The position numbers and the translations under genes are program-made. Under the pieces are notes generated by a model, which worked only from the letters and a program-made list of their open reading frames with translations, was not told the origin of the DNA and did not search any database. A stretch of 64,000 bases of DNA from Caulobacter soli. GTDB taxonomy: Bacteria > Pseudomonadota > Alphaproteobacteria > Caulobacterales > Caulobacteraceae. The DNA lies in assembly GCF_011045195.1 (NCBI RefSeq), contig NZ_CP049199.1:4075501-4139500 (forward strand), given 5' to 3'. Numbering within the stretch: position 1 is the first letter of the stretch; every line of letters starts with the position of its first letter. Below, piece after piece: positions 1 through 64,000 of this stretch.

Positions 1-302
1 GCGTTGGCGACGCGCGAGCCCTGGGCCCGGGAGAGCAGGACGTTGAGCGCCGAGCGCATGTCGGCGCCGGCTTCCAGAAGGTCCGCCAGGCTGAGCAGGA
101 CCTCGGCGCTTTCCCGGTCCCCGAGGCCGGGGTCGCCGCCGCCGCGGACCTGAGCCGCCGCCGGCCGCAGCTTGAGCGGCGACAAGCCCTGGCGGCGCAG
201 GCGCTCGAAGGCGGCCTGCTCGCTGGGTCCCTGCACCTGGCCGCGCACGCGCTTGCCGTCGGCCCCCAGCGCCACATAGGCGAAGGTCTGGCCGTCAGTC
301 AT
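1..302 (-). CDS. gspF: Type II secretion inner-membrane platform protein GspF, N-terminal part (cut by window edge)
   Basis: Only the first ~100 residues are in the window. The protein starts MTDGQTFAYVALGADGKRVRG, the usual GspF opening in which a short beta segment precedes an Arg/Gln-rich helix (ERLRRQGLSPLKL), followed by the start of the first cytoplasmic T2SSF domain (LLSLADLLEAGADMRSAL). GspF is the polytopic platform protein that links the GspE ATPase to pseudopilus assembly. Its ATG overlaps the end of gspE by 8 bp, so it is the last gene seen of the leftward T2SS operon. The assignment is firm from N-terminal sequence plus position after gspE; the rest of the gene lies to the left. 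Confidence 0.85.
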   Translation of the reverse strand, partial: MTDGQTFAYVALGADGKRVRGQVQGPSEQAAFERLRRQGLSPLKLRPAAAQVRGGGDPGLGDRESAEVLLSLADLLEAGADMRSALNVLLSRAQGSRVAN

Positions 303-1989
303 GGACCGCGCCCATCACTTCCTCCAGCGTGGTCTCGCCGCGCATCGCCTTGTCCAGGCCGTCGGCGGCCATGCTGGCCAGGCCCAAATGGCGGGCCAGG
401 CGTCCGATCTCGGCGGCCGACTGACGATCGGCGATGGCCCTGAGCAGGGCCTCGTCGGTCAGGAAGGCCTCGGCGATCGGCACGCGCCCACGGAAGCCGG
501 CCCCCTTGCAGGCCGGACACCCCTGGGCGCGGAAGATCCGCATCGGCGCGGCCAGGCCTTGGTTGGCGACGAAGCCCAGCTCGGCCTCGGTCGGCGCCGT
601 CGTCTCCCGGCAGTGCGGACACAGACGCCGCACCAACCGCTGGGCCACCGCGCCCCGGAACGCCGCCGCCAGCTGATACGGCTCCACGCCCATGTCCAGC
701 AGACGAGGCAACACCGCCAGGGCGTCGTTGGCGTGGATCGAGGCCAGGACCAGATGGCCGGTCATGGCCGCCTGGATGGCCACGGCCGCCGTCTCCGGAT
801 CGCGAATTTCCCCCACCAGGATGACATCCGGGTCCTGGCGCAGGAACGAGCGCAGGGCGGCGGCGAAGGTCAGGCCCAGTTGCGGGGCGACCTGGGTCTG
901 GGAGACGTGATCGAAATGGTATTCGACCGGGTCCTCGGCGCTCAACACCTTCTTGGGCGAGCCGGTGAAGGTTTCCAGCAGGGCGTAGAGCGTGGTCGTC
1001 TTGCCGCTGCCGGTGGGGCCGGTGACCAGGAAGATGCCGTGCGGCGCGCGGCCGGCCTGGCGCAGCACCTCGGTCACGTCCCGCGCCAGGCCCAGGCCGT
1101 CGAGTTCGAGCGGGACAGCGCTGCGGTCGAGAATCCGCAGCACGGCGGCCTCGCCGAACACCGTCGGGGCCGTGGCCACCCGGACATCGACCGACTTGCC
1201 GCCGATCACGAACGAGGTGCGCCCGTCCTGCGGCAGGCGTCGTTCGCCCAGGTTGAGGTTGGCGATCACCTTGATCCGCGACACCGCCGGCGCGGCCATG
1301 TCGGCGGCCACCACACGGTAGTCGACCATCCGCCCGTCCACCCGCAGTCGGACGCGCAGGTCGTGGCGGCGGGGTTCGAAATGGATGTCGGACGCGCCCA
1401 GGGCGATGGCCTCCTCGAACGCTTCGGCCACCAGACGCGCGCCGCCGCCCTCTACCGCGCCATCCGAAACTTGGTCGATCTCGCGGGCCAGGCGACGCTC
1501 GTCCACCGCCTCAGCCGGCGCGGCGCCCTCGGGGCCGTGGCGCTCATCGAAAGCTCGCCGCCACTCGGCGGGACGCGCGGCCAGCACGCTGACCGGACGA
1601 TTGGCCGCGAAGACGAGGCCGGCCAGAGCCTCGTCGTCCAAGGGATCGCAGGCGGCACAGACCAGGGCCGGGCCGCTCGCGTCGATCGGCAACAGGCGGG
1701 CGCGGCGTAGGAAGTCGGTGGTGACGCCCAGGCTGGCGATCTCGACGGTCACGGGTTGGCGACGCGGCTCCCAGATCTCGCAACCCGCCGCCTGGGCGTA
1801 GGCGTTGGTCAGATCCTCGTCCGACAGCACGCCCAGCTGGTTCAGCACCTGCTCGACCGGCTGGCCCGTGCGCACGGCGACCAGTTCGGCCCGGGACAGG
1901 GCGGCGGTCTCGACAAGGTCGCGCTCGATCAGGTCCTCGAGCAGGCGCGCGCGCGCCTCGGCGCGCGAAGGGCTACGGACCGGCGTCAT
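295..1989 (-). CDS. gspE: Type II secretion ATPase GspE
   Basis: A 564-residue hexameric AAA+-like ATPase that powers pseudopilus extension on the cytoplasmic face. Visible parts: an N-terminal N1E/MshEN-like domain (residues ~1-150), an Asp-box region around ASDIHFEPR, Walker A GPTGSGKTTT near residues 322-331, the His/Walker B stretch DPDVILVGEIRD, and a tetra-cysteine zinc loop (CPHC near 457, CPAC near 489) typical of GspE/PilB. I chose the ATG at 1989 because it overlaps the stop of gspO by 4 bp (ATGA) and the sequence upstream of it in the same frame is an out-of-frame reading of gspO. It is translationally coupled to gspF downstream. Confidence 0.95.
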   Translation of the reverse strand: MTPVRSPSRAEARARLLEDLIERDLVETAALSRAELVAVRTGQPVEQVLNQLGVLSDEDLTNAYAQAAGCEIWEPRRQPVTVEIASLGVTTDFLRRARLLPIDASGPALVCAACDPLDDEALAGLVFAANRPVSVLAARPAEWRRAFDERHGPEGAAPAEAVDERRLAREIDQVSDGAVEGGGARLVAEAFEEAIALGASDIHFEPRRHDLRVRLRVDGRMVDYRVVAADMAAPAVSRIKVIANLNLGERRLPQDGRTSFVIGGKSVDVRVATAPTVFGEAAVLRILDRSAVPLELDGLGLARDVTEVLRQAGRAPHGIFLVTGPTGSGKTTTLYALLETFTGSPKKVLSAEDPVEYHFDHVSQTQVAPQLGLTFAAALRSFLRQDPDVILVGEIRDPETAAVAIQAAMTGHLVLASIHANDALAVLPRLLDMGVEPYQLAAAFRGAVAQRLVRRLCPHCRETTAPTEAELGFVANQGLAAPMRIFRAQGCPACKGAGFRGRVPIAEAFLTDEALLRAIADRQSAAEIGRLARHLGLASMAADGLDKAMRGETTLEEVMGAVHD

Positions 1990-2729
1990 GGGATCAGGTC
2001 TCCGAACAGGCCCGCCTGCAGGGCTAGGCCGACCACCCAGCCGCTGGCCGCCAGGACGGGTCCGAAGGCGATTCTGCCGTCGGCGGGCTTGGCCACGCGG
2101 ACCTGGAGAAGGCCGAACAGGCCAGCCAGCGCCACGGCCCAGGGCGTCGCCGCGCCCAGCCATAGGGCCAGGGCGATGGCCAGTTTGACGTCTCCCAGAC
2201 CCAGGCCGGGATCACCTCGCCGGGCGGCGAAACCTCGACGTAGCAGAAGCAGGGCGCCGCCCGTCAGGACGCCCGCGACAAGGCCGGCCAGCACGGCTTC
2301 GGGTCCCCGCAACAGCGAAAGACCAACGCCCAGGATCGCCACGGCCAGACTGGCCAAATCTGGCAACCGGCGCACGACGGCGTCGGCGGCCGCGGCGGCG
2401 ATCAACACCAAGCCAAGCGCGGCGGCCGCCAGCGCCGACCCGATCGGCAAGGTCGCGACACTGACCATCGCCAGTACGGCGCCCAGGACCTCGCCAACGA
2501 AGTGTCCCCGATGGATCGGCGCGCGACAACACGCGCAAGCCCCGCCCAACCGCACGTAGGAGACGATCGGGACGGTGGCGCCATATCCCAGAGGCGTGGC
2601 GCAACCGTCGCAACGCGAGCGCCCGCTCAGCGCCTGCTCGCCTCGCGCCCAGCGCAAACCAGCCGTGACGGCGAAGCTGCCGACGACCGCCCCTACGGGC
2701 AGAGCCAGAATGGCGCCCAGCAGGTTCAT
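1986..2729 (-). CDS. gspO: Prepilin leader peptidase / N-methyltransferase GspO
   Basis: Polytopic inner-membrane aspartyl protease of 247 residues that cleaves and N-methylates the pseudopilins encoded in the same operon. It keeps both cytoplasmic CXXC pairs of the bifunctional type (C40/C43 and C65/C68) and both catalytic aspartate sites: DAVVRRLPD and the GxGD motif in LGLGDVKL. About seven or eight hydrophobic segments are apparent. It overlaps gspE by 4 bp and gspG by 4 bp. Having a dedicated peptidase inside the cluster means the locus can mature its own pseudopilins without a separate pilD. Confidence 0.93.
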   Translation of the reverse strand: MNLLGAILALPVGAVVGSFAVTAGLRWARGEQALSGRSRCDGCATPLGYGATVPIVSYVRLGGACACCRAPIHRGHFVGEVLGAVLAMVSVATLPIGSALAAAALGLVLIAAAAADAVVRRLPDLASLAVAILGVGLSLLRGPEAVLAGLVAGVLTGGALLLLRRGFAARRGDPGLGLGDVKLAIALALWLGAATPWAVALAGLFGLLQVRVAKPADGRIAFGPVLAASGWVVGLALQAGLFGDLIP

Positions 2730-3181
2730 TTCGGCGCGACCAGATCGCGTTTGGTCCCCGATCCACCGACCTTGCGGTCGGAGCCGAGACTGACGACTTT
2801 GAAATCCCCGTCATCGTCGACGACGCGATAGAGGATGTCGTTGGTCCACGGATCCTTCAGGTTGGCGGCCGATTTCAGATAGGGACCGGTCCAGCCCTCG
2901 ACGTCAGCCGGCTCGGTGATCAGCACCTTGAGTCCTTCGCCGGCCGTTGGGTAGCGGCCGGTGTCAGAGTGGAACATCTCGACGGCGGCGGCCACCGACT
3001 CCAGCTGCAGCTGGGCGGATTTCACACGGGCGCGCCCCAGCTGCCCCATCAGGTTTGGCGTCAGCACCGCGGCAATCAGGCCGATGATCGCGATGACCAC
3101 CAGCATCTCGGTCAGGGTGTAGCCGGCGTCCCGTCCGTTCCGCTCTCGCCCGTCGTTGGAGGCTCGATGGTCTTGTCGCAT
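2726..3181 (-). CDS. gspG: Major pseudopilin GspG
   Basis: About 151 residues with a class-III leader: a charged N-terminus ending in G, then YTLTEMLVVIAIIGLIAAVL with Glu at +5. The C-terminal half carries the GspG signature GEGLKVL...GPYLKS...DPWTNDILYR and a DDDGDFKVVSLGSD calcium-loop-like end, which is diagnostic for GspG as opposed to the minor pseudopilins. I chose the ATG at 3181 because GGGGAAAGG lies about 8 bases upstream; a longer in-frame reading begins at 3220. It overlaps the end of the gspK-like gene by 70 bp and the gspO start by 4 bp. Confidence 0.93.
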   Translation of the reverse strand: MRQDHRASNDGRERNGRDAGYTLTEMLVVIAIIGLIAAVLTPNLMGQLGRARVKSAQLQLESVAAAVEMFHSDTGRYPTAGEGLKVLITEPADVEGWTGPYLKSAANLKDPWTNDILYRVVDDDGDFKVVSLGSDRKVGGSGTKRDLVAPK

Positions 3182-3870
3182 GTCACGCCTTTCCCCACGC
3201 CTCGTCCGAAGCGTCGCCATATCACCGCGCTGGGTTTCTCGGCCCGCCCGATCAATCTCACAATCCGCTCGTCCATCCAGCCATCTTCAGTGCTGGCGCG
3301 AATTCGCCAGACCTGACCCGCGCGCGCCCCGCCCGGTTCCTCAACCGGTTGGCGGGTCCCGCCGAGGCTGACGACCTTGGCCGCCCCCCAGGGCGAGATG
3401 GCGCTGGCCGCGCAAGCGCGCCAGCCACGTCCATCGTCCGCCGCCTGGATCTGGTCCGGCGCCGCAGTCTTCGCCTCCAGCCCAGCCAACCGCTGACGAG
3501 CCCCGCCCGGATCGACCGCGCCCAGGCCGATCAATGTCTTGTCGTCCAAGTCACTCGCCAGAGCCAGTCGCAGCTTGGGCGCCTCGGCCTCGGCCAATAG
3601 CGAAACCTCCCTGACGTCGAGCCCGCCGACGCTCCAGGCCAGCCGCCCCGGGCCAGACCCGTTCAGAAGCTTGGTCGCCGCCAGCATCTGCGCGCCGGAC
3701 AAGGCGTACTCGGCCTGACTGCGTCGATAGTCAGCCCGCGCCAGCTTCAGGGCGGCGACGCCGCGCATGACCAGGGCCGCCGCCAGGATCGCGATGGCCA
3801 GGCTGACCGCCAGGGCCGCGGCCGTGGCGTAGCCCCCGTCGCCCTGGTCCTCAGCGCGGCAGCAGGCCAC
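3112..3870 (-). CDS. gspK: GspK-like minor pseudopilin
   Basis: 252 residues beginning MACCRAEDQGDGG then a single hydrophobic helix (YATAAALAVSLAIAILAAALVM). The glycine before the helix could be the prepilin peptidase site, but there is no Glu at +5, which is a GspK trait. The body is shorter than a typical GspK (about 300 or more residues) yet contains the GspK-like stretch LASDLDDKTLIGLGAVDPGGARQRLAGLEAK and a C-terminal strand-rich end. It overlaps gspD by 20 bp and gspG by 70 bp. GspK normally caps the pseudopilus tip with GspI and GspJ, both of which are in this operon. Identification is from position plus the missing Glu5, so moderate. Confidence 0.7.
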   Translation of the reverse strand: MACCRAEDQGDGGYATAAALAVSLAIAILAAALVMRGVAALKLARADYRRSQAEYALSGAQMLAATKLLNGSGPGRLAWSVGGLDVREVSLLAEAEAPKLRLALASDLDDKTLIGLGAVDPGGARQRLAGLEAKTAAPDQIQAADDGRGWRACAASAISPWGAAKVVSLGGTRQPVEEPGGARAGQVWRIRASTEDGWMDERIVRLIGRAEKPSAVIWRRFGRGVGKGVTCDKTIEPPTTGESGTDGTPATP

Positions 3871-5812
3871 GGCTCTCGATCTCGCGCATGTCGGCCAGCA
3901 GATCGCGCGTCATCAGGCTGGAGGCGGCCGGATCGCGCATGATCTTGACGGTCAACAACACCACCAGTTCGGTGCGCGCCCCCTCCTTCGACTTGGACTT
4001 GAAGAGGTTGCCTAGCACCTTGACGTCCTTGAGGCCCGGCACGCCGCTGTTGGAGTCGGTGCTACGATGGCTGATAAGTCCGCCCAGAGCGACGACCGCG
4101 CCATCCTGAAGCACCAGGGTGCTGGACAACTTGCGCTGCTGGATGGTCGGAGAGTCGATGCCCGAGGTCACGGTCTTGGACACGCCGCTGACCTCCTGGG
4201 CGATATCCACCACCACCTTGTCGTCACCGCTGATCCTGGGCGTGACCTCGAGGATCACGCCGGTGTCGCGGTAATCCACCGTATTGACGATGGCCGGCGT
4301 AGACGTGGTGGTGTTGGTGGCCGTCTGGGTGACGATCGGAACCTGGTCGCCGATCTGCAGACGGGCCTTGTGGTTGTCCAGAGTGATCAGCTTGGGCGCG
4401 GAGACCACGTCAATGGTCGTGCGCGAGCCTAGGGCGTTGATGGCCGCGTCGATATCACCGCCCAAATAGGTGATCGAGAAGCCCGGGAATTTGGGGCCGA
4501 CCACGCCGTTGTCGGTGTAGACCGAATTACCCCCCAGCTTGCCGCTATCGCTCACCGCCGACCAGTCGACGCCGAAACGGAAGTCGTTGGTCAGGCTGAC
4601 CTCGATGATCGAGGCCTCGATCATCACCTGGGCAGGCGGGCGATCGATCTCGGCCAGGGTCTGTAGCAGGCTCATCCAGCGCGCGGCCGGAGCACGGACG
4701 ATCAGGGTGTTGCTGTCACGGTCGACGCCGATGCGCACCCCATCCTCCAGCTTCTGATCGCTCGAGCCTTCGCTGTCGTTCCCGCCGCCGGATTTCGCGC
4801 CACCGTCATCCTTGACGGATGCGGCGGAGTCCACGGCTTGGGAGACATCGCGGCCAGCGGAGCGGTCGATGGTCTCGCCGCCATTCCCGCTACCGGTCCC
4901 CAGGACTTGTGACAGGGTCCGGGCCAAGGAAGCGGCCGAGGCGCTGCGGGGGCGATAGACGTAGAGCTGGGTGGAGAGATCGCGCGAAGGGGTGTCCAGG
5001 CGAGCGATCCAACCGGCCACCTCGTTCATCGCCGTCTCGGTGCGGGCCGAAACGATCAGTCCGTTCAGTCGGCTCAGCGGCGACACCGAAACGCCCTGCA
5101 CGCCGGCGGTGGCCAGGATCTTGGCCAGATCAGTCGCTACCGCGCCCGCCGAGGCTTGGCGCAGATCGAACCAGCGGATGCGCGCACCCTCGAAGACGTT
5201 GCGGTCCAAGACCTTGATGGTCTCCAGCAGCGACTGCACCTCCGTACCCGATCCGCCCAGAACGATCAGGCCCAGCTTATCGTTTGAATAGAGCACCGCC
5301 TTGGAGCCGGTCATCGCCTCCAGCGCCTTGGCCACTTCGGTGGGGGCGGAGAACGACAACGGCACGGCCACGATATCATAACCGCCGCGCCGCGCGCCGC
5401 TGAGCGCGCTGGGATCGCGCAACGCCGCTGACGAGCGGGCCTTGTCGCGCGGCGCCAGCACCAGGCTGTCGCCCTGGCGCAGCAGAGCGACATCGTTGAC
5501 CGCCAAGGCCGCCTCGAAAGCTTCGAGAAGCTGGGCGCGGGTCAGCCGCCGGTCGATCCGGAACGACACCTTGCCGGTGACGCCGGGATCGACCGTGTAG
5601 GGCACGCCCAGGGCGTTGCCGAGAATCTCCTCGGCCACCTGAGCGATGTCGGCGTCGCGAAAGGCGAAGGTGAACGATTCCGCACGCTCGGCCGCCGCCG
5701 CGGGCGCTGCCCTCGCCGACCCCGAGCCCGCCATGGGAAGGATCAGGCAGGTCCCGCTGAGGACGAGGCAGAGCATGCGCTTGAACGTCATGAAAAGCTT
5801 CACTTGAGACAC
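3851..5812 (-). CDS. gspD: Type II secretion outer-membrane secretin GspD
   Basis: 653 residues. A signal peptide (MTFKRMLCLVLSGTCLILPMAG...ARA) is followed by an N0/STN-like domain (FTFAFRDADIAQVAEEILG), N1-N3 domains (roughly 130-350, with a Ser/Gly/Asp-rich insert near 310-350), and the secretin domain with the hallmark VPIVTQTATNTTT and VALGGLISHRSTDSNSGVPGLKDVKVLGNLFK. It forms the outer-membrane channel. The longest reading starts with GTG at 5812 just after the stop of the gspC-like gene; an ATG at 5791 directly before MTFKRMLC is an equally good start and gives a more canonical signal peptide. Confidence 0.95.
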   Translation of the reverse strand: MSQVKLFMTFKRMLCLVLSGTCLILPMAGSGSARAAPAAAAERAESFTFAFRDADIAQVAEEILGNALGVPYTVDPGVTGKVSFRIDRRLTRAQLLEAFEAALAVNDVALLRQGDSLVLAPRDKARSSAALRDPSALSGARRGGYDIVAVPLSFSAPTEVAKALEAMTGSKAVLYSNDKLGLIVLGGSGTEVQSLLETIKVLDRNVFEGARIRWFDLRQASAGAVATDLAKILATAGVQGVSVSPLSRLNGLIVSARTETAMNEVAGWIARLDTPSRDLSTQLYVYRPRSASAASLARTLSQVLGTGSGNGGETIDRSAGRDVSQAVDSAASVKDDGGAKSGGGNDSEGSSDQKLEDGVRIGVDRDSNTLIVRAPAARWMSLLQTLAEIDRPPAQVMIEASIIEVSLTNDFRFGVDWSAVSDSGKLGGNSVYTDNGVVGPKFPGFSITYLGGDIDAAINALGSRTTIDVVSAPKLITLDNHKARLQIGDQVPIVTQTATNTTTSTPAIVNTVDYRDTGVILEVTPRISGDDKVVVDIAQEVSGVSKTVTSGIDSPTIQQRKLSSTLVLQDGAVVALGGLISHRSTDSNSGVPGLKDVKVLGNLFKSKSKEGARTELVVLLTVKIMRDPAASSLMTRDLLADMREIESRGLLPR

Positions 5813-5815
5813 GTC

Positions 5816-6373
5816 TTATCCGCCAAAGCCGGGCGCGCTGGCGGGCGGCGGGGGCGACCTGAAGCCGGGCGGCGGCAAGTCGCCCGACATGGACATCGGC
5901 ATCGCGGACGAGGCGCTATTGCTGGCGATCGGCCCTCCCGGGGCGACGGGCGTGGCTTCGCCGATCCGCAAGGTCCGCACGCCCAGCGGCAGGTCCAGCG
6001 CGGCCCGGCCGGACCCGACGTCGCGCAGCACCACGCCGTCGCGGCTCTCGCCCAGGGCCAGCCAGGCCGGAGGCTTACCGTCGATGGCCAGCAGGGCGGC
6101 TGCGCGTCCCGGCATGCGCGACACGCCCAGCATCGCCACCGCCGGATCGCGCACAGCGTTGGGACCGGTGGAGAGGGCGAACAATGGAGGACCCGACAGC
6201 GACGGCGGGTCGCTCTCCAGACCGCGTTTCGCGCTAAAGACATGCAGGGCGGCCAGGCGATCCTGCGCCGGAGCCAGAACATCCTGCCGGCCAGCGGCCA
6301 GCCAGGCGGTCGCGCCCAGTGCCAGCCCCACCCCGGCGCAGATCGGGATCAAAGGCGCGCGGAGGTCGAGCAA
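5816..6373 (-). CDS. gspC: GspC-like periplasmic HR-domain protein
   Basis: 185 residues: one N-terminal membrane helix (LIPICAGVGLALGATAWLAAG), a linker, an HR-like beta domain (AMLGVSRMPGRAAALLAIDGKPPAWLALGE..GVVLRDVGSGRAALDL), then a Pro/Ser/Gly tail. The HR domain of GspC contacts the N0 domain of GspD, and this gene sits directly before gspD. There is no PDZ domain, so it is a minimal GspC; a GspN-type assignment cannot be excluded. The start is TTG, overlapping gspM by 25 bp, with AGGA about 9 bases upstream. Confidence 0.68.
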   Translation of the reverse strand: MLDLRAPLIPICAGVGLALGATAWLAAGRQDVLAPAQDRLAALHVFSAKRGLESDPPSLSGPPLFALSTGPNAVRDPAVAMLGVSRMPGRAAALLAIDGKPPAWLALGESRDGVVLRDVGSGRAALDLPLGVRTLRIGEATPVAPGGPIASNSASSAMPMSMSGDLPPPGFRSPPPPASAPGFGG

Positions 6374-6864
6374 TAGAAGTGTCCTGAAAACCGAAGGGAG
6401 ACAGCCGAGGTCTTGGAGACCAGATCGACCGAGTCGGCGAAAAGGATCGGCCGCGCCGCGTCCAGGCTTCGCAGCAGAGCCGTGGCGTCCTCGTAGGACC
6501 CCACGGTCTCGAAGCGGAAATTGACGACCAGAAGGCTGTCGCCGACCGGCGTGGAGGGCGAAAACGCGATCGTGGCCAACTTGGCTTGGCCAAGACCGCC
6601 GCGCAGCTTCTGCTCGACGATCCCCACGCCGCGCCCGACGCCCTCCCGGCAGAGCGCGCCGCGCGGATAGGCCGGGCCGCCGGCGTCGGCGCGTTGCAGG
6701 GTCTCGATGCGCTCGAGCTTTCGGTCCAGTTCCGCCAATCGCGCCGCGCGATCGTCAGGGCGGGCCAAGGCCGACAGACCCGTGGCCGTGGCGATGGCCA
6801 TGGCGCCGCCGATCATCGCCGCGGCGACCGCCAAGCCCGGACCGCCAGCGCGTTCGCGGCTCAT
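6349..6864 (-). CDS. gspM: GspM-like inner-membrane T2SS protein
   Basis: 171 residues with one hydrophobic segment near the N-terminus (GLAVAAAMIGGAMAIATATGL), a short coiled-coil-like helix (RAARLAELDRKLERIETL) and a ferredoxin-like periplasmic end (LLVVNFRFETVGSYEDATALLRSL). This is the architecture of GspM, the GspL partner in the T2SS platform. The ATG at 6864 overlaps the gspL stop by 4 bp. Sequence similarity to canonical GspM is weak by eye; topology and operon position carry the call. Confidence 0.72.
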   Translation of the reverse strand: MSRERAGGPGLAVAAAMIGGAMAIATATGLSALARPDDRAARLAELDRKLERIETLQRADAGGPAYPRGALCREGVGRGVGIVEQKLRGGLGQAKLATIAFSPSTPVGDSLLVVNFRFETVGSYEDATALLRSLDAARPILFADSVDLVSKTSAVSLRFSGHFYCSTSARL

Positions 6865-7640
6865 CGTCCGGCCTCCTCGGGCTCGATCCGCCATGTGGTC
6901 GCCCCCACGCGGGTGACCGTGCGATGGAGATCGATGAACGGCGAAGTCTCGCCGCGCGCCTCGACCTGGCTTACGCCGTGATCCCAGCGCCAGGTTTCGA
7001 TGCGAGCGTCGGGACCGCGCGCCGCCATCGCCCAGGCCAAATCCGTCAGCGGCGACGAGACCCGATCCTCCGGCGATGCGGCGACCAGCGCCGCCGACTG
7101 CCGGCGAACCAGCTGGCTCGCCTCGGCGCGCTGCAGCTTCACCGCTGCGTCGTGCTCCAGCGTCGCCAGCTGTTCCTCGCCTTGAGCGCGGGCCAGCAAG
7201 GCCCCGGCGACCGACACGACCAGCAGGGCCGCGACGCCCGCCGCCGCGACGCCGACCAGCAGCGCGCGTCTCGCCCGGCGCGCCTGGGCCTCTGGCGGCT
7301 CGAACACCACCTGCGCCCGCCGGCCTTCAACTTCGACGTCCGCCTCGAACCGTTCCTGAATTTCCGAAACGCGCACATAGCAAGCGGCGAACAGGGCGCT
7401 CTGGTTGGAACGCCAGGGCGTCAGGCGCTTGAGTTGCAGGTGCACCTGATCCATCGGCAGCGGCGCTTCATGGCGCGCCGCCAACTGGGCGCCATGCCGC
7501 TGCTCCCACGGCCAACCGGCCGGCGCCTGGATCGCGCGGGTGAACACACGCGGCGGCGCGGCGGGAGCCTCGTCAAAGGCGATGTCGGTCACGGCTTCGC
7601 CGTCCGCCTCGACCAGGCGCAGATCCAGGGGCGTCCTCAT
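6861..7640 (-). CDS. gspL: GspL-like inner-membrane T2SS protein
   Basis: 259 residues. An N-terminal cytoplasmic half (MRTPLDLRLVEADGEAV...) precedes one membrane helix (LLVGVAAAGVAALLVVSVAGALLA, about residues 140-165) and a periplasmic domain with a heptad-rich start (EEQLATLEHDAAVKLQRAEASQLVRRQ). GspL anchors GspE to the membrane via its cytoplasmic domain and pairs with GspM. The cytoplasmic part is only ~140 residues, shorter than the ASKHA-like domain of classical GspL, so this is a reduced version. ATG at 7640 overlaps gspJ by 4 bp; earlier in-frame sequence is a shadow of gspJ. Confidence 0.72.
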   Translation of the reverse strand: MRTPLDLRLVEADGEAVTDIAFDEAPAAPPRVFTRAIQAPAGWPWEQRHGAQLAARHEAPLPMDQVHLQLKRLTPWRSNQSALFAACYVRVSEIQERFEADVEVEGRRAQVVFEPPEAQARRARRALLVGVAAAGVAALLVVSVAGALLARAQGEEQLATLEHDAAVKLQRAEASQLVRRQSAALVAASPEDRVSSPLTDLAWAMAARGPDARIETWRWDHGVSQVEARGETSPFIDLHRTVTRVGATTWRIEPEEAGR

Positions 7641-8194
7641 GGCGTCTTGATCCTGCAGGCCCCGGCGATGGCGTCGAACTGGCAATCGCGGGGCTCGAAG
7701 GCCCAGACTCGCGCCACCGCCAGCGGCCGAGCCGGCTTCGCAGCGGACAGCAGAATGGCCCGCGGCGCAGCGTCCTGGACATCTTCCCCCGTCGTGGCGG
7801 CTGGCGGCCAGGCCGCGACCGCGCCACGGCGGTCCAGATAGCTGAACCGCACATCCGGCTGACGAAGACGGACGCGTCGCGATCCCGACCGCCCTTGAAG
7901 GACGAGGACGGTGCGCCGCCGGTCGGCTTCCAGCCGAACGGTACAGGTCGTCGTCCCGCACGTCGCCGAAAGACCGCGATCGTCGCCGCTTAAGGTCTCG
8001 ACGTCCTGCTCGGCCAGCCATGTGGTCAGGGCGCGATCAGCCGCGCGATCATCGACCAGGCGTGTGGAAATGCGGGTCGAGGTCAATTGCTGGCGAGCGA
8101 TCAGGCTGGCGACCAGGCCCAGCCCGCCCATGGCCATGCCGAGGATCGCCAGGGCCGCCAGCATCTCGGCCAGGGTGTAGCCGTCGTCGGTCAT
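7637..8194 (-). CDS. gspJ: Minor pseudopilin GspJ
   Basis: 185 residues opening MTDDG|YTLAEMLAALAILGMAM, a clean prepilin site with Glu at +5. The body fits GspJ: RQQLTSTRISTRLVDDRAADRALTTWLAEQDVETLSG, a CGTTTCTVRLEADRRR strand pair and ...RRVRLRQPDVRFSYLDRRG. GspJ is part of the pseudopilus tip with GspI and GspK. The gene is coupled by 4-bp overlaps to gspI upstream and gspL downstream. Confidence 0.85.
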   Translation of the reverse strand: MTDDGYTLAEMLAALAILGMAMGGLGLVASLIARQQLTSTRISTRLVDDRAADRALTTWLAEQDVETLSGDDRGLSATCGTTTCTVRLEADRRRTVLVLQGRSGSRRVRLRQPDVRFSYLDRRGAVAAWPPAATTGEDVQDAAPRAILLSAAKPARPLAVARVWAFEPRDCQFDAIAGACRIKTP

Positions 8195-8571
8195 CCGACC
8201 GTCTCGGGCAGGCAGGTGTCGACGGTGGCGATGCGATAGATACGACCGCTGGCGGCCTTGGCCGAAGCGGTGCGCACGCAGGGTGTCGCCCGGTGAGGCG
8301 ACGTATCGCCAGCCACATGGGCTTCGACCCGCCAGTCGAGGCCCTGGTCGTGGCCGCTCCAGACGCCGGCTTCGCCAGTGGTGCTTTCCAGGCGTTCGCG
8401 CAGCAGCAGTTCGGCGTCGCGGGTCTCGCCGGCCGAGCGGCTGGCACGCGCCCCGACCTGGACCGCCATCAGCGACAAGGCCAGGCTCGACGACAGGATG
8501 GTGACGGCCACCAGGGCGTCAACGGCCGCGAAGCCCTCCTGGCCCCGGATCGGACCTGGTTCCTGACGCAT
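8191..8571 (-). CDS. gspI: Minor pseudopilin GspI-like, first gene of the T2SS operon
   Basis: 126 residues. The leader ends RGQEG and the helix follows as FAAVDALVAVTILSSSLALSL. The residue at +5 is Asp, not the near-universal Glu, which is conservative but unusual. The body (ERLESTTGEAGVWSGHDQGLDWRVEAHV) resembles GspI, and the place before gspJ agrees. I chose the ATG at 8571, with GGAGTGGGG just upstream; a GTG at 8580 is also in frame. Two cysteines near the C-terminus (PCVRT, DTCLPE) could pair in the periplasm. Confidence 0.72.
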   Translation of the reverse strand: MRQEPGPIRGQEGFAAVDALVAVTILSSSLALSLMAVQVGARASRSAGETRDAELLLRERLESTTGEAGVWSGHDQGLDWRVEAHVAGDTSPHRATPCVRTASAKAASGRIYRIATVDTCLPETVG

Positions 8572-8757
8572 ATGCCCCACTCCGCGCCCCGACGCGCATA
8601 CCCCGGAGGCTTGGCCTCCTAGCGCCTGATATCACGCGATGCAGGCGGATGAACAGCCGGCGTCTTCAAAGTTGCAGCGCCAAGTAGACCCGAAGCGCCC
8701 GGGTCGTTACCGTTGTGACACCATCGCCTATGAGCTCAGCAAGACGTTCGCCGCATC
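8572..8757. promoter_or_regulatory. Divergent intergenic region between the T2SS operon and a TonB/TolA-like gene
   Basis: This gap must hold the promoters for the leftward T2SS operon and the rightward gene at 8758. A perfect 6-bp stem with 3-base loop (GGAGGC TTG GCCTCC) lies near 8604-8618, close to the gspI start, and could be an operator or a leader hairpin. I could not identify a convincing -35/-10 pair. Confidence 0.35.
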
Positions 8758-9504
8758 ATGTCAGGATCCTCTCCGAACGCGCTTGACGACACTCGGATCA
8801 CAACCGTCTCGGCGCTGGCGGCCTTGAGTGGCCATGCCGTGATCATCTTGGGGGCGCTGTGGCTTGGCGCCCAAAGCCGAACCATCGTCGTCCCGCCCGG
8901 CGTGGTCGGGGTCACCCTGGTCAGCGGCGCGCCAGGCGGAGCCGCGGCGCCGGCTCTAGCCACTCATGCGACAGCCACATCTGCGGCGCCCACTGTGGCT
9001 TCGCAAGCTCCCGCCCCGGACGCTTCTAGCGGCGAACGCCTCGATCGCCTCATCGCGCCGGACACCGCCACCCCCCCCTCGACCTCAGCGAAAGCCGAGC
9101 GGTCGTCCGCCAATAGCGAGGCGGATGCGGCGACAGCCTTAAGCGCCTCCGGGTCCAGCCGGGCCGACCGGGGGTTGGGCCAGGGTGAAAGCGCCGAGGG
9201 CGTCGACCTCTACGCCGCCGCGTCCCTGCCGAACGTGGGCGCTCGCCCCGCCTCACCGCCGGCCGGCGATCTCTGGAAGAAGGTGGCGCCGTGCTGGCGC
9301 CCAGCGGCGGCACGCAAAGCGACACTCTTGATCGAGCTTGGTCCCGACGGCCATCTGGTCGGCCTGCCTAAGGCCGTCCGCAAGATCTCCGCCCCCGCCG
9401 ATCCGCAACTGCTGCTCGCTGAACGCGCCGGTGTCCGTGCCGTGCAGGCCTGCGCGCCTTACGAAGATCTGGCTGACCGGGCTTGGCGGGTGACGTTTCC
9501 GTAG
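8758..9504 (+). CDS. TonB/TolA-like envelope protein
   Basis: 248 residues with the classical TonB/TolA build: short cytoplasmic start, one membrane anchor (LAALSGHAVIILGALWLGAQ, ~20-40), a long Ala/Pro/Ser/Thr-rich low-complexity spacer (~50-165), and a small C-terminal alpha/beta domain (LWKKVAPCWRPAAARKATLLIELGPDGHLVG...AVQACAPYEDLADRAWRVTFP) resembling the TolA/TonB C-terminal fold with its paired cysteines (APCW and QACAPY). It is divergent from the T2SS operon; a role in energising or bracing the envelope near the secretin is only inference. Its end is followed within about 15 bp by a transposase remnant. Confidence 0.65.
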   Translation: MSGSSPNALDDTRITTVSALAALSGHAVIILGALWLGAQSRTIVVPPGVVGVTLVSGAPGGAAAPALATHATATSAAPTVASQAPAPDASSGERLDRLIAPDTATPPSTSAKAERSSANSEADAATALSASGSSRADRGLGQGESAEGVDLYAAASLPNVGARPASPPAGDLWKKVAPCWRPAAARKATLLIELGPDGHLVGLPKAVRKISAPADPQLLLAERAGVRAVQACAPYEDLADRAWRVTFP

Positions 9505-9519
9505 AACGGAGTTTGGCAG

Positions 9520-9945
9520 GTATGAATTTTCCGGCTCGGCCCGCTCTCGTGCAATCGACTTGAGACGGTAGAGGTCGCTGAACTTCAGTTCTTTCGACGC
9601 AGCGGCGGTCGCGCCGGCGTTGCACCACAAGGCCGAGAACCTCGCCCACGTCGTCGACGGCGCGCCACAGTCACATGCGCCTGCCACCGACATCGCAAAC
9701 CGTCTCGTCCAGATGCCAATGCGGTGACCGCGCGGGCTGCCACTGCTTCAGGTTCCGGGTGATCTGTGTTCCGAACTTGAGCGTCCAGCAACGGATGGTC
9801 TCGTAGCTGACCTCGATGCCACGTTCAGCCAGCAGTTCCTCGACGTCCGGGAGTTCAGACTGAAGCGGAAACGAACCCAGACAGCGTGGCGGATAACATC
9901 GACGAGGAACCGGGGACGCTTGAACGAAAGGGCGCGCCTGCCGCG
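9520..9945 (-). pseudogene. IS6-family transposase remnant (copy 1)
   Basis: On the minus strand, fragments in two frames match an IS6/IS26-type transposase. An N-terminal piece (ALSFKRPRFLVDVIRHAVW) is in one frame; DVEELLAERGIEVSYETIRCW and later SPHWHLDE, GGRRM and VDDVGEVLGLVVQRRRDR are in another. The first shift falls near 9860, and the C-terminal part decays after QRRRDR into a short, partly recognisable tail. The DDE core is therefore incomplete and the element is dead. No terminal inverted repeats or target duplication could be assigned. It lies directly after the TonB-like gene. Confidence 0.75.
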
Positions 9946-10037
9946 CTCCTCTGCCCTGGCAGCTGTTGCGGGCCCAGGCGCCGAGCCCGTCGATCAACAC
10001 GACATGGCGGCGATTGGCCCGACGGCGCCGGACCGTC

Positions 10038-11438
10038 CTATCTTGGAGACTCGAATAGAGGGGGCGGCACTGTCCCGGAGAGTGAGTTTGCAAGACCGGG
10101 GATCGGTTGGTCGCTTACCGGCCCAGTGTACAGATCCGATGTCGTTGGCAAGGTCATTGAAGGCTGCTCGGCAGTGGGGGCCTGCGCCGCCGCCATCGGG
10201 AAGATGTTTGTCGTCGCCGATTTGGTCGAGTTGGTTGCTCTGAGCACAGCGACGCTGGGGACGCGTTCCAGGTAGACGCCGTCAGGAGCAATTCCGAGCA
10301 GGTCGGGCTTGCCGTCGCCATCGACGTCGCCAACGAGACGAGGCTGCGTCGCCTGCGCGCCCCACCCCATCCCAGAAACGAATTTTGTCGTATAGGCCTG
10401 CCACATCGCGAACGTTCCGTTGGGCTGACCCGCCGACACATAGACGTAGTTGCTGCCGAAACCGACAATATCGGCCAAGCCATCGCCCGTTACGTCCCGC
10501 ACATAGCGGGGGTAGGTGTTGAAGTCCGTCCACCCGCCTGTCGCCTGGCCAAAGCCGGCGATGGCCTTGAAGGCCGTAGCGAAGGTGCCGTTGGCCTGCC
10601 CCAAGGCGACATAGACGCCGTCCGATGCAAAGCCGACGAGGTCGGGATATCGATCACCATTCACATCAGCCACCGTACGGGGCGTCAGGTTCTGACTTGT
10701 CCATCCCTGCGAGCTCGTGAACTGGGTGCTTGCGGCCGTCTCGACACCAAAGCCACCCGACGATTGCGCCAAGGCGACCCAGACATAATCGCTGGCGATG
10801 GCGATCAGGTCGGCGTGTCCGTCGCGATTCATATCCGCCATGAAACGGGGGAGCGTGTCCTGGCTGGTCCAACCACCGTTGTATCCAAAGCCGTTCGCGG
10901 CTTTGGAAGCAGTTGCGAATGTGCCGTCCGCCTGGCCCAGGCCGACATAGATTCCGTCATTGGCAAAGCCGACGATATCGGCTTTGCCGTCGCCATTCAC
11001 GTCCGCCGCCATGCGTGGAAAGACAGTGTTGCTCGTCCAGCCAAAGGCCAAAGTCATACTGGTCGTCGCGGTGACAGGATAGGCGAAGGCGCCATTGGCT
11101 TGGCCCAGCGCGACGAAGACATAGTTGCCGCCGAAGCCGATTATATCGTCGCGGCCATCGCCGTTCACGTCGGCCAAAAGCCGTGGATTGACGACTTGGT
11201 CAGTCCAGCCGCCAGACGCGGCGCTAGATCCGAAATACGGACTGGCCCGCGCACCCGCCCGCACTTGGATGCGATTTCCTGCCGCATCATAGGTGTATGA
11301 AACGGTCTCGTTCGCGCTGGAAACCGAAATGAGCTGACCTTGCGCGTCATAGGCGTATTCTGTTGTTGCCTGAGCTTGCGCTGTGGTCGCCACAAGCGCC
11401 ATCAACGACAAAAAACGCAATGGTCTCATCGGGGTCAT
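10038..11438 (-). CDS. Secreted YD-repeat plus FG-GAP/VCBS beta-propeller protein
   Basis: 466 residues. A Sec signal (MRPLRFLSLMALVATTAQAQA) is followed by two YD-type motifs (YAYDAQGQLISV and YTYDAAGNRIQV), then six tandem repeats of about 56 residues. Each repeat has GWT..., a calcium-loop motif of the DVNGDGxxD type, a GF/IG step and a YVxxALGQ-like strand, as in FG-GAP/VCBS propeller blades. Odd repeats favour GNYVFVALGQ and even ones DGIYVGLGQ, so the array looks built from a two-blade unit. The last ~70 residues are Pro/Thr-rich. It lies between two IS6 remnants and near the Rhs gene. The function is unknown; an extracellular calcium-stabilised binding protein is likely. Confidence 0.75.
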   Translation of the reverse strand: MTPMRPLRFLSLMALVATTAQAQATTEYAYDAQGQLISVSSANETVSYTYDAAGNRIQVRAGARASPYFGSSAASGGWTDQVVNPRLLADVNGDGRDDIIGFGGNYVFVALGQANGAFAYPVTATTSMTLAFGWTSNTVFPRMAADVNGDGKADIVGFANDGIYVGLGQADGTFATASKAANGFGYNGGWTSQDTLPRFMADMNRDGHADLIAIASDYVWVALAQSSGGFGVETAASTQFTSSQGWTSQNLTPRTVADVNGDRYPDLVGFASDGVYVALGQANGTFATAFKAIAGFGQATGGWTDFNTYPRYVRDVTGDGLADIVGFGSNYVYVSAGQPNGTFAMWQAYTTKFVSGMGWGAQATQPRLVGDVDGDGKPDLLGIAPDGVYLERVPSVAVLRATNSTKSATTNIFPMAAAQAPTAEQPSMTLPTTSDLYTGPVSDQPIPGLANSLSGTVPPPLFESPR

Positions 11439-11660
11439 ATCGGACGCGCCAAATCAGCGCTCGGAAGCAGCGGAGCAATCGTACAAAACCTGCGCATACC
11501 CGCAGCGCCCTCTCTGTGCATGGTCAAGCTTGATTACACCCAGACGCGAAACTCGCGATACGGTTCAATGAACGTTGAGAGATTTTCCTGATGAGATGCA
11601 GGGCCTGAGGATTGTCAGGTTGATTCGCTCGGGCGCAATTATTCCCGAGCAGCCGCCGCC
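11439..11660. other. Intergenic region upstream of the FG-GAP gene
   Basis: About 220 bp between the start of the FG-GAP gene and the end of the second IS6 remnant. It presumably contains the promoter of the FG-GAP gene. I see no convincing promoter motif, repeat or further gene. Confidence 0.3.
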
Positions 11661-12005
11661 TCAAACGACTGCTCCGCTCCAGATGCGCATAGCTTCGCCG
11701 CGGAACCGGCGAAGGGTCTGGCGACGGTGCGGGTCGCCGGCGCTGCAGTCCCTGGCGATCTGCAGGCCAAACTTGATCGTCCAGCAGCGGATAGTCTCGT
11801 AGCTGACCTCGATTCCACGCTCCGCCAGCAGTTCCTCGGCATCACGGCGGCTCAGGGTGAAGCGGAAATAGAGCCAAACAGCGTAGCGAATGACCTTGGC
11901 CGGAAATCGGTGACGCTTGAAGGATAAGGCACGCATGGCGCGTCCTGCCGCTTCCAACAAGTCCCGTCCAGCTAGAGCTGCCTCGCAGCACTTCAGTGCG
12001 ATCGG
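11661..12005 (-). pseudogene. IS6-family transposase remnant (copy 2), inserted in the orphan Rhs tip
   Basis: A minus-strand reading frame starts MRALSFKRHRFPAKVIRYAVWLYFRF, continues RRDAEELLAERGIEVSYETIRCWTIKFGLQIAR, then loses transposase similarity within about 10 residues. This is the N-terminal HTH part of an IS6-family transposase; the whole DDE domain is gone. It points the same way as the remnant at 9520-9945. Its upstream end runs straight into the broken Rhs core: the Rhs reading YAYVGNDP changes at about 12005 into sequence leading to this transposase start. Confidence 0.75.
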
Positions 12006-12778
12006 GTCGTTCCCTACATAGGCGTACTAGTTCAGACCCGTCCCATACCCAGTCGGATCAGTTTGTAGAAACCGTCCCAAGGTCGGCGAGTAGATGCGGG
12101 CCTTGTAGTTGTAGAGATCGCCCAACTCCGGCATTCGCATCTGGCCGGTGTACCCGAAGCGCCCCGGGTTGCCTGAGCCGATGCCGTACTCATCATAACT
12201 GTTGGGAGTCTGGGCCGCGCCCGTGGCGTCGCTGGACGAGACGATCGAGCCCTGGGCGTCCGACATCAGCCAGCGCTTCTGGGTCAGGTCTGCGCCCTCA
12301 TAAGTGATGATCGGATCGTCGGCCCCGGGACCGTTGACATAGCGGCGCAGGAGCAAGCCGATGCCGCCATATTCGGCCACCACGTCGACGTCATCGTAGG
12401 CGAAGTAGACCGACGCGCCGCTGACCGGAATGATCGCCGACAGCCGCCCCAGCGGGTCGTAGAGCAACTGACCGTCGCTGGTCGAGATCAGGCGGTTTTC
12501 GATGTCATAGGCATAGGTCTTGGCGCCGCTGGAGGTCAGGTTGCCTCGGGCGTCATAGCCATAGGCCTCGCTGGCGGTCCCGACGCTGCTGGTCACCTGG
12601 TTGAGGCCGTTGACGCCATAGCTCCGGCTCGATTGGCTCCCGCTCCAATCATAGAGCGCCGAGTTGGCGCTGGCTCGTCTGATGACCTGGTTGGCCGGAT
12701 TGTAGTCGTAGCTCCAGGTCTGGTCCTGCGCCGTTCCGGCCAGGTCATGCGTCAGGGTCTTCAGCCGTGAGGCGCCGT
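12006..12778 (-). pseudogene. Orphan Rhs core fragment, broken at both ends
   Basis: Minus-strand sequence encoding the last ~250 residues of an Rhs core, ending GRFLQTDPTGYGTGLN, then a stop, then YAYVGNDP. It matches the C-terminal core of the intact rhs gene without indels over 717 bp (12062-12778 versus 14448-15164, offset 2386). The codon that is TGG in the intact gene (14413-14415) is TAG here (12027-12029). The tip is lost to the IS6 remnant, and at 12778 the core breaks off inside the segment that in the intact gene reads YDGASRLKTL. It resembles the displaced core-plus-tip cassettes found next to rhs loci, here inactivated. Confidence 0.85.
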
Positions 12779-12956
12779 GACAGCTGGCGGCTCAGGAACC
12801 GCGCCTGACCGGCGCGCCCAGCGTCATCCACAACTTGTTCAACCTCCCCCAGATCCCCTCCGGGCAGATGATCGATCAGTGGCTCACTAGGCGGCGACGC
12901 GCTGCGCTAGCTGATCGCTACGCGCCTCGCCGCCGGTCCGGGAACAGAGCGTAGAG
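12779..12956. other. Unassigned junction sequence beside the orphan Rhs core
   Basis: The plus strand can be read as a ~50-residue open frame (QLAAQEPRLTGAPSVIHNLF ... then SGQMIDQWLTRRRRAALADR) that starts exactly where Rhs similarity stops. I do not recognise it. It may be the end of another mobile-element gene that came in with the IS21-like end just to the right. Confidence 0.3.
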
Positions 12957-13012
12957 GGGTCAATTTTGGACGCCGATCGGGGGTCAGTTTTGAACGCCGT
13001 TTGACAGCCCCG
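12957..13012. mobile_element. IS21-type terminal repeat remnant
   Basis: Two tandem ~24-bp repeats (GGGGTCAATTTTGGACGCC then GGGGTCAGTTTTGAACGCC) are followed by TTTGACA. IS21-family ends carry multiple transposase-binding repeats of this kind and terminate with TGTCAA on the outside. No istA or istB reading frame remains near it, so only an end survives. Confidence 0.55.
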
Positions 13013-13037
13013 ACCATGCCGAGCCCCTGCCAGGCCG

Positions 13038-13347
13038 CTAAACCGGTGCCTCGCACGGTGGATCAGCAACCACGCCCCGGCCGCCACGTGGCGTCGCCCA
13101 GCCGGCGATGATCGCCGCCACCTCGGGCCGGACGATCAGCAGCGCCTCGTCACGCGTCATGCCCGGGATCCGCAGCAGGCGGGCGTAGTCGGTGAAGGCG
13201 TGGCGGACGTGGGCCTGAGCCACCAGACCGAAGGCCTGGCCGATCGTCACCGGCTCGCCCCATTCCCGGGGCCGCCAGCAGCTCGACCAGGTGCGCCAGG
13301 ACCTCGGGCGGGCAAAGGCCGTGCCTGGCCCTCACATGCCCCTCCAC
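13038..13347 (-). pseudogene. DUF2293-like small gene with a probable frameshift
   Basis: The 70-residue open frame from 13250 (TIGQAFGLVAQAHVRHAFTD, LLRIPGMTRDEALLIVRPEV, AAIIAGW) resembles the C-terminal half of DUF2293 proteins (HIRHxxTxYDxLL...DRDEAR). An upstream stretch in another frame (RARHGLCPPEVLAHLVELLA) looks like its N-terminal part, joined if one base near 13260 is removed. It is either a one-base broken gene or a truncated remnant. The family's function is not known to me. Confidence 0.4.
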
Positions 13348-13429
13348 GGCCGCGCGCGGAAAGCTCGTGCAGCCTCAGCCGACCTTCACCACCACAAACG
13401 CCGTCATCTCCCCCAGTTACGGCGCCCTG

Positions 13430-13822
13430 TCACCGTACTCCCGCTCTCCGCTTGACCAGTAGGCCGCCCAACAAACAAAGACAGACCACAAACGCCGCCG
13501 GCGTGGTGAGAGCTTGGTACCAAGCAGCAAGTTCCCAATAAATATCAAATTCTCTTATTTTTAGCCAATCAACTTCCAACCATCGAACAAAGTTAATATT
13601 GATTACTACAAATAAATAAGAAAGAATAGTTGATATAATTAACATTATCCACAAGTTCAGCCTCTGATATATCCCATTTATCCCATATATGACACCAGCA
13701 GGAATAAAAACGATCAGCATTGTACTCATCTCTCCTAGAGATGAATCTACAATATGTAAAACAGTCTCGATTGCCAAAAACAAAAGTGGCGACGCAAGAG
13801 CGGTCAAATGTCTCTTTTTCAT
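13430..13822 (-). CDS. Probable immunity protein of the Rhs toxin, four-helix membrane protein
   Basis: 130 residues starting MKKRHLTALASPLLFLAIET, with hydrophobic helices at about 8-25, 33-51, 57-77 and 105-125 and a basic C-terminus (KRRAGVR). The ATG at 13822 overlaps the rhs stop by 4 bp (ATGA), so it is translationally coupled to the toxin tip. The DNA is strikingly AT-rich next to the GC-rich core, as is common for polymorphic toxin tips and their immunity genes. I know no homologue by eye. A membrane-embedded immunity protein suggests the toxin acts at the inner membrane or in the periplasm. The role is inferred from position only. Confidence 0.65.
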   Translation of the reverse strand: MKKRHLTALASPLLFLAIETVLHIVDSSLGEMSTMLIVFIPAGVIYGINGIYQRLNLWIMLIISTILSYLFVVININFVRWLEVDWLKIREFDIYWELAAWYQALTTPAAFVVCLCLLGGLLVKRRAGVR

Positions 13823-16800
13823 TTCGCTATACCGTCCACATGACCCGGATTGCAAAACATTGGATACTTATCACAAGAAAATACTGAGGGCTGACCTCGG
13901 CCTTCGCCGGACGTCGGAAATTTCATCTCGCTCCATGCAGAAGATTTTTCCATAAATGAAACGCTATCAGATGGATTGACAGTGTCCGGAAAAGATATGC
14001 CGCCAGCAACCAGAGCGTCGTGAACAAGATCACCACAGTTACACCAAGCCACATTATAGGTTTTGAGAAGTTCCTGATGCGCCGCATCCATCATCTTAGC
14101 ATCCTGCGTGCCAGACGAAGCCACTCTGTAGGCGGTATCGTATCTACGGAACAGATTATCCTTCTTTAGGAAATCGTTAAGCGATCCCTTGAACTTAGCA
14201 GTGGTGTACTTTGGCGGCCCTTGGGCAGCGTTGCGCTTGTCCAAAGAGCCATCTTTGGAGAAATACTTCCACCCCCCCTTATCACTGCCTATAATTATCG
14301 CCTGATGGTCAGCCCTCGGGGCCCACCATGGGCTGAAGCGATCATTTAAGACAATGGCGTCTCGTCCATCGGCATCGACTTTATTCAGAGGGTCATTGCC
14401 CACATAAGCGTACCAGTTGAGCCCATCGTCATAGCCTGTGGGGTCGGTTTGTAGAAACCGTCCCAAGGTCGGCGAGTAGATGCGGGCCTTGTAGTTGTAG
14501 AGATCGCCCAACTCCGGCATTCGCATCTGGCCGGTGTACCCGAAGCGCCCCGGGTTGCCTGAGCCGATGCCGTACTCATCATAACTGTTGGGAGTCTGGG
14601 CCGCGCCCGTGGCGTCGCTGGACGAGACGATCGAGCCCTGGGCGTCCGACATCAGCCAGCGCTTCTGGGTCAGGTCTGCGCCCTCATAAGTGATGATCGG
14701 ATCGTCGGCCCCGGGACCGTTGACATAGCGGCGCAGGAGCAAGCCGATGCCGCCATATTCGGCCACCACGTCCGAGCCGTCGTAAGCGAAGTAGACCGGC
14801 GCGCCGCTGACCGGGACGATCGCCGACAATCGGCCCAGCGGGTCGTAGAGCAACTGACCGTCGCTGGTCGAGATCAGGCGGTTTTCGACGTCATAGGCAT
14901 AGGTCTTGGCGCCGCTGGAGGTCAGGTTGCCTCGGGCGTCATAGCCATAGGCCTCGCTGGCGGTCCCGACGCTGCTGGTCACCTGGTTGAGGCCGTTGAC
15001 GCCATAGCTCCGGCTCGATTGGCTCCCGCTCCAATCATAGAGCGCCGAGTTGGCGCTGGCTCGTCTGATGACCTGGTTGGCCGGATTGTAGTCGTAGCTC
15101 CAGGTCTGGTCCTGCGCCGTTCCGGCCAGGTCATGCGTCAGGGTCTTCAGCCGTGAGGCGCCGTCATAGCCGTAGCGCTGCTCGGTCCCGTTGGCGTAGT
15201 GCAGCATCGCGCGGCGACCCAGGTCGTCATAGGCATAGGTCGCCAGGTTGACGGACGTGCCCGCCCCCTCCCAGATCCCGGTCAGCTCGCCCAAGGTATC
15301 GTAGGTGTAGGTCAGGGTAGCGTTGTTGGGGTAGGTCACCGAGGTGCGACGACCGGCCTGATCGCAGGTGGCCCCAACCCCGTAGCTGGAGTTGGGCGCG
15401 CCAGGACTGACCCGGGTGACCAGGCAGCCCAAGGCGTCGTAGGTCATCGTGGCGATATTGACCTGGCTGGCGCCGGTGGGCCCCACGGCGATCTGGCGAT
15501 CCAGGTTGTCGTAGCCGTATGTGATGTCGGGCCAGGCGTCGGGTAGGTCCTTCAGGACCATTCGGCCGAGCGCGTCATAGCCAAAGCCGATCGTCTTGCC
15601 GTCGCGCCGCCGCCAGCTGGTGCGGTTGCCCGCCTCGTCGTAGCCATAAGTCTCGTAGTCGCTGCTGGAGCTGCCCCCGCCCGAGGCGTTGGGATAGCGG
15701 ACACTGGCTAGGCGATCGAGCGCGTCATAGGCGTAGGTCGTCAGGTTGCCGTTGCCGTCGGCGACCGTCTGCTCCTGGCCGTTGAGGGTGTAGGTGACGG
15801 TCTTTTCCACCCGCGGCGTGGCGCTGAGATAGCCGGAGGTAACGCGGGTCAGCCGGCCGATCGCGTCATATTCGCTGTAGGTGATGCGGTCCTGGCCATA
15901 GGCTCCCGCCGTGCTCGGGTCGCAGGCGGACAGAGGCAGGCTGGAGAACACCGCCGGGTTCATCCGCATGGCCTGGCACTGCGGGCGTCCCAGCTGGTCG
16001 TAACTGACTTGGCTGATGTTGCTGGTCTCGCCAAAGCCGACATTGACCACCATGCGCGGGCGCGCCTGGTCGTCGTAATAGGTCTGAACGCTCTGCAGCG
16101 AACCAAAGGTGGCAAGGCCGATATCGCTCGGGCTGGAGGCCTGGCCGTGCTCCACCAGGCTGACCTGGCCGTCGGCCCGATAGGTTGTCTTGGTCGCCCG
16201 GGCTTTCAGCGGTCCGGCGCCGTCCGGATCGGGCGTCACCTCGGCGATCGGCCAGCGCGAGGCGTCGTAGGCCGCGCGAGTGGTGTCGTCCGCGCCTGGT
16301 AGCGGCCCATCGATCGCCACCACGTCGCCGCGATCGTTGTAGGCATAGCTGGTCGTCGCCGACAGCGCGCCATTGCCCGAGCGCACGGTCTTGGACAGCA
16401 GCCGCACATTGTTGGGCTGGGCGCTGTCTTCGTAGCTGTAGGCCGTGACGACCTCGTCGGCCGTGCCGATGCAGGCCGGCGCGGCCCCGGCCATGCAGGT
16501 CGAGACCCGGGTCACGCGCCACACCGGCGCGGCCGCCGCCTGCATCACCCCGTCTCGCACGTACCTCGCGGTGAACTGACCGTAGGCGTAACGGGTCTGG
16601 GGCCGAACCCCATTGGCCGCCGCCGGTCGCGTCACCGTCAGCACCCCGCCGTGCGTGGCGTCATAGGTGTAGTCGGTCTGGTTGGCGCGCGCGTCCCGCA
16701 CCCAGTCGAGTTGATCGCAGACATTGGCGTGGCAGGTGTAGGCCGCGCGCACGACGGTGGCGCCGGCCACCGCCGTCACCTCCGGATCGACGCCGGCCGG

Positions 16801-18123
16801 CGCGCCTTTGGGAAGGCTCCACTTGGCGATGACGTTGCGATAGCCGTCGAACTTGTAATAGTCGCGATTACCCTCGGGGTAAGTGATCTGGACCAGCTTA
16901 CCCTTGCCCAGCAGACCCTGATCGTCGCCGACATACTGATAGGTGGTGATGCGACCCAAGGCGTCGGTGTCGCTGAGGATGTGGCCGTTTCCGGTGCGCG
17001 ACTTGACCACCCGGACATGACCTTGCGGGTCAGTGGTCGTCGTCGTCAGGATACCGTCGATCGGCGCGTTGCTCGAATCTCGCGTGTCCACGACATAGGT
17101 GTAGCTGTAGGTCCAAGTCGAGACGCCGTCGGTGAACGACGTCACCCGCGCCACTTGATCGTCCGTGGTGATGTTACGGCTGTAGGTTCGCGGCTTGTCG
17201 CCAGTGGGGTTACGGAAGCTGAAGCCACCACCCTGTAGAAGAACCCGCCCAAGATCGGCCTGGTTAGCGTAAGTCGGGCCAGCGCACGCGCCGGTGTCGC
17301 AGCCGCCGTTCTTGAGATTAGCCGCCGCTGGAGAAAATGCCGCAAAAGCGCCGCCAGCCGAACCGACCAGGGCGTAGCCCAGGCTGCTTTCGACCTTGGT
17401 GTTTTCGCTGCCGTCCCGGGTGAAAGTCAGAACCTCGCCAGTTGGATATTTCAGGCTGGTGATCAGACCGATCGGCGTGCGGTTGTTTGTGACCCAGGTG
17501 CGGTTCTCGAACATCGCCACCCGGCCGTCCGGCGCGGTGTAGGTGATCACCGAGCCCGGATAGGACCAGCTTCCGACGGAGTCCCCGACGGGCGTGCAGC
17601 AGCCACTGGTCGGGTTGCCGCGGAAAGTCATGCTTTCGCCCTGCAGCACCAGGTTGGTGAAGACAGAGTGCCCGTCGTCGGACAGCTGGAAGTAGGAGTT
17701 CATCGACCCGCGGGCCGTGCCCGAGAAGTACGAATTGCTCGTCGCCAGCCCGCGCGCGCCGCCGCTGCCGATGCTGTTGATCGCCTCGCCTTGCGAATAG
17801 TCGCCGGTCAGCAGGTTCACGCCGTTGGCGTCGGTCGCCGAATAGACCGGGGGCCGGATGCCCGGCGGATGCGCCACACCGTCAGTTGGATCGGGCTCGG
17901 GCTGGAGATTGGCGACAGGGTCGGCGATCTTGGCCTTGACCAGGGCGGCGTCGCTCGCCTCGTCCGCCTGACCGTTCGTCGTCGACGCCTCGGCAGCCGG
18001 AGCCTCGACAACCGGAACGGACGCATCCTGCGCCCAGGCCCACGGCCCCGTCGCGCTCGCGCCAACGCACAGACACAGTAACGCCAACCGACGCATCGCA
18101 AGGGAACTAAGCTGGTGCGTCAC
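13819..18123 (-). CDS. Sec-exported Rhs/YD-repeat polymorphic toxin with an LRAT/NlpC-like C-terminal tip
   Basis: 1434 residues. A signal peptide (MRRLALLCLCVGASATGPWAWAQ) is followed by an Ala-rich linker and an N-terminal region with no PAAR or VgrG-like domain. YD repeats (xxYxYDxxGxxxxx) run from roughly residue 400 to 1130. The Rhs-associated core ends GRFLQTDPTGYDDGLNWYAY. The ~181-residue tip (1254-1434; DNA 13822-14364) has DHQAIIIG (His1273), GWKYFSKDG and, 90 residues on, CNCGDLVHDAL (Cys1361/Cys1363). This His...Asn-Cys order is that of LRAT-like, circularly permuted NlpC/P60 hydrolases. The start is GTG at 18123 with AAGAGG 7 bases upstream; an ATG at 18096 is the alternative. 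The stop overlaps the immunity gene by 4 bp. The export signal separates it from T6SS-borne Rhs proteins. Confidence 0.85.
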   Translation of the reverse strand: MTHQLSSLAMRRLALLCLCVGASATGPWAWAQDASVPVVEAPAAEASTTNGQADEASDAALVKAKIADPVANLQPEPDPTDGVAHPPGIRPPVYSATDANGVNLLTGDYSQGEAINSIGSGGARGLATSNSYFSGTARGSMNSYFQLSDDGHSVFTNLVLQGESMTFRGNPTSGCCTPVGDSVGSWSYPGSVITYTAPDGRVAMFENRTWVTNNRTPIGLITSLKYPTGEVLTFTRDGSENTKVESSLGYALVGSAGGAFAAFSPAAANLKNGGCDTGACAGPTYANQADLGRVLLQGGGFSFRNPTGDKPRTYSRNITTDDQVARVTSFTDGVSTWTYSYTYVVDTRDSSNAPIDGILTTTTTDPQGHVRVVKSRTGNGHILSDTDALGRITTYQYVGDDQGLLGKGKLVQITYPEGNRDYYKFDGYRNVIAKWSLPKGAPAGVDPEVTAVAGATVVRAAYTCHANVCDQLDWVRDARANQTDYTYDATHGGVLTVTRPAAANGVRPQTRYAYGQFTARYVRDGVMQAAAAPVWRVTRVSTCMAGAAPACIGTADEVVTAYSYEDSAQPNNVRLLSKTVRSGNGALSATTSYAYNDRGDVVAIDGPLPGADDTTRAAYDASRWPIAEVTPDPDGAGPLKARATKTTYRADGQVSLVEHGQASSPSDIGLATFGSLQSVQTYYDDQARPRMVVNVGFGETSNISQVSYDQLGRPQCQAMRMNPAVFSSLPLSACDPSTAGAYGQDRITYSEYDAIGRLTRVTSGYLSATPRVEKTVTYTLNGQEQTVADGNGNLTTYAYDALDRLASVRYPNASGGGSSSSDYETYGYDEAGNRTSWRRRDGKTIGFGYDALGRMVLKDLPDAWPDITYGYDNLDRQIAVGPTGASQVNIATMTYDALGCLVTRVSPGAPNSSYGVGATCDQAGRRTSVTYPNNATLTYTYDTLGELTGIWEGAGTSVNLATYAYDDLGRRAMLHYANGTEQRYGYDGASRLKTLTHDLAGTAQDQTWSYDYNPANQVIRRASANSALYDWSGSQSSRSYGVNGLNQVTSSVGTASEAYGYDARGNLTSSGAKTYAYDVENRLISTSDGQLLYDPLGRLSAIVPVSGAPVYFAYDGSDVVAEYGGIGLLLRRYVNGPGADDPIITYEGADLTQKRWLMSDAQGSIVSSSDATGAAQTPNSYDEYGIGSGNPGRFGYTGQMRMPELGDLYNYKARIYSPTLGRFLQTDPTGYDDGLNWYAYVGNDPLNKVDADGRDAIVLNDRFSPWWAPRADHQAIIIGSDKGGWKYFSKDGSLDKRNAAQGPPKYTTAKFKGSLNDFLKKDNLFRRYDTAYRVASSGTQDAKMMDAAHQELLKTYNVAWCNCGDLVHDALVAGGISFPDTVNPSDSVSFMEKSSAWSEMKFPTSGEGRGQPSVFSCDKYPMFCNPGHVDGIAK
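14448..15164. repeat. Rhs core segment duplicated in the orphan cassette
   Basis: This 717-bp part of the intact rhs gene is present again at 12062-12778 in direct orientation with no indels. Differences are few and clustered near 12373-12450 and 12499 (for example YDGSDV versus YDDVDV). Homology continues at lower identity to about 12010 / 14396. Such identical core stretches could allow recombination between the intact gene and the orphan. Confidence 0.9.
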
Positions 18124-18762
18124 AGGCAGGCCTCTTGAGAGGTCGAAATTATCAGGAACGAGCGATCGAAGATCACCGCAGCGCGGCCAATCCCGCGAGG
18201 CGTTGCATCAGTTCGTCAGCCTTCAGGGGCACGGAAGGCAGCAAGGTGGAGTTTTCGAACACCGCCAGGGCGGCCCGATCTCATCACCTTCTAGAAGCTT
18301 GAGCACAGTCGTCAACCTCGAGTGTATGACACTGCCGCAGACGCAAGTTCTGCCTCTCCCATCGGGGATCATCAACAACGAGTTCTATGTCGGTCGCATA
18401 GTCAGGAACCAGCGCGGACGAATGGAAAACCCCGACACCGGTCGCGCCGCGCCGCGCCGAGGTTCAATCCAGAGAGCGAGCGGGTAACGGCAGATGCGCC
18501 GCATAGGTGCGCAGAATTGAATGGGGAGGAGGGCTACGCCTACGCCGCAGCCTTCTAAACTACGCTTTCCGTCAGCGGCCGATCGGGGGGGGGCCGCGAA
18601 GGGTCATGAACGGACCTTCAGGTAGGCCGCTACGCAGACTAAACGGACCTTGGGCCTCCGCCGGAAACTGGACATTCGGCTGAGGCGCTTGGCCGCGCTC
18701 TCGCCTGCTCTGTAATCATGTAACGCGTTCTCAAGTTCGCCCCCTGAAGCTATAGAGCGACC
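18124..18762. other. Intergenic region between rhs and the metal-efflux operon
   Basis: Divergent promoters for rhs and for the gene at 18763 should lie here. A 94-codon frame at 18203-18487 lacks a ribosome site and family-like sequence, so I do not call it. A perfect palindrome CTTCTAGAAG lies near 18289, and a run of eight G near 18584. Nothing else is recognisable. Confidence 0.3.
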
Positions 18763-19131
18763 ATGCGTCCAGCGATGACATGGTGGCGGAACCTGGGTGG
18801 CCTGATGACCGCCTGCGTTCTGGCGCTGCTCATCGTCGCGCCCACGGTCAGCATGGCGACCTGCCTATGCGCCGATGACGCGCCCGTCGTCGGCATCCAG
18901 ACAAGCATTGCCACCGTTCAGGCCGTCGAAGGTGACCAGCCGGGCGACCGCGCCCCCTGTGAGGCCGCGTGCTGCGTGAGCGGCCACTGTCATCATGGCG
19001 GGGCCATGCTCGATACGGCCGTCGCGGAGGTCCCTGCCCTGGCTCCCGCCGCGCCTGAGCACGCGCTGGCGTCCGTCCAAGTCCTCGCCTCCCGCGCCCT
19101 CTCCGGCCTCGACCGACCGCCTCGCGCCTGA
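18763..19131 (+). CDS. Small exported Cys/His-rich protein ahead of czcCBA
   Basis: 122 residues. An N-terminal membrane or signal segment (LMTACVLALLIVAPTVSMA) leads into a Cys-rich part (TCLCADD), then CEAACCVSGHCHHGG at about residues 66-80 and an Ala/Leu-rich end. The CC..HCHH cluster can be read as a metal site. Similar small Cys/His proteins (DUF2946-like) occur upstream of RND metal-efflux operons, and this gene ends 52 bp before czcC in the same direction. A role in periplasmic metal binding or sensing is inference. No known sensor or regulator gene is in the cluster. Confidence 0.6.
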   Translation: MRPAMTWWRNLGGLMTACVLALLIVAPTVSMATCLCADDAPVVGIQTSIATVQAVEGDQPGDRAPCEAACCVSGHCHHGGAMLDTAVAEVPALAPAAPEHALASVQVLASRALSGLDRPPRA

Positions 19132-19183
19132 CCGATCCGCGCGCCTTTCGCGCGCCGTCGCTCATCCTTCGCGAGGAACCTTT

Positions 19184-20428
19184 ATGTCATCGAACCGATG
19201 GCCGCTGCGCGCGGCCTTGGTCTGCGCCACTTCCGGGGTGTTCTGCACATCCGTCGCGGCCCAGATCGCCCCGCCTTTCCAAGTCCTGCTGAAACAGGCC
19301 CAGGCCTCCGCGCCGCGCCTGGTGCTTGGAGTCGCCGAAACGCGCGTGGCCGAGGGCCAGGCGGTGCAAGCCGCCGCCCGCCCTAACCCGACCCTGGGCC
19401 TGATGGTCGAGAACGCCGCCGGGTCTGGTCCCTACAAAGACTTCGACAGCGCCGAGACCACGCTGTCGATCGAGCAGCCGCTGGAGTTGGGCGGTAAGCG
19501 CGCGGCACGGACCTCGGCGGCCCAGGCCGATTTCGCCGCCGCCCAGGCGCGCGCCGCCTTGGGGCAGGTCGATTTCGCCCGTGACCTGGCGCTGGCCTAC
19601 GTCAACGCCGAGGCGGCCCAGCAGCGCCTCGCCATCGCCAGGGATGGCGTCGATCTGGCCCAGGCCGACGCCAAGGCCGCCCGCCTGCTCGTCGACAACG
19701 GCAAGGAGGCTCAGGTGCGGGCCGTCCAGGCCGGGGCAGGATTGGCCACGGCTCACGCCGACTTGGCCGCCGTCCGGGCCGAGGCCGAGGCGGCGTTGGC
19801 CCGCCTGAGTGCGCTGATAGGTTCGTCCGAGACCTACATCGCCGTCACTGGCGGCCTCCTTAACGCCGTCCCCGCGCCGCCACAGCCAGGGCCGACCTTC
19901 AGTCCGGCCATCGCGGCCGCTCGTGCAGAGCGTGACGCCGCCGAGCGTCGGATCGCGGTGGAGCGCGCCCGTCGTGTTCCGGACCTCGCCGTCAGCTTCG
20001 GGGTCCGGCAGTTCCAGAGCGACGATTCCACGGCGGCCGTCTTCGGCATCTCCGCGCCCTTGCCATTGTTCGACCGCAACCGGGGCGCGGTCGCCGCCGC
20101 CACGGCCAATGCTCAGGCCGCCCAGGCCCGGCTGGCCATGGCGCAGGCCGAACAGGATGGCGACCGCCGCGCCGCGACCGCCCAGGTCGCCGCCGCCGGT
20201 CAGACCTTGGAAGCCTCCCGGCAGGCGGAAGGCGCCGCGTCCGAGGCCTATCGCCTGGCCCGGATCGGCTACGACGCCGGTCGCCTTCCCCTGTCCGAAC
20301 TGCTGACCGCCCGTCGCGACCTGATCGCCGCGCGGGGCCGCGCCGTCGACACCAAGCTGGCGCGCGTCAAGGCGCTCGCCGACCTCGCCCGCGCCCAGGG
20401 CCGCATCCCCTTCGGAGATCAGCCATGA
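19184..20428 (+). CDS. czcC: Heavy-metal RND efflux outer-membrane factor (CzcC family)
   Basis: 414 residues of the TolC-like OEP fold. A signal peptide (ALVCATSGVFCTSVAAQ) is followed by two repeats of long helices rich in Ala/Arg/Gln with the usual landmarks NPTLGLMVENAAGSGPY, SIEQPLELGGKRAAR and ISAPLPLFDRNRG. The ATG at 19184 has AGGA about 8 bases upstream. It would form the outer-membrane duct of a tripartite pump with CzcB and CzcA. The stop overlaps the czcB start by 4 bp. Substrate (Cd, Zn, Co or Ni) cannot be told from this subunit. Confidence 0.9.
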   Translation: MSSNRWPLRAALVCATSGVFCTSVAAQIAPPFQVLLKQAQASAPRLVLGVAETRVAEGQAVQAAARPNPTLGLMVENAAGSGPYKDFDSAETTLSIEQPLELGGKRAARTSAAQADFAAAQARAALGQVDFARDLALAYVNAEAAQQRLAIARDGVDLAQADAKAARLLVDNGKEAQVRAVQAGAGLATAHADLAAVRAEAEAALARLSALIGSSETYIAVTGGLLNAVPAPPQPGPTFSPAIAAARAERDAAERRIAVERARRVPDLAVSFGVRQFQSDDSTAAVFGISAPLPLFDRNRGAVAAATANAQAAQARLAMAQAEQDGDRRAATAQVAAAGQTLEASRQAEGAASEAYRLARIGYDAGRLPLSELLTARRDLIAARGRAVDTKLARVKALADLARAQGRIPFGDQP

Positions 20429-21579
20429 TCGCTCGTCGCCATGTCATCGCCTCGGCGGTCGCCCTCATCGCCGCCACCGGCCTTGGATACGGAGCCGCCC
20501 AGTTCGTCGGAAGCCGCTCGGCTGCTCCGGCCCATGAGGAAGAAGGCGGCGAGCACGCGGAACACGGCGCGGCCGACCTCGTGCCCCTGAAGCTCGCCGA
20601 CGCGGCGGCGGCCGGCGTCTCCGTCATCACGCCAGGACGCGGCGGCGGCGCGGACATCCTGTTGCCCGGACGGGTGACCCTGGCCGCAAACGCCCTGGCC
20701 GCCCTCGGCGCGCCGGTGTCGGGCACGGTGGAACGCGTTCACGTCTCGGCTGGTGCGAACGTCGCCGCCGGATCGCCTATCGCTACCTTGCGGAGCGCCG
20801 ACGCCGCCTCCGGCCGCGCCAACCTCGATGCGGCTGGAGCTGGAGTAAAAGCCGCTCAGGCCGCCGCCAGCCGCGACCGCCGTCTCTTCGACGCCGGCGT
20901 CGTCGCCCGTCAGGACTGGGAAGCCAGCCAGGCCGTCGCCGAAAAGGCCCAGGCCGACTATCGCGCCGCCCAGGCTCAGGTTCGCGCCATGGGCGGGCCG
21001 GGGGCCAATGGCGTCACGGTTCTACGCAGCCCCATCGCCGGGGTCGTGACGCGGATCGAGACCCAGGTCGGCGGCTTCCTGACCCAGGGCGCGCTCGTCG
21101 CCGAGATCGCCGACCAGAGCCGCGCTGAATACGTTTTCGACGCCCCCGCCGCCGCCGCTGGCTCCATCCGGCTTGGCCAGGTGATCCATGTGCAGACGCC
21201 GGACGGTCAGGAAGCGCCGGCCACCATCAGCGCCGTGGCCCCGGGCGCGTCCGGCGGCAACACCGCCACCGTGCGGGCGACGCCATCGGGCAAGACCGCG
21301 CCGGTCGGGTCCGTCGTCTCGGCGCGGGTGATGACGGGAGCCGGCGGGAGCGGCGCGATCATCGTGCCCAGCGAGGCCGTCCAGACCGTCGAGGGCCGCC
21401 CGGTGGTCTTCGTGATCGAGGCGGCAGGCTTCCGTGCCAAGCCGGTGACGCCTGGCCGGGTCACCGCCGGCTCGACTGAAATCCTGCGCGGCCTGACGGA
21501 CGCCGAGCGCATCGCCGGCAAAGGTGCCTTCCTGCTCAAGGCCGAACTCGGCAAGGGCGAAGCGGGGCACGAGGACTGA
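20425..21579 (+). CDS. czcB: Heavy-metal RND efflux periplasmic adaptor (CzcB family)
   Basis: 384 residues. An N-terminal anchor (VIASAVALIAATGLGYGAAQF) is followed by a His/Glu-rich patch (HEEEGGEHAEHG), which could bind metal. Then come the barrel-lipoyl-hairpin-lipoyl-barrel order of HlyD-type adaptors (SGTVERVHVSAGANVAAGSPI ... SPIAGVVTRIETQVGGFLTQG) and a C-terminal membrane-proximal domain (IIVPSEAVQTVEGRPVVFV). It bridges CzcA and CzcC. It is coupled to czcC by an ATGA overlap and lies 2 bp from czcA. Confidence 0.9.
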   Translation: MIARRHVIASAVALIAATGLGYGAAQFVGSRSAAPAHEEEGGEHAEHGAADLVPLKLADAAAAGVSVITPGRGGGADILLPGRVTLAANALAALGAPVSGTVERVHVSAGANVAAGSPIATLRSADAASGRANLDAAGAGVKAAQAAASRDRRLFDAGVVARQDWEASQAVAEKAQADYRAAQAQVRAMGGPGANGVTVLRSPIAGVVTRIETQVGGFLTQGALVAEIADQSRAEYVFDAPAAAAGSIRLGQVIHVQTPDGQEAPATISAVAPGASGGNTATVRATPSGKTAPVGSVVSARVMTGAGGSGAIIVPSEAVQTVEGRPVVFVIEAAGFRAKPVTPGRVTAGSTEILRGLTDAERIAGKGAFLLKAELGKGEAGHED

Positions 21580-21581
21580 CC

Positions 21582-24500
21582 ATGCTTGCTCGACTGATCG
21601 ACCTCTCCGTCCGCTTCCGCTGGATCGTCGCCCTGCTGGCCGTGGCCTTGCTGGCCTATGGCGGCGCCCAACTCGCCGGCCTGCCCATCGACGCGGTTCC
21701 CGACATCACCAACCGCCAGGTGCAGATCAACACCATCGCTCCGGCCCTCGGTCCCGAGGAGGTCGAGCGCCAAGTCACGTTCCCGGTCGAGACGGCCCTG
21801 GCCGGCATTCCCGGCTTGGTCGAGACCCGCTCGCTGTCGCGTCACGGCTTCTCGCAGATCACCGCGGTCTTCACCGACGCCACCGACCTTTACTTCGCCC
21901 GCAACCTGATCAACGAGCGGCTTCAAGCCGCCCGCGCCACTCTGCCCGAAGGCCTGGAGCCCAGCATGGGACCGCCGGTCACCGGGCTTGGCGAGGTCTA
22001 TATCTGGACCGTCGAACTGGCGGGCCCGACGGCGCGGCCCGGCGCGGTCTATGTCACCCCCGAGGGTGACCGCCTAACCACCGACATCGAGAAGGCCACC
22101 TATCTGCGCACGGTCCAGGACTGGATCGTCGCCCCGCAGTTGAAGACCTTGAAGGGCGTGGCCGGGGTCGATGTGCTGGGCGGATATGTGAAGCAATATG
22201 TCGTCCAGCCCGACCCGGCCAAGCTATCGGCGTTCGGCATCAGCCTGCCGCAACTGATCGACGCCCTGGAACACGCCAACCGCGTCGAGGGCGCCGGCTA
22301 CGTCCAGCGCGGCGGCGAGGCCTACATCGTTCGCGCCGACGCCCGGGTGAAGAGCCTGGGCGAATTGGCCGAGACCCCCGTGGGTCGGCGCGGGTCGGCG
22401 GTGATCCGCGTCTCCGACGTCGCCACCGTCGTTATCGGCCAGGCCCCGCGCCTAGGTTCGGCGAGCGAGGCGGGCCGTGAGGTCGTCATCGGCACCGCCT
22501 TGATGCTGGCCGGCGAGAACAGCCGCACCGTCGCCGCGCGGGTCGGCGACCGCTTGAAGGACATCCAGGCCAGCCTCCCGGCCGGCGTGGTGGTCAAGCC
22601 GGTGCTGGACCGCACCGACCTGGTCGACGCCACCATCCGCACCGTCGAGCACAACCTGGCCTTCGGGGCGCTGCTGGTCATCGCCGTGCTGTTCGTAGCC
22701 CTGGGCAACATCCGCGCGGCGATCATCACCGCCCTGGTCATACCCCTGTCGTTCCTGTTCGCCGCCATCGCCATGCGGCGGTTCGGGATCAGTGGAAACC
22801 TGATGAGCCTGGGGGCGCTGGACTTCGGCCTGATCGTCGATGGTGCGGTGGTGGTGATCGAGAACACCCTGGGCCGCCTGGCGCTTCGCCGTGGCGAACT
22901 GGGCCGGTCTCTGGACGCCCGCGAGCGCATAGAGATCGCCGCCTCTTCCGCCCGGGAGATGGCGCGGCCCGCCGCCTTCGGTCAGGCCATCATCCTGATG
23001 GTCTATGCGCCCCTGCTGGCCTTCGAGGGCGTCGAGGGCAAGATGTTCGGCCCGATGGCTGCAACGGTGATGTTCGCCCTGGCCGGGGCGTTCCTGCTGT
23101 CCCTGACCTTCGTGCCCGCGATGGCTGCCCTGCTGATCGGCGAACCCAAGGGGCATGGCGAGACCCGGGTCATGACCGCCGTCAAGGCGCGGTTCGAGCC
23201 GACCCTGCGCCGCCTGGTCGGCCGACCGGTCGCGGTGGCGGCGGGCGCCGGCCTGGCGCTGCTGATCGGCGTCGTCGCCTTCGCGAGTCTGGGCCGCGAG
23301 TTCATTCCCACGCTCGACGAAGGCGACCTGATGGTTCAAGCCTCTCGCGTGCCGTCGATCTCGCTGGAGCAAAGCCAGGCGATGCAGTTCCGGGTCGAAA
23401 AGACCCTGTCGGCCATGCCCGAGGTGGCCCTAGTGTTCACCCGCACAGGCACCGCCGAGATCGCCTCAGACCCCATGCCGCCCAGCGCCTCGGACACCTT
23501 CGTCATCCTCAAGCCACGCAAGGACTGGCCCGATCCGCGCCTGCCCAAGGCCGCGCTGGTTGAGCGCATGGAGGGTGCGCTCGCCAAGCATCTGGGCAAC
23601 GCCTACGAGTTCACCCAGCCGATCCAGATGCGGTTCAATGAACTGATCGCCGGGGTCCGCTCGGACGTCGCCGTCAGCGTCTATGGCGACGACTTCGCGA
23701 TCATGGACCAGACCGCCCAGAAGATCGCCAAGACCCTGCGTGGCGTGCGGGGCGCGGCCGACGTCAAGGTCGAGCAGGTCTCGGGTCAGCCGACCATCAC
23801 GGCCACGGTGGACCGCACGGCCGCCGCCGCGCTCGGCGTCCACGCCAGCGACGCCGCCGACGCCCTGGCCATCGGCCTGGGCGGACGCGAGGCCGGCCAT
23901 ATCCTTGAGGGCGACCGGCGATTCGACGTCGTGGTCCGCCTCGACGAGCAGCGCCGCAACGATCCAGCCGTCATGGGGCAACTGCCGGTGATGTCCGAGG
24001 GCGCGCCGCCCGGCACGGCGGCGATCCCGCTCTCGACCCTGGCCCGCTTCGACGCCGCCGAAGGCCCCAATCAGATCAGCCGGGAGAACGGCAAGCGCCG
24101 CATCGTCGTCCAGGCCAACGTCCGAGGCCGCGACCTGGGCGGCTTCGTCGCCGACGCCAAGACCGCCGTACGCGATGAGGTTCCCCTTCCCGCCGGCTCA
24201 TGGCTCGACTGGGGCGGTCAGTTCGAGAACCTTGAGCGCGCCTCGGCGCGGCTGGCGGTGATCGTGCCGGTCGTCTTCCTAGTGATCGTGATCCTGCTCT
24301 ACTTCGCCCTGGGGTCGGCGGCGGAGGCGGCGCTGGTCTTCGCCTGCGTGCCCCTGGCCCTGGTCGGCGGGGCGGTGGCGTTGGCGTTGCGCGGCATACC
24401 GTTCTCGATCTCGGCCGCAGTCGGCTTCATCGCGGTGTCAGGCGTGGCCACGCTGAACGGCCTGGTGCTGATGCAGAGCATCAAGCAGCAGTTGACCGCA

Positions 24501-24764
24501 GGGCTGGGGCCGGTCGAGGCGGTGATCAGCGGCACGGTCAGCCGTCTACGCGCGGTCCTGACCACAGCCCTCGTCGCCATGCTCGGCTTCCTGCCCATGG
24601 CGCTCGCCATCGGCCCCGGCGCGGAGGTGCAGAAGCCGCTGGCCACGGTCGTCATCGGCGGCCTGCTGACTTCAACCTCGCTGACCTTGTTGGCCTTGCC
24701 GGTGTTCGCGGCCTGGCTGGCGAAGAGGGGGTGGATGAAGGCGGAGTCCGACAGTTCGACTTAG
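21582..24764 (+). CDS. czcA: Heavy-metal RND efflux pump (CzcA family)
   Basis: 1060 residues, the normal length for HME-RND pumps, with 12 predicted membrane helices and two large periplasmic loops. The TM4 signature DFGLIVDGAVVVIEN carries the Asp, Asp and Glu used for proton relay in CzcA-type (Zn/Co/Cd/Ni) pumps and unlike CusA. Other landmarks are GLPIDAVPDITNRQVQINT at the start of loop 1 and REFIPTLDEGDLMVQ. It uses the proton gradient to expel divalent metal through CzcC. It is the last gene of the operon; no terminator-like hairpin is obvious behind it. Confidence 0.93.
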   Translation: MLARLIDLSVRFRWIVALLAVALLAYGGAQLAGLPIDAVPDITNRQVQINTIAPALGPEEVERQVTFPVETALAGIPGLVETRSLSRHGFSQITAVFTDATDLYFARNLINERLQAARATLPEGLEPSMGPPVTGLGEVYIWTVELAGPTARPGAVYVTPEGDRLTTDIEKATYLRTVQDWIVAPQLKTLKGVAGVDVLGGYVKQYVVQPDPAKLSAFGISLPQLIDALEHANRVEGAGYVQRGGEAYIVRADARVKSLGELAETPVGRRGSAVIRVSDVATVVIGQAPRLGSASEAGREVVIGTALMLAGENSRTVAARVGDRLKDIQASLPAGVVVKPVLDRTDLVDATIRTVEHNLAFGALLVIAVLFVALGNIRAAIITALVIPLSFLFAAIAMRRFGISGNLMSLGALDFGLIVDGAVVVIENTLGRLALRRGELGRSLDARERIEIAASSAREMARPAAFGQAIILMVYAPLLAFEGVEGKMFGPMAATVMFALAGAFLLSLTFVPAMAALLIGEPKGHGETRVMTAVKARFEPTLRRLVGRPVAVAAGAGLALLIGVVAFASLGREFIPTLDEGDLMVQASRVPSISLEQSQAMQFRVEKTLSAMPEVALVFTRTGTAEIASDPMPPSASDTFVILKPRKDWPDPRLPKAALVERMEGALAKHLGNAYEFTQPIQMRFNELIAGVRSDVAVSVYGDDFAIMDQTAQKIAKTLRGVRGAADVKVEQVSGQPTITATVDRTAAAALGVHASDAADALAIGLGGREAGHILEGDRRFDVVVRLDEQRRNDPAVMGQLPVMSEGAPPGTAAIPLSTLARFDAAEGPNQISRENGKRRIVVQANVRGRDLGGFVADAKTAVRDEVPLPAGSWLDWGGQFENLERASARLAVIVPVVFLVIVILLYFALGSAAEAALVFACVPLALVGGAVALALRGIPFSISAAVGFIAVSGVATLNGLVLMQSIKQQLTAGLGPVEAVISGTVSRLRAVLTTALVAMLGFLPMALAIGPGAEVQKPLATVVIGGLLTSTSLTLLALPVFAAWLAKRGWMKAESDSST

Positions 24765-24854
24765 CGCCAGGTTGCGACCATTTTTCATCTCATAGGAGCT
24801 AGCACCCCGAAACGCCGGCCGATCGTGTCCGGCTTTACAAGTACGAGCGTTCGG

Positions 24855-25088
24855 ATGGATTTGAAGTTTTTAACGACGGAAGAAGTGTCACAGCGCTATC
24901 GCGGCCTGATCTCGGTCGGCACGCTGGAGAACTGGCGGTTCCAACAGATAGGCCCCTCCTTCCTGAAAGTGGGAAAGCAGGTGCTCTACCCGGTGGAGGT
25001 CCTCGACGCCTGGGAGCGCTCAAACATGGTGACATGCAAGGCGTCAAAGGTCGTGGGCCGCCGACGCCTTACCTCGCCCGATATCTAG
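24855..25088 (+). CDS. AlpA/excisionase-like helix-turn-helix protein
   Basis: 77 residues from ATG 24855 (a GTG at 24825 is also in frame). MDLKFLTTEEVSQRYRGLIS, GTLENWR, GPSFLKVGKQVLYPVEVLDAWE is the MerR-like winged-helix layout of AlpA/excisionase (HTH_17) proteins, which control integrase genes or excision in genomic islands. The last 13 codons (VVGRRRLTSPDI) occur again at 29869-29908 as VVGRRRLTSPNI, attached to a second copy of the downstream AT-rich tail. No integrase is left nearby. Confidence 0.65.
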   Translation: MDLKFLTTEEVSQRYRGLISVGTLENWRFQQIGPSFLKVGKQVLYPVEVLDAWERSNMVTCKASKVVGRRRLTSPDI

Positions 25089-25353
25089 CGGCGAGGACGC
25101 ACTTGGGTCTCGCCGCGCATTTCCCATCGAACGGCTCTCAACGTCGACACCTTAATCATCCACACAAAAAATGGCAGTAATTTTCGGATTCCGGTGGTCA
25201 CCCGTTATATTTCATGAATTATCATGACCAGAATAACCCATCACTAGAACACTTCACCAATAACCAACACCAATTTGTTGCAACTATAGGCGAATTTTCT
25301 CCAAAATCAGCGACTTAAATACTGTAAATTATTGCTTCACAACCATCCAACGC
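25049..25353. repeat. Element end, copy A (AT-rich tail next to an HNHP-coding target)
   Basis: It covers the 3' end of the AlpA-like gene and an AT-rich tail finishing ...AATTATTG near 25334, then CACAACCATCC (His-Asn-His-Pro if translated). It aligns with 29869-30150. The first ~50 bp match strongly (GGCGAGG after the stop codon in both). Weaker blocks follow: CATGAATTATCATGA versus CATGAATGATCATGA, TAACCAACACCAAT versus TTACCAACCCCAAT, and ACTTAAA...AATTATTG in both. Both copies are in the same direction. Confidence 0.65.
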
Positions 25354-25635
25354 TCATTCACGGGCATCCACTCACACCCACTTATAGGCGTGGCCATCGC
25401 TGATCAGGCATGCGGGTTACCTACCCCGGCGGCCTCAAAACCGAGCATAGCCACAGCCAAATGCCGGGCAATTCAGAGAGATAGCCGCCGGATACGTGGA
25501 CTAGGTCCAAGACAGTCGCCTTTGACCAAGATGCGTCATGAGCTGCCGTTGGCTTACCTCCAGAAAGACGACGCTCCGGCTCAAAAAGACTCTCGCGATC
25601 GAGCCGTTCGAAACTAAGATCCGTCGAAGGAGCCG
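25354..25635. other. No recognisable gene
   Basis: About 280 bp between element end A and sapC. Short open frames exist (one reading LAYLQKDDAPAQKDSRDRAV near 25550) but none has a ribosome site or a family I recognise. It probably consists of decayed island sequence. Confidence 0.3.
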
Positions 25636-26400
25636 TCAGACTTCAACCGAGACTTTTGACGGCGCGATGACGGCCGCCGGGGTCTGTTCTCGGGCCAGAA
25701 GATCGACGAACCGCTCAAGCGAGGCCAGATGGAAGTGCACCAGGGCCAACCAGCCCTTGCGGTGCCAGTCCAGCACCACCGCGTCCGGCAAGGCCGCGAA
25801 CCGGGCCTGGTCGACCACCTGGAAGCCGCCCAGGCTCAGGGGCTGGCCGCCCGCCGGCCGGGCGTCGGCCTGCTGGGCGATCAGCAGGTCGTGCTCGACC
25901 AGGGCCGCGCCGAAGGCCCGAGCCTGCAAGTGCTGAGCATGGAACTCGCGGCAAAAGGCCATGGCCCCCTCGGTCAGCGCCGAGGGCTTGCCGTCCTCGA
26001 ACAGGGCGGCCCCGCCCTCCCCGCTCACGACGACCCGCTCGGACGCCATGTCGATCCCCAGAACCAGGTTGTCGCCGCCGGCCTCGATGAACACGAACGG
26101 ATAACGGCGCACATAGGCGGGCGCACAGACCCCCTCGGCCCAGCGTCCGTCGGCGACGAAGCGGTTGCCGGCCCCCAGGCCCAGGATGGCCATGGGGAAC
26201 GGCGTCTCGCCTTGCGAGAACACCACCGGATAGCCGCGAGCCGCCGAGGCGAACTCGACCAAGGTCAGCGGCGCGGCGTTGGTCTGGGCGGCGAAACCAT
26301 AATCGCCGTCCTTCAGGCGCAAGGCCCCGTGGGTCAGGGCGTTCAGCGGCTGGGGGTCCTGGTAGAACAGCGGCAAGGGCCGCTGGGTAAGATCAGTCAC
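25636..26400 (-). CDS. sapC: SapC family protein
   Basis: 254 residues starting MTDLTQRPLPLFYQDPQPLN with the SapC-family features (LVEFASAARGYPVVFSQGE; FPMAILGLGAGNRFV; YVRRYPFVFIEAGGDNLVLGID; a C-terminal VLDWHRKGWLALVHFHLASL). SapC proteins were named from an S-layer-associated locus in Campylobacter and are frequent in Caulobacterales, often beside TonB-dependent receptors; the biochemical role is unknown. No signal peptide is visible. Here the neighbours are broken genes, so its usual partners are missing. It begins 36 bp after the stop of the haemagglutinin fragment. Confidence 0.8.
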   Translation of the reverse strand: MTDLTQRPLPLFYQDPQPLNALTHGALRLKDGDYGFAAQTNAAPLTLVEFASAARGYPVVFSQGETPFPMAILGLGAGNRFVADGRWAEGVCAPAYVRRYPFVFIEAGGDNLVLGIDMASERVVVSGEGGAALFEDGKPSALTEGAMAFCREFHAQHLQARAFGAALVEHDLLIAQQADARPAGGQPLSLGGFQVVDQARFAALPDAVVLDWHRKGWLALVHFHLASLERFVDLLAREQTPAAVIAPSKVSVEV

Positions 26401-26435
26401 GAAAAGTCTCCGTTACTTCAGTCTCAGCCCGCCGC

Positions 26436-28823
26436 TCAGCGCGCCGGGCAGTTGCGAGCGCTTGTCGGGCAATCGCTGGGTTCGGGACCAAAGCCATCAA
26501 TGGTCACCGTGATCACCGACGGCCGTTCGTTGCGGCGGTTCTGCTGCATGGTCTGGACGACCTCCTGTACGGCGCTGGCCGCCGCGCTAGAGGAGTCGAG
26601 GTTGGCGCCGACATCGACCGCATTGGTCGGCACGCCGATCGTCGAGCCCTCCACCTGGATGTTGTCGGCGTTGGCCACGAACTGGGCCGCCACGATCAGA
26701 TTGCCAGCCACGCGGATGCCAGCATCGCCGGCGTCCACCGTGCCGCGCGGCGCCACCAAGGTGACGGTCGGCTTCGGATCGCCCGGCTGACCGGCAAAGG
26801 CGGCGATGCCCGCGCCGGTGACCGTGCTGGAGGCGTCAACCCGGCAGTAGAAGTCCGTTGAGCACAGGAAGTGCACTGGCTTGATCTCGCTTGAGGTCTT
26901 GCTGCCCTTGCCGGCGCTGATGTCGCCGTTCGACGACCAGATCGTCATGTCCCCCCCACGCTCGGTGAAGACACGGCTCTGCGCCAGCAACAGCGAGCGA
27001 TCAGAGAAGATGTTCACCGCCCCGGTTTCCCAGGCCAGGATGCCGAGCGCCTCCGGCCCGATGCCCGTCTTGCCGGGCAAGTCCGGCACGTAGGGCGGCG
27101 AGGAGGTCGAGCCAACAAGCAACTGGCCGCCCGGGCCCATGATGTTGATGTCGCCGCCCATCTGGGTCTGGATAGTCGAGCCACGGATGTCGAGATTGCC
27201 GGTCGGGATCAGGGTCGCCGCGCCGTTGACGCCGCCTTCAAGGTTGTTCTTCGTATAGCCCAAGGCCGACGGGAACAGAGTCTCGATGGCCTGATAGCCG
27301 CGGGCGTACTTATTGAAGAACGGGCTGTCCGGATCGTTGTAGTCGGCTCCCGTGACGGCGAGGATCTTGAAGAAGGTCTGCTCGACCAGCGTCTCGCGCT
27401 GCGCCTCCGGCATGGCCTGGAACGCGGCCCAAGCCTGATCGGCGGTGAGCGACGGGAGGGCGCCCTCCCCGCCCGCGCGCTTGTCGGTTTCGGCCTGGTA
27501 TTTCGCCACCGCCGCGACCAGGTCGGCGCTGAACGACGGCAGGTCCCTATCCCTCGCCGCCGGATCGAGATAGGCGGCGGCGAAGGCGTTCCAGGCCACG
27601 CCCGACCCCGTGCCGAACAGCACCGAGATGTCGGCGCTCTGGCGCGGCAGATAGGCGTTGTAGAGGTTGCCTATCGTCTGGATGCCCGTGACCGGCATGT
27701 CGCGGCTCAACGGCCCCAGGTCGCGGCCAGCCTGGATGTCGAGCCGGCCCGGCCCGGCCAGCTGGATCAGGCCCGGCGTGACGAGGATACCGCCGCTCTG
27801 GTTCAGGATCAGCGGCAGGTCGATGATGTCGCGCCCGGCGATAATGCTGGTCACGTCGCCGTCGTTCAGGTTCTGGCCCAGGAACAGCAGATTGACGATG
27901 TCGCGGCCGGCGCGGATCTGCGCCGGTTTGGGCAACTGGAGAAGCATGTTCTGAAGATTGCGATTCAGGGCGGACTGGCTTGCGTTGGGACCGTCGATGA
28001 TGTCCCCGGTCAGGCTGTAGATCCGTACCGGATCGGGATCGTCGGCATGAAGCAGGCCATCGATATCCGCGAGCGATGAAGCCGGTAACGCAGTGGGCGG
28101 AGGGATGACGTCACTGAAAGACGACAGGGGATTGAGGATCGACGGATATTTCGATGGCTTGTTTTCCGACAGGCCGAAGGCTCGGACCGTACCGGTGTTC
28201 GTCAATCGGATATCGCCGTCGGCAAGCAGGCTGAGCTGCCCGGTCGCCGAGGGATAGAGCAGGCCGCCGGAGAAGACACTGATGCCGCCGTTTAGCGCGT
28301 TCATCTCCAATGTGGCCGGCAGGAGAACGTTCAGGTTGTAGCCGCTGCCGGTATAGGCCCCGAAAAAAGCGCCCGGTGCGTTCAACGTATCGAAGCCGAT
28401 ATCGCCGGTCACGCTGGTGAGCCGCAGGGACGAAGCGGTGGTGTAGGGCGTCAGCGAGGTCGAGAACAGGAGGCCCCTGACGTCGCCAGGGTTTTGCACG
28501 CGACCAATATCGAGGTCGCCGCGCGCCGTCACCTGGACCTGCGCGTCCTGGACGCCCAGGATCGTCGACACTGGACCCGTGACTCCCAATGTGGTCACCG
28601 GTTTGTAGGTGAAGGATGGGCCGACGCCGCCGCCGGCGTCGATGCGGCCGGTCCCCTTGGCGACGAAATAGCTGCCGCCCAGGATGTCGCCGCCCGCCTC
28701 GACCAGCAGATCGCCGCCGCCAACCGTGTTGACGGTCCGGTTCAGACGGTCGCCCGAGCCGGTCAGATACCAGGTGGTCGGCAGCGAAACCGACAGCTCG
28801 CGAATGTCGCCGCCCGCCAGCAC
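26436..28823 (-). pseudogene. C-terminal fragment of a filamentous-haemagglutinin-type adhesin (DUF3739 region)
   Basis: An open frame of 795 residues that is clearly the C-terminal part of a much larger two-partner-secretion exoprotein: repeated AGGDI, ARGDLDIG, LADGDIRLT, IRAGRDI and GAGIAAFAG beta-helix motifs and a C-terminal VVQTMQQNRRNERPSVITVT. It lacks the signal peptide, the TPS domain and the N-terminal helix repeats. The reading begins at GTG 28823 inside a beta-helix motif (LAGGDIRELSVSLP), exactly where the STN gene breaks off, so a deletion has fused two genes. If translated it has no export signal, hence I call it a remnant. Confidence 0.8.
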
Positions 28824-29437
28824 CGCTCATTGATCCAGAGATCGAACTGCACCTGGTAGATCCGGTCGGACGTCGCCGAATTCCTGGCCAGGGCCTCTTT
28901 CAGCGCCTGGCGAACCGCGTGGCCGTACCGGCTGAAATCCGGCCGATCCTCGCTGCCCGGCGCGACCTCCACATAGAGGGTGTCCAGCGCCAGGGCGCCC
29001 GATCTCTCGGACGACGGGCGCTCGGCAAACGCCTCTGGAGCGTCCGCGCTTCGCTCGATCGGCACGAGGGTGATGTCCAGCGGGCCCGTATAGCGCACCG
29101 TCAGATCCGACCCTTCCAGCAGCATGCGCAGCGCCGTCTCCGGTTTGAACACGCCCACGACCCTTTGCGAGCGACGCCCCTCGGCCAGGCGACTGTCGTA
29201 GATCAACTGTGCGCCGGTTACGACGCTGTAGGCTTCCAACGCCGGCCGCAGCGGCTGGCTTGGAATGTTGAACAGCCGCGCGACGTTGGATGAAACGGGT
29301 CGGTCGGAATCGACCGCCTTGGCCCCCGCGTCGAACGCCAGCAGCACGGCGACGACGGCGGACGCCGCCGCGCCAATGAATCGCGACCGCCTCCACGACC
29401 GTTCTCGACCGTTATGCCCGCCGCGAGTCAAAACCAC
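28763..29437 (-). pseudogene. STN-domain (secretin/TonB short N-terminus) protein, 3' end deleted
   Basis: The frame starts GTG 29437 and has a membrane/signal segment (FIGAAASAVVAVLLAFDAGAKA), then an STN domain (FNIPSQPLRPALEAYSVVTG, LIYDSRLAEGRRS, GVFKPETALRMLLEGSDLTV). A TonB-C-like start (YGHAVRQALKEALARNSATS ... VQFDLWINER) is cut at about 28823. The following 20 codons are an out-of-frame reading of the haemagglutinin fragment. STN proteins of this type usually accompany filamentous-haemagglutinin/FhaC systems, so the deletion probably removed the rest of this gene, an fhaC-like transporter and the adhesin's N-terminus. Confidence 0.75.
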
Positions 29438-29548
29438 ACGGTCCCCACGCCTGCCGACACGCCTTAAGCTCCGAACGATCCGGCGACACGCGCGCGCCGC
29501 CTATGCCACGAAGCCACGAGCAACGCACCGACTGAATAGATGAACCGT

Positions 29549-29868
29549 GCCGCTCCATCCACGACAAGGCCCACGACGCCCTCTCCGACGTTGACGTCAC
29601 CCTGTCGCTTTGCCGGCTCATCAGGGATCGATCGACCGATGTTTGGCAACGCTTCGTCCGCTTCTCGAAAAAGGCCAGCGTCGACCAGTTCATCAAGGCC
29701 GAGGACGGTTTTGTCCTGACCGAGTTTTTCGGCAACGAAGCTTACCATCGTCCCGTCGCGCTGCTCGGTCCCGAGCCCCGCAACATCAAGAACGGGCGGT
29801 TCTGCATCGGCCTGTCGATCGACCCGGAACAATGGGCCGCGATGAGCGACGACGATATTCGCGCCGAA
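29549..29868 (+). pseudogene. sbcB: Exonuclease I (SbcB) fragment
   Basis: A plus-strand frame without a start codon reads HDKAHDALSDVDVTLSLCRL, IRDRSTDVWQRFVRFSKKAS, then VLTEFFGNEAYHRPVALLGP, KNGRFCIGLSIDPEQW and AAMSDDDI. AHDALSDVxxTxxLxRLIR is the conserved end of the ExoI exonuclease domain, and the continuation fits the start of the ExoI SH3-like/C-terminal part. The 5' half is missing. At 29868 the frame runs into the AlpA-like 3' end and tail B, so this is a captured or truncated piece, not a working gene. Confidence 0.7.
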
Positions 29869-30150
29869 GGTCGTGGGTCGCCGACGCCTAACCTCCCCCA
29901 ATATCTAGCAGGCGAGGGCCCATGCCGCGTCGAACGATCGCCAGTCATCGACGCGGCCGCCTCCACACATAAAGGGTATTGAATTTCGAATTTAAGTGGA
30001 CGATCGTTGAACACCATGAATGATCATGATCACCGCACGCAGCTCTGAAATACCGCATCAGTTACCAACCCCAATAAAGAGCGCCATCCGGGAAACTTAT
30101 ACATAAATCAATAACTTAAACTCTTATAATTATTGATCCATAATCACCCG
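29869..30150. repeat. Element end, copy B (AlpA-like gene 3' end plus AT-rich tail, abutting radC)
   Basis: It starts with VVGRRRLTSPNI-stop in the AlpA-like frame (29870-29908), matching the end of the gene at 24855-25088, and continues with an AT-rich tail that ends AATTATTG near 30135. It is followed at once by CATAATCACCC, the HNHP codons of radC. Relative to copy A the tail has diverged but keeps several ordered blocks. The pairing of identical element ends with the same HNHP-coding target in two places suggests site-specific insertion. Confidence 0.65.
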
Positions 30151-30297
30151 TCCGGCGACCCGACGCCGTCGCGGCCCGACATCGAGATGACCAAGCAGAT
30201 CGTCGAGGCCGGCAAGGCGCTGAAGATCAATGTCCACGACCACCTGGTGGTCGGCCGCGACGGCGTGGCCAGCTTCAAAGCCCTGAACCTGTTCTGA
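30139..30297 (+). pseudogene. radC: radC 3' remnant
   Basis: In frame from CAT 30139 to TGA 30295-30297 this encodes [52 protein letters not shown]. That is the C-terminal end of RadC/MPN(JAB)-domain proteins, beginning exactly at the metal-binding HxHPSGD motif. The 5' part of radC is absent upstream; the AT-rich element end stands in its place. It has no start codon or ribosome site, so it is the cut half of the target gene. Confidence 0.85.
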
Positions 30298-30369
30298 AGC
30301 GGCCTCTTCCCGATTTCGCCTCGCCGCCTATAGTCGAACCACAGCCGGGGGGCTTTTTGGAGGATTGCG

Positions 30370-30984
30370 ATGCATCGGCGTCTTCTCCTGGCCTCGGCCC
30401 TGGGTCTTCTGATCCCCGGCGTCGGCCTGGCTCAATCGGGCGGACAACATGACAGGCCCGGCGGAGGGCAAGGCGGCGGCGGCCGTCCTCCAGGACAAGG
30501 TGGCGGACCGGGCGGAGGATCGGGCGGCGGCCGCCCGCCTTCGGGATCGGGTCCGCCTCCCAGGCCGAATCCCGGCGGAGGCCCGGGGCACGGCCCCGGT
30601 CCAGGCCCCGGCGGACCGCCGCCCAGGCCCACGCCCAGGCCCCCGCCACGTCCGCCCTCGGGCGGTCACCGCCCGCCGCCCGGCCCGCGCCCGCCGCCGC
30701 CCATGGGCCCGCACCGCCCCGGCGCCGGCCGTCCGCCCGGCTTCCGCCCGATCCATGGACCCAGCTGGCGCTATCCGCCGGGCTATCGCTATCGGCGCTG
30801 GACCATCGGGGTGGTGCTGCCGTCGCTGTTCCTGGCGCCGAGCTACTACTACGAGGACTATTGGCGCATGGGGCTGGAGGGGCCGCCCTGGGGCTATCGC
30901 TGGGTGCGCTACGGACCCGACCTGCTGCTGGTCGAGACCCGCACCGGACGGATCGAGGACGTGATCTACGGGGCGTTCTACTAG
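30370..30984 (+). CDS. RcnB-family protein with a Pro/Gly-rich linker
   Basis: 204 residues. A signal peptide (MHRRLLLASALGLLIPGVGLAQ) is followed by a ~105-residue Pro/Gly-rich, His- and Arg-sprinkled low-complexity region and a C-terminal RcnB domain (YRRWTIGVVLPSLFLAPSYY ... WGYRWVRYGPDLLLVETRTG). RcnB in E. coli is a periplasmic Ni/Co-homeostasis protein; family members in Caulobacterales are many and of unknown role. The gene starts 72 bp behind the radC remnant, with GGAGGATTGCG before the ATG. Confidence 0.8.
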   Translation: MHRRLLLASALGLLIPGVGLAQSGGQHDRPGGGQGGGGRPPGQGGGPGGGSGGGRPPSGSGPPPRPNPGGGPGHGPGPGPGGPPPRPTPRPPPRPPSGGHRPPPGPRPPPPMGPHRPGAGRPPGFRPIHGPSWRYPPGYRYRRWTIGVVLPSLFLAPSYYYEDYWRMGLEGPPWGYRWVRYGPDLLLVETRTGRIEDVIYGAFY

Positions 30985-30999
30985 CGTCGCCGCGGCGAA

Positions 31000-31123
31000 C
31001 ACTTGCCCCCTACGGACCGCTTCGCGGTCGTCTTCCCCCACAGGGGGAAGAGGCGCGTTGTGCGGCGTCCTCCGCCCCCTATGGGGGCGGACAGACCGCG
31101 AAGCGGTCAGGTGGGGGCAAGTG
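31000..31123. repeat. Palindromic intergenic repeat, family 1, copy 1
   Basis: A 124-bp element with inverted ends CACTTGCCCCC / GGGGGCAAGTG and internal hairpins (GACCGCTTCGCGGTC, CTTCCCCC...GGGGGAAG, CCGCCCC...GGGGCGG). The same element, with small changes, occurs at 35634-35755 (inverted), 40654-40762 and 63526-63646. It lies between rcnB-like and the dipeptidase gene. Confidence 0.9.
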
Positions 31124-31194
31124 CGTCGTCGCGCCTTGACCCCGCTCCGCCGATCCCCGAGCGTGGCCGTCGCACCCTTCGCGTCGGAGCCCAG

Positions 31195-32418
31195 ATGTCC
31201 CGCCTGCTGACCATCCTCCTCGGCTCCGCCGCCCTGCTCGCCACCAGCGCCCACGCGGCCGACACGCCAGTCTCCAAACAAGACAGGGCCCTGCACGAAA
31301 GCGTGCTGACCCTCGACACCCACCTCGACACGCCCGAACACTTCGCCCGCAAGGGCTGGAGCATGGTCGACCGTCACGACGTCAAGGTGGACGGCACCCA
31401 GGTCGACCTGCCGCGGATGAACGCCGGCGGCCTGGATGGCGGGTTCTTCGCCATCTACACGGCCCAAGGCGCCCTGACCGCCGAGGGCTATCGCTTCGCC
31501 CGCGACTTCGCCCTGGAACGCGCCACCGAGATCCGCGAGATGGTCGCGGCGCACCCCGACAAGTTCGAGCTGGCCTACACCGCCGACGACGCCGCGAGGA
31601 TCAACAAGGCCGGCAAGAAGTTCGTCTTCCAGAGCATCGAGAACAGCTGGCCGATGGGTGAGGACCTCACCCTGATGCAGACCTTCTACGCCACCGGCGT
31701 GCGCCTGGCCGGGCCGGTGCATTTCAGAAACAACCAGTTCGCCGACAGCTCGACCGACAAGCCGATCTGGCACGGCTTCTCGCCGCTGGGCCTGCGCTGG
31801 CTGGCCGAGGCCAACCGGCTGGGCATTGTGATCGACGTCAGCCACGCTTCCGATGACGTGGTCGACCAGGCCGTGGCCCTGTCGAAGGTCCCAATCATCG
31901 CCTCGCACTCCGGCGCCAAGGCGATCTACGACCACCCGCGCAATCTCGACGACGGCCGGCTGAAGAAGATCGCCGACGCCGGCGGGGTGATCTGCATCAA
32001 CTCGGTCTATCTGAAGGACACGCCCACCAGCCCCGAACGCAAGGCCGCGTTCCAGGCCTTGGGCAAGGTTCCCGACAGCGAGACGGCGAGTGAAGCCGAG
32101 ATCGTCGCCTTCCTGAAAAAGAAGGCCGAGATCGACGCCAAGTACCCGCCGGTCCGCGCCAGCTTCGAGGACTTCATGGCCAGCCTGCTGCACACCCTCA
32201 AGGTGGTCGGGCCCGAACACGTGGGCGTCGGCGCCGACTGGGACGGCGGCGGCGGGGTGATCGGCTTCGAGGACGTGGCCGACCTGCCCAAGGTCACCGC
32301 CCGCTTGAAGGCGGCCGGCTACACCGACGCCGACGTGGCGGCGATCTGGGGCGGCAACGTGCTGCGCGTGGTGCGTCAGGCCCAGGACTACGCGGCCAAG
32401 CAAACCGCCGCGAAGTAG
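31195..32418 (+). CDS. Membrane dipeptidase (renal dipeptidase family, peptidase M19)
   Basis: 407 residues with a Sec signal ([19 protein letters not shown]). Zinc-site landmarks of M19 peptidases are present: TLDTHLDTP near the N-terminus (HxD), the bridging Glu in [17 protein letters not shown], and [17 protein letters not shown]. The C-terminal [12 protein letters not shown] is the usual (G)SDFDG region. It hydrolyses dipeptides, including D-amino-acid-containing ones in some relatives, in the periplasm. The ATG at 31195 was chosen because upstream in-frame sequence is the repeat element. Confidence 0.9.
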
Positions 32419-32483
32419 GACGCACTTTCGAATAACGTCGTTCTCGGATAGCCTCTCCCGGCGTCGCTGGGAGGGGTTTCCAC

Positions 32484-33152
32484 ATGATCCGTGTCGCGTC
32501 CTGGGCCAGCCCCATCCTGCTTGGCATGGCCACCCTGCTCTGGCTGGCCGCTCCGACGACTGCTTCGGCCGCCAGCTTCGACTGCGCCAAGGCGGGCACG
32601 CCGACCGAAAAGGCGATCTGCGGCGACCCGGCGGTCTCGAAGCTGGACGACCAGGTGGCCACCGCCTTCAAGTCCGCCCAGAGCCTGTGGCCGGCCGGAA
32701 ACTGGGCGAGCTATATCCGCACCGAACAACGGCAATGGCTGAAGGACCGCAACGCCATCTGCAAGGCCGACGTCGCCTGCCTGAAGCAGGACTACACGCG
32801 ACGCCTGAGCTTCCTGACCCATCCCGGCCTGAAATGGATGGGCCGCTACGTCGCCGGGCGCTGCCCCAGCGACGGGGTCTATCTGGACGTGGCCCAGAAC
32901 TATCCCGACGTCGGGATCGGGGTCGAGCTCTACCTCTGCCCCGATCCGAAGGGGAACATGTTGCTGCAGGCCGACGGGGTGGTCGACGCCTCGGGCAGGC
33001 TGAGCTTCGAGGACGCCGGCTGCCCGCGCACCCTGACCTTCACTCAGGACACGGCGACCCTGTCCGCGCCCAAGACCGAGCGCTGCGCCCTGGGGACCGA
33101 CGAGACCGTCTTCCGCCGCGATCCGGCCAAGTCGCCCTATCTGTCGGAGTAG
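32484..33152 (+). CDS. DUF1311 / LprI-like periplasmic protein, paralogue 1
   Basis: 222 residues. After a signal peptide (ILLGMATLLWLAAPTTASAA) comes the DUF1311 (LprI-type) module: SFDCAKAGTPTEKAICGDPA, VSKLDDQVATAF, WLKDRNAICKADVACLKQDY, with paired cysteines. The C-terminal ~110 residues (GRYVAGRCPSDGVYLDVAQN...) form an additional beta-rich domain. LprI of Mycobacterium was described as a lysozyme inhibitor; function here is unproven. A paralogue follows after 6 bp, so the two form an operon. Confidence 0.75.
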   Translation: MIRVASWASPILLGMATLLWLAAPTTASAASFDCAKAGTPTEKAICGDPAVSKLDDQVATAFKSAQSLWPAGNWASYIRTEQRQWLKDRNAICKADVACLKQDYTRRLSFLTHPGLKWMGRYVAGRCPSDGVYLDVAQNYPDVGIGVELYLCPDPKGNMLLQADGVVDASGRLSFEDAGCPRTLTFTQDTATLSAPKTERCALGTDETVFRRDPAKSPYLSE

Positions 33153-33158
33153 ACTCCC

Positions 33159-33854
33159 ATGACCCTTTTTGGGACCCGTCTTGTCGCCGTCCTCGCCGGC
33201 CTGTTGCTGATCGTGCTGGCATCGCCCGCGAGCGCCGCCAGCTTCGACTGCGCCAAGGCCCGCTCCAAGGTCGAGAAACTGATCTGCAAGGACCCGCAGC
33301 TGTCGCGCCAGGACGAGGACCTGGCCAAGGCCTATGCGGAAGCTCAGAAGCTCTGGGACGGTCAGATCGCCGCCTATGTGAAGCTGACCCAGCGCGGCTG
33401 GGTGGGCTCCCGGGCCTTGGAGACGCCTGGCATGAGCGGGGGCGGAATCCTTTGCGAAGACGACGAGACGGCCCTGCCCTGCCTGCGGACCATCCACGCC
33501 GACCGCATCGCGGTGCTGAGAAACCCGGGCTTTCGGCTGAGCGGGATCTATGCGCGCGGCCAGGATTTCCTGCGTATCAAGGCCACGCCGACCGGCCTGG
33601 ACTTCGCCTACCAGCTAGCCGACGCCAAGGCGAGCCAGGGCTTCACCGACGACACCGCCCCGGTGAAGGTCGCGGTCGGTCAGGATGTGGTGAGCTTTCC
33701 GCTGACCGGGACGGGGCCAGACGCCTGCCGGCTGGACGCGGCGTTCACGGCCGACACGGTCGTGCTGACCCAGAGAGGCCCCTGCGGCGGCGCGAAGCTG
33801 GGCGGCTGGTGGAAGCGCGACCAGACGCGGGATCCGGAAGCGGAACTCTTCTGA
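33159..33854 (+). CDS. DUF1311 / LprI-like periplasmic protein, paralogue 2
   Basis: 231 residues with signal peptide (LVAVLAGLLLIVLASPASAA) and the same SFDCAKARSKVEKLICKDPQ start as its neighbour. The helical part then diverges: the WLKDRN..C region is replaced by GWVGSRALETPGMSGGGILC, keeping cysteines. The C-terminal domain (FRLSGIYARGQDFLRIKATP...) parallels that of paralogue 1. It arose by tandem duplication. ATG at 33159 is 6 bp after the previous stop. Confidence 0.72.
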   Translation: MTLFGTRLVAVLAGLLLIVLASPASAASFDCAKARSKVEKLICKDPQLSRQDEDLAKAYAEAQKLWDGQIAAYVKLTQRGWVGSRALETPGMSGGGILCEDDETALPCLRTIHADRIAVLRNPGFRLSGIYARGQDFLRIKATPTGLDFAYQLADAKASQGFTDDTAPVKVAVGQDVVSFPLTGTGPDACRLDAAFTADTVVLTQRGPCGGAKLGGWWKRDQTRDPEAELF

Positions 33855-33858
33855 TCCC

Positions 33859-33982
33859 GCTCATCCCGGCGAATGCCGGGACCCAGATGGAATATCGGTG
33901 AGGCGGACGCCAGCAGCGCTGAGCTCCTCCAATCAGCCATCCAGCCTTAGGATTTGGGTCCCGGCATTCGCCGGGATGAGCG
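33859..33982. repeat. Inverted repeat pair, family 2, copy 1
   Basis: CGCTCATCCCGGCGAATGCC at the left and its reverse complement at the right flank a ~70-bp spacer; each arm is itself a short hairpin (CCCGGCGAATGCCGGG). It sits between the convergent ends of the DUF1311 gene and msrQ, where it may act as a bidirectional terminator. Related copies are at 48969-49093 and, shorter, 52234-52320. Confidence 0.85.
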
Positions 33983-33998
33983 GATCAAAAATGCAGAC

Positions 33999-34637
33999 TC
34001 AGGAACGCGCGCGCCTCTGCCAAGCATCCCAGAACCGCCACCCCATCAGCACCGTCAGGATCGCCGCATAGACTAGCGGCGGCCGGTGGTCGGCCTTCAC
34101 CAGCAGGTAGTAGTGGGCCACGCCCAGCGGCACGATCAGGTAGATCAGCCAGTGGATCCGCTGCCAGGTCGCCCGGCCCAGGCGCCGGATCATGCCGTTG
34201 GTCGAGGTCACCGCCAGCGGGATCAGCAGGGCGAAGGCCAGCATGCCCAGGGTGATGAAGGGCCGCTTGAGGATGTCCTTCCACAGCTGGCCCCAGTCGA
34301 AGAACAGGTCGACGCCGATATAGGTCAGCAGGTGCAGGCAGATATAGGCGAAGGCGAACAGGCCGATCGTGCGCCGGAAGCGGACCAGGCGGGGCTTCTT
34401 CAGGATCCGCGCGGCCGGGGTCACGGCCAGGCCGACCAGCAGCAGGCGCAGGCCCCAGACGCCGATCTGGCGGATCAGGGCCTCGATCGGATTAGCTCCC
34501 AGGTCGCCGCTAAACGCCCGCCAGGCCAGCCAGACCAGCGGCGCGAAACAGGCCAGCCAGACGGCGGCGTAGACCAGGTTGTCCTGGGCCTTGGAGGGGC
34601 GCTTGGCCTTGGCCGCCCGCTTGACCGACGCGTCCAT
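33999..34637 (-). CDS. msrQ: Heme-binding membrane subunit of methionine sulfoxide reductase, MsrQ
   Basis: 212 residues, six hydrophobic helices, ferric-reductase-like (FRD) fold: GVWGLRLLLVGLAVTPAARI, FRRTIGLFAFAYICLHLLTY, then HWLIYLIVPLGVAHYYLLVK, with histidines placed as heme ligands. MsrQ passes electrons from the respiratory chain to MsrP for repair of oxidised periplasmic methionines. The ATG overlaps the msrP stop by one base (TGATG). A basic N-terminal extension (KRAAKAKRPSKAQDN) precedes the first helix. Confidence 0.92.
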   Translation of the reverse strand: MDASVKRAAKAKRPSKAQDNLVYAAVWLACFAPLVWLAWRAFSGDLGANPIEALIRQIGVWGLRLLLVGLAVTPAARILKKPRLVRFRRTIGLFAFAYICLHLLTYIGVDLFFDWGQLWKDILKRPFITLGMLAFALLIPLAVTSTNGMIRRLGRATWQRIHWLIYLIVPLGVAHYYLLVKADHRPPLVYAAILTVLMGWRFWDAWQRRARS

Positions 34638-35557
34638 CAGAAGTTCCGCTTCAGGTCCATGCCGCGATAGAGGTCGGCGACATACTGGCCATAGCCGTTG
34701 AACGGCAGGGTCTCGCGGCGGCGGAACTCGCCGATCCGGCGCTCGGTGGCTTGGGACCAGCGGGGGTGATCGACGGCCGGATTGACGTTGGAATAGAAGC
34801 CGTATTCACGCGGGGCCAGCACGTTCCAGGCGGTGGCCGGCATGCGCTCGACCAGGCTGATCCTGACGATCGACTTGATGCCCTTGAAGCCGTACTTCCA
34901 CGGCACCACCAGCCGCAGCGGCGCGCCGTTCTGGTTGGGCAGGACATCGCCATACAGGCCCACGGCCAGGATCGTCAGCGGGTGGGTCGCCTCGTCGATC
35001 CGCAGGCCCTCGCGATAGGGCCACTGCAGAGTGTCCCAGCGCTGGCCCGGCATTTCGGACGGCCGCATCAGGGTCTCGAAGGCCACGAACTTGGCCTTGG
35101 ACGTCGGCTTGACCTGAGTCAGCAGGTCCTTGAGCGGAAAGCCCACCCAGGGGATCACCATCGACCAGCCCTCGACGCAGCGCATGCGATAGATGCGCTC
35201 TTCCAGCTTGTTGGCCTTGATCAGGTCGTCGATCGCGAAACTGGCCGGCTTCTCGCATTCGCCGTCGACGCGGATCGTCCAGGGCCGGGTCTTCAGCGAG
35301 CCGGCGTTCTCGGACGGATCCTCCTTGTTGACCCCGAATTCGTAGAAGTTGTTGTAGCTGGTGATGTCCTTCTTGGGGGTCGGCGTCTCGGTGGTGGAGA
35401 AGCCGGGGCTGTAGGCCAGGCCCCGCGCGCTGGCCGCGCCGGCCGCCGCCAGCAGGCCAAGCCCCGCCGCGCCGCCGATGAACTCGCGCCGTCGCAGATA
35501 GAGGCTCCGATCGGTGACATCGTTGTCGGTCAGGTCGGGGGCGTGGCGGATCAGCAT
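34637..35557 (-). CDS. msrP: Periplasmic methionine sulfoxide reductase catalytic subunit, MsrP
   Basis: 306 residues of the sulfite-oxidase-type molybdopterin family. A Tat signal with RRREF near residues 22-26 and a hydrophobic stretch to ~45 fits export of a folded cofactor protein. Cys127 in [15 protein letters not shown] is the molybdenum ligand; the end ([18 protein letters not shown]) is typical. It reduces Met-sulfoxide in envelope proteins using electrons from MsrQ, encoded next. It begins 77 bp from repeat family 1 copy 2. Confidence 0.93.
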
Positions 35558-35633
35558 GGGCGGGCTCCGGGGAGGCTACCCTGGAAGATACGTGCTGGCC
35601 GGGGGAATGGTTACAGGGGATCGTGGAAATCGA

Positions 35634-35755
35634 CACTTGCCCCCACCTGACCGCTTCGCGGTCTGTCCGCCCCCATAGGGGCGGAGGCTCGAACCTCGCG
35701 GCCTCTTCCCCCTACGGGGGAAGACGATCGCGAAGCGATCCGTAGGGGGCAAGTG
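35634..35755. repeat. Palindromic intergenic repeat, family 1, copy 2 (inverted)
   Basis: A 122-bp copy of the CACTTGCCCCC...GGGGGCAAGTG element, opposite in direction to copies 1, 3 and 4. It ends 10 bp after the glnE stop and lies between glnE and the start of msrP, both on the minus strand, so it is positioned as the glnE 3' end. Confidence 0.9.
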
Positions 35756-35764
35756 CGTGAGCCG

Positions 35765-38641
35765 CTAACCTCTAACCACAGCCTCGAACGCCCGCCGCGC
35801 CTCGACCTTCGCCTTGGCCAGCTTCCCCTTCAGCGACTTGAACGCCCGCACCCCGCCGGCCCGCGCCAGCAAGGCCCGGAACGCCTTGGGTTCGGTGTCC
35901 GGGTCATGCCCGTCCTCCAGCGCCACCTTGAGCAACTGCGACAAGTCCTGCTCCAGCCGCCAAGCGGCCTCCAGCGCCGCCAAGGCCGCCGCGTCGCCCA
36001 GGCCGGCGCGCCCCAACGCCGCCAGCGCCTCGCCGGTGTTCTGCGCCAGCGGTCCGCCATCGGCCGCGTGGACCAGCTGCAGGAACTGGGCGGCGAACTC
36101 GATGTCGACCAGGCCGCCGGGAGTCAGCTTCAGGTCCCAGTCACCCTTGCCCGGCCGCTCGTCCTCCATCAGCTGGCGCATCTCCAGCACGTCGACGGCG
36201 GTCTTCTTCGGGTCGCGCGCCCGGCGCAGGGCCGCGGCGATCGCGCCCTCGGCCCGGGCCTGGAAGTCCGGCGACGAGGCCCAGATCACCCGCGCCCGGG
36301 TCAGGGCCAGCAGTTCCCAGGTCTCGGCCTCGCGCTCGTAATAGTCCTCGAAGGCCGCGAAGCTGACCGCCACCGGCCCCTTCGTGCCCGAAGGCCGCAG
36401 CTTCAGATCCACCTCGTACAGCGTGCCCTCGCCGGTCGGCGCCGACAGGGCCGAGGTCAAGCGCTGGGTGAAGCGGGCGTAGAAGCTTTCCGCGCCCCAG
36501 GCCTTGATCGAAGACATCCCGGCCGGATCATCGGCCGCGTAAAGCGTCATCAGATCCAGGTCGGACTTGGCGGTCATCTCGCGCGAGCCGGCCTTGCCCA
36601 GGGCGACCACCGCCACCTGGCCCGGGAACGCCCCGCCCAGCCGGTCGACCTCGGCCAGGGCGGCGGGGGCAAGACCGCCGACGATCAGGTCGGCCAGGTC
36701 GGCGAAGGCCGCGCCGGCGTCGCGCGCGCCGGCCGTGCCGCTGATCACCCGCACGCCGATCCGGAAGGTCTGGTCGCGGAACAGCCGCCGGGCGGCGTCC
36801 ATCGCGCCCTCGAAATCGGCCGGGTCCCACGGCGCGTCCCGGGGCACCTCCATCGGACCGAAGAAGGCCGGGTCCAACAGGGCGTCCAAAGCCGTGGGCC
36901 GCCGCGCCAGGGTGCTGGCCAGGCGCGGGGCGAAGGCCATGACCTCGACGATCAGCTCGAACAAGCGCGGCTGGGCCAGGAACAGCGACTGGATCTGCAC
37001 GCCGCTGCTCAGGGACGAGAAGAAGTCGCCGAACCGGTTGAAGGCGTCGTCCGGGGCGCCGGTGGCGTTGGCGGCGTCCAGCAGGCGCGGGGCCAGGCGG
37101 GTGAACAGCTCGCGCCCCCGCTCGGTGCGGGTGGCGGCGATGTGGCCGTGGTGCCAGCCCCGGATCGTGGCGGCCACGCGCTCGGGGTGCGAGAACCCCA
37201 TGCGTTTCAGCGTGGCCAGAGTCTCCGGATCGTCCTCGACGCCGGTGAACACCAGGCTGCCGAACCGCGACGACAGCTCTTCCTCGCCCTTGAACAGCGC
37301 GCCGTAACGGCGGTTCACGCCCTTGAGGATTTGGCCGACCACGGCGTCGAAACTGCGCAGCGCACCATGCCCCCACAGGGCCGCCACCTTCTTGCGGTCG
37401 GCGTCGGACTCCGGAAGCTTGTGGGTCTGGTCGTCGGCGATCATCTGGGCCCGGTGTTCCAGGGCGCGCAGGTCGCGATAGGCCTTGATCAGATAGTCGC
37501 GGTCCTCGGGCGTCACGTGGCCCGCCTCCGACAGGGCGGCCAGGGCGTCCAGCGTGCGCGGGCTGCGCAGGTCCGGATGACGGCCGCCCAGGATCAGCTG
37601 CTGGGTCTGGACGAAGAACTCGATCTCGCGGATGCCGCCGCGCCCCAGTTTCATATCCGCGCCCTTGGCGGTCAGCCGGTCGTCCACCTTGTAGGCGTGG
37701 ATCTGGCGCTTGATCGAATGGATATCGGCGATGGCGGCGAAGTCGAGGTTCTTGCGCCAGATGAACGGCTGCAGTTCGGCCAGGAACGCCTCGCCGCGCG
37801 CGAAGTCGCCCGCGCAGATCCGCGCCTTGATATGGGCCGCCCGCTCCCAGTTCTGGCCGACGCTCTCGTAGTAATCGAGCGCCGCGTCGATGGGCATGGC
37901 CGGCGGGGTCGAGGACGGGTCGGGGCGCAGGCGCAGGTCGATGCGGAACACGTAGCCATCGGCCGTGCGCTCGGCCAGTAGCCGGCCCAGGTGGTTGGCG
38001 ATCCGCACCGCCACGCCCTGCGGCTCGACGCCCTCGGCCACCGGCAGGGTCTCGGGCGCGTAGAAGATCGAAAAATCGATGTCGCTGGAATAGTTGAGCT
38101 CGAAGGCCCCGTGTTTGCCCATGGCGATGCAGAACAGGCCCGGCGCCGGGCCGTCCGGCCCCGCGCCGACATGGGTCAGGGCGCCCCGCGCCACCTCCAG
38201 CCGCACGGCCTGGGCCAGAGAGGCATGCAGGGTGGCGTCGGCGAAGCGGGTCAGGGCGCCCGTCACCGCGTCCAGGTCCCAGACCCCGCCCAGGTCGCAC
38301 AGGGCGGTCAGCAGGTGCAGGTCGGCCTTCAGCTCACGCATCGCGTGGCGGGCGGTCTCGAAGTCGGGCTCCGCCCCCACGGCCTCCGCCTCGGCCAGGA
38401 TCCGGGCCAGCCGCGCCTCGGGATCGCCGTCCAGGATCGAGGGCAATCGCTTGCCATCGCGCCGCGCCAGGCCGGTCAGGTAGGGCGAGGCGGCGAACAC
38501 CGGCGCCAGGGCGGGCCAGGCGGCCTCGACCAGGGGCGCGGCCTCGCCGACCCGCCGGGTGATCGTCTCGTGCGCGCGCTCGGCGGCCTTGGGATCGACC
38601 ACGGGGCCGCAGGGGGTGAGGCGTTCGAGCAGGCGAGTCAT
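35765..38641 (-). CDS. glnE: Bifunctional glutamine synthetase adenylyltransferase / adenylyl-removing enzyme GlnE
   Basis: 958 residues with two nucleotidyltransferase domains. The N-terminal adenylyl-removing one is marked by MGKHGAFELNYSSDIDFSIFY, and the C-terminal adenylyl-transferring one by GKAGSREMTAKSDLDLMTLY; a helical GlnD-UR-linked region follows each. It controls glutamine synthetase activity in response to PII and glutamine. The ATG at 38641 is preferred over an in-frame GTG at 38650. It is divergent from blaI with a ~115-bp gap. Confidence 0.95.
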   Translation of the reverse strand: MTRLLERLTPCGPVVDPKAAERAHETITRRVGEAAPLVEAAWPALAPVFAASPYLTGLARRDGKRLPSILDGDPEARLARILAEAEAVGAEPDFETARHAMRELKADLHLLTALCDLGGVWDLDAVTGALTRFADATLHASLAQAVRLEVARGALTHVGAGPDGPAPGLFCIAMGKHGAFELNYSSDIDFSIFYAPETLPVAEGVEPQGVAVRIANHLGRLLAERTADGYVFRIDLRLRPDPSSTPPAMPIDAALDYYESVGQNWERAAHIKARICAGDFARGEAFLAELQPFIWRKNLDFAAIADIHSIKRQIHAYKVDDRLTAKGADMKLGRGGIREIEFFVQTQQLILGGRHPDLRSPRTLDALAALSEAGHVTPEDRDYLIKAYRDLRALEHRAQMIADDQTHKLPESDADRKKVAALWGHGALRSFDAVVGQILKGVNRRYGALFKGEEELSSRFGSLVFTGVEDDPETLATLKRMGFSHPERVAATIRGWHHGHIAATRTERGRELFTRLAPRLLDAANATGAPDDAFNRFGDFFSSLSSGVQIQSLFLAQPRLFELIVEVMAFAPRLASTLARRPTALDALLDPAFFGPMEVPRDAPWDPADFEGAMDAARRLFRDQTFRIGVRVISGTAGARDAGAAFADLADLIVGGLAPAALAEVDRLGGAFPGQVAVVALGKAGSREMTAKSDLDLMTLYAADDPAGMSSIKAWGAESFYARFTQRLTSALSAPTGEGTLYEVDLKLRPSGTKGPVAVSFAAFEDYYEREAETWELLALTRARVIWASSPDFQARAEGAIAAALRRARDPKKTAVDVLEMRQLMEDERPGKGDWDLKLTPGGLVDIEFAAQFLQLVHAADGGPLAQNTGEALAALGRAGLGDAAALAALEAAWRLEQDLSQLLKVALEDGHDPDTEPKAFRALLARAGGVRAFKSLKGKLAKAKVEARRAFEAVVRG

Positions 38642-38704
38642 GGCGGGCACTGTGGCGCGGGAGCGCGATCAGGTCATCCCGTCTCGTGAGGCGCTCGCAG
38701 CCGC

Positions 38705-38732
38705 TTGACAGCCCATGTTACAGGCGTAATCG
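38705..38732 (+). promoter_or_regulatory. blaI promoter with overlapping BlaI-type operator
   Basis: TTGACA (38705-38710) is followed after 16 bases by TAATCG (38727-38732), a plausible -35/-10 pair 24 bp before the blaI ATG. The spacer ends in the dyad TTACAGGCGTAA (38718-38729). The same dyad type (TTACAGACGTAA) occurs twice before the gene at 40110. BlaI/MecI repressors bind TACA-n-TGTA-like dyads, so autoregulation is likely. Confidence 0.6.
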
Positions 38733-38755
38733 TTGGCGTTGGAGACCGAAACGCC

Positions 38756-39124
38756 ATGAACATCACCCAGGCCGAAAGCCGCATCATGGACGCGCTGTGG
38801 ACGCGACAGCCGTTGACGGTGGATGAGATCATGGCCGAGGTCGCCGAGGCTCAAGGCTGGGGCGAGGCGACGGTCAAGACGCTGATCAACCGCCTGCTGA
38901 AGCGCAAGGCGATCCGCTCGGACCGCATCGACGGGCGGGCCCGCTACGCCCCGATCATCCAACGCGCCGACTATGTGCAGGCCGAGAGCCAGAGCCTGCT
39001 CAACCGACTTTTCGACGGCCAGCTGACGCCGCTGGTGGCGCACTTCGCCCAGCATCGCGCCTTGTCGACCGACGAGATCAAGCAACTGAAGACTCTGATC
39101 GAGGGTCTCGAACATGATGGCTGA
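38756..39124 (+). CDS. blaI: BlaI/MecI-family transcriptional repressor
   Basis: 122 residues: MNITQAESRIMDALWTRQPL, TVDEIMAEVAEAQGWGEATV, KTLINRLLKRKAIRSDRIDG, then YAPIIQRADYVQAESQSLLN. This is the complete BlaI fold, a winged helix plus a C-terminal dimerisation helix set. BlaI proteins are cleaved or released when a BlaR1-type protease is activated. The gene overlaps blaR1 by 11 bp, and TACAGxCGTA dyads lie in its own promoter and before 40110, so its regulon probably includes both. Confidence 0.9.
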   Translation: MNITQAESRIMDALWTRQPLTVDEIMAEVAEAQGWGEATVKTLINRLLKRKAIRSDRIDGRARYAPIIQRADYVQAESQSLLNRLFDGQLTPLVAHFAQHRALSTDEIKQLKTLIEGLEHDG

Positions 39125-40013
39125 ACTGCTGGCCCTGACCCTGTTGCGCACCCAGGCGGCGGCCGCCGCCGCGGTGCTGCTGGTCCTGCTGCTGCGCGGC
39201 CCCACCCGGGCGGTGTTCGGGGCGGGCCTGGCCTATCGCCTGTGGGCCCTGGTGCCGGTGGCGGCGATCGCCACAGTGTTCCCCAGCCTGTCGGAGACCC
39301 TGGGCTCGGGCGTCCCGCCGCCCCTGATGGGCGAAGAGCGCGCCGTGCTGCTGATGGCCGCCTGGATGGTTGGCTGCGTGGCCCTGGCCACGGTCATCGT
39401 GCTGCAGGAACGCGCCTTCCGGGCCCGAGCCGAGGCCGGCCGGGCCGGTCCGGCGGTCATGGGCGTCTTCTGGCCCCGCGTCGTGCTGCCCGCCGACTTC
39501 ACCACGCGCTTCGATGAAGCCGCGCGCAAGATCGTCGACCTGCACGAACGCGCCCACATCAAGCGCGGCGACCCGATCGCCAACCTGGTCATCGCTGGCA
39601 TCCAGGTCCTGGGCTGGTGCAACCCCGTGATCCACCTTGGCGCCCTGTGCGCGCGGCTGGACCAGGAAATGGCCTGCGACGCCACGGTGCTGAGCCTGCG
39701 CCCCAACCTGCGGCGCACCTATGCCGAGGCCCTGGTCGAGGCGCACACCCGCCGGACCGGCTCGCCCCTGGCCTGCTTCTTCGCGGCCCATCCGCTGCTG
39801 ATGCGGGTCAAGCTGCTGGCCCGGCCCGAGCCCAGCTATCGCCGCCAGACCGCCGGCGCCGCCGCCATCGCCCTGATGGCCGTGATCACCGCCCTGGGCG
39901 TCTGGACGGTCACGCCGCGCGGTCCCCTGCCCAACCAGGAGATCTCCTGGCCTGGCCGGTTCGTCGGCGACGGTCCGGTCGACGGCATCACCCTGCCCAA
40001 CCTGCACCGCTGA
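39114..40013 (+). CDS. BlaR1-family M56 metallopeptidase without a penicillin-binding sensor domain
   Basis: 299 residues with about four membrane helices (one near 15-27, others near 40-60, 78-98 and 245-265). The zinc motif HERAH is at H144/E145/H148 and the usual downstream Glu in LDQEMACDA. This matches the M56 protease half of BlaR1/MecR1. The long extracellular penicillin-binding domain is missing: only ~35 residues follow the last helix, so the inducing signal cannot be read the classical way. It presumably inactivates the BlaI encoded just upstream. Confidence 0.85.
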   Translation: MMAELLALTLLRTQAAAAAAVLLVLLLRGPTRAVFGAGLAYRLWALVPVAAIATVFPSLSETLGSGVPPPLMGEERAVLLMAAWMVGCVALATVIVLQERAFRARAEAGRAGPAVMGVFWPRVVLPADFTTRFDEAARKIVDLHERAHIKRGDPIANLVIAGIQVLGWCNPVIHLGALCARLDQEMACDATVLSLRPNLRRTYAEALVEAHTRRTGSPLACFFAAHPLLMRVKLLARPEPSYRRQTAGAAAIALMAVITALGVWTVTPRGPLPNQEISWPGRFVGDGPVDGITLPNLHR

Positions 40014-40047
40014 TCCCAGCGGGCGACCATCGCCTGGCGTCCATGGC

Positions 40048-40095
40048 TTGACGATTCGGATTACGTCTGTAACTTTTTAAATCTACAGACGTAAT
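40048..40095 (+). promoter_or_regulatory. Promoter with two BlaI-type operators before the 40110 gene
   Basis: TTGACG (40048) and TAACTT (40070, 16-base spacer) form a likely promoter. TTACGTCTGTAA (40061-40072) overlaps the -10, and TACAGACGTAA (40084-40094), its reverse complement, lies between the promoter and the ATG at 40110. Spacing and overlap with the -10 mirror the blaI promoter, which suggests repression by the same BlaI. Confidence 0.6.
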
Positions 40096-40109
40096 CACGA
40101 GGCGCGATC

Positions 40110-40652
40110 ATGACCTTCGTTCTCAGGATGCCGCAACCGCGCGGCGCCAGGATGCGTCGTCGATCCTTGGCGGAAAAGGCCTTCGACCTCAGCGTCATGG
40201 CCCTGGTCGCCTTCGCCGTCGGGCTGATGGTGATGTTCACCGTCCAGTACGAGCTGAAGGTCGAGCCCAAGCCGCCGGCCAGCGGCGCGCGGCTGGCCGC
40301 CGCCAAGTCGATGGGTCGCGTGCGCTGGGCCAGCGTCAAGCCGCGCCTGATCGCCCGCCTGGCCCAGCCGCATTCGCTGGAGCTGGGCCAGGTCTGGGCG
40401 CGCCGCGACGGCCGGGTCTGCGGCCTGGTCAACGGCTGGGGCAGTTTCGGCGGCCTGACCGGCATGACCCGCTTCTACGCCCAGGGCGACGAGCCGGTGT
40501 TCAAACAGGACGGCCGGCCCGGCTTCGAGGAGGAATGGTGGGCCTGCAAGCGCGACCGCTACGTGGTCATCCGCGAAGGCTCCGACGAGACCGGGTTCTG
40601 CCCGACGAGGCTGGGGCGGGAGCGGTGTTTCGACGTGGCGTATGGGCGTTGA
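40110..40652 (+). CDS. Membrane-anchored protein of unknown function, probable BlaI target
   Basis: 180 residues. A basic N-terminus and one membrane helix (FDLSVMALVAFAVGLMVMFTV, ~25-45) are followed by a periplasmic domain of ~130 residues: ARLAQPHSLELGQVWARRDG, VCGLVNGWGSFGGLTGMTRF, EEWWACKRDRYVVIREG, FCPTRLGRERCFDVAYG. Four cysteines in the exported part (VCGL, WACK, FCPT, RCFD) could form two disulfides. I know no family. It follows blaR1 by ~95 bp and has its own promoter carrying two BlaI-type dyads, so it is likely the output of the blaI-blaR1 pair. Confidence 0.65.
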   Translation: MTFVLRMPQPRGARMRRRSLAEKAFDLSVMALVAFAVGLMVMFTVQYELKVEPKPPASGARLAAAKSMGRVRWASVKPRLIARLAQPHSLELGQVWARRDGRVCGLVNGWGSFGGLTGMTRFYAQGDEPVFKQDGRPGFEEEWWACKRDRYVVIREGSDETGFCPTRLGRERCFDVAYGR

Positions 40653-40653
40653 A

Positions 40654-40762
40654 CACTTGCCCCCTACGGACCGCTTCGCGGTCGTCTTCCCCCGGAGGGG
40701 GAAGAGCGCTCCGCCCCCTATGGGGGCGGACAGGCGACAAAGTCGCCAGGTGGGGGCAAGTG
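40654..40762. repeat. Palindromic intergenic repeat, family 1, copy 3
   Basis: A 109-bp copy with the same CACTTGCCCCC / GGGGGCAAGTG ends and internal CTTCCCCC...GGGGGAAG and CCGCCCC...GGGGCGG hairpins; one internal arm is changed (GGCGACAAAGTCGCC in place of the GACCGC palindrome). It fills the gap between the convergent ends of the 40110 gene and the sensor kinase. Confidence 0.9.
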
Positions 40763-40778
40763 GGTGAGCCGCGGCCCC

Positions 40779-42185
40779 CTACTCCACCCGCGGCAGCAAC
40801 AACGCCACCCGCAGGCCCGGCCCGAAGCCACCGTACTCGCCCGGCCCCTCGGCCAGCTCCAGCCGCCCGCCATGCGACGCCGCCACGGCCTGGACCAGCG
40901 ACAGGCCCAGACCCGCCCCCGGCTCGCTGCGGCTGTTCTCCAGTCGCACGAAGCGCTGAACCACCCGGGCGCGGTCGGCCTCGGGCACGCCAGGGCCGGT
41001 GTCGGTGACCGAGAACTCCAGCTCGCCCGAAGACGTCCGCCGGGCCCGCAGCATCACCGCCCCGCCCTCGGGCGTATATTTGATGGCGTTGTCGAGAATG
41101 TTGGCCAGGGCCTGGGCGATGAACTCGCGATTGCCCCGGATGCTGAGCGCCGGAACGATCTCGGCCTTGAAGTCCAGGCCCTTGTCCTCGCAGCTGGCCT
41201 CGTAGAGCTCGGCCATGTCGGAGGCCAGTTCGCTGGCGTCGAACGTCTCCTGGTTCGGCGCCTCGCCGGCCGCCTGCAGCCGGGCGATGGCCAGCACCGC
41301 GTTGAAGGTCTTGAGCACGCCGTCGGCGTCGATCAGCGCCGTCTCCAGGGCCGCCATCGGGTCGCCCTTGCCGTTCTCGGCGTCGATCAGGGCCACTTCC
41401 ATGCGCGCGCGCAGGCGGGTCAGGGGCGAGCGCAGGTCGTGGGCGATGGCGTCGCCGGCGTGGCGCAGGCCGCCCATCAGCCGCTCGATCCGGTCGAGCA
41501 TGTCGTTGAGGCCCTCGGCCAGCTCGTCATACTCGTCGCGGGTGCCGCGCACCCGGGCCCGGGCGTGCAGGTCGCCGGCCCGCACCGCGTTCACGACGTC
41601 GACCAGCCCCTGCATGCTGCGCGAGACGTTGCGGCTGATCAGCACCCCGCCGGCCAGGCCCAGGATGATGACCAGCGCCCCGGCCCCGCGCAGGGCCCGG
41701 ACGATCTTCATTACATAGCCTTCGGACTCCTGGACGTCGGCCCCGACGAACAGGGCCTCGCCACCGGTCAGGCGTTCCTGCACGCCCCGCGCCGCGCGCT
41801 TGACCTCGGCGCCGTCGATGTCGGTCTCGGTGAGCTTGAAGGTCTCCCAGGTCGGGCCGGGACCGGTGAAGTCGTCGATCGGCGACTCCTCGATCGAGCC
41901 GGAGATGCGTTTGCCGTCCTTGTCGAGCAGCAGATACAGGAACGGCCGCTCGCCGGTGGCGCGCTCGACGATGGTCTGGTTCAGGGCGTTGACCCCGCCC
42001 ACCCGATAGGCGGCCTCCAGGCTCTCCATCTCGCGGGTGATGTCGGCGTCGGCGCGCCGGTTCACCTCGCCGGCGGTGGCGATGTAGATATAGCCCAGGA
42101 ACGCGCTGGCGGCCGCCGCGAACAGGGCCAGGAACAGTAGGGTCAGCCGGAACGGCGTCGATCGGATCAGGCGCGGCAGGCGCAT
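40779..42185 (-). CDS. Sensor histidine kinase paired with the degP-linked response regulator
   Basis: 468 residues: TM1 (LTLLFLALFAAAASAFLGYIY), a periplasmic sensor of ~140 residues without recognisable fold, TM2 (GAGALVIILGLAGGVLI), HAMP, HisKA with AHDLRSPLTRLR, and HATPase_c with NILDNAIKYTPEGG, DTGPGVPE and GAGLGLSLVQAV. It should phosphorylate the OmpR-type regulator encoded upstream (42304-42975). Gene order degP, regulator, kinase on one strand suggests an envelope-stress circuit. Confidence 0.88.
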   Translation of the reverse strand: MRLPRLIRSTPFRLTLLFLALFAAAASAFLGYIYIATAGEVNRRADADITREMESLEAAYRVGGVNALNQTIVERATGERPFLYLLLDKDGKRISGSIEESPIDDFTGPGPTWETFKLTETDIDGAEVKRAARGVQERLTGGEALFVGADVQESEGYVMKIVRALRGAGALVIILGLAGGVLISRNVSRSMQGLVDVVNAVRAGDLHARARVRGTRDEYDELAEGLNDMLDRIERLMGGLRHAGDAIAHDLRSPLTRLRARMEVALIDAENGKGDPMAALETALIDADGVLKTFNAVLAIARLQAAGEAPNQETFDASELASDMAELYEASCEDKGLDFKAEIVPALSIRGNREFIAQALANILDNAIKYTPEGGAVMLRARRTSSGELEFSVTDTGPGVPEADRARVVQRFVRLENSRSEPGAGLGLSLVQAVAASHGGRLELAEGPGEYGGFGPGLRVALLLPRVE

Positions 42186-42262
42186 GGGCTAGCGAAACTC
42201 TTCAAGGACGGCGGACGGAAACCCGCCGCGCTTAGATGACCGTCCGCGACCGGCGCGGGCAA

Positions 42263-42278
42263 GTGAAGCAATTTTCAC
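42263..42278. promoter_or_regulatory. Short inverted repeat between response regulator and kinase genes
   Basis: GTGAA and TTCAC arms separated by 6 bases (GTGAAGCAATTTTCAC). It lies in the 118-bp gap between the two genes and may be an operator or a processing signal. Confidence 0.3.
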
Positions 42279-42303
42279 CCGGACCGCGCGGACGTGACGC
42301 CGC

Positions 42304-42975
42304 CTACGGATCGAGCCGGTAGCCCGCCCCGCGCACGGTCTGCAGCATGGCGCGGTCGAAGCCCTTGTCGATCTTCGAGCGCAGGCGGGAGATGTGCACG
42401 TCGATGACGTTGGTCTGCGGGTCGAAGTGGTATTCCCACACCTTCTCCAGCAGCATGGTGCGGGTCACCGACTGGCCGGCGTGGCGCATCATGAATTCCA
42501 GCAGCTGGAACTCGCGGGGCTGGAGATCGATCTCCTTGCCCTGGCGATGGACCGTGCGGTTGATCAGGTTCATCTCGAGTTCGCCGACCTTCAGGGTCGT
42601 GGCCACCGCGCCGGTCTCGCGACGGCGCGACAGGGCGTCGACCCGGGCCATCAGCTCGGCGAAGGCGTAGGGCTTGACCAGATAGTCGTCGGCCCCGGCC
42701 CGCAGGCCCACGACGCGGTCGTTGATCTCACCCAGGGCCGAGAGGAACAGCACCGGCGTCTGGTCGCCTTCACGGCGCAGGGTCTCGACCACCTCGACGC
42801 CGTTCTTCTTGGGCATCATGCGGTCGACGATCATCACGTCGAAACCGCCCTTGCCCGCCGCGGTCAGGCCGGCCTCGCCGTCGGGCGCGTGGACGCATTC
42901 GTAACCGGCCTCGGTCAGGCCGTGGCTCATCGCCGCCGCCGCCTCGAGGTCGTCCTCGATGATCAGAATACGCAT
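42304..42975 (-). CDS. OmpR/PhoB-family response regulator
   Basis: 223 residues. The receiver domain has the acidic pair EDD, phospho-acceptor Asp51 (MIVDRMMP) and Lys in LVKPYAF; the C-terminal winged helix has QPREFQLLEFMMRHAGQSVT and TNVIDVHISRLRSKID. The ATG at 42975 was chosen over an upstream TTG. It sits between degP and its kinase on the same strand. Its targets are not known; inverted repeats at 43046-43070 and 42263-42278 are candidates for its binding. Confidence 0.92.
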   Translation of the reverse strand: MRILIIEDDLEAAAAMSHGLTEAGYECVHAPDGEAGLTAAGKGGFDVMIVDRMMPKKNGVEVVETLRREGDQTPVLFLSALGEINDRVVGLRAGADDYLVKPYAFAELMARVDALSRRRETGAVATTLKVGELEMNLINRTVHRQGKEIDLQPREFQLLEFMMRHAGQSVTRTMLLEKVWEYHFDPQTNVIDVHISRLRSKIDKGFDRAMLQTVRGAGYRLDP

Positions 42976-43045
42976 GCCAGCCAATCCCCAGATGCACGAA
43001 AGGGCGCCACCGTGCGAATCGATGACGCCCTCTATCGTGTTGTCG

Positions 43046-43070
43046 TCACGTCAAACCGATGGTGACGTGA
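43046..43070. promoter_or_regulatory. Perfect 8-bp inverted repeat upstream of the response regulator
   Basis: TCACGTCA and TGACGTGA arms with a 9-base spacer, in the 136-bp gap between degP and the regulator gene. Symmetry and position fit an operator in the regulator promoter. Confidence 0.4.
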
Positions 43071-43076
43071 TCCGCG

Positions 43077-43097
43077 CGCGGGCGAAAGCCCCCGCGT
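43077..43097 (-). terminator. Hairpin after degP
   Basis: A GC-rich stem (CGCGGG ... CCCGCG around GCGAAAGCC) just beyond the degP stop codon. No U-tract follows, so it is a weak intrinsic terminator at best; it may attenuate read-through into the regulator gene. Confidence 0.4.
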
Positions 43098-43111
43098 ATC
43101 GGCGTTACCCC

Positions 43112-44686
43112 TTACGGAGCGATCTTCAGCGGCACGATCGTCGGACGACCGGCGCGGATGATCCGCAGGTTGACGCTAGGACGCTGCAGCTTCTTGGCCG
43201 CATCGACCGCCGCGTTGACCTGGGCGGCCGAGGTGACCGGATCGCCATTGACGCTGGTCAGCACGTCGCCCTTGCGCAGGCCCTTTTCGCCGGCGTCCGA
43301 GTTGGTCTTCACGCCGTCGATCAGCACGCCCTTGACGGCCGGGTCGATGCTGTAGGTGCGGCGCGCCGCGTCGTCGATCGGCGCCAGGCTCATGCCCAGG
43401 GCTTCCGACTTCTGGATCTGCGGCTTGGTCGGCGCGTCGGCGCCGCCCTCGTCGCTATCGTCGTCGTTCAGCGCCAGTTCCTTTTCGGTCGGACGCACGC
43501 CCGACTTGATCTCGACCGTGCGAGGCTTGCCGCCGCGCAGGACCGACAGCTTCAGGGTGTCGCCCGGACGGCCCTTGGCCACTTCGCGGGTCAGTTCCGA
43601 GCCACTCTTGATCGCCACGCCGTTGACGGCGGTGATCACGTCCTCGGGCATCAGGCCGCCCTTCTGCGCCGGACCGCCGGCGACCAGATCGGCGACGATC
43701 GCGCCCTTGACGTCGCCCAACCCTTGCGCCTCGGCCATTTCCTTGGTGAAGGGCTGGATCTGGGCGCCGATATAGCCGCGCACCACCTTGCCGCCGGCGA
43801 TCAGTTGCTTGGCGGTGTTCTCGGCCACGTCGGCGGGGATGGCGAAGCCGATGCCCACCGAGCCGCCGGTCGGCGAGAAGATCGCGGTGTTGACCCCGAT
43901 CACCCGGCCGTAGATGTCGAACGACGGACCGCCCGAGTTGCCCCGGTTGATCGGCGCGTCGATCTGAATGTAGTCGACGAAGGTCGACGAGCTGTCGCCC
44001 AGGTCGCGGTTATAGGCCGAGATGATCCCGGCCGTGGCGGTGCCGCCCAGGCCGAACGGGTTGCCGATGGTGATCACCCAGTCGCCGACCCGCGGCTTGG
44101 CCTGGTTCTCGAAGTTCACATAGGGGAACGCCGCGCCCTTGGCCTTGGGGTCGACCACCTTCAGGACCGCCAGGTCGGTGCCCTCGTCGCGACCGACGAT
44201 GGTGGCCTTCAGCTCGCGGCCGTCCTTCATCACGACATTGATGCCGTCGTCGTCGGCGTCGGCCACGACGTGGTTGTTGGTGACCAGATAGCCGTCGGCC
44301 GAGATGAAGAAGCCCGAACCCGAGGACTGCTGCTTGGGGCCGGGGGCCTCTTCGCCGTCATCGCCCTTCTGGCCCTTGGGCACGATGTCGAAGCCTTCCA
44401 GGCCGGGAATGCGCAGCTTCGGCGCGGCGGCGGCCTTGGAGGTCACGTCGATCTGCACCACGGCGGGCGAGACCTGCTCGAAGATGTCGGCGAAGGACAT
44501 CGGCGCGCCGGGCGGGGGCGCGAACATCGGGGCGGGGTTGCCCGCCACGCCCGAGGTACGGACCACCTGGGCCGGCTCGGCGGCGCCCGCCGGACCCATG
44601 CGCATGCCCACTCCGGCAAGCGCCGCGCAGGCCACGCCCGCGCCGGCCACCGCACCGACAAAGAAACCAGACTTCCTAGCAGCCAT
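43112..44686 (-). CDS. degP: Periplasmic serine protease Do (DegP/HtrA)
   Basis: 524 residues: an N-terminal membrane/signal segment (FFVGAVAGAGVACAALAG), then a trypsin-like domain with catalytic His139 (TNNHVVADA), Asp171 (GTDLAVLKV) and Ser251 (RGNSGGPSF), an acidic/Gly-rich insert at ~103-122, and two PDZ domains (~280-370 and ~420-510). It degrades or holds misfolded envelope proteins. The ATG at 44686 has GAGGAAAG upstream and a better signal segment than the longer frame. Confidence 0.95.
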   Translation of the reverse strand: MAARKSGFFVGAVAGAGVACAALAGVGMRMGPAGAAEPAQVVRTSGVAGNPAPMFAPPPGAPMSFADIFEQVSPAVVQIDVTSKAAAAPKLRIPGLEGFDIVPKGQKGDDGEEAPGPKQQSSGSGFFISADGYLVTNNHVVADADDDGINVVMKDGRELKATIVGRDEGTDLAVLKVVDPKAKGAAFPYVNFENQAKPRVGDWVITIGNPFGLGGTATAGIISAYNRDLGDSSSTFVDYIQIDAPINRGNSGGPSFDIYGRVIGVNTAIFSPTGGSVGIGFAIPADVAENTAKQLIAGGKVVRGYIGAQIQPFTKEMAEAQGLGDVKGAIVADLVAGGPAQKGGLMPEDVITAVNGVAIKSGSELTREVAKGRPGDTLKLSVLRGGKPRTVEIKSGVRPTEKELALNDDDSDEGGADAPTKPQIQKSEALGMSLAPIDDAARRTYSIDPAVKGVLIDGVKTNSDAGEKGLRKGDVLTSVNGDPVTSAAQVNAAVDAAKKLQRPSVNLRIIRAGRPTIVPLKIAP

Positions 44687-44831
44687 CTTACGTCTTTCCT
44701 CACCCACGGCGCGCGGCGCCGGGTCCTTGGCTTGAGAACCTAGTTGCGCTGGCGAAAGGCGCAATGGTCTTCGAAGAGATCATGCGCCCACGCTCAAGAT
44801 GGTCTTGCGGCGTCTTCGCGGCGCAATCGTG

Positions 44832-45296
44832 TCATTCGTCCTTCAACAACACCTGAAGACGCGCCTCCTCCACCTGAGAAAGTGTTTGAGCGTCCTCTTC
44901 GTCGGCCGTCGAGGCGGTTCGCCGACGCAGGAGCAGCACCATCAACACGCCGCCCAAAATCAGCGCAATCGCGGGCGTGGCCCAGAGCAGCGCGTTCCCC
45001 GCCGAGAACGGCGGCTTCAGCAGTACGAACTCGCCATAGCGTTCGACCAGGAACGCGCGAATCTGCTTGTCGCTGCGTCCCTGCTTCACTTGGTCACGCA
45101 CGACCTGGCGCAGGTCGCCGGCCAGCGACGCCTCGGAGTCGTCGATGGACTCGTTCTGGCAGACCAGGCAGCGCACCTCGCGGAAGATCGTGCGGGCCCG
45201 GGCTTCCTGGACGGGATCGGCCAGGCGCTCGGCCGGGTCGGCGGCGGCGCCGGCCATGCAGGCGATCGCGGCCAGGGCGATCAGGAGCCGCTTCAC
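44832..45296 (-). CDS. ccmH: Cytochrome c maturation thiol protein CcmH (CycL type)
   Basis: 154 residues. A signal segment (LLIALAAIACMAGAAA) precedes the redox motif LVCQN with Cys43 and Cys46, then a helical bundle and a C-terminal membrane anchor (ALLWATPAIALILGGVLMVLLL). CcmH keeps apocytochrome c cysteines reduced for heme attachment. The start is GTG overlapping the ccmF stop (GTGA). It is the last gene of ccmI-E-F-H. Confidence 0.93.
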   Translation of the reverse strand: MKRLLIALAAIACMAGAAADPAERLADPVQEARARTIFREVRCLVCQNESIDDSEASLAGDLRQVVRDQVKQGRSDKQIRAFLVERYGEFVLLKPPFSAGNALLWATPAIALILGGVLMVLLLRRRTASTADEEDAQTLSQVEEARLQVLLKDE

Positions 45297-47269
45297 GCCG
45301 CCTTCTCCACCTTGCGCGCCACGCCAAAACGCAGGCGGCGGTCCGACAGCGACACCAGCCCGCCGATCGCCATGATCAGCGGTCCCAGGAAGATCAGCCG
45401 CACCCACGGATTGACGAAGGCCCGCACCAGCCAGGCCGGCTGGCCGCCCTCGCCCGCCCGGCGCTCGCCCAGCACCACGTAGAGATCGTCCAGCACCTTG
45501 GGGCAGATCGCCACTTCCGAGGTGGTCTGCTTGCCGGTGGGATAGAAGCGGCGCTCGGGCTTGGCCTCGCACACCGGCGCGCCGGCCTTGGTGATCCGCA
45601 CGATCCCACGCTCGGCGATGTAGTTGCCGCCCTCGGCCGTGCCGACGTCGGTCAGGGTCAGCTCATAGGCGCCCAGCTTCAGCTGGCCGCCGAGGCTCAG
45701 GGCCTGGGCCGCCTCGACCCGCCAGGTGGTCTCGAACGAGGCGCCCAGCACGAAGATCCCGAGGCCGGCGTGAGCCAGGGTGGTGCCCCAGGCGCCGCGC
45801 GGCAGGCCCGTCACGCGGCGGCGGACCTCGGCCCAGGGGGCGCGGAAAGCCTTGACCCGCTCGGCCAGTTCCAGCACCGCGCCGCCGATCAGCCAGAAGC
45901 CGACGACGAGACCGCCGCTGGCCAGGGCGCTGCGCGGGGCGACAACGGCGAAGGCGACCAGGCCCAGGATCGCGGCCAGCGCCAGGGCCAGCCACAGGCG
46001 GCGGACCACCAGGCGCGCGTCACCGCGCTTCCAGGCCAGCAGCGGCCCGGCCGGCAGCACGGCCATGGCCAGGATCATCAAAGGAACAAAAGTTAGATTG
46101 AAGAAGGGCGCGCCCACCGACACCGCCTCGCCGTCCGTCGCCTCGCGGATCAGCGGGAACAGGGTGCCGACCAGCACCACCGCCGTGGCGGTCGACAGGA
46201 TGATGTTGTTGAGCACGATGGCGCTCTCGCGGCTGACCGGGGCGAACAGGCCGCCGGCGTTCAGGCTGGGCGCGCGGATCGCGAACAGCACGAAGCCCGC
46301 CCCGGCCGCTATGCCCATGATGGTCAGCAGCAGGACGCCGCGCGTGGGATCGACGGCGAAGGCGTGGACGCTGGTCAGCACGCCCGAGCGCACCAGGAAC
46401 GCGCCCAGCATCGAGAATGTGAACGCCGCCAGGCCCAGGAATACGGTCCAGCCCGGCAGGGCCCCGCGCTTTTCCAACACCACGGCCGAGTGCAGCAGGG
46501 CCGAGCCGATCAGCCAGGGCATGAAGCTGGCGTTCTCGACCGGGTCCCAGAACCACCAGCCGCCCCAGCCCAGCTCGTAATAGGCCCAGAAGGCGCCCAG
46601 GGTGATGCCGACGGTCAGGAAGCTCCAGGCCGCCAGGGTCCAGGGCCGCACCCAGCGGGCCCAGGCCGCGTCGACCCGGCCCTCGATCAGGGCGGCCATC
46701 GAGAACGAGAACACCACCGAAAAGCCGACATAGCCGCAGTAGAGGAACGGCGGATGGAAGGCCAGCGCGGGGTCCTGCAGCAGCGGGTTCAGCGACGCGC
46801 CCTCGACCGGAACGTCGAACAATCGGGCCATCGGGTTGGAGGCGAAGACCGTGTACGCCAGGAACAGCACGCCCAGCGCGCCTTGCGTCGCCACCGCATA
46901 GGCCCGCAGGCGCGGCGGCAGGGCCTCGCCGAAGCTGGCCACGGCCGCGCCGTAGCCGGTCAGCACCAGGCACCAAAGCAGCATCGAGCCCTCGTGGCTG
47001 CCCCAGGCGCCGGCCACCTTGTAGAGCATCGGCTTGGCGGTGTGGGAGTTGGCCGCGACATTGGCCACCGAGAAGTCCGACACCACGAAGGCGTGGACCA
47101 GGGCCACGAAGGTCAGGGCCGTGCAGAGAAAGGCGCCGACCGCCGCGCCGCGTCCGGCCCCGGCCAGCAGCGCCGAGCGCCGCGCGCCGCCCACCGCCGA
47201 CAGGATCAGCTGCAGGGCCGACAGGACCAGGGCCAGGACAAGGGCGTAGGCGCCGAATTCGGTGATCAT
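45293..47269 (-). CDS. ccmF: Cytochrome c heme lyase subunit CcmF
   Basis: 658 residues, polytopic, with the tryptophan-rich WWD signature WGGWWFWDPVENASFMPWLI flanked by conserved histidines (AFHPPFLYCGY, HSAVVLEKR). It receives heme from holo-CcmE and, with CcmH and CcmI, attaches it to apocytochrome c. The ATG at 47269 overlaps the ccmE stop by 4 bp; the long in-frame extension upstream is a shadow of ccmE. Confidence 0.95.
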   Translation of the reverse strand: MITEFGAYALVLALVLSALQLILSAVGGARRSALLAGAGRGAAVGAFLCTALTFVALVHAFVVSDFSVANVAANSHTAKPMLYKVAGAWGSHEGSMLLWCLVLTGYGAAVASFGEALPPRLRAYAVATQGALGVLFLAYTVFASNPMARLFDVPVEGASLNPLLQDPALAFHPPFLYCGYVGFSVVFSFSMAALIEGRVDAAWARWVRPWTLAAWSFLTVGITLGAFWAYYELGWGGWWFWDPVENASFMPWLIGSALLHSAVVLEKRGALPGWTVFLGLAAFTFSMLGAFLVRSGVLTSVHAFAVDPTRGVLLLTIMGIAAGAGFVLFAIRAPSLNAGGLFAPVSRESAIVLNNIILSTATAVVLVGTLFPLIREATDGEAVSVGAPFFNLTFVPLMILAMAVLPAGPLLAWKRGDARLVVRRLWLALALAAILGLVAFAVVAPRSALASGGLVVGFWLIGGAVLELAERVKAFRAPWAEVRRRVTGLPRGAWGTTLAHAGLGIFVLGASFETTWRVEAAQALSLGGQLKLGAYELTLTDVGTAEGGNYIAERGIVRITKAGAPVCEAKPERRFYPTGKQTTSEVAICPKVLDDLYVVLGERRAGEGGQPAWLVRAFVNPWVRLIFLGPLIMAIGGLVSLSDRRLRFGVARKVEKAA

Positions 47270-47769
47270 GACTTGGTCTTCGGGCCGTAAGCCGGCGCAT
47301 CGTAGGACGGCTTGGCGCCGTCGCCGCGCCACTCGCCCTGTTCCTTCAAGGCCTTGGAGACTTCGCGCGGCATGTAGCGTTCGTCGTGCTTGGCCAGCAC
47401 CTGCTTGGCGACGAAGGTCCCGGACGCGTCGAAGCTGCCCGAGGCGACGATGCCCTGGCCTTCGCGGAACAGGTCGGGCAGGTCGCCCTGATAGCGGACC
47501 AGGGCGGTGGAGCGCTGGTCGGCGACCACGAACTCGACCAGGCCGTCCGGATGCTTGACCACGCTGCCGGCCTTGACCAGCCCACCCAGCTGCACCTTGC
47601 GGCCGGCCGGCACGTGGGCGGCGGCGGCCTGGGCGGGGGTGTAGAACAACGAGATGGCGTCGCGCATGCCCCACAGCGCCAGACCCACGGCCAGGGCCAC
47701 CACCGGGGCGGCGACGGCCAGGACGGTCAGGCGGCGGCGCGCCTTTCGGGACTTGGGCAGGAAACTCAT
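47266..47769 (-). CDS. ccmE: Heme chaperone CcmE
   Basis: 167 residues: an N-terminal anchor (LTVLAVAAPVVALAVGLALWG) followed by an OB-fold with the covalent heme-binding His128 in LAKHDERYMP and Tyr132. A C-terminal flexible tail follows. CcmE carries heme from the CcmABCD exporter to CcmF. It is coupled by 4-bp overlaps to ccmI upstream and ccmF downstream. ccmABCD are not in the window. Confidence 0.95.
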   Translation of the reverse strand: MSFLPKSRKARRRLTVLAVAAPVVALAVGLALWGMRDAISLFYTPAQAAAAHVPAGRKVQLGGLVKAGSVVKHPDGLVEFVVADQRSTALVRYQGDLPDLFREGQGIVASGSFDASGTFVAKQVLAKHDERYMPREVSKALKEQGEWRGDGAKPSYDAPAYGPKTKS

Positions 47770-48896
47770 GGCCGAATCTTCTGGGAGGGGGTCTGAGCGG
47801 CCTGGCGCAGGGCGGCCAGCACCTTGGGCTGATCCTTGTAGCGCGCCTGGGCCTTGGCCAGCGTCGCGTCGCGGCGAGCGGTGTCGCCCAGCACGGCGTA
47901 GGCGCGCGTCAGCTTGATCCAGCCGTCGGGATCGTCGGGATTGGCCTCGAGCTTGGCCGCCAGGCTCGCGACCATGCCCTGGATGAAGCCCTGGACATTG
48001 GAGGCTTGATCGCCTTGGGCCGCCTCGGCCGGCTGGCCGGTCGGCGCGGCCTCGGCGCGCAGGCCGCCGTCGGCCTGGACCTGGGCGATCTGGTGACCAA
48101 AGCCCATGCGGCGCGGGTCGCCCTCCGGCAGGTCGGACAGCAGGGCCTTCCAGTCGGCCAGGCCGCCCTGGACATCGCCGTCGCTGATGCGGGCCAGACC
48201 CAGATGATAGCGGGCGCTGACGTTCTTGGGATCGCGCTTGAGGGCCTCGGCGAAGGCCTTGCGGGCGTCCGTCCCGATGTCGCCCTGGCCGTCGGCCACG
48301 AAGGCTTCGCCCAGCCCGGCCCACAGGTCGGCGCGGGTCGGGGCGATGATCACGGCGCGGCGCAGGGCTTGAGCGGCGCCAGTGGCGTCGCCGGCGGCCA
48401 TGCGGGCCAGGGCCAGGTTCTTCAGCGGTTCGGGATCGGCGGGACGCTGGATGGCGATCTGCTCCAGCACGGCGGCGATCTTCGCCGGCTCCAGCTGCGT
48501 CGGATCGGTGTTGCGCCACTGGGCCACGCGCTTGAGGTAGGGCTGGTCGGCCACGCCCAGCGCGCCCACCATTCCGTAGATCCCGATCGCCAGCAGCGGC
48601 GCTACGGCCGCCAGGGCCAGCACCAGCGGTCGCAGCTTGGGATTGGCGGCCGGCCACGGGGCCTGGTGATCGGCGGCGGCGATCAGGCGGCGGCCGGCCT
48701 CGGCCCGCGCGCCTTTCAGCTCGGCGTCGGCCAGCAGGCCCCGCTCGGCCAGGTCGTCGATCTCGGACAGTTGCCGCCGGTGCACGGCCAGGCTGGCGTC
48801 GTCGCCCACACCCACGGACGCGCGCGCGGCCCCGCGCAGCATCAGGGCGGCGACGACGGCCGACAATCCCGCCGCGGCGATCCAGAAAGCGATCAT
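47766..48896 (-). CDS. ccmI: Cytochrome c maturation apocytochrome chaperone CcmI
   Basis: 376 residues: membrane helix 1 (IAAAGLSAVVAALML), a cytoplasmic loop with HRRQLSEIDDLAERGLL, helix 2 (PLVLALAAVAPLLAIGIYGMV), then TPR-like repeats in the periplasm (e.g. LKNLALARMAAGDATGAAQALRR and KRDPKNVSARYHLGLARIS). It presents apocytochromes to the CcmF/H lyase. First gene of the ccmIEFH operon. Confidence 0.93.
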   Translation of the reverse strand: MIAFWIAAAGLSAVVAALMLRGAARASVGVGDDASLAVHRRQLSEIDDLAERGLLADAELKGARAEAGRRLIAAADHQAPWPAANPKLRPLVLALAAVAPLLAIGIYGMVGALGVADQPYLKRVAQWRNTDPTQLEPAKIAAVLEQIAIQRPADPEPLKNLALARMAAGDATGAAQALRRAVIIAPTRADLWAGLGEAFVADGQGDIGTDARKAFAEALKRDPKNVSARYHLGLARISDGDVQGGLADWKALLSDLPEGDPRRMGFGHQIAQVQADGGLRAEAAPTGQPAEAAQGDQASNVQGFIQGMVASLAAKLEANPDDPDGWIKLTRAYAVLGDTARRDATLAKAQARYKDQPKVLAALRQAAQTPSQKIRP

Positions 48897-48968
48897 GGGC
48901 GCGTGTTAGCGGGGATTGCGGACGGCCGTTAGCGAAAAAATTCCGTAAGGGGGCCCATTCCCCAACTC

Positions 48969-49093
48969 CGCTCATCCCGGCGAATGCCGGGACCCAGATC
49001 CCATGGCTGGGCGGCTGATTGGAAAGTCTCAGCGCCTTTGGCGTCAGCCACACCGCTATTCCAGCTGGATCCCGGCATTCGCCGGGATGAGCG
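48969..49093. repeat. Inverted repeat pair, family 2, copy 2
   Basis: Arms CGCTCATCCCGGCGAATGCC and its complement flank ~70 bp that differ from the spacer of copy 1. It lies between the 49108 gene's stop and the ccmI start, both minus strand, so it is at the 3' end of the former. Confidence 0.85.
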
Positions 49094-49107
49094 GATGTAT
49101 TGGGGCC

Positions 49108-50523
49108 CTAAGCCGCCGCCGCCATGGCCGCGGCCGCGCGGCGGCGGACGATCTCGGCGGTCTTCTCGTCGCGGCTGTAGGCGATGTAGCTGGCGGCCAG
49201 GTCGACATAGAGGCGCGCCAGGCCCTGGTCGCCGCCGTCGCCGGTGCGGACGATGTGCAGGATGTCCTCGATATACTGGTCCAGGCGCCCGTTCAGCTTC
49301 TCCAGCACCTTGGCGCGGCTGGAACCATAGCCGCTCTGCAGGGCGCAGCCGCGGACCTCGGCGATGAACACCAGAACCGCCGTCAGGCGCTTGGTCAGGA
49401 TCTCGTCGGGCTCGGCCGTCAGCTGCGGCACGCCCTTGCCCTTCTTGCCGCCGAGGATCGAGATCGGCCGCAGCGGCAGGGCCGCCAGCAGTTCGTTCTC
49501 GGCCTTGTTCATGCGCCCCTCGACCGCCTGGGCGACGGCCTGCTTGTGCTTGGCGATGCGCCGGCCCCACGGACCGTCCTTGGCCAGGTTCACCGACTGC
49601 TCGAACTCGGTGATCTGCTGGGCGATCTTCTGGGCGCCCTGCGCGGCCTTGCGGCCCTCGGCCTCGCCCTTGGTCGGGTCGAAGGTCTCGATGAAGGCGA
49701 TGTTCTTCTCGATGTCGGCCAGCACCCGCTCGCCGAACACGCTGACCTCGGACGAGGCCCAGAACTTGTCGTTCGGGCGTTCCATCACCGCGGAGATCAC
49801 CCGCAGGATCCGCCAGTCGTCCGGCAGGTGGGCGGCCAGCATCTCGAACAGCAGGGGCCCCGCGTCGGGGCGGATGGCGCAGGCGTCCTTGTAGGCCAGC
49901 CGGGCCGAGGAGGCGCGCTCCTCGCTCATCTTGCTGACCCACTCCTGGAGCTTGGGCAGCGCCGAGCGGACGATGGCCGACAGCTCCAGGCACGAGGCCA
50001 GCTCGTCGATGTCGCAGATCGCGTCCAGCGCCTGGAAGCCGGGCTCGGCCTGGGCGCGCAGGCCCTTGGAGGCGATCTTGCAAAGCTCGTTGAAGACGTC
50101 GGGCGGACCCTGCTCCAGGTCCCACGGATTGCAGCGCGCCGCGGCTTCCTCGACCTGCCTGGGGGCCTGGGTCTTCAGGGCCACCCACAGCAGGGTCAGG
50201 GTGCGGGGCGGAAACGAGGTCTGTTCGGTGTCGCGGTTGGCGCACAGGGGCACGATCGGGGCCAGCACGCTGTTGCGGACGTAGCGGGCGGCGGTCTCGT
50301 CCTCGACCAGGCCGCGCACGGCCGCCAACGCGCCCTGCCCGCCGGCCGGACCGGACAGGGCGAGCTCGAGACTGCGCAACGCGGCGTCGGGCGCGGTTTC
50401 CACCAGCTTCCGAACCATCAGCAACTTGTTGGCGGCGACTGCTGCCATAACCCCCCACCGGACAGGCCCGATCCGGGCCGCGTCAACCATGTCTCCAACG
50501 AGGTTAAGACTTTCCGAAACCAT
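49108..50523 (-). CDS. Unrecognised all-helical cytoplasmic protein
   Basis: 471 residues from ATG 50523 (TTG at 50553 and ATG at 50490, the latter right after GGAGAC, are alternatives). No signal peptide or membrane segment. It looks entirely helical with HEAT/TPR-like amphipathic stretches (RLVEDETAARYVRNSVLAPI; PPDVFNELCKIASKGLRAQA; DELASCLELSAIVRSALPKL) and an Arg/Ala-rich end (KTAEIVRRRAAAAMAAAA). I do not recognise a family; conserved helical hypotheticals of this size occur in Caulobacterales. It stands alone between two repeat elements. Confidence 0.7.
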   Translation of the reverse strand: MVSESLNLVGDMVDAARIGPVRWGVMAAVAANKLLMVRKLVETAPDAALRSLELALSGPAGGQGALAAVRGLVEDETAARYVRNSVLAPIVPLCANRDTEQTSFPPRTLTLLWVALKTQAPRQVEEAAARCNPWDLEQGPPDVFNELCKIASKGLRAQAEPGFQALDAICDIDELASCLELSAIVRSALPKLQEWVSKMSEERASSARLAYKDACAIRPDAGPLLFEMLAAHLPDDWRILRVISAVMERPNDKFWASSEVSVFGERVLADIEKNIAFIETFDPTKGEAEGRKAAQGAQKIAQQITEFEQSVNLAKDGPWGRRIAKHKQAVAQAVEGRMNKAENELLAALPLRPISILGGKKGKGVPQLTAEPDEILTKRLTAVLVFIAEVRGCALQSGYGSSRAKVLEKLNGRLDQYIEDILHIVRTGDGGDQGLARLYVDLAASYIAYSRDEKTAEIVRRRAAAAMAAAA

Positions 50524-50616
50524 AAGTTTTCGCGGTTCGCGGAGCAGCGTCAAACGGTCGCTGGACGCCTGCCGCCGGTGTCTGTCGAAAACCGACGAAA
50601 TGCTGGGTTGAGCACC

Positions 50617-50791
50617 TTCTCCTCACCCGTGAAACGGGGGAGGTGGCGCGCTGCGGATACGCAGCGTGACGGAGGGGGCGTCGGGCGGCGGCTGAAATTC
50701 CAGAAGACAAATGGCACGGCTGGGACGCCCCCTCCGTCACGCCGCCTAGCGGCGCCGCGCCACCTCCCCCGCTGCGCGGGTGAGGAGAAGG
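50617..50791. repeat. Palindromic intergenic repeat, family 3
   Basis: A 175-bp element with inverted ends CCTTCTCCTCACCCG / CGGGTGAGGAGAAGG and inner arms GGGGGAGGTGGCGCG / CGCGCCACCTCCCCC and GTGACGGAGGGGGCG / CGCCCCCTCCGTCAC around an unpaired ~45-bp centre. The arms could fold into one long stem. It lies between the 49108 gene start and the kinase stop. Confidence 0.85.
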
Positions 50792-50792
50792 A

Positions 50793-52187
50793 TCACCCTT
50801 CCGATCTCGGCAACACCAGGGTCACCCTCAGTCCGCCCAGCGGCGAGGCGCCCAGGGTGACCGAGCCGCCGTAGGCGCGGGCCAGTTCGTCGACGATCGA
50901 CAGGCCCAGGCCCGAGCCCGGGGTGTGCTCGTCCATCCGCTGGCCGCGCTTCAACGCGTCGGCCCAGCGATCCGGCGGCAGGCCCGGGCCGTCGTCGTCG
51001 ACGACCAGGGTCATCTGTTCGGGCGAGCTGGCCACGGCCTCGGCGCGGACCTTGGCCTTGCACCACTTGCCGGCGTTTTCCATGACGTTGCCGGCCAGCT
51101 CCATGAAGTCCTGGCGCTCGCCCTGGAAGCACAGGTTCTCGGGGCAGCGCCAATCGATCTCGACGCCCCGTCCTTCGTTCCTGTCCTGGAAGATTCGCTC
51201 CAGGGTGACAGCCAGCTCGTCCATGATCGGCTCGACCGGGGTGCGCTCGCCCGAGGTCTGGGAGCGGGCGGCGGCGCGGGCCCGGCGCAGATGGTGGTCG
51301 ACCTGCTCGCGCATGGTCTGGGCCTGGCGCTCGACAACTTCAGCGAGGGCGCCGGGCCGCTGGCCCGCCTCGGTCAGCATCACCGACAGCGGCGTCTTCA
51401 GGGCGTGAGCCAGGTTGCCGACGTGGGTGCGCTGGCGCTCGACGACCTCCTGGTTGTGAGCCAGCAGGGCGTTCAGCTCGACGGCCAGGGGCTCCAGCTC
51501 TTCGGGATAGGCCCCCTCCAGCTTCTCGGCCCGGCCACGGCGCACCGACGCCACCTCGCGCCGCAGCCGGAACATCGGCAGCAGGCCCACCCGCACCTGC
51601 ACCACCACGGCGGCGATCAGGCCGCCGCCCAGGATCAGCAGGGCGAAGGCGGTGATGCGGGCGAAGCGGTCGGCGTCGGCGTCGATCGGCGAGCGGTCCT
51701 CGGCGGCGATGAACACCACCGGCCGCGGGTAACCCGGCAGGCGCGCCAGCAGGGCGGCGGCGCGCAACGGTCGGTTCTGTGGGCCCTTGAGGTCGAAATA
51801 GAGGGTCTTGCCCGGCTCGGCCATCAACCGCTCGGACTGCTCGACCGGGATCATCAGGTCGCTGTCGAACAGCGAGCGCGAGCGCTCGATCACGTTCAGC
51901 CCACCACCGCCCGGCGGCTGGTCGAAGATCGTCCAGTAGCGGCCCGAATAGGCCCGCGTGGCGCGGATGTCGGTCAGGACCGGGGCCTTCAGCACGCCGT
52001 CCTCGACCGTGGAGCCGGCATAGAGGTCGTCGGTTAGCACGGCCAGCGACTGGTCGAACCGCCGGATCGCCGCGTCGCGGAACTGGGCGGTCAGAAACAC
52101 CCCCGCCACCAGCAGCACCACCAGGTTCCACACCCCGGCCAGCAGCACCAGCCGACGGACCAGCGAAGGCTTGCTGAAGTCCCACAT
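50793..52187 (-). CDS. PhoQ-like sensor histidine kinase
   Basis: 464 residues: TM1 (LVLLAGVWNLVVLLVAGVFL), a ~140-residue periplasmic domain, TM2 (ITAFALLILGGGLIAAVVVQV), HAMP-like linker, then an H-box of the PhoQ type (GNLAHALKTPLSVML) and N-box NVMENAGKWCKAKV, with GPGLPPD and GSGLGLSIVDELA. The HALKTP and NxxENAxKxC motifs are characteristic of PhoQ and relatives. Its partner is the regulator at 52348, separated by a repeat element; the PepSY gene lies beyond. Confidence 0.88.
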   Translation of the reverse strand: MWDFSKPSLVRRLVLLAGVWNLVVLLVAGVFLTAQFRDAAIRRFDQSLAVLTDDLYAGSTVEDGVLKAPVLTDIRATRAYSGRYWTIFDQPPGGGGLNVIERSRSLFDSDLMIPVEQSERLMAEPGKTLYFDLKGPQNRPLRAAALLARLPGYPRPVVFIAAEDRSPIDADADRFARITAFALLILGGGLIAAVVVQVRVGLLPMFRLRREVASVRRGRAEKLEGAYPEELEPLAVELNALLAHNQEVVERQRTHVGNLAHALKTPLSVMLTEAGQRPGALAEVVERQAQTMREQVDHHLRRARAAARSQTSGERTPVEPIMDELAVTLERIFQDRNEGRGVEIDWRCPENLCFQGERQDFMELAGNVMENAGKWCKAKVRAEAVASSPEQMTLVVDDDGPGLPPDRWADALKRGQRMDEHTPGSGLGLSIVDELARAYGGSVTLGASPLGGLRVTLVLPRSEG

Positions 52188-52233
52188 GGTCAGCGCCCGC
52201 CCGTCGAAGCGGAGGTCGAGCCCGAACCCATTT

Positions 52234-52320
52234 CCGTCTCCCCGGCGAAGGCCGGGGCCCAGGTGAAACCCACGAGACGCTCCGGATGAATCTGGGTCCC
52301 GGCCTTCGCCGGGAAAACGG
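52234..52320. repeat. Short family-2 inverted repeat between regulator and kinase genes
   Basis: A diverged, shorter copy: CCCGGCGAAGGCCGGGGCC on the left and GGTCCCGGCCTTCGCCGGG on the right. It sits inside what is otherwise a regulator-kinase operon, and could reduce kinase expression relative to the regulator. Confidence 0.75.
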
Positions 52321-52347
52321 GGTTGATGGATGGACGCCGACGCAAGG

Positions 52348-53028
52348 TCAGCCTTCCGTCGCCTCGCCTTCCAGCGGCGTCAGGCGATAGCCCAGGCCGC
52401 GCACGGTCTCGATGCGGTCGCTGCCCAGCTTCTTGCGCAGGCGGCCGATGAACACCTCGATGGTGTTGCTGTCGCGGTCGAAGTCCTGGTCGTACAGATG
52501 CTCGACCAGCTCGGTGCGGCCGATCACCCGGCCCTGGTGCATCATCATGTAGTGCAGCAGGCGGTATTCCAGCGAGGTCAGGCGCAGGGGCTCGCCGTTG
52601 ACGCTGGCCCGGGCCGCGCGCGGGTCCAGGCGCAGGCCGCCGCACGACAGGGTCGGCGAGGCGTGACCGGACGAGCGGCGCAGCAGGGCCCGCAGGCGGG
52701 CCAGCAGTTCCTCGGTGTGGAACGGCTTGGTCAGGTAGTCGTCGGCGCCGGCGTCGAAGCCCGCCACCTTCTCGTTCCACGAGCCGCGCGCGGTCAGGAT
52801 CAGCACCGGGGTGGCGACGCTGCCGCGCCGCCAGCGCTCCAGCACCGACACGCCGTCCACCTTGGGCAGGCCCAGGTCCAGCACGACGGCGTCATAGGGC
52901 TCGGTCTCGCCCAGGAACTGGGCCTCTTCGCCGTCGGCGGCGTGGTCGACGGCGTAGCCGGCGTCGCCCAGGGCCAGCTTCAGCTGGCGCGACAGGTCCG
53001 GATCGTCTTCGACAAGCAGGATACGCAT
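52348..53028 (-). CDS. PhoP-like OmpR-family response regulator
   Basis: 226 residues. Receiver with EDD, Asp51 (VVLDLGLPKVDG), Lys in LTKPFHTEELLARL; DNA-binding part with LTSLEYRLLHYMMMHQGRVI and SNTIEVFIGRLRKKLGSDRI. It is paired with the PhoQ-like kinase downstream and preceded by a PepSY protein gene 34 bp upstream in the same direction, a common arrangement in which the PepSY protein tunes the kinase or is a target. Confidence 0.92.
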   Translation of the reverse strand: MRILLVEDDPDLSRQLKLALGDAGYAVDHAADGEEAQFLGETEPYDAVVLDLGLPKVDGVSVLERWRRGSVATPVLILTARGSWNEKVAGFDAGADDYLTKPFHTEELLARLRALLRRSSGHASPTLSCGGLRLDPRAARASVNGEPLRLTSLEYRLLHYMMMHQGRVIGRTELVEHLYDQDFDRDSNTIEVFIGRLRKKLGSDRIETVRGLGYRLTPLEGEATEG

Positions 53029-53062
53029 GGGGGAGCCTCTGTCTCGTGACGCTGTGAGGGGC

Positions 53063-53380
53063 TTAGTTGGCGCTGAGGATCTGGCCGGTCCGGGCGTCGA
53101 CGATGAAGTCGATGCGGCGGCCGTCGGTCGTGGCCCAACGTACGCGATAGTTGTCGCCTTCCAGGCCGGCGTCGAGGACGCGGCCCGGCGTGCGGCGGCC
53201 GATCTGCTCGATCACCCGGCTCAGCGGCACCAGCTGGCCCGACTGCACGCCCCCACGCGCCTGGTCCTGCCGGGCGCGCCAGTCGGCGCCCAGCGAGTCC
53301 GGGCCGCGCTGCGCGGACGCCACGCCCGGGAGGGCGGCGGCGGCCAGGGCGGCGGCGAAGAGGAAATGGATCGGCTTCAT
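53063..53380 (-). CDS. Small exported PepSY-domain protein
   Basis: 105 residues: signal peptide (FLFAAALAAAALPGVASAQ), a linker, then a single PepSY-type motif (VPLSRVIEQIGRRTPGRVLD, NYRVRWATTDGRRIDFIVDA, TGQIL). It is first in a probable operon with the PhoP-like regulator and PhoQ-like kinase. PepSY proteins are thought to inhibit proteases or modulate sensors; a sensor-linked role is inferred from position. Confidence 0.85.
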   Translation of the reverse strand: MKPIHFLFAAALAAAALPGVASAQRGPDSLGADWRARQDQARGGVQSGQLVPLSRVIEQIGRRTPGRVLDAGLEGDNYRVRWATTDGRRIDFIVDARTGQILSAN

Positions 53381-53465
53381 GGGCTCCGGTTTAGAGCGTC
53401 GCGGCTGAATAGAGGCTGAACACGGCCGTTATGGACGGGTAGCGACGTTCTGTCACGGCCCACGC

Positions 53466-53495
53466 CGCCGTCCGCGCACGGACGACGGCGTCGGC
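53466..53495 (-). terminator. Hairpin after the surface lipoprotein gene
   Basis: GCCGTCCG CGCA CGGACGACGGC forms a strong GC stem just beyond the stop at 53501. No U-tract is present, so it is a candidate terminator or 3'-protecting hairpin only. Confidence 0.4.
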
Positions 53496-53500
53496 GCCGC

Positions 53501-56158
<2,658 letters not shown>

Positions 56159-56185
56159 GAATTCCCCCAGCCGGACAGCTCTTCT

Positions 56186-57535
56186 TCAGAACGTCCGCGT
56201 CGCCCCGAATTCGACCTTAAGTCGAGTGTAGTCATTGATGTCAAGGTTGCTGAAGTTGCGGCTCTTCTCCGCCCCGACATAGGGGCTGAAGCCGCGCCAG
56301 CGCCAATCGCGCTTGAACAGTCGGGCGGCCAGGGCCAGCTCGACATCGCGGCGCGCCTTGTCGCTGAAGGCGCCCGGCGCGTCGTAGTCGCGGCGCTCGA
56401 CCGAAGGCTCGACCCAGACGGCCAGGCCCGCCGGCAAGGTCTGGTAGAGGCCGGCCGAGGCCCGACCCAGCCAGAAGGACTCAGTGTCCGCCGCCGCATC
56501 GGCCCGATTGGCCGCCAGGGTCAGCCGCCAGAACCGCGTGGCGCTGAGGAAACGGGTGCGGTCCCATTCGGCGCTGTAGATCCAGGCGTCGCGGGCGTCG
56601 CCGACGTCGTAGTCCAGGCGCTGGGCGGCGAACGTGGCGTGGCGCTGGGACTGGCCCCAGCCCCATTGCAGGTCGGTCTGCACCCCGGCCGTCCTGGACA
56701 GCCCCTCGCCGCCGAACCAGCGCCGGTCGGCCATGACCTGGGCGTCGACCCGCACCGCGCCCAGCCAGAACTGCGGCCCCGCGCGGAAGCCCAGCGCCCC
56801 GTCGTCGAAGCTCTTGCCTTCGTTGTCGGTGAACCGGCCCCAGCCGCCGAGCGCCAGGCGGGTCGAGCCCCGCAGCGGCACGGTGCGCTCGGCCGACGCC
56901 GCGGTGCTGAGGCTGACGCCCGATGTGCGGCGCGCCTCGTCCGACAGTTCGAACGGCAGGCCGAAGATCCGCAGCTCGCGCGCGTCGGTGGCGGCGTTGA
57001 CGTTGCTGTCGGGCGCGACGGCGACGTTGAAGCTGTAGCGCCAGCGGCGGCGCTCGGCGATGGTCTTCAGCCGCGCCTCGACGCGCTCGCGCACCGCCGG
57101 CGGGGGCGTCGAGGCCAGGGCCAGTCGATAGTTGTGCTCGGCGGCCCGGTCGTCGCCGGCCTCCAGGAAGGTGTCGGCCAGCTCCAGGCGCACGCGCAGC
57201 AGATTGCCGTCGCCGTCGAGCATGCGCTGGTAGAAGTCGACCGCCTTGTCGGGCTGGCCCAGCCGTCGCGCCAGGAAGGCCCGCACGAACTGAACGTCGG
57301 GGGCGCCCAGCGCCGCCGGCGGCAGCCGCTCCAGCGCCGCCTGGGCCTTGCGCCACTCGCCGCGCGACATCAGCCAGCCGACCTCGGTCCCGACCGCCTC
57401 CAGCGACACGGGCGAAGACGAGGGGGACGAGGATGGGGGAGACGCCGCCTCGACCGCCGGAACAGCGGCCTGCGCGACGCCGGCCAAACTCACGAAAGCC
57501 ACGAAAATCAAGAAAACGCCCACCCCAGGACGCAA
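56186..57535 (-). CDS. Slam-type surface lipoprotein assembly modifier
   Basis: 449 residues: signal peptide (FLIFVAFVSLAGVAQAA), a TPR region (~45-150: LMSRGEWRKAQAALERLPPA, VQFVRAFLARRLGQPDKAVD, LRVRLELADTFLEAGDDRAA), then a C-terminal 14-strand-type DUF560 barrel beginning RRRWRYSFNVAVAPDSNVNA and ending NDYTRLKVEFGATRTF with a terminal Phe. Slam proteins move TbpB-like lipoproteins across the outer membrane in Neisseria and relatives. The adjacent gene encodes exactly such a lipoprotein, so the pair forms a cargo-translocator unit. Confidence 0.85.
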   Translation of the reverse strand: MRPGVGVFLIFVAFVSLAGVAQAAVPAVEAASPPSSSPSSSPVSLEAVGTEVGWLMSRGEWRKAQAALERLPPAALGAPDVQFVRAFLARRLGQPDKAVDFYQRMLDGDGNLLRVRLELADTFLEAGDDRAAEHNYRLALASTPPPAVRERVEARLKTIAERRRWRYSFNVAVAPDSNVNAATDARELRIFGLPFELSDEARRTSGVSLSTAASAERTVPLRGSTRLALGGWGRFTDNEGKSFDDGALGFRAGPQFWLGAVRVDAQVMADRRWFGGEGLSRTAGVQTDLQWGWGQSQRHATFAAQRLDYDVGDARDAWIYSAEWDRTRFLSATRFWRLTLAANRADAAADTESFWLGRASAGLYQTLPAGLAVWVEPSVERRDYDAPGAFSDKARRDVELALAARLFKRDWRWRGFSPYVGAEKSRNFSNLDINDYTRLKVEFGATRTF

Positions 57536-57585
57536 TCTCTAGCGTAGCGATGCGACCGTCACAACCGTGGAAGTTGCCCTAAGCC

Positions 57586-57921
57586 TCACAGCGCCAACAA
57601 CGCCTTTAGCTTGGCCCGGACCTCGGCCAGAACCGGCGCGGGCGCCGCGTCCTTCTTTCGGGCCCGGCGTGCGACCCAATCCAGACTCTTGACCTGATCG
57701 GCCAGGACCACGCTCGGCTCCTCGCCGGGGACGACCACTTCGAAGGGATAGCCTTTGATCCGGCTGCTCATCGGGCAACAGACCATCATGCCGCGTTTGC
57801 CGTTGTAGGCGGCGGGCGACAACACCAGAGCGGGACGATGACCGGCTTGCTCGTGCCCCGCCTGCGGATCGAATTCCAGCCAGACGATGTCGCCGGCCTC
57901 GGGCACGTAGCCTGTCATCAC
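57586..57921 (-). CDS. mazF: MazF-type endoribonuclease toxin
   Basis: 111 residues (GTG 57921 or ATG 57918). PemK/MazF fold: DIVWLEFDPQAGHEQAGHRP, ALVLSPAAYNGKRGMMVCCP, SSRIKGYPFEVVVPG, VVLADQVKSLDW. MazF toxins cleave mRNA at short sequence motifs. The GHEQAGHRPALVLS and VLADQVKSLDW stretches are highly typical. It overlaps mazE by 1 to 4 bp, depending on the start. Confidence 0.93.
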   Translation of the reverse strand: MMTGYVPEAGDIVWLEFDPQAGHEQAGHRPALVLSPAAYNGKRGMMVCCPMSSRIKGYPFEVVVPGEEPSVVLADQVKSLDWVARRARKKDAAPAPVLAEVRAKLKALLAL

Positions 57922-58160
57922 CAGGCTTCTTGACCGACAGCGGGACCAAAGCCCTCATCGTCCGGAAAGCTCTCTGGCCTCATGTCGGCCAGCAATTCGT
58001 CCAGAGTGTAGGTGGGCGCGCGTATGGGTTCGATCACGATGCGCCCGTTCTCCTCGCGCACCTCAACCGCCTGATCGACGCTCAGCGAGGCGGCGGCCAT
58101 CACGGTGGCGGGAATGCGCACCGAGGCGCTGTTGCCCCACTTCTTGATCAGCACCTGCAC
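57918..58160 (-). CDS. mazE: MazE-type antitoxin
   Basis: 80 residues from GTG 58160: a SpoVT/AbrB-like N-terminus (MQVLIKKWGNSASVRIPATV, VDQAVEVREENGRIVIEPIR) that binds DNA, then an acidic C-terminal tail (LDELLADMRPESFPDDEGFG) that wraps the toxin. It precedes and overlaps mazF, so both are expressed together and probably autorepressed. Confidence 0.93.
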   Translation of the reverse strand: MQVLIKKWGNSASVRIPATVMAAASLSVDQAVEVREENGRIVIEPIRAPTYTLDELLADMRPESFPDDEGFGPAVGQEAW

Positions 58161-58231
58161 GGACGCACCTCCAGCTCTGCGAACTGAAGCATCCTCTTCA
58201 CGCCCGAACGTGTCAACAAATGTTGATACGC

Positions 58232-59167
58232 CTACCGCCGCTTGGGCGCGTACGGCCGCTTCTCGCGCCAGGTCTCCGCGAACTTTTCCAGTTCCGCGTC
58301 GGGCGTATCCGGCAGGGTCACCACCAGGCGGGCGAAGAGGTCGCCGCGGTGGCCCTTGGCGTCGGCGAGGCCGCGGCCCTTGAGGCGCAGCTTGGCGCCG
58401 CTGTTGGAACCCTTGGGGATCGACAGGGTCACCGGGCCGTCGGGCGTGGGGGCCTCGACCTTGCCGCCCAGCACCGCGTCGGGGACGGTGATCGGCAGGT
58501 CCATGACCAGGGCGCCGTTCTCGGGCCGATAGATCGGGTGCGGCTTGATGGCCAGCTCGATCAGGGCGTCGCCCTGCCCGCCCCGGCCGGGGCTGCCCTG
58601 CCCCTTCAGGCGCAGGGTCTGGCCTTCCTGGGCGCCGGTCGGGATGGTCACGTCGATGGTGCGGCCGTCGGAGAAGGCCACGCGCTTCTTGCCGCCCTTG
58701 ATCGCCTCTTCCAGGTCGATGTCGAGCCGGGCGCGCACGTCCGCGCCCTTGGGCGAGAAGCCGCCGCCGGCGCCGCCCCCGCCGAAGCCGCCACGATTGC
58801 GGCCCAGGATGTCGCCGAACAGGTCGTTGAGGTCGATCTCCGGCCCCTCGCCGCCGCCCATGCCGCCCGCGCGACCGCGACCGCCGAAGCCGGCGCCGAA
58901 CGGGTTGCCGCCCCCGCCGCCGCCAAAGCCGCGCATGGTTTCACGGCCGTCGGCGTCGATCTCGCCGGCGTCGAACTTCTTGCGCTTGTCGGCGTCGCCC
59001 AGGATGTCGAAGGCGGCGCTGACCTGCTTGAACTTCTCTTCCGACTTCTTGTCGCCCTTGTTGGCGTCGGGGTGATGCTGCTTGGCGAGCTTGTGGAACG
59101 CCTTGCGGATTTCCGCCGCGCTCGCGGTGCGGGAAACGCCAAGCTCCAGATACGGGTCGCGCGCCAA
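58232..59167 (-). CDS. DnaJ/CbpA-type co-chaperone
   Basis: 311 residues. A J-domain with HPD at 32-34 (LAKQHHPDANKGDKKSEEKF), a very Gly-rich G/F region with a DLFGDILGRN element, and two DnaJ C-terminal domains (GADVRARLDIDLEEAIKGGK ... IPKGSNSGAKLRLKGRGLAD). No zinc-finger cysteines, so it is of the CbpA/DjlA-like class B type. The start is TTG with GAGGAG 8 bases upstream. It follows the gene transfer agent genes in the same direction. Confidence 0.9.
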   Translation of the reverse strand: MARDPYLELGVSRTASAAEIRKAFHKLAKQHHPDANKGDKKSEEKFKQVSAAFDILGDADKRKKFDAGEIDADGRETMRGFGGGGGGNPFGAGFGGRGRAGGMGGGEGPEIDLNDLFGDILGRNRGGFGGGGAGGGFSPKGADVRARLDIDLEEAIKGGKKRVAFSDGRTIDVTIPTGAQEGQTLRLKGQGSPGRGGQGDALIELAIKPHPIYRPENGALVMDLPITVPDAVLGGKVEAPTPDGPVTLSIPKGSNSGAKLRLKGRGLADAKGHRGDLFARLVVTLPDTPDAELEKFAETWREKRPYAPKRR

Positions 59168-59253
59168 GGAGGCTCCTCACTTCAATTCACTACAGGCGGA
59201 ACGCCTCAATTAGGCGGTTCGGCGCGCCACGCAAGCGTTATGTTGCATTAATA

Positions 59254-62200
59254 TCACAGCAAGGTTCGCGATGGAGCGCCCCAGCCGTACAGGGCCGAGC
59301 CCTGGGCGACCCTGACAGCCAAGGCCCCGGTTGGTCCAGCCGGGAAATCGGCGGCCCGCTGGGCGGCGGCGTAGGTGAAGGCCGGGACGGTTGTTTCGAC
59401 CGTCCGGACCACGGTCTCACCGTCCAGGATCTCGACGCGATAGACCTCGCGCTCCTCGCCCAGCGGAACCTCGGCGTCCCAGCCGTCGCCGGCCACGCGG
59501 GCGCGGCGGATCCAGGTCACGAGCTTGTCGCCGCCTTGCGTCTTCACCCGCAGGTGAGCCGGAGACCAGGGCCGGGCCGACAAGCCGCGCCAGGTCTCCA
59601 TCGCCTCGCTCATCGACGGTCCGGAGGCCGGGCCGCCGGCCGGGGCGGCGCGCCAGACCAGCGGCAGGCCGCGCTCGGCGGGCGCCAGGTCGGCGCGAAC
59701 CAGGGCCTCGTCCAACACCACCACCGCCGCGCCCGCCGGAGTCAGGGCCGTCATGGCCGGATCGCTGCCGGCCTGGCCGCGCAGCAGGCCCGACAGGGTC
59801 CAGACGTCTTCGGCGACCGGCTCGGCGGTCAGATATTGCACGATCTCCCACTCGCCGGTCACGCTCCGCACCGCCAGGGCGTTGGCGCCGGCCAGCACGG
59901 CCGAGCGGTCGCGGCTGGTCGGAGCCGCGCCCTCCAGCCGCACCGTCAGCCGCGTGGCGCGGTCGAAGCGGTGCAGCGGTCCGGCCGGCAGGTCCGACAG
60001 GGTGACGCCGACCGTGGCGGGCACGGCGGCCGTGGCCCGCACGCGCAGGGCCTCGACCCCGACGCCGGCATGAACGTCGAAGCCCCGCCAAGGCGCGGCG
60101 GCTACCGCCACCAGCGGCCGCTCGTCCGCCTGGCCCGGCAGGTCCAGCACGTGCAGCACCGGCGGGCCGGAGGTCTCACGCGGCGGGGCGGGCGACCAGT
60201 CCAGATCGCCGCCCACCCGCACCGCCTCAACCACCGGCGCCAGCTGGACGCGGGGATGCTCGTCCAGATCGACCCGGGTCACCCGCCAGGTCGAACCGTC
60301 GAGCGCCAGGCGGTCGCCGGGCTCCGGGCGCAGGGCGGCCAGGGGCGCGAGGTGGACGGTGACCTCGCGCGGATCGGTGGCGGCCAGCAGGCGCTCGGCC
60401 ACGGCCCGCGCCTCGGCGGCGGCCAGCACCAGCGGCGCGTCGAGATCGGCGCCGCCCTCCCCCGTTTCACGACGGACGATCGCCGAGCCGGTCTGGTAGT
60501 CGCGGGCGGCGTCGATGAAGCGCAGGCGCAGGGTCTGCGGGGGCGCGGCCAGGGTCCGCGCGGCGGCGACGGGCGCGTCGCGATCCTCCGGCCAGGCCAG
60601 GTCGTCGTCGCCGAGCGCCAAGGCCGCCACGCCCGAGCGGCTGGCCAGCACCACGCCGGCCTGGCGCTCGACCGGATCCAGGGCGAAGGCCTCCAGCAAC
60701 GGCGCCAGGGCGTCGCGCAATTGCATCGGCCGGTCGACCACATAGCCGACCACCGCGCCGCCGGCCTCACCCGGATCGATCGCGACGCCCGCCCGCTCGG
60801 CCAGGGCCGTGATCAACTCCGGCAGCGGCGCGATCCCGGAGCGACCGTTCAGCCAGTGACCCAACGTCCAGTTGGGCCCATCGGCCCAGACCGCGCTCCG
60901 GGCCGGGAAGTCCGGAAACGGCCGCGCATCCCAGCACCAGGCCGAGGCGGCGTCGATCATCGGCCCGCCATAGGCCGGCGAGACCGGATTGGTCGCCGGA
61001 TCGGCCAGGTGGGCCAGCACCGCCTCCAGCGCCCGGCGCTGGCCGACCTCGTCGCGGGTGGCGTCCGAGAACGGCGGCAGGGCGCTCTCAGCGCTCTTGG
61101 CGTCGACGAACAGGTTGGGCGCGTTGGCGCCCTTGTCGACCGCGCCGCAGCCGAACTCGACCAGCCGCAGCGGCTTGGATTTCGGGATCCAGGCGGTCGC
61201 GGTCCCCGACCGCACCCCGCCCGGACGGTTGAAATGCGGGCGGCTCCACCACGACAGCAGGTCCTTGGGCCGATACACCCAGGGCTCGCCATAGGCGCCG
61301 TCGGTGATCGGCGTGCGCGTCTGCGCCGTCCGCGCCGCGTCGGAGGCGTAGAACCAGTCGAAACCCTCGCCGCCCGTCAGGTTGGCGCGCAGATAGTCGA
61401 CGTCGTGCGGACCGCCCCGCTCGGCATCGAGGTGGTCGTCGCCGTCGCGCCAGTCGGCCATCGGCGGATAGAAGTCGATCCCGACGAAATCGATATTGGC
61501 GTCGCTCCACAACGGATCGAGGTGGAAGTGGACGTCGCCGCTGCCATCCGGCGGCTGGTGGCCGAAATACTCGCTCCAGTCGGCGGCGTAGCCCAGCTGG
61601 GTCGCCGGCCCCAGCAGGCTCCGCACCTGGCCGGCCAGGCTCTTCAGCGCCGTCACGGCCGGATAGGACGAGGCCCCGTCGCGCACCGTGGTCAGGCCGC
61701 GCAGCTCCGAGCCCAGGATGAAGCCGTCCACCCCGCCCGCCAGCTGGGCCAGCTTGGCGTAGTGCAGCAGCATCCGCCGCAGCCCCCAGTCGCCGGCCGG
61801 ACCGCCATAGGTCGGCAGGCCGTCGTCGACGCCGAACTGCCCCGCCGTCGCCGCCCCGAAGAAGGCCGAGACCTGGGCGCTCGCCGCGGCGGTCTTGTCC
61901 GGCGAGCCGGGACGACCAGCGGCGGGATGGCAGGTGATCCGGCCCCGCCAGGGATAGGCGCCCTGGGCCGCGCCGCCATACGGATCGGGCCGCGTATTGC
62001 CCGCCGGCACGTCCATCATCACGAACGGATAGAGCGTGACCCGCAGGCCGCGCCGCTTAAGCTCGGCGATGGCCTGCAGCACCGCCCGGTCGGCCGGGGT
62101 GCCGCCATAGGCCAGGCCGTCGCCGTGCATCGAGACCACCGCCGCGTCGGCGCGGTCGATCCCGTTCACCCGCCAGTCGAACGGGATCGTCGCCTTGGCG

Positions 62201-63072
62201 GCCTGCTCCACCTTGGGCCGGATCGCGCACGACCCGCAGCGCAGGTCGTCGCCGAACCAGGCGACCACCAGGGTCACCTCCTGCACGTTCGGCAACTGCG
62301 CCTGCAGCTGGTCGAGCGACACCACCAGGTCGGGGCGGCCCTCGCCGTTGTTCAGGGTCTCGGCCGTGGTCCGGGTCAGGCCGTCGCGGCGCAGGACGAT
62401 ATCGGTGGCGTAGACGAACTCGCCCGCGCCGGGGATCAGGCACACGCCCTTCAGGCGCTCCTCCAGGCCGGGCGCGCCGGCGCGTGGCCGGTGGAACACC
62501 TCGAACGACAGCTGCGGCGGACGATTGCCGTACGCCCCCAGCGGCAGGTCCTCGAACACCACATAGGCCGTACCGCGATAGGCCGGCGCCCCTCCTGCAT
62601 CACTAGGGCCCTCGACCGCCGCGATCAGCGGATCGGGAAGCTGGTCCTCGGCCCCGGTGTGGACGCGCATGACCACCCCGGCCATGTCCAGCGGCTTGCC
62701 GTCGGCCCAGACCCGGCCCAGGCCGTCGATCGGCCCTTCGCAGACGGCGACGGCGAACGACAGGCTGTAGGCGGCGCTGGTGGTCTTGGCGCCCTTGCTT
62801 CCGCCCGAGCGGGCCTCGATCCAGCGCTCCTTGAACCGCGCCGCCCAGATCACCTGGCCGGCCACGCGGGCCCGGCCGAACACCGCCGCCATCGGCGCGC
62901 CCTCGGCGGCGCCCGACAGCCGCAGCTCGGGGATGCGCGGCCCGATCCGGCGCGCCGGGGTCAGGGCGTTGATCGCGGCGGTGTCGATCGCCGCGCCCGC
63001 CGCCAGGCCGATCGCGCCGCCGATGGGCCCCGCCACGGCCGTGCCGACGGCGGAGAGAATGACCTGGGCCAT
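59254..63072 (-). CDS. Gene transfer agent tail-fibre/host-specificity protein (RcGTA gp15-like)
   Basis: 1272 residues. An N-terminal hydrophobic/Gly-rich segment (AQVILSAVGTAVAGPIGGAI) precedes RRIGPRIPELRLSGAAEGAP, a TIM-barrel-like hydrolase region (~420-760: DGFILGSELRGLTTVRD, SEYFGHQPPDGSGDVHFHLD, DFVGIDFYPPMADWRDGDDH), then the phage-tail-3/RIFT-like C-terminal domains. This is the organisation of RcGTA gp15 (baseplate megatron). It starts 12 bp behind the gp14 gene. GTA particles package random host DNA; this protein sits at the tail tip. Confidence 0.9.
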   Translation of the reverse strand: MAQVILSAVGTAVAGPIGGAIGLAAGAAIDTAAINALTPARRIGPRIPELRLSGAAEGAPMAAVFGRARVAGQVIWAARFKERWIEARSGGSKGAKTTSAAYSLSFAVAVCEGPIDGLGRVWADGKPLDMAGVVMRVHTGAEDQLPDPLIAAVEGPSDAGGAPAYRGTAYVVFEDLPLGAYGNRPPQLSFEVFHRPRAGAPGLEERLKGVCLIPGAGEFVYATDIVLRRDGLTRTTAETLNNGEGRPDLVVSLDQLQAQLPNVQEVTLVVAWFGDDLRCGSCAIRPKVEQAAKATIPFDWRVNGIDRADAAVVSMHGDGLAYGGTPADRAVLQAIAELKRRGLRVTLYPFVMMDVPAGNTRPDPYGGAAQGAYPWRGRITCHPAAGRPGSPDKTAAASAQVSAFFGAATAGQFGVDDGLPTYGGPAGDWGLRRMLLHYAKLAQLAGGVDGFILGSELRGLTTVRDGASSYPAVTALKSLAGQVRSLLGPATQLGYAADWSEYFGHQPPDGSGDVHFHLDPLWSDANIDFVGIDFYPPMADWRDGDDHLDAERGGPHDVDYLRANLTGGEGFDWFYASDAARTAQTRTPITDGAYGEPWVYRPKDLLSWWSRPHFNRPGGVRSGTATAWIPKSKPLRLVEFGCGAVDKGANAPNLFVDAKSAESALPPFSDATRDEVGQRRALEAVLAHLADPATNPVSPAYGGPMIDAASAWCWDARPFPDFPARSAVWADGPNWTLGHWLNGRSGIAPLPELITALAERAGVAIDPGEAGGAVVGYVVDRPMQLRDALAPLLEAFALDPVERQAGVVLASRSGVAALALGDDDLAWPEDRDAPVAAARTLAAPPQTLRLRFIDAARDYQTGSAIVRRETGEGGADLDAPLVLAAAEARAVAERLLAATDPREVTVHLAPLAALRPEPGDRLALDGSTWRVTRVDLDEHPRVQLAPVVEAVRVGGDLDWSPAPPRETSGPPVLHVLDLPGQADERPLVAVAAAPWRGFDVHAGVGVEALRVRATAAVPATVGVTLSDLPAGPLHRFDRATRLTVRLEGAAPTSRDRSAVLAGANALAVRSVTGEWEIVQYLTAEPVAEDVWTLSGLLRGQAGSDPAMTALTPAGAAVVVLDEALVRADLAPAERGLPLVWRAAPAGGPASGPSMSEAMETWRGLSARPWSPAHLRVKTQGGDKLVTWIRRARVAGDGWDAEVPLGEEREVYRVEILDGETVVRTVETTVPAFTYAAAQRAADFPAGPTGALAVRVAQGSALYGWGAPSRTLL

Positions 63073-63084
63073 GGGGAATGTCCT

Positions 63085-63528
63085 TCAGGGTTCGGGAAAA
63101 CGGAAGGCGGCGACCAGCCGCTCGCGCCACCAGCGGCCCAGCCAGCTCTCGACGCAGGCGCGGCCCCAATAGGCGTGGATCATGCGGTCGTCGGCCGAGC
63201 GGATGGCGCAGTGCTTGGCCGGGGCGTCCGGAGCCATGCGGAACAGCAGCACGTCGCCGGGACGGGCGGCGGCGGGGTCCAGCGGGATCAGCCGGCGGAC
63301 CAGCGCCTCATGGAGCAGCTCGCGGCCGCCCAGCTCGGCCCAATCGGGGCGGTAGGGCGGCGGGGTCTCGGGCTCGGCGCCATGCAGCGCCCGCCAGACG
63401 CCGCGCACCAGGCCCAGGCAATCGCAGCCGACGCCGCGCAGGGCGGCCTGGTGCTGGTAGGGCGTGCCGAGCCAGAGGCGGGCTTCGGTCAGGGCGCGAT
63501 CACTGACGGAGTCAGGCGCGGCGAACAC
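63085..63528 (-). CDS. Gene transfer agent NlpC/P60 peptidoglycan hydrolase (RcGTA gp14-like)
   Basis: 147 residues from GTG 63528. ALTEARLWLGTPYQHQAALR, then GVGCDCLGLVRGVWRALHG with catalytic Cys37, and KHCAIRSADDRMIHAYWGRA with the His: an NlpC/P60 endopeptidase as in GTA gp14, which opens the cell wall for DNA entry. The GTG lies inside the terminal arm of repeat family 1 copy 4; reading further upstream in frame merely translates the repeat. The repeat therefore supplies the start codon and the upstream translation signals. Confidence 0.85.
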   Translation of the reverse strand: MFAAPDSVSDRALTEARLWLGTPYQHQAALRGVGCDCLGLVRGVWRALHGAEPETPPPYRPDWAELGGRELLHEALVRRLIPLDPAAARPGDVLLFRMAPDAPAKHCAIRSADDRMIHAYWGRACVESWLGRWWRERLVAAFRFPEP

Positions 63529-63646
63529 TTGCCCCCTACGGATCGCTTCGCGATCGTCTTCCCCCGCAGGGGGAAGAGGCGCTTGCGCGAGCCTCCGCCC
63601 CCTGCGGGGGCGGACAGACCGCGAAGCGGTCAGGTGGGGGCAAGTG
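63526..63646. repeat. Palindromic intergenic repeat, family 1, copy 4, inside the GTA cluster
   Basis: A 121-bp copy with CACTTGCCCCC / GGGGGCAAGTG ends and the full set of internal hairpins. It fills the gap between the gp13-like stop (63653) and gp14 and overlaps the first three bases of gp14. In other GTA clusters gp13 and gp14 are normally adjacent or overlapping, so this looks like an insertion. Confidence 0.9.
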
Positions 63647-63652
63647 GGTGAG

Positions 63653-64000
63653 CTACCGCCGCCCGCCGTCATTGCGCTCCCCCTCGCTGGGATACAGCGT
63701 CAGGAAGTCCTCCCCAGGCGCCGCCGGAAAGCCCCGGAAGTTCAGCCCGTTGCCGAACACCGCCCGGCACGTGACCCAGCGCTTGTCGCAAGCCGCCCCC
63801 GGAAACGCCGTCGCATCGACCCCGCAGCGCGCGTCGCCGAACGCCGCGTCGCAGGACCGGCCGAAGGTCCGCCCGGCCACGCGGTCCAGCGCCGCCAGCG
63901 GCCCCTCCAGGGCCAGGGTGAAGGCCCCGCCCTCGGCCTTGGCCGAGGCCACCCGCGCGGTCCACAGCCGCATCGACAGGCTCGGCGCCGACCAGTCGAC
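63653..64000 (-). CDS. Gene transfer agent DUF2163 protein (RcGTA gp13-like), C-terminal part (cut by window edge)
   Basis: The visible ~115 residues (ARVASAKAEGGAFTLALEGP, LAALDRVAGRTFGRSCDAAF, DARCGVDATAFPGAACDKRW, GLNFRGFPAAPGEDFLTLYP) match the C-terminal half of DUF2163 proteins. RcGTA gp13 is an iron-sulfur-linked baseplate hub; the four cysteines here (SCDAA, RCGVD, ACDKR, TCRAV) would be the cluster ligands. The reading is open to the right edge of the window, so the N-terminus lies outside. Confidence 0.85.
   Translation of the reverse strand, partial: VDWSAPSLSMRLWTARVASAKAEGGAFTLALEGPLAALDRVAGRTFGRSCDAAFGDARCGVDATAFPGAACDKRWVTCRAVFGNGLNFRGFPAAPGEDFLTLYPSEGERNDGGRR

Follow-up and report, generated by a model that had tools for sequence, protein, structure and literature searches.

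On balance, the Rhs locus at positions 13430–18123 of the window (the whole 64,000-nucleotide stretch of Caulobacter soli DNA analysed here) appears to encode a polymorphic toxin made for the type II secretion route. It joins a YD-repeat protein bearing an exchangeable C-terminal tip to a small polytopic membrane protein, and it lies beside a type II secretion system (T2SS) cluster. A preliminary description of this DNA was right about the anatomy of the locus and missed both the fold of the tip (permuted NlpC/P60, with TseH nearest) and the T2SS cluster, which flanks the Rhs gene and recurs near the Rhs genes of relatives. The features of the Rhs locus are as follows.

13819–18123, minus strand: Rhs/YD-repeat polymorphic toxin gene, 1434 amino acids, open reading frame (ORF) from a GTG start (Pfam, NCBIfam)
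18028–18123, minus strand: predicted Sec signal peptide, residues 1–32 (inspection; a crude signal-peptide rule is also satisfied)
14365–14583, minus strand: end of the Rhs core, TIGR03696, residues 1181–1253 (E 7e-19 for the whole protein)
13822–14364, minus strand: exchangeable tip with a predicted permuted NlpC/P60 (TseH-like) fold and conserved His1273 and Cys1363
13430–13822, minus strand: candidate immunity gene, 130 amino acids, four hydrophobic segments, start codon overlapping the tip as ATGA (hydropathy rule, model)
12004–12784, minus strand: orphan, decayed duplicate of the end of the Rhs core, matching 14390–15170 of the main gene at 96.3% DNA identity, with a TAG stop and then an IS-like remnant

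RHS_repeat, in eight stretches, is the only Pfam family in the 1434-residue protein at E≤1, a threshold at which neither PAAR nor VgrG was found. By inspection, the N-terminus (MTHQLSSLAMRRLALLCLCVGASATGPWAWAQ, followed by D) looks like a classical signal peptide for Sec, with cleavage at AWA-Q; this feature, expected of a T2SS substrate, was also recognized by the crude rule. Both the cleavable signal peptide and the absence of PAAR and VgrG had been claimed in the preliminary description. As TIGR03696 ends at residue 1253, the tip comprises residues 1254–1434, and the protein shows the order of a Rhs/YD polymorphic toxin, RHS repeats and an RHS-associated core ahead of a variable tip. The tip had been called AT-rich, and indeed its GC content is 49.4% relative to 65.7% in the core, with 39.9% in the small ORF (GC3 of 50.8, 83.3 and 39.2, respectively). 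The stop codon TGA of the tip (13819–13821) and the ATG of the small ORF at 13822 overlap as ATGA, so that the overlap with an AT-rich, four-helix membrane protein described earlier is borne out, the four segments by a hydropathy rule.

The tip and the candidate immunity gene would constitute a foreign cassette recombined onto the core. The match between the orphan copy and the main gene ends 26 bp short of the tip, which is the trace expected from tip exchange. Transposase-like remnants at 9671–10093 and 11661–11960 (minus strand), which we take to be IS6-like, flank an FG-GAP companion gene, and the second abuts the orphan copy. A second full Rhs gene of the same genome (L013:12291–16457, about 2.5 kb past the first base of the window) has a core 50% identical to that of the main gene and a different tip, adjoined by a DUF6968 ORF (Pfam E 7e-20). 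Tip exchange and a small gene next to the tip, as in Rhs/YD toxins, are thus both found here.

The same variety extends across the genus, where 18 of 75 genomes had a match to the Rhs core (E≤1e-20). The tip ends differ among all 22 long Rhs ORFs surveyed (from 30 loci, own two included). By a simple rule, the ORF after the tip was polytopic in five, had one hydrophobic segment in two, was lipoprotein-like in three and soluble in eight, and none was called in four, including L026, a locus that stops about 100 nt downstream. A series of displaced Rhs core ends with differing tips and adjoining small ORFs occupies L009:5400–9700 (G072), and one of these is a relative of the tip. By eye, the L032 tip has a GHSYG-type hydrolase motif and the L022 and L043 tips have HExxH, each followed by a lipoprotein-like ORF, which suggests further envelope-directed tips. 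The T2SS-linked Rhs protein of G197 carries an HNH nuclease at its end (Pfam E 6e-5, above cut-off); the route, if shared, must therefore also serve cytoplasmic toxins.

The tip is a predicted toxin; the protein might instead be a surface YD protein with a housekeeping function, in which an enzyme that remodels lipid or peptidoglycan forms the tip and the adjoining gene is unrelated; we consider this very unlikely, as tip and neighbour are foreign in composition, similar cores bear varying tips and an orphan core copy exists.

Searching the tip against profile and structure databases, the check proposed in the preliminary description, gave no Pfam family at E≤1 or E≤10 on the profile side, while on the structure side the nearest solved structure was TseH, with a Foldseek E of only 0.015. 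The Pfam profile of DUF6695, the TseH clade, did not match, and the tip is hence not filed as a DUF6695 member. The predicted fold matches that of a solved permuted NlpC/P60 member, and in the model the catalytic His precedes the Cys, which sits at a helix start, as expected of the permuted order. On this model, we assign the tip a TseH-like, permuted NlpC/P60 fold with high confidence.

The neighbours of related tips were compared at the level of the order, where four tip relatives were identified. Three are followed by polytopic ORFs: a 179-aa ORF at +22 nt with four hydrophobic segments (L018), a 130-aa ORF at +17 nt with three (L017) and a 134-aa ORF at −4 nt with four (L012, whose tip is a C-terminal fragment only with a weak score, E 0.006). 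The fourth tip (L011) is decayed, and within 150 nt there is no start of an ORF of ≥70 aa. The three ORFs showed no significant sequence similarity to one another or to the 130-aa protein, and thus the kind of neighbour is conserved but its sequence is not. Absence of a small membrane protein beside homologous tips, named earlier as an outcome that would count against the pair, was not what we observed, a polytopic ORF being present beside three of the four. The single-sequence model of the 130-aa protein is all-helical with low global confidence (pTM 0.36). For the immunity protein earlier placed in the inner membrane, the polytopic candidate stands, with its four hydrophobic segments and the counterparts in three of four relatives; its protective role would follow if, as is very likely, the tip and the 130-aa protein form a toxin–immunity pair.

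Which envelope component the tip would attack is a matter of probability. The sources cited here are taken from those portions available to us: these predict that NlpC/P60 toxins of polymorphic systems are cell-wall cutters (PMC3482391), describe TseH as hydrolysing peptidoglycan and TsiH as periplasmic (PMC7721734), report TseH activity in one assay only, and at pH 8.9 (PMC12994826), and assign the His-before-Cys order to the permuted, lipid-associated branch (PMC3142127, PMC12994826). The first two favour a toxin of unchanged fold that cleaves peptidoglycan cross-links or stems, its immunity protein being membrane-anchored for proximity to the substrate. We regard this as rather unlikely, as the residue order of the tip fits the lipid-associated branch and the immunity candidates are polytopic both here and in three relatives. 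The tip thus rather probably acts on lipid rather than peptidoglycan. The range of permuted NlpC/P60 envelope toxins would in this way widen beyond T6SS effectors to take in exchangeable Rhs tips that come with a polytopic immunity candidate.

Rhs effectors of Gram-negative bacteria are in many known cases borne by the T6SS, and TssB was present in four of the 18 Rhs-positive genomes of the genus, relative to four of 57 Rhs-negative ones. It is nevertheless highly improbable that the protein described here is delivered by a T6SS through an adaptor and that its signal peptide is spurious. TssB (PF05591) had 0 matches in the source genome, with a positive E. coli control, so that neither the PAAR or VgrG domain of a T6SS Rhs effector nor, as judged by TssB, a T6SS in the genome was detected; furthermore, the crude signal-peptide rule was passed by 17 of the 22 Rhs ORFs of the genus, the two of this genome among them, relative to 22 of 100 control ORFs. 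The earlier claim of a toxin independent of the T6SS is supported on both counts, by the domains and, as far as TssB shows, by the genome.

The T2SS cluster (1–8580 of the window, minus strand) sits between the main Rhs gene and its sister. It is listed below together with the two genes that lie between it and the orphan core copy.

3–302, minus strand: GspF, partly in the window; whole gene L013:18098–19303
295–2163, minus strand: GspE-type T2SS ATPase (Pfam T2SSE E 6e-121, above cut-off; under the NCBIfam equivalog cut-off)
1986–3870, minus strand: prepilin peptidase-like ORF, GspG (above NCBIfam cut-off) and GspK-like ORF; the peptidase- and GspK-like ORFs are named by order and look only, without an NCBIfam match
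3851–5812, minus strand: GspD secretin (above NCBIfam cut-off, E 6e-116)
5816–8580, minus strand: GspC-, M-, L-, J- and I-like ORFs, mostly by position (M-like, weak profile matches under cut-off; J-like, prepilin motif only; C, L and I, order, no match)
8758–9504, plus strand: divergent 248-aa ORF that recurs next to the T2SS, labelled TonB-like, without a Pfam match
10038–11438, minus strand: companion, 466 amino acids, with signal peptide (by eye), YD-repeat pair and FG-GAP repeats (Pfam)

Beyond the sister gene, L013:1–7796 encodes, by Pfam, a ShlB/FhaC transporter and a porin and, by eye, a haemagglutination-domain-like ORF and TonB/ExbD-like ORFs, so that a two-partner secretion set lies nearby. 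Elsewhere in the window, ARAGORN called a 96-base tRNA-Ala with anticodon AGC at 37045–37140 (plus strand), of a length and anticodon odd for a bacterium and possibly a false call.

Orthologues of GspD (45–100% identity) were found in 14 of the 75 genus genomes, 13 of which also have Rhs; five genomes had Rhs only, one GspD only and 56 neither (Fisher 9e-10, kinship ignored). Rhs lies within 20 kb of GspD in nine of the 13 genomes, relative to 0.46 expected under uniform placement and at most four in 20,000 simulations. In the remaining four the two are on separate contigs, one of them 3.3 kb long. In the fourteenth genome with GspD (G061), Rhs is matched less strongly (26%), close to the T2SS. 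In a sample of 299 genomes of the order, Rhs was found in 63 (E≤1e-30), GspD in 79 (E≤1e-40) and both in 28; the two are linked in at least 14 of these 28 (0.67 expected), on separate contigs in 12 and far apart in two, the count of linked genomes being a lower bound, as two Rhs candidates were scored per genome. GspE, F or G was also present in 17 of the 18 linked stretches compared (eight genus relatives and ten of the 12 linked genomes from other genera), the exception being L068 (G185), a contig that ends after GspD. A Rhs–GspD linkage of 13.3 kb was also seen in a genome outside the order (G496:C7:18186–33061).

Rhs can exist without GspD, since five of the 18 Rhs-positive genus genomes have no orthologous GspD and in the order sample GspD goes unmatched at 1e-40 in 35 of the 63 Rhs-positive genomes. 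The five genus genomes, and linkage counts that ignore phylogeny, leave some room for a genomic hot spot that both share or for synteny by inheritance, with Rhs exported by a different route, set free by lysis or retained in the periplasm. This alternative has a smaller but appreciable probability: the linked genomes span five families (f1 to f5), GspD is 32–47% identical outside the genus and gene orders differ, while other secretins of the genus are linked to Rhs in none of four genomes with both (0.12 expected, and so a weak control). Export by the neighbouring T2SS is, on these genomic comparisons, the likely route.

Under the T2SS reading, the Rhs protein would cross the inner membrane through Sec and fold in the periplasm, with the tip inside a shell of the kind formed by its family, and the neighbouring T2SS would then export the folded protein. 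In a neighbouring cell, perhaps reached by contact or from the cell surface as the preliminary description proposed, the tip may attack the envelope from the periplasmic side as a cysteine enzyme whose catalytic pair would be His1273 and Cys1363, most likely by acyl cleavage of phospholipids and less likely on peptidoglycan. The coupled 130-aa inner-membrane protein would guard the kin as well as the producer, whose own periplasm the toxin has to traverse.

A further component may be a small exported protein with a YD-repeat pair. In addition to the FG-GAP companion in the window, a second companion of this genome (L013:16445–18001, minus strand) has a signal peptide, one YD pair and Ig/cadherin repeats (Pfam). 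It lies between GspF and Rhs, as do exported YD-pair proteins in G686, G694, G684 and G101; in all five the YD pair directly follows the signal peptide, and in all except that of G101 Ig/cadherin repeats come after it (Pfam). Similar Ig/cadherin companions occur elsewhere near the cluster in G719 and G200 and next to Rhs on another contig in G136, and short YD-pair companions occur in G203 and G127. By a motif rule, nine of 20 T2SS–Rhs sets have a companion and 11 have none. We propose docking or anchoring as its role. It is conceivable, if doubtful, that the order carries a dedicated three-part weapon of T2SS, Rhs shells with exchangeable tips and companion, in which the T2SS exports the folded, loaded shell and the companion attaches to that shell through its YD pair, while the companion's repeats tether the shell to the surface or bind prey. 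This two-protein arrangement would recall TcB/TcC, with the T2SS as carrier. If true, Rhs toxins of Gram-negative bacteria would have a class of delivery that is independent of the T6SS.

The TcB/TcC complex, in which the gene for an FG-GAP-bearing partner lies near that of a YD shell protein, is analogous to the Rhs protein and its companion; here, however, both proteins carry signal peptides of their own and the FG-GAP protein of the window has no SpvB or TcB domain above cut-off (TcdB_toxin_midN, E 0.5, 10.1 bits versus 24.8). WapA-type YD toxins share with the Rhs locus a signal peptide, a YD shell and a C-terminal toxin with immunity, but they belong to Gram-positive bacteria and have no outer membrane to cross. 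The way in which Gram-negative Rhs toxins with a signal peptide pass that membrane is, to our knowledge, unsettled; the recurrent Rhs–T2SS linkage in five families makes the question directly testable.

TseH of the Vibrio cholerae T6SS pair TseH–TsiH, a permuted NlpC/P60 protein according to the available text of PMC12994826, has the solved fold nearest to that of the tip and likewise an envelope target, but TseH is a T6SS-delivered, PAAR-loaded free protein with periplasmic immunity (PMC7721734), whereas here a Rhs tip without a DUF6695 match has a polytopic candidate. The available text of PMC12994826 gives Tox-Act1/Imm-Act1 of Salmonella as a permuted NlpC/P60 toxin with membrane immunity and periplasmic action; this pair differs in its T6SS delivery and in the two TM helices of Imm-Act1, relative to four hydrophobic segments here. 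The same architecture of signal peptide, RHS repeats and variable tip is found in the Sec/T2SS-class RHS toxins of Zhang et al. 2012 (PMC3482391). In the available part of that survey the T2SS label accompanies a signal peptide and Table 1 gives the class without signature neighbour genes, GspD and secretin having 0 occurrences in the first 300,000 of its 357,715 characters; a T2SS cluster is linked here. The titles and abstract openings searched, a scope outside which most subscription papers and all bioRxiv preprints fall, described no T2SS-linked Rhs toxins. Signal-peptide Rhs toxins are thus already known, and what is added here is their linkage to a T2SS cluster and a TseH-like tip with a polytopic immunity candidate.
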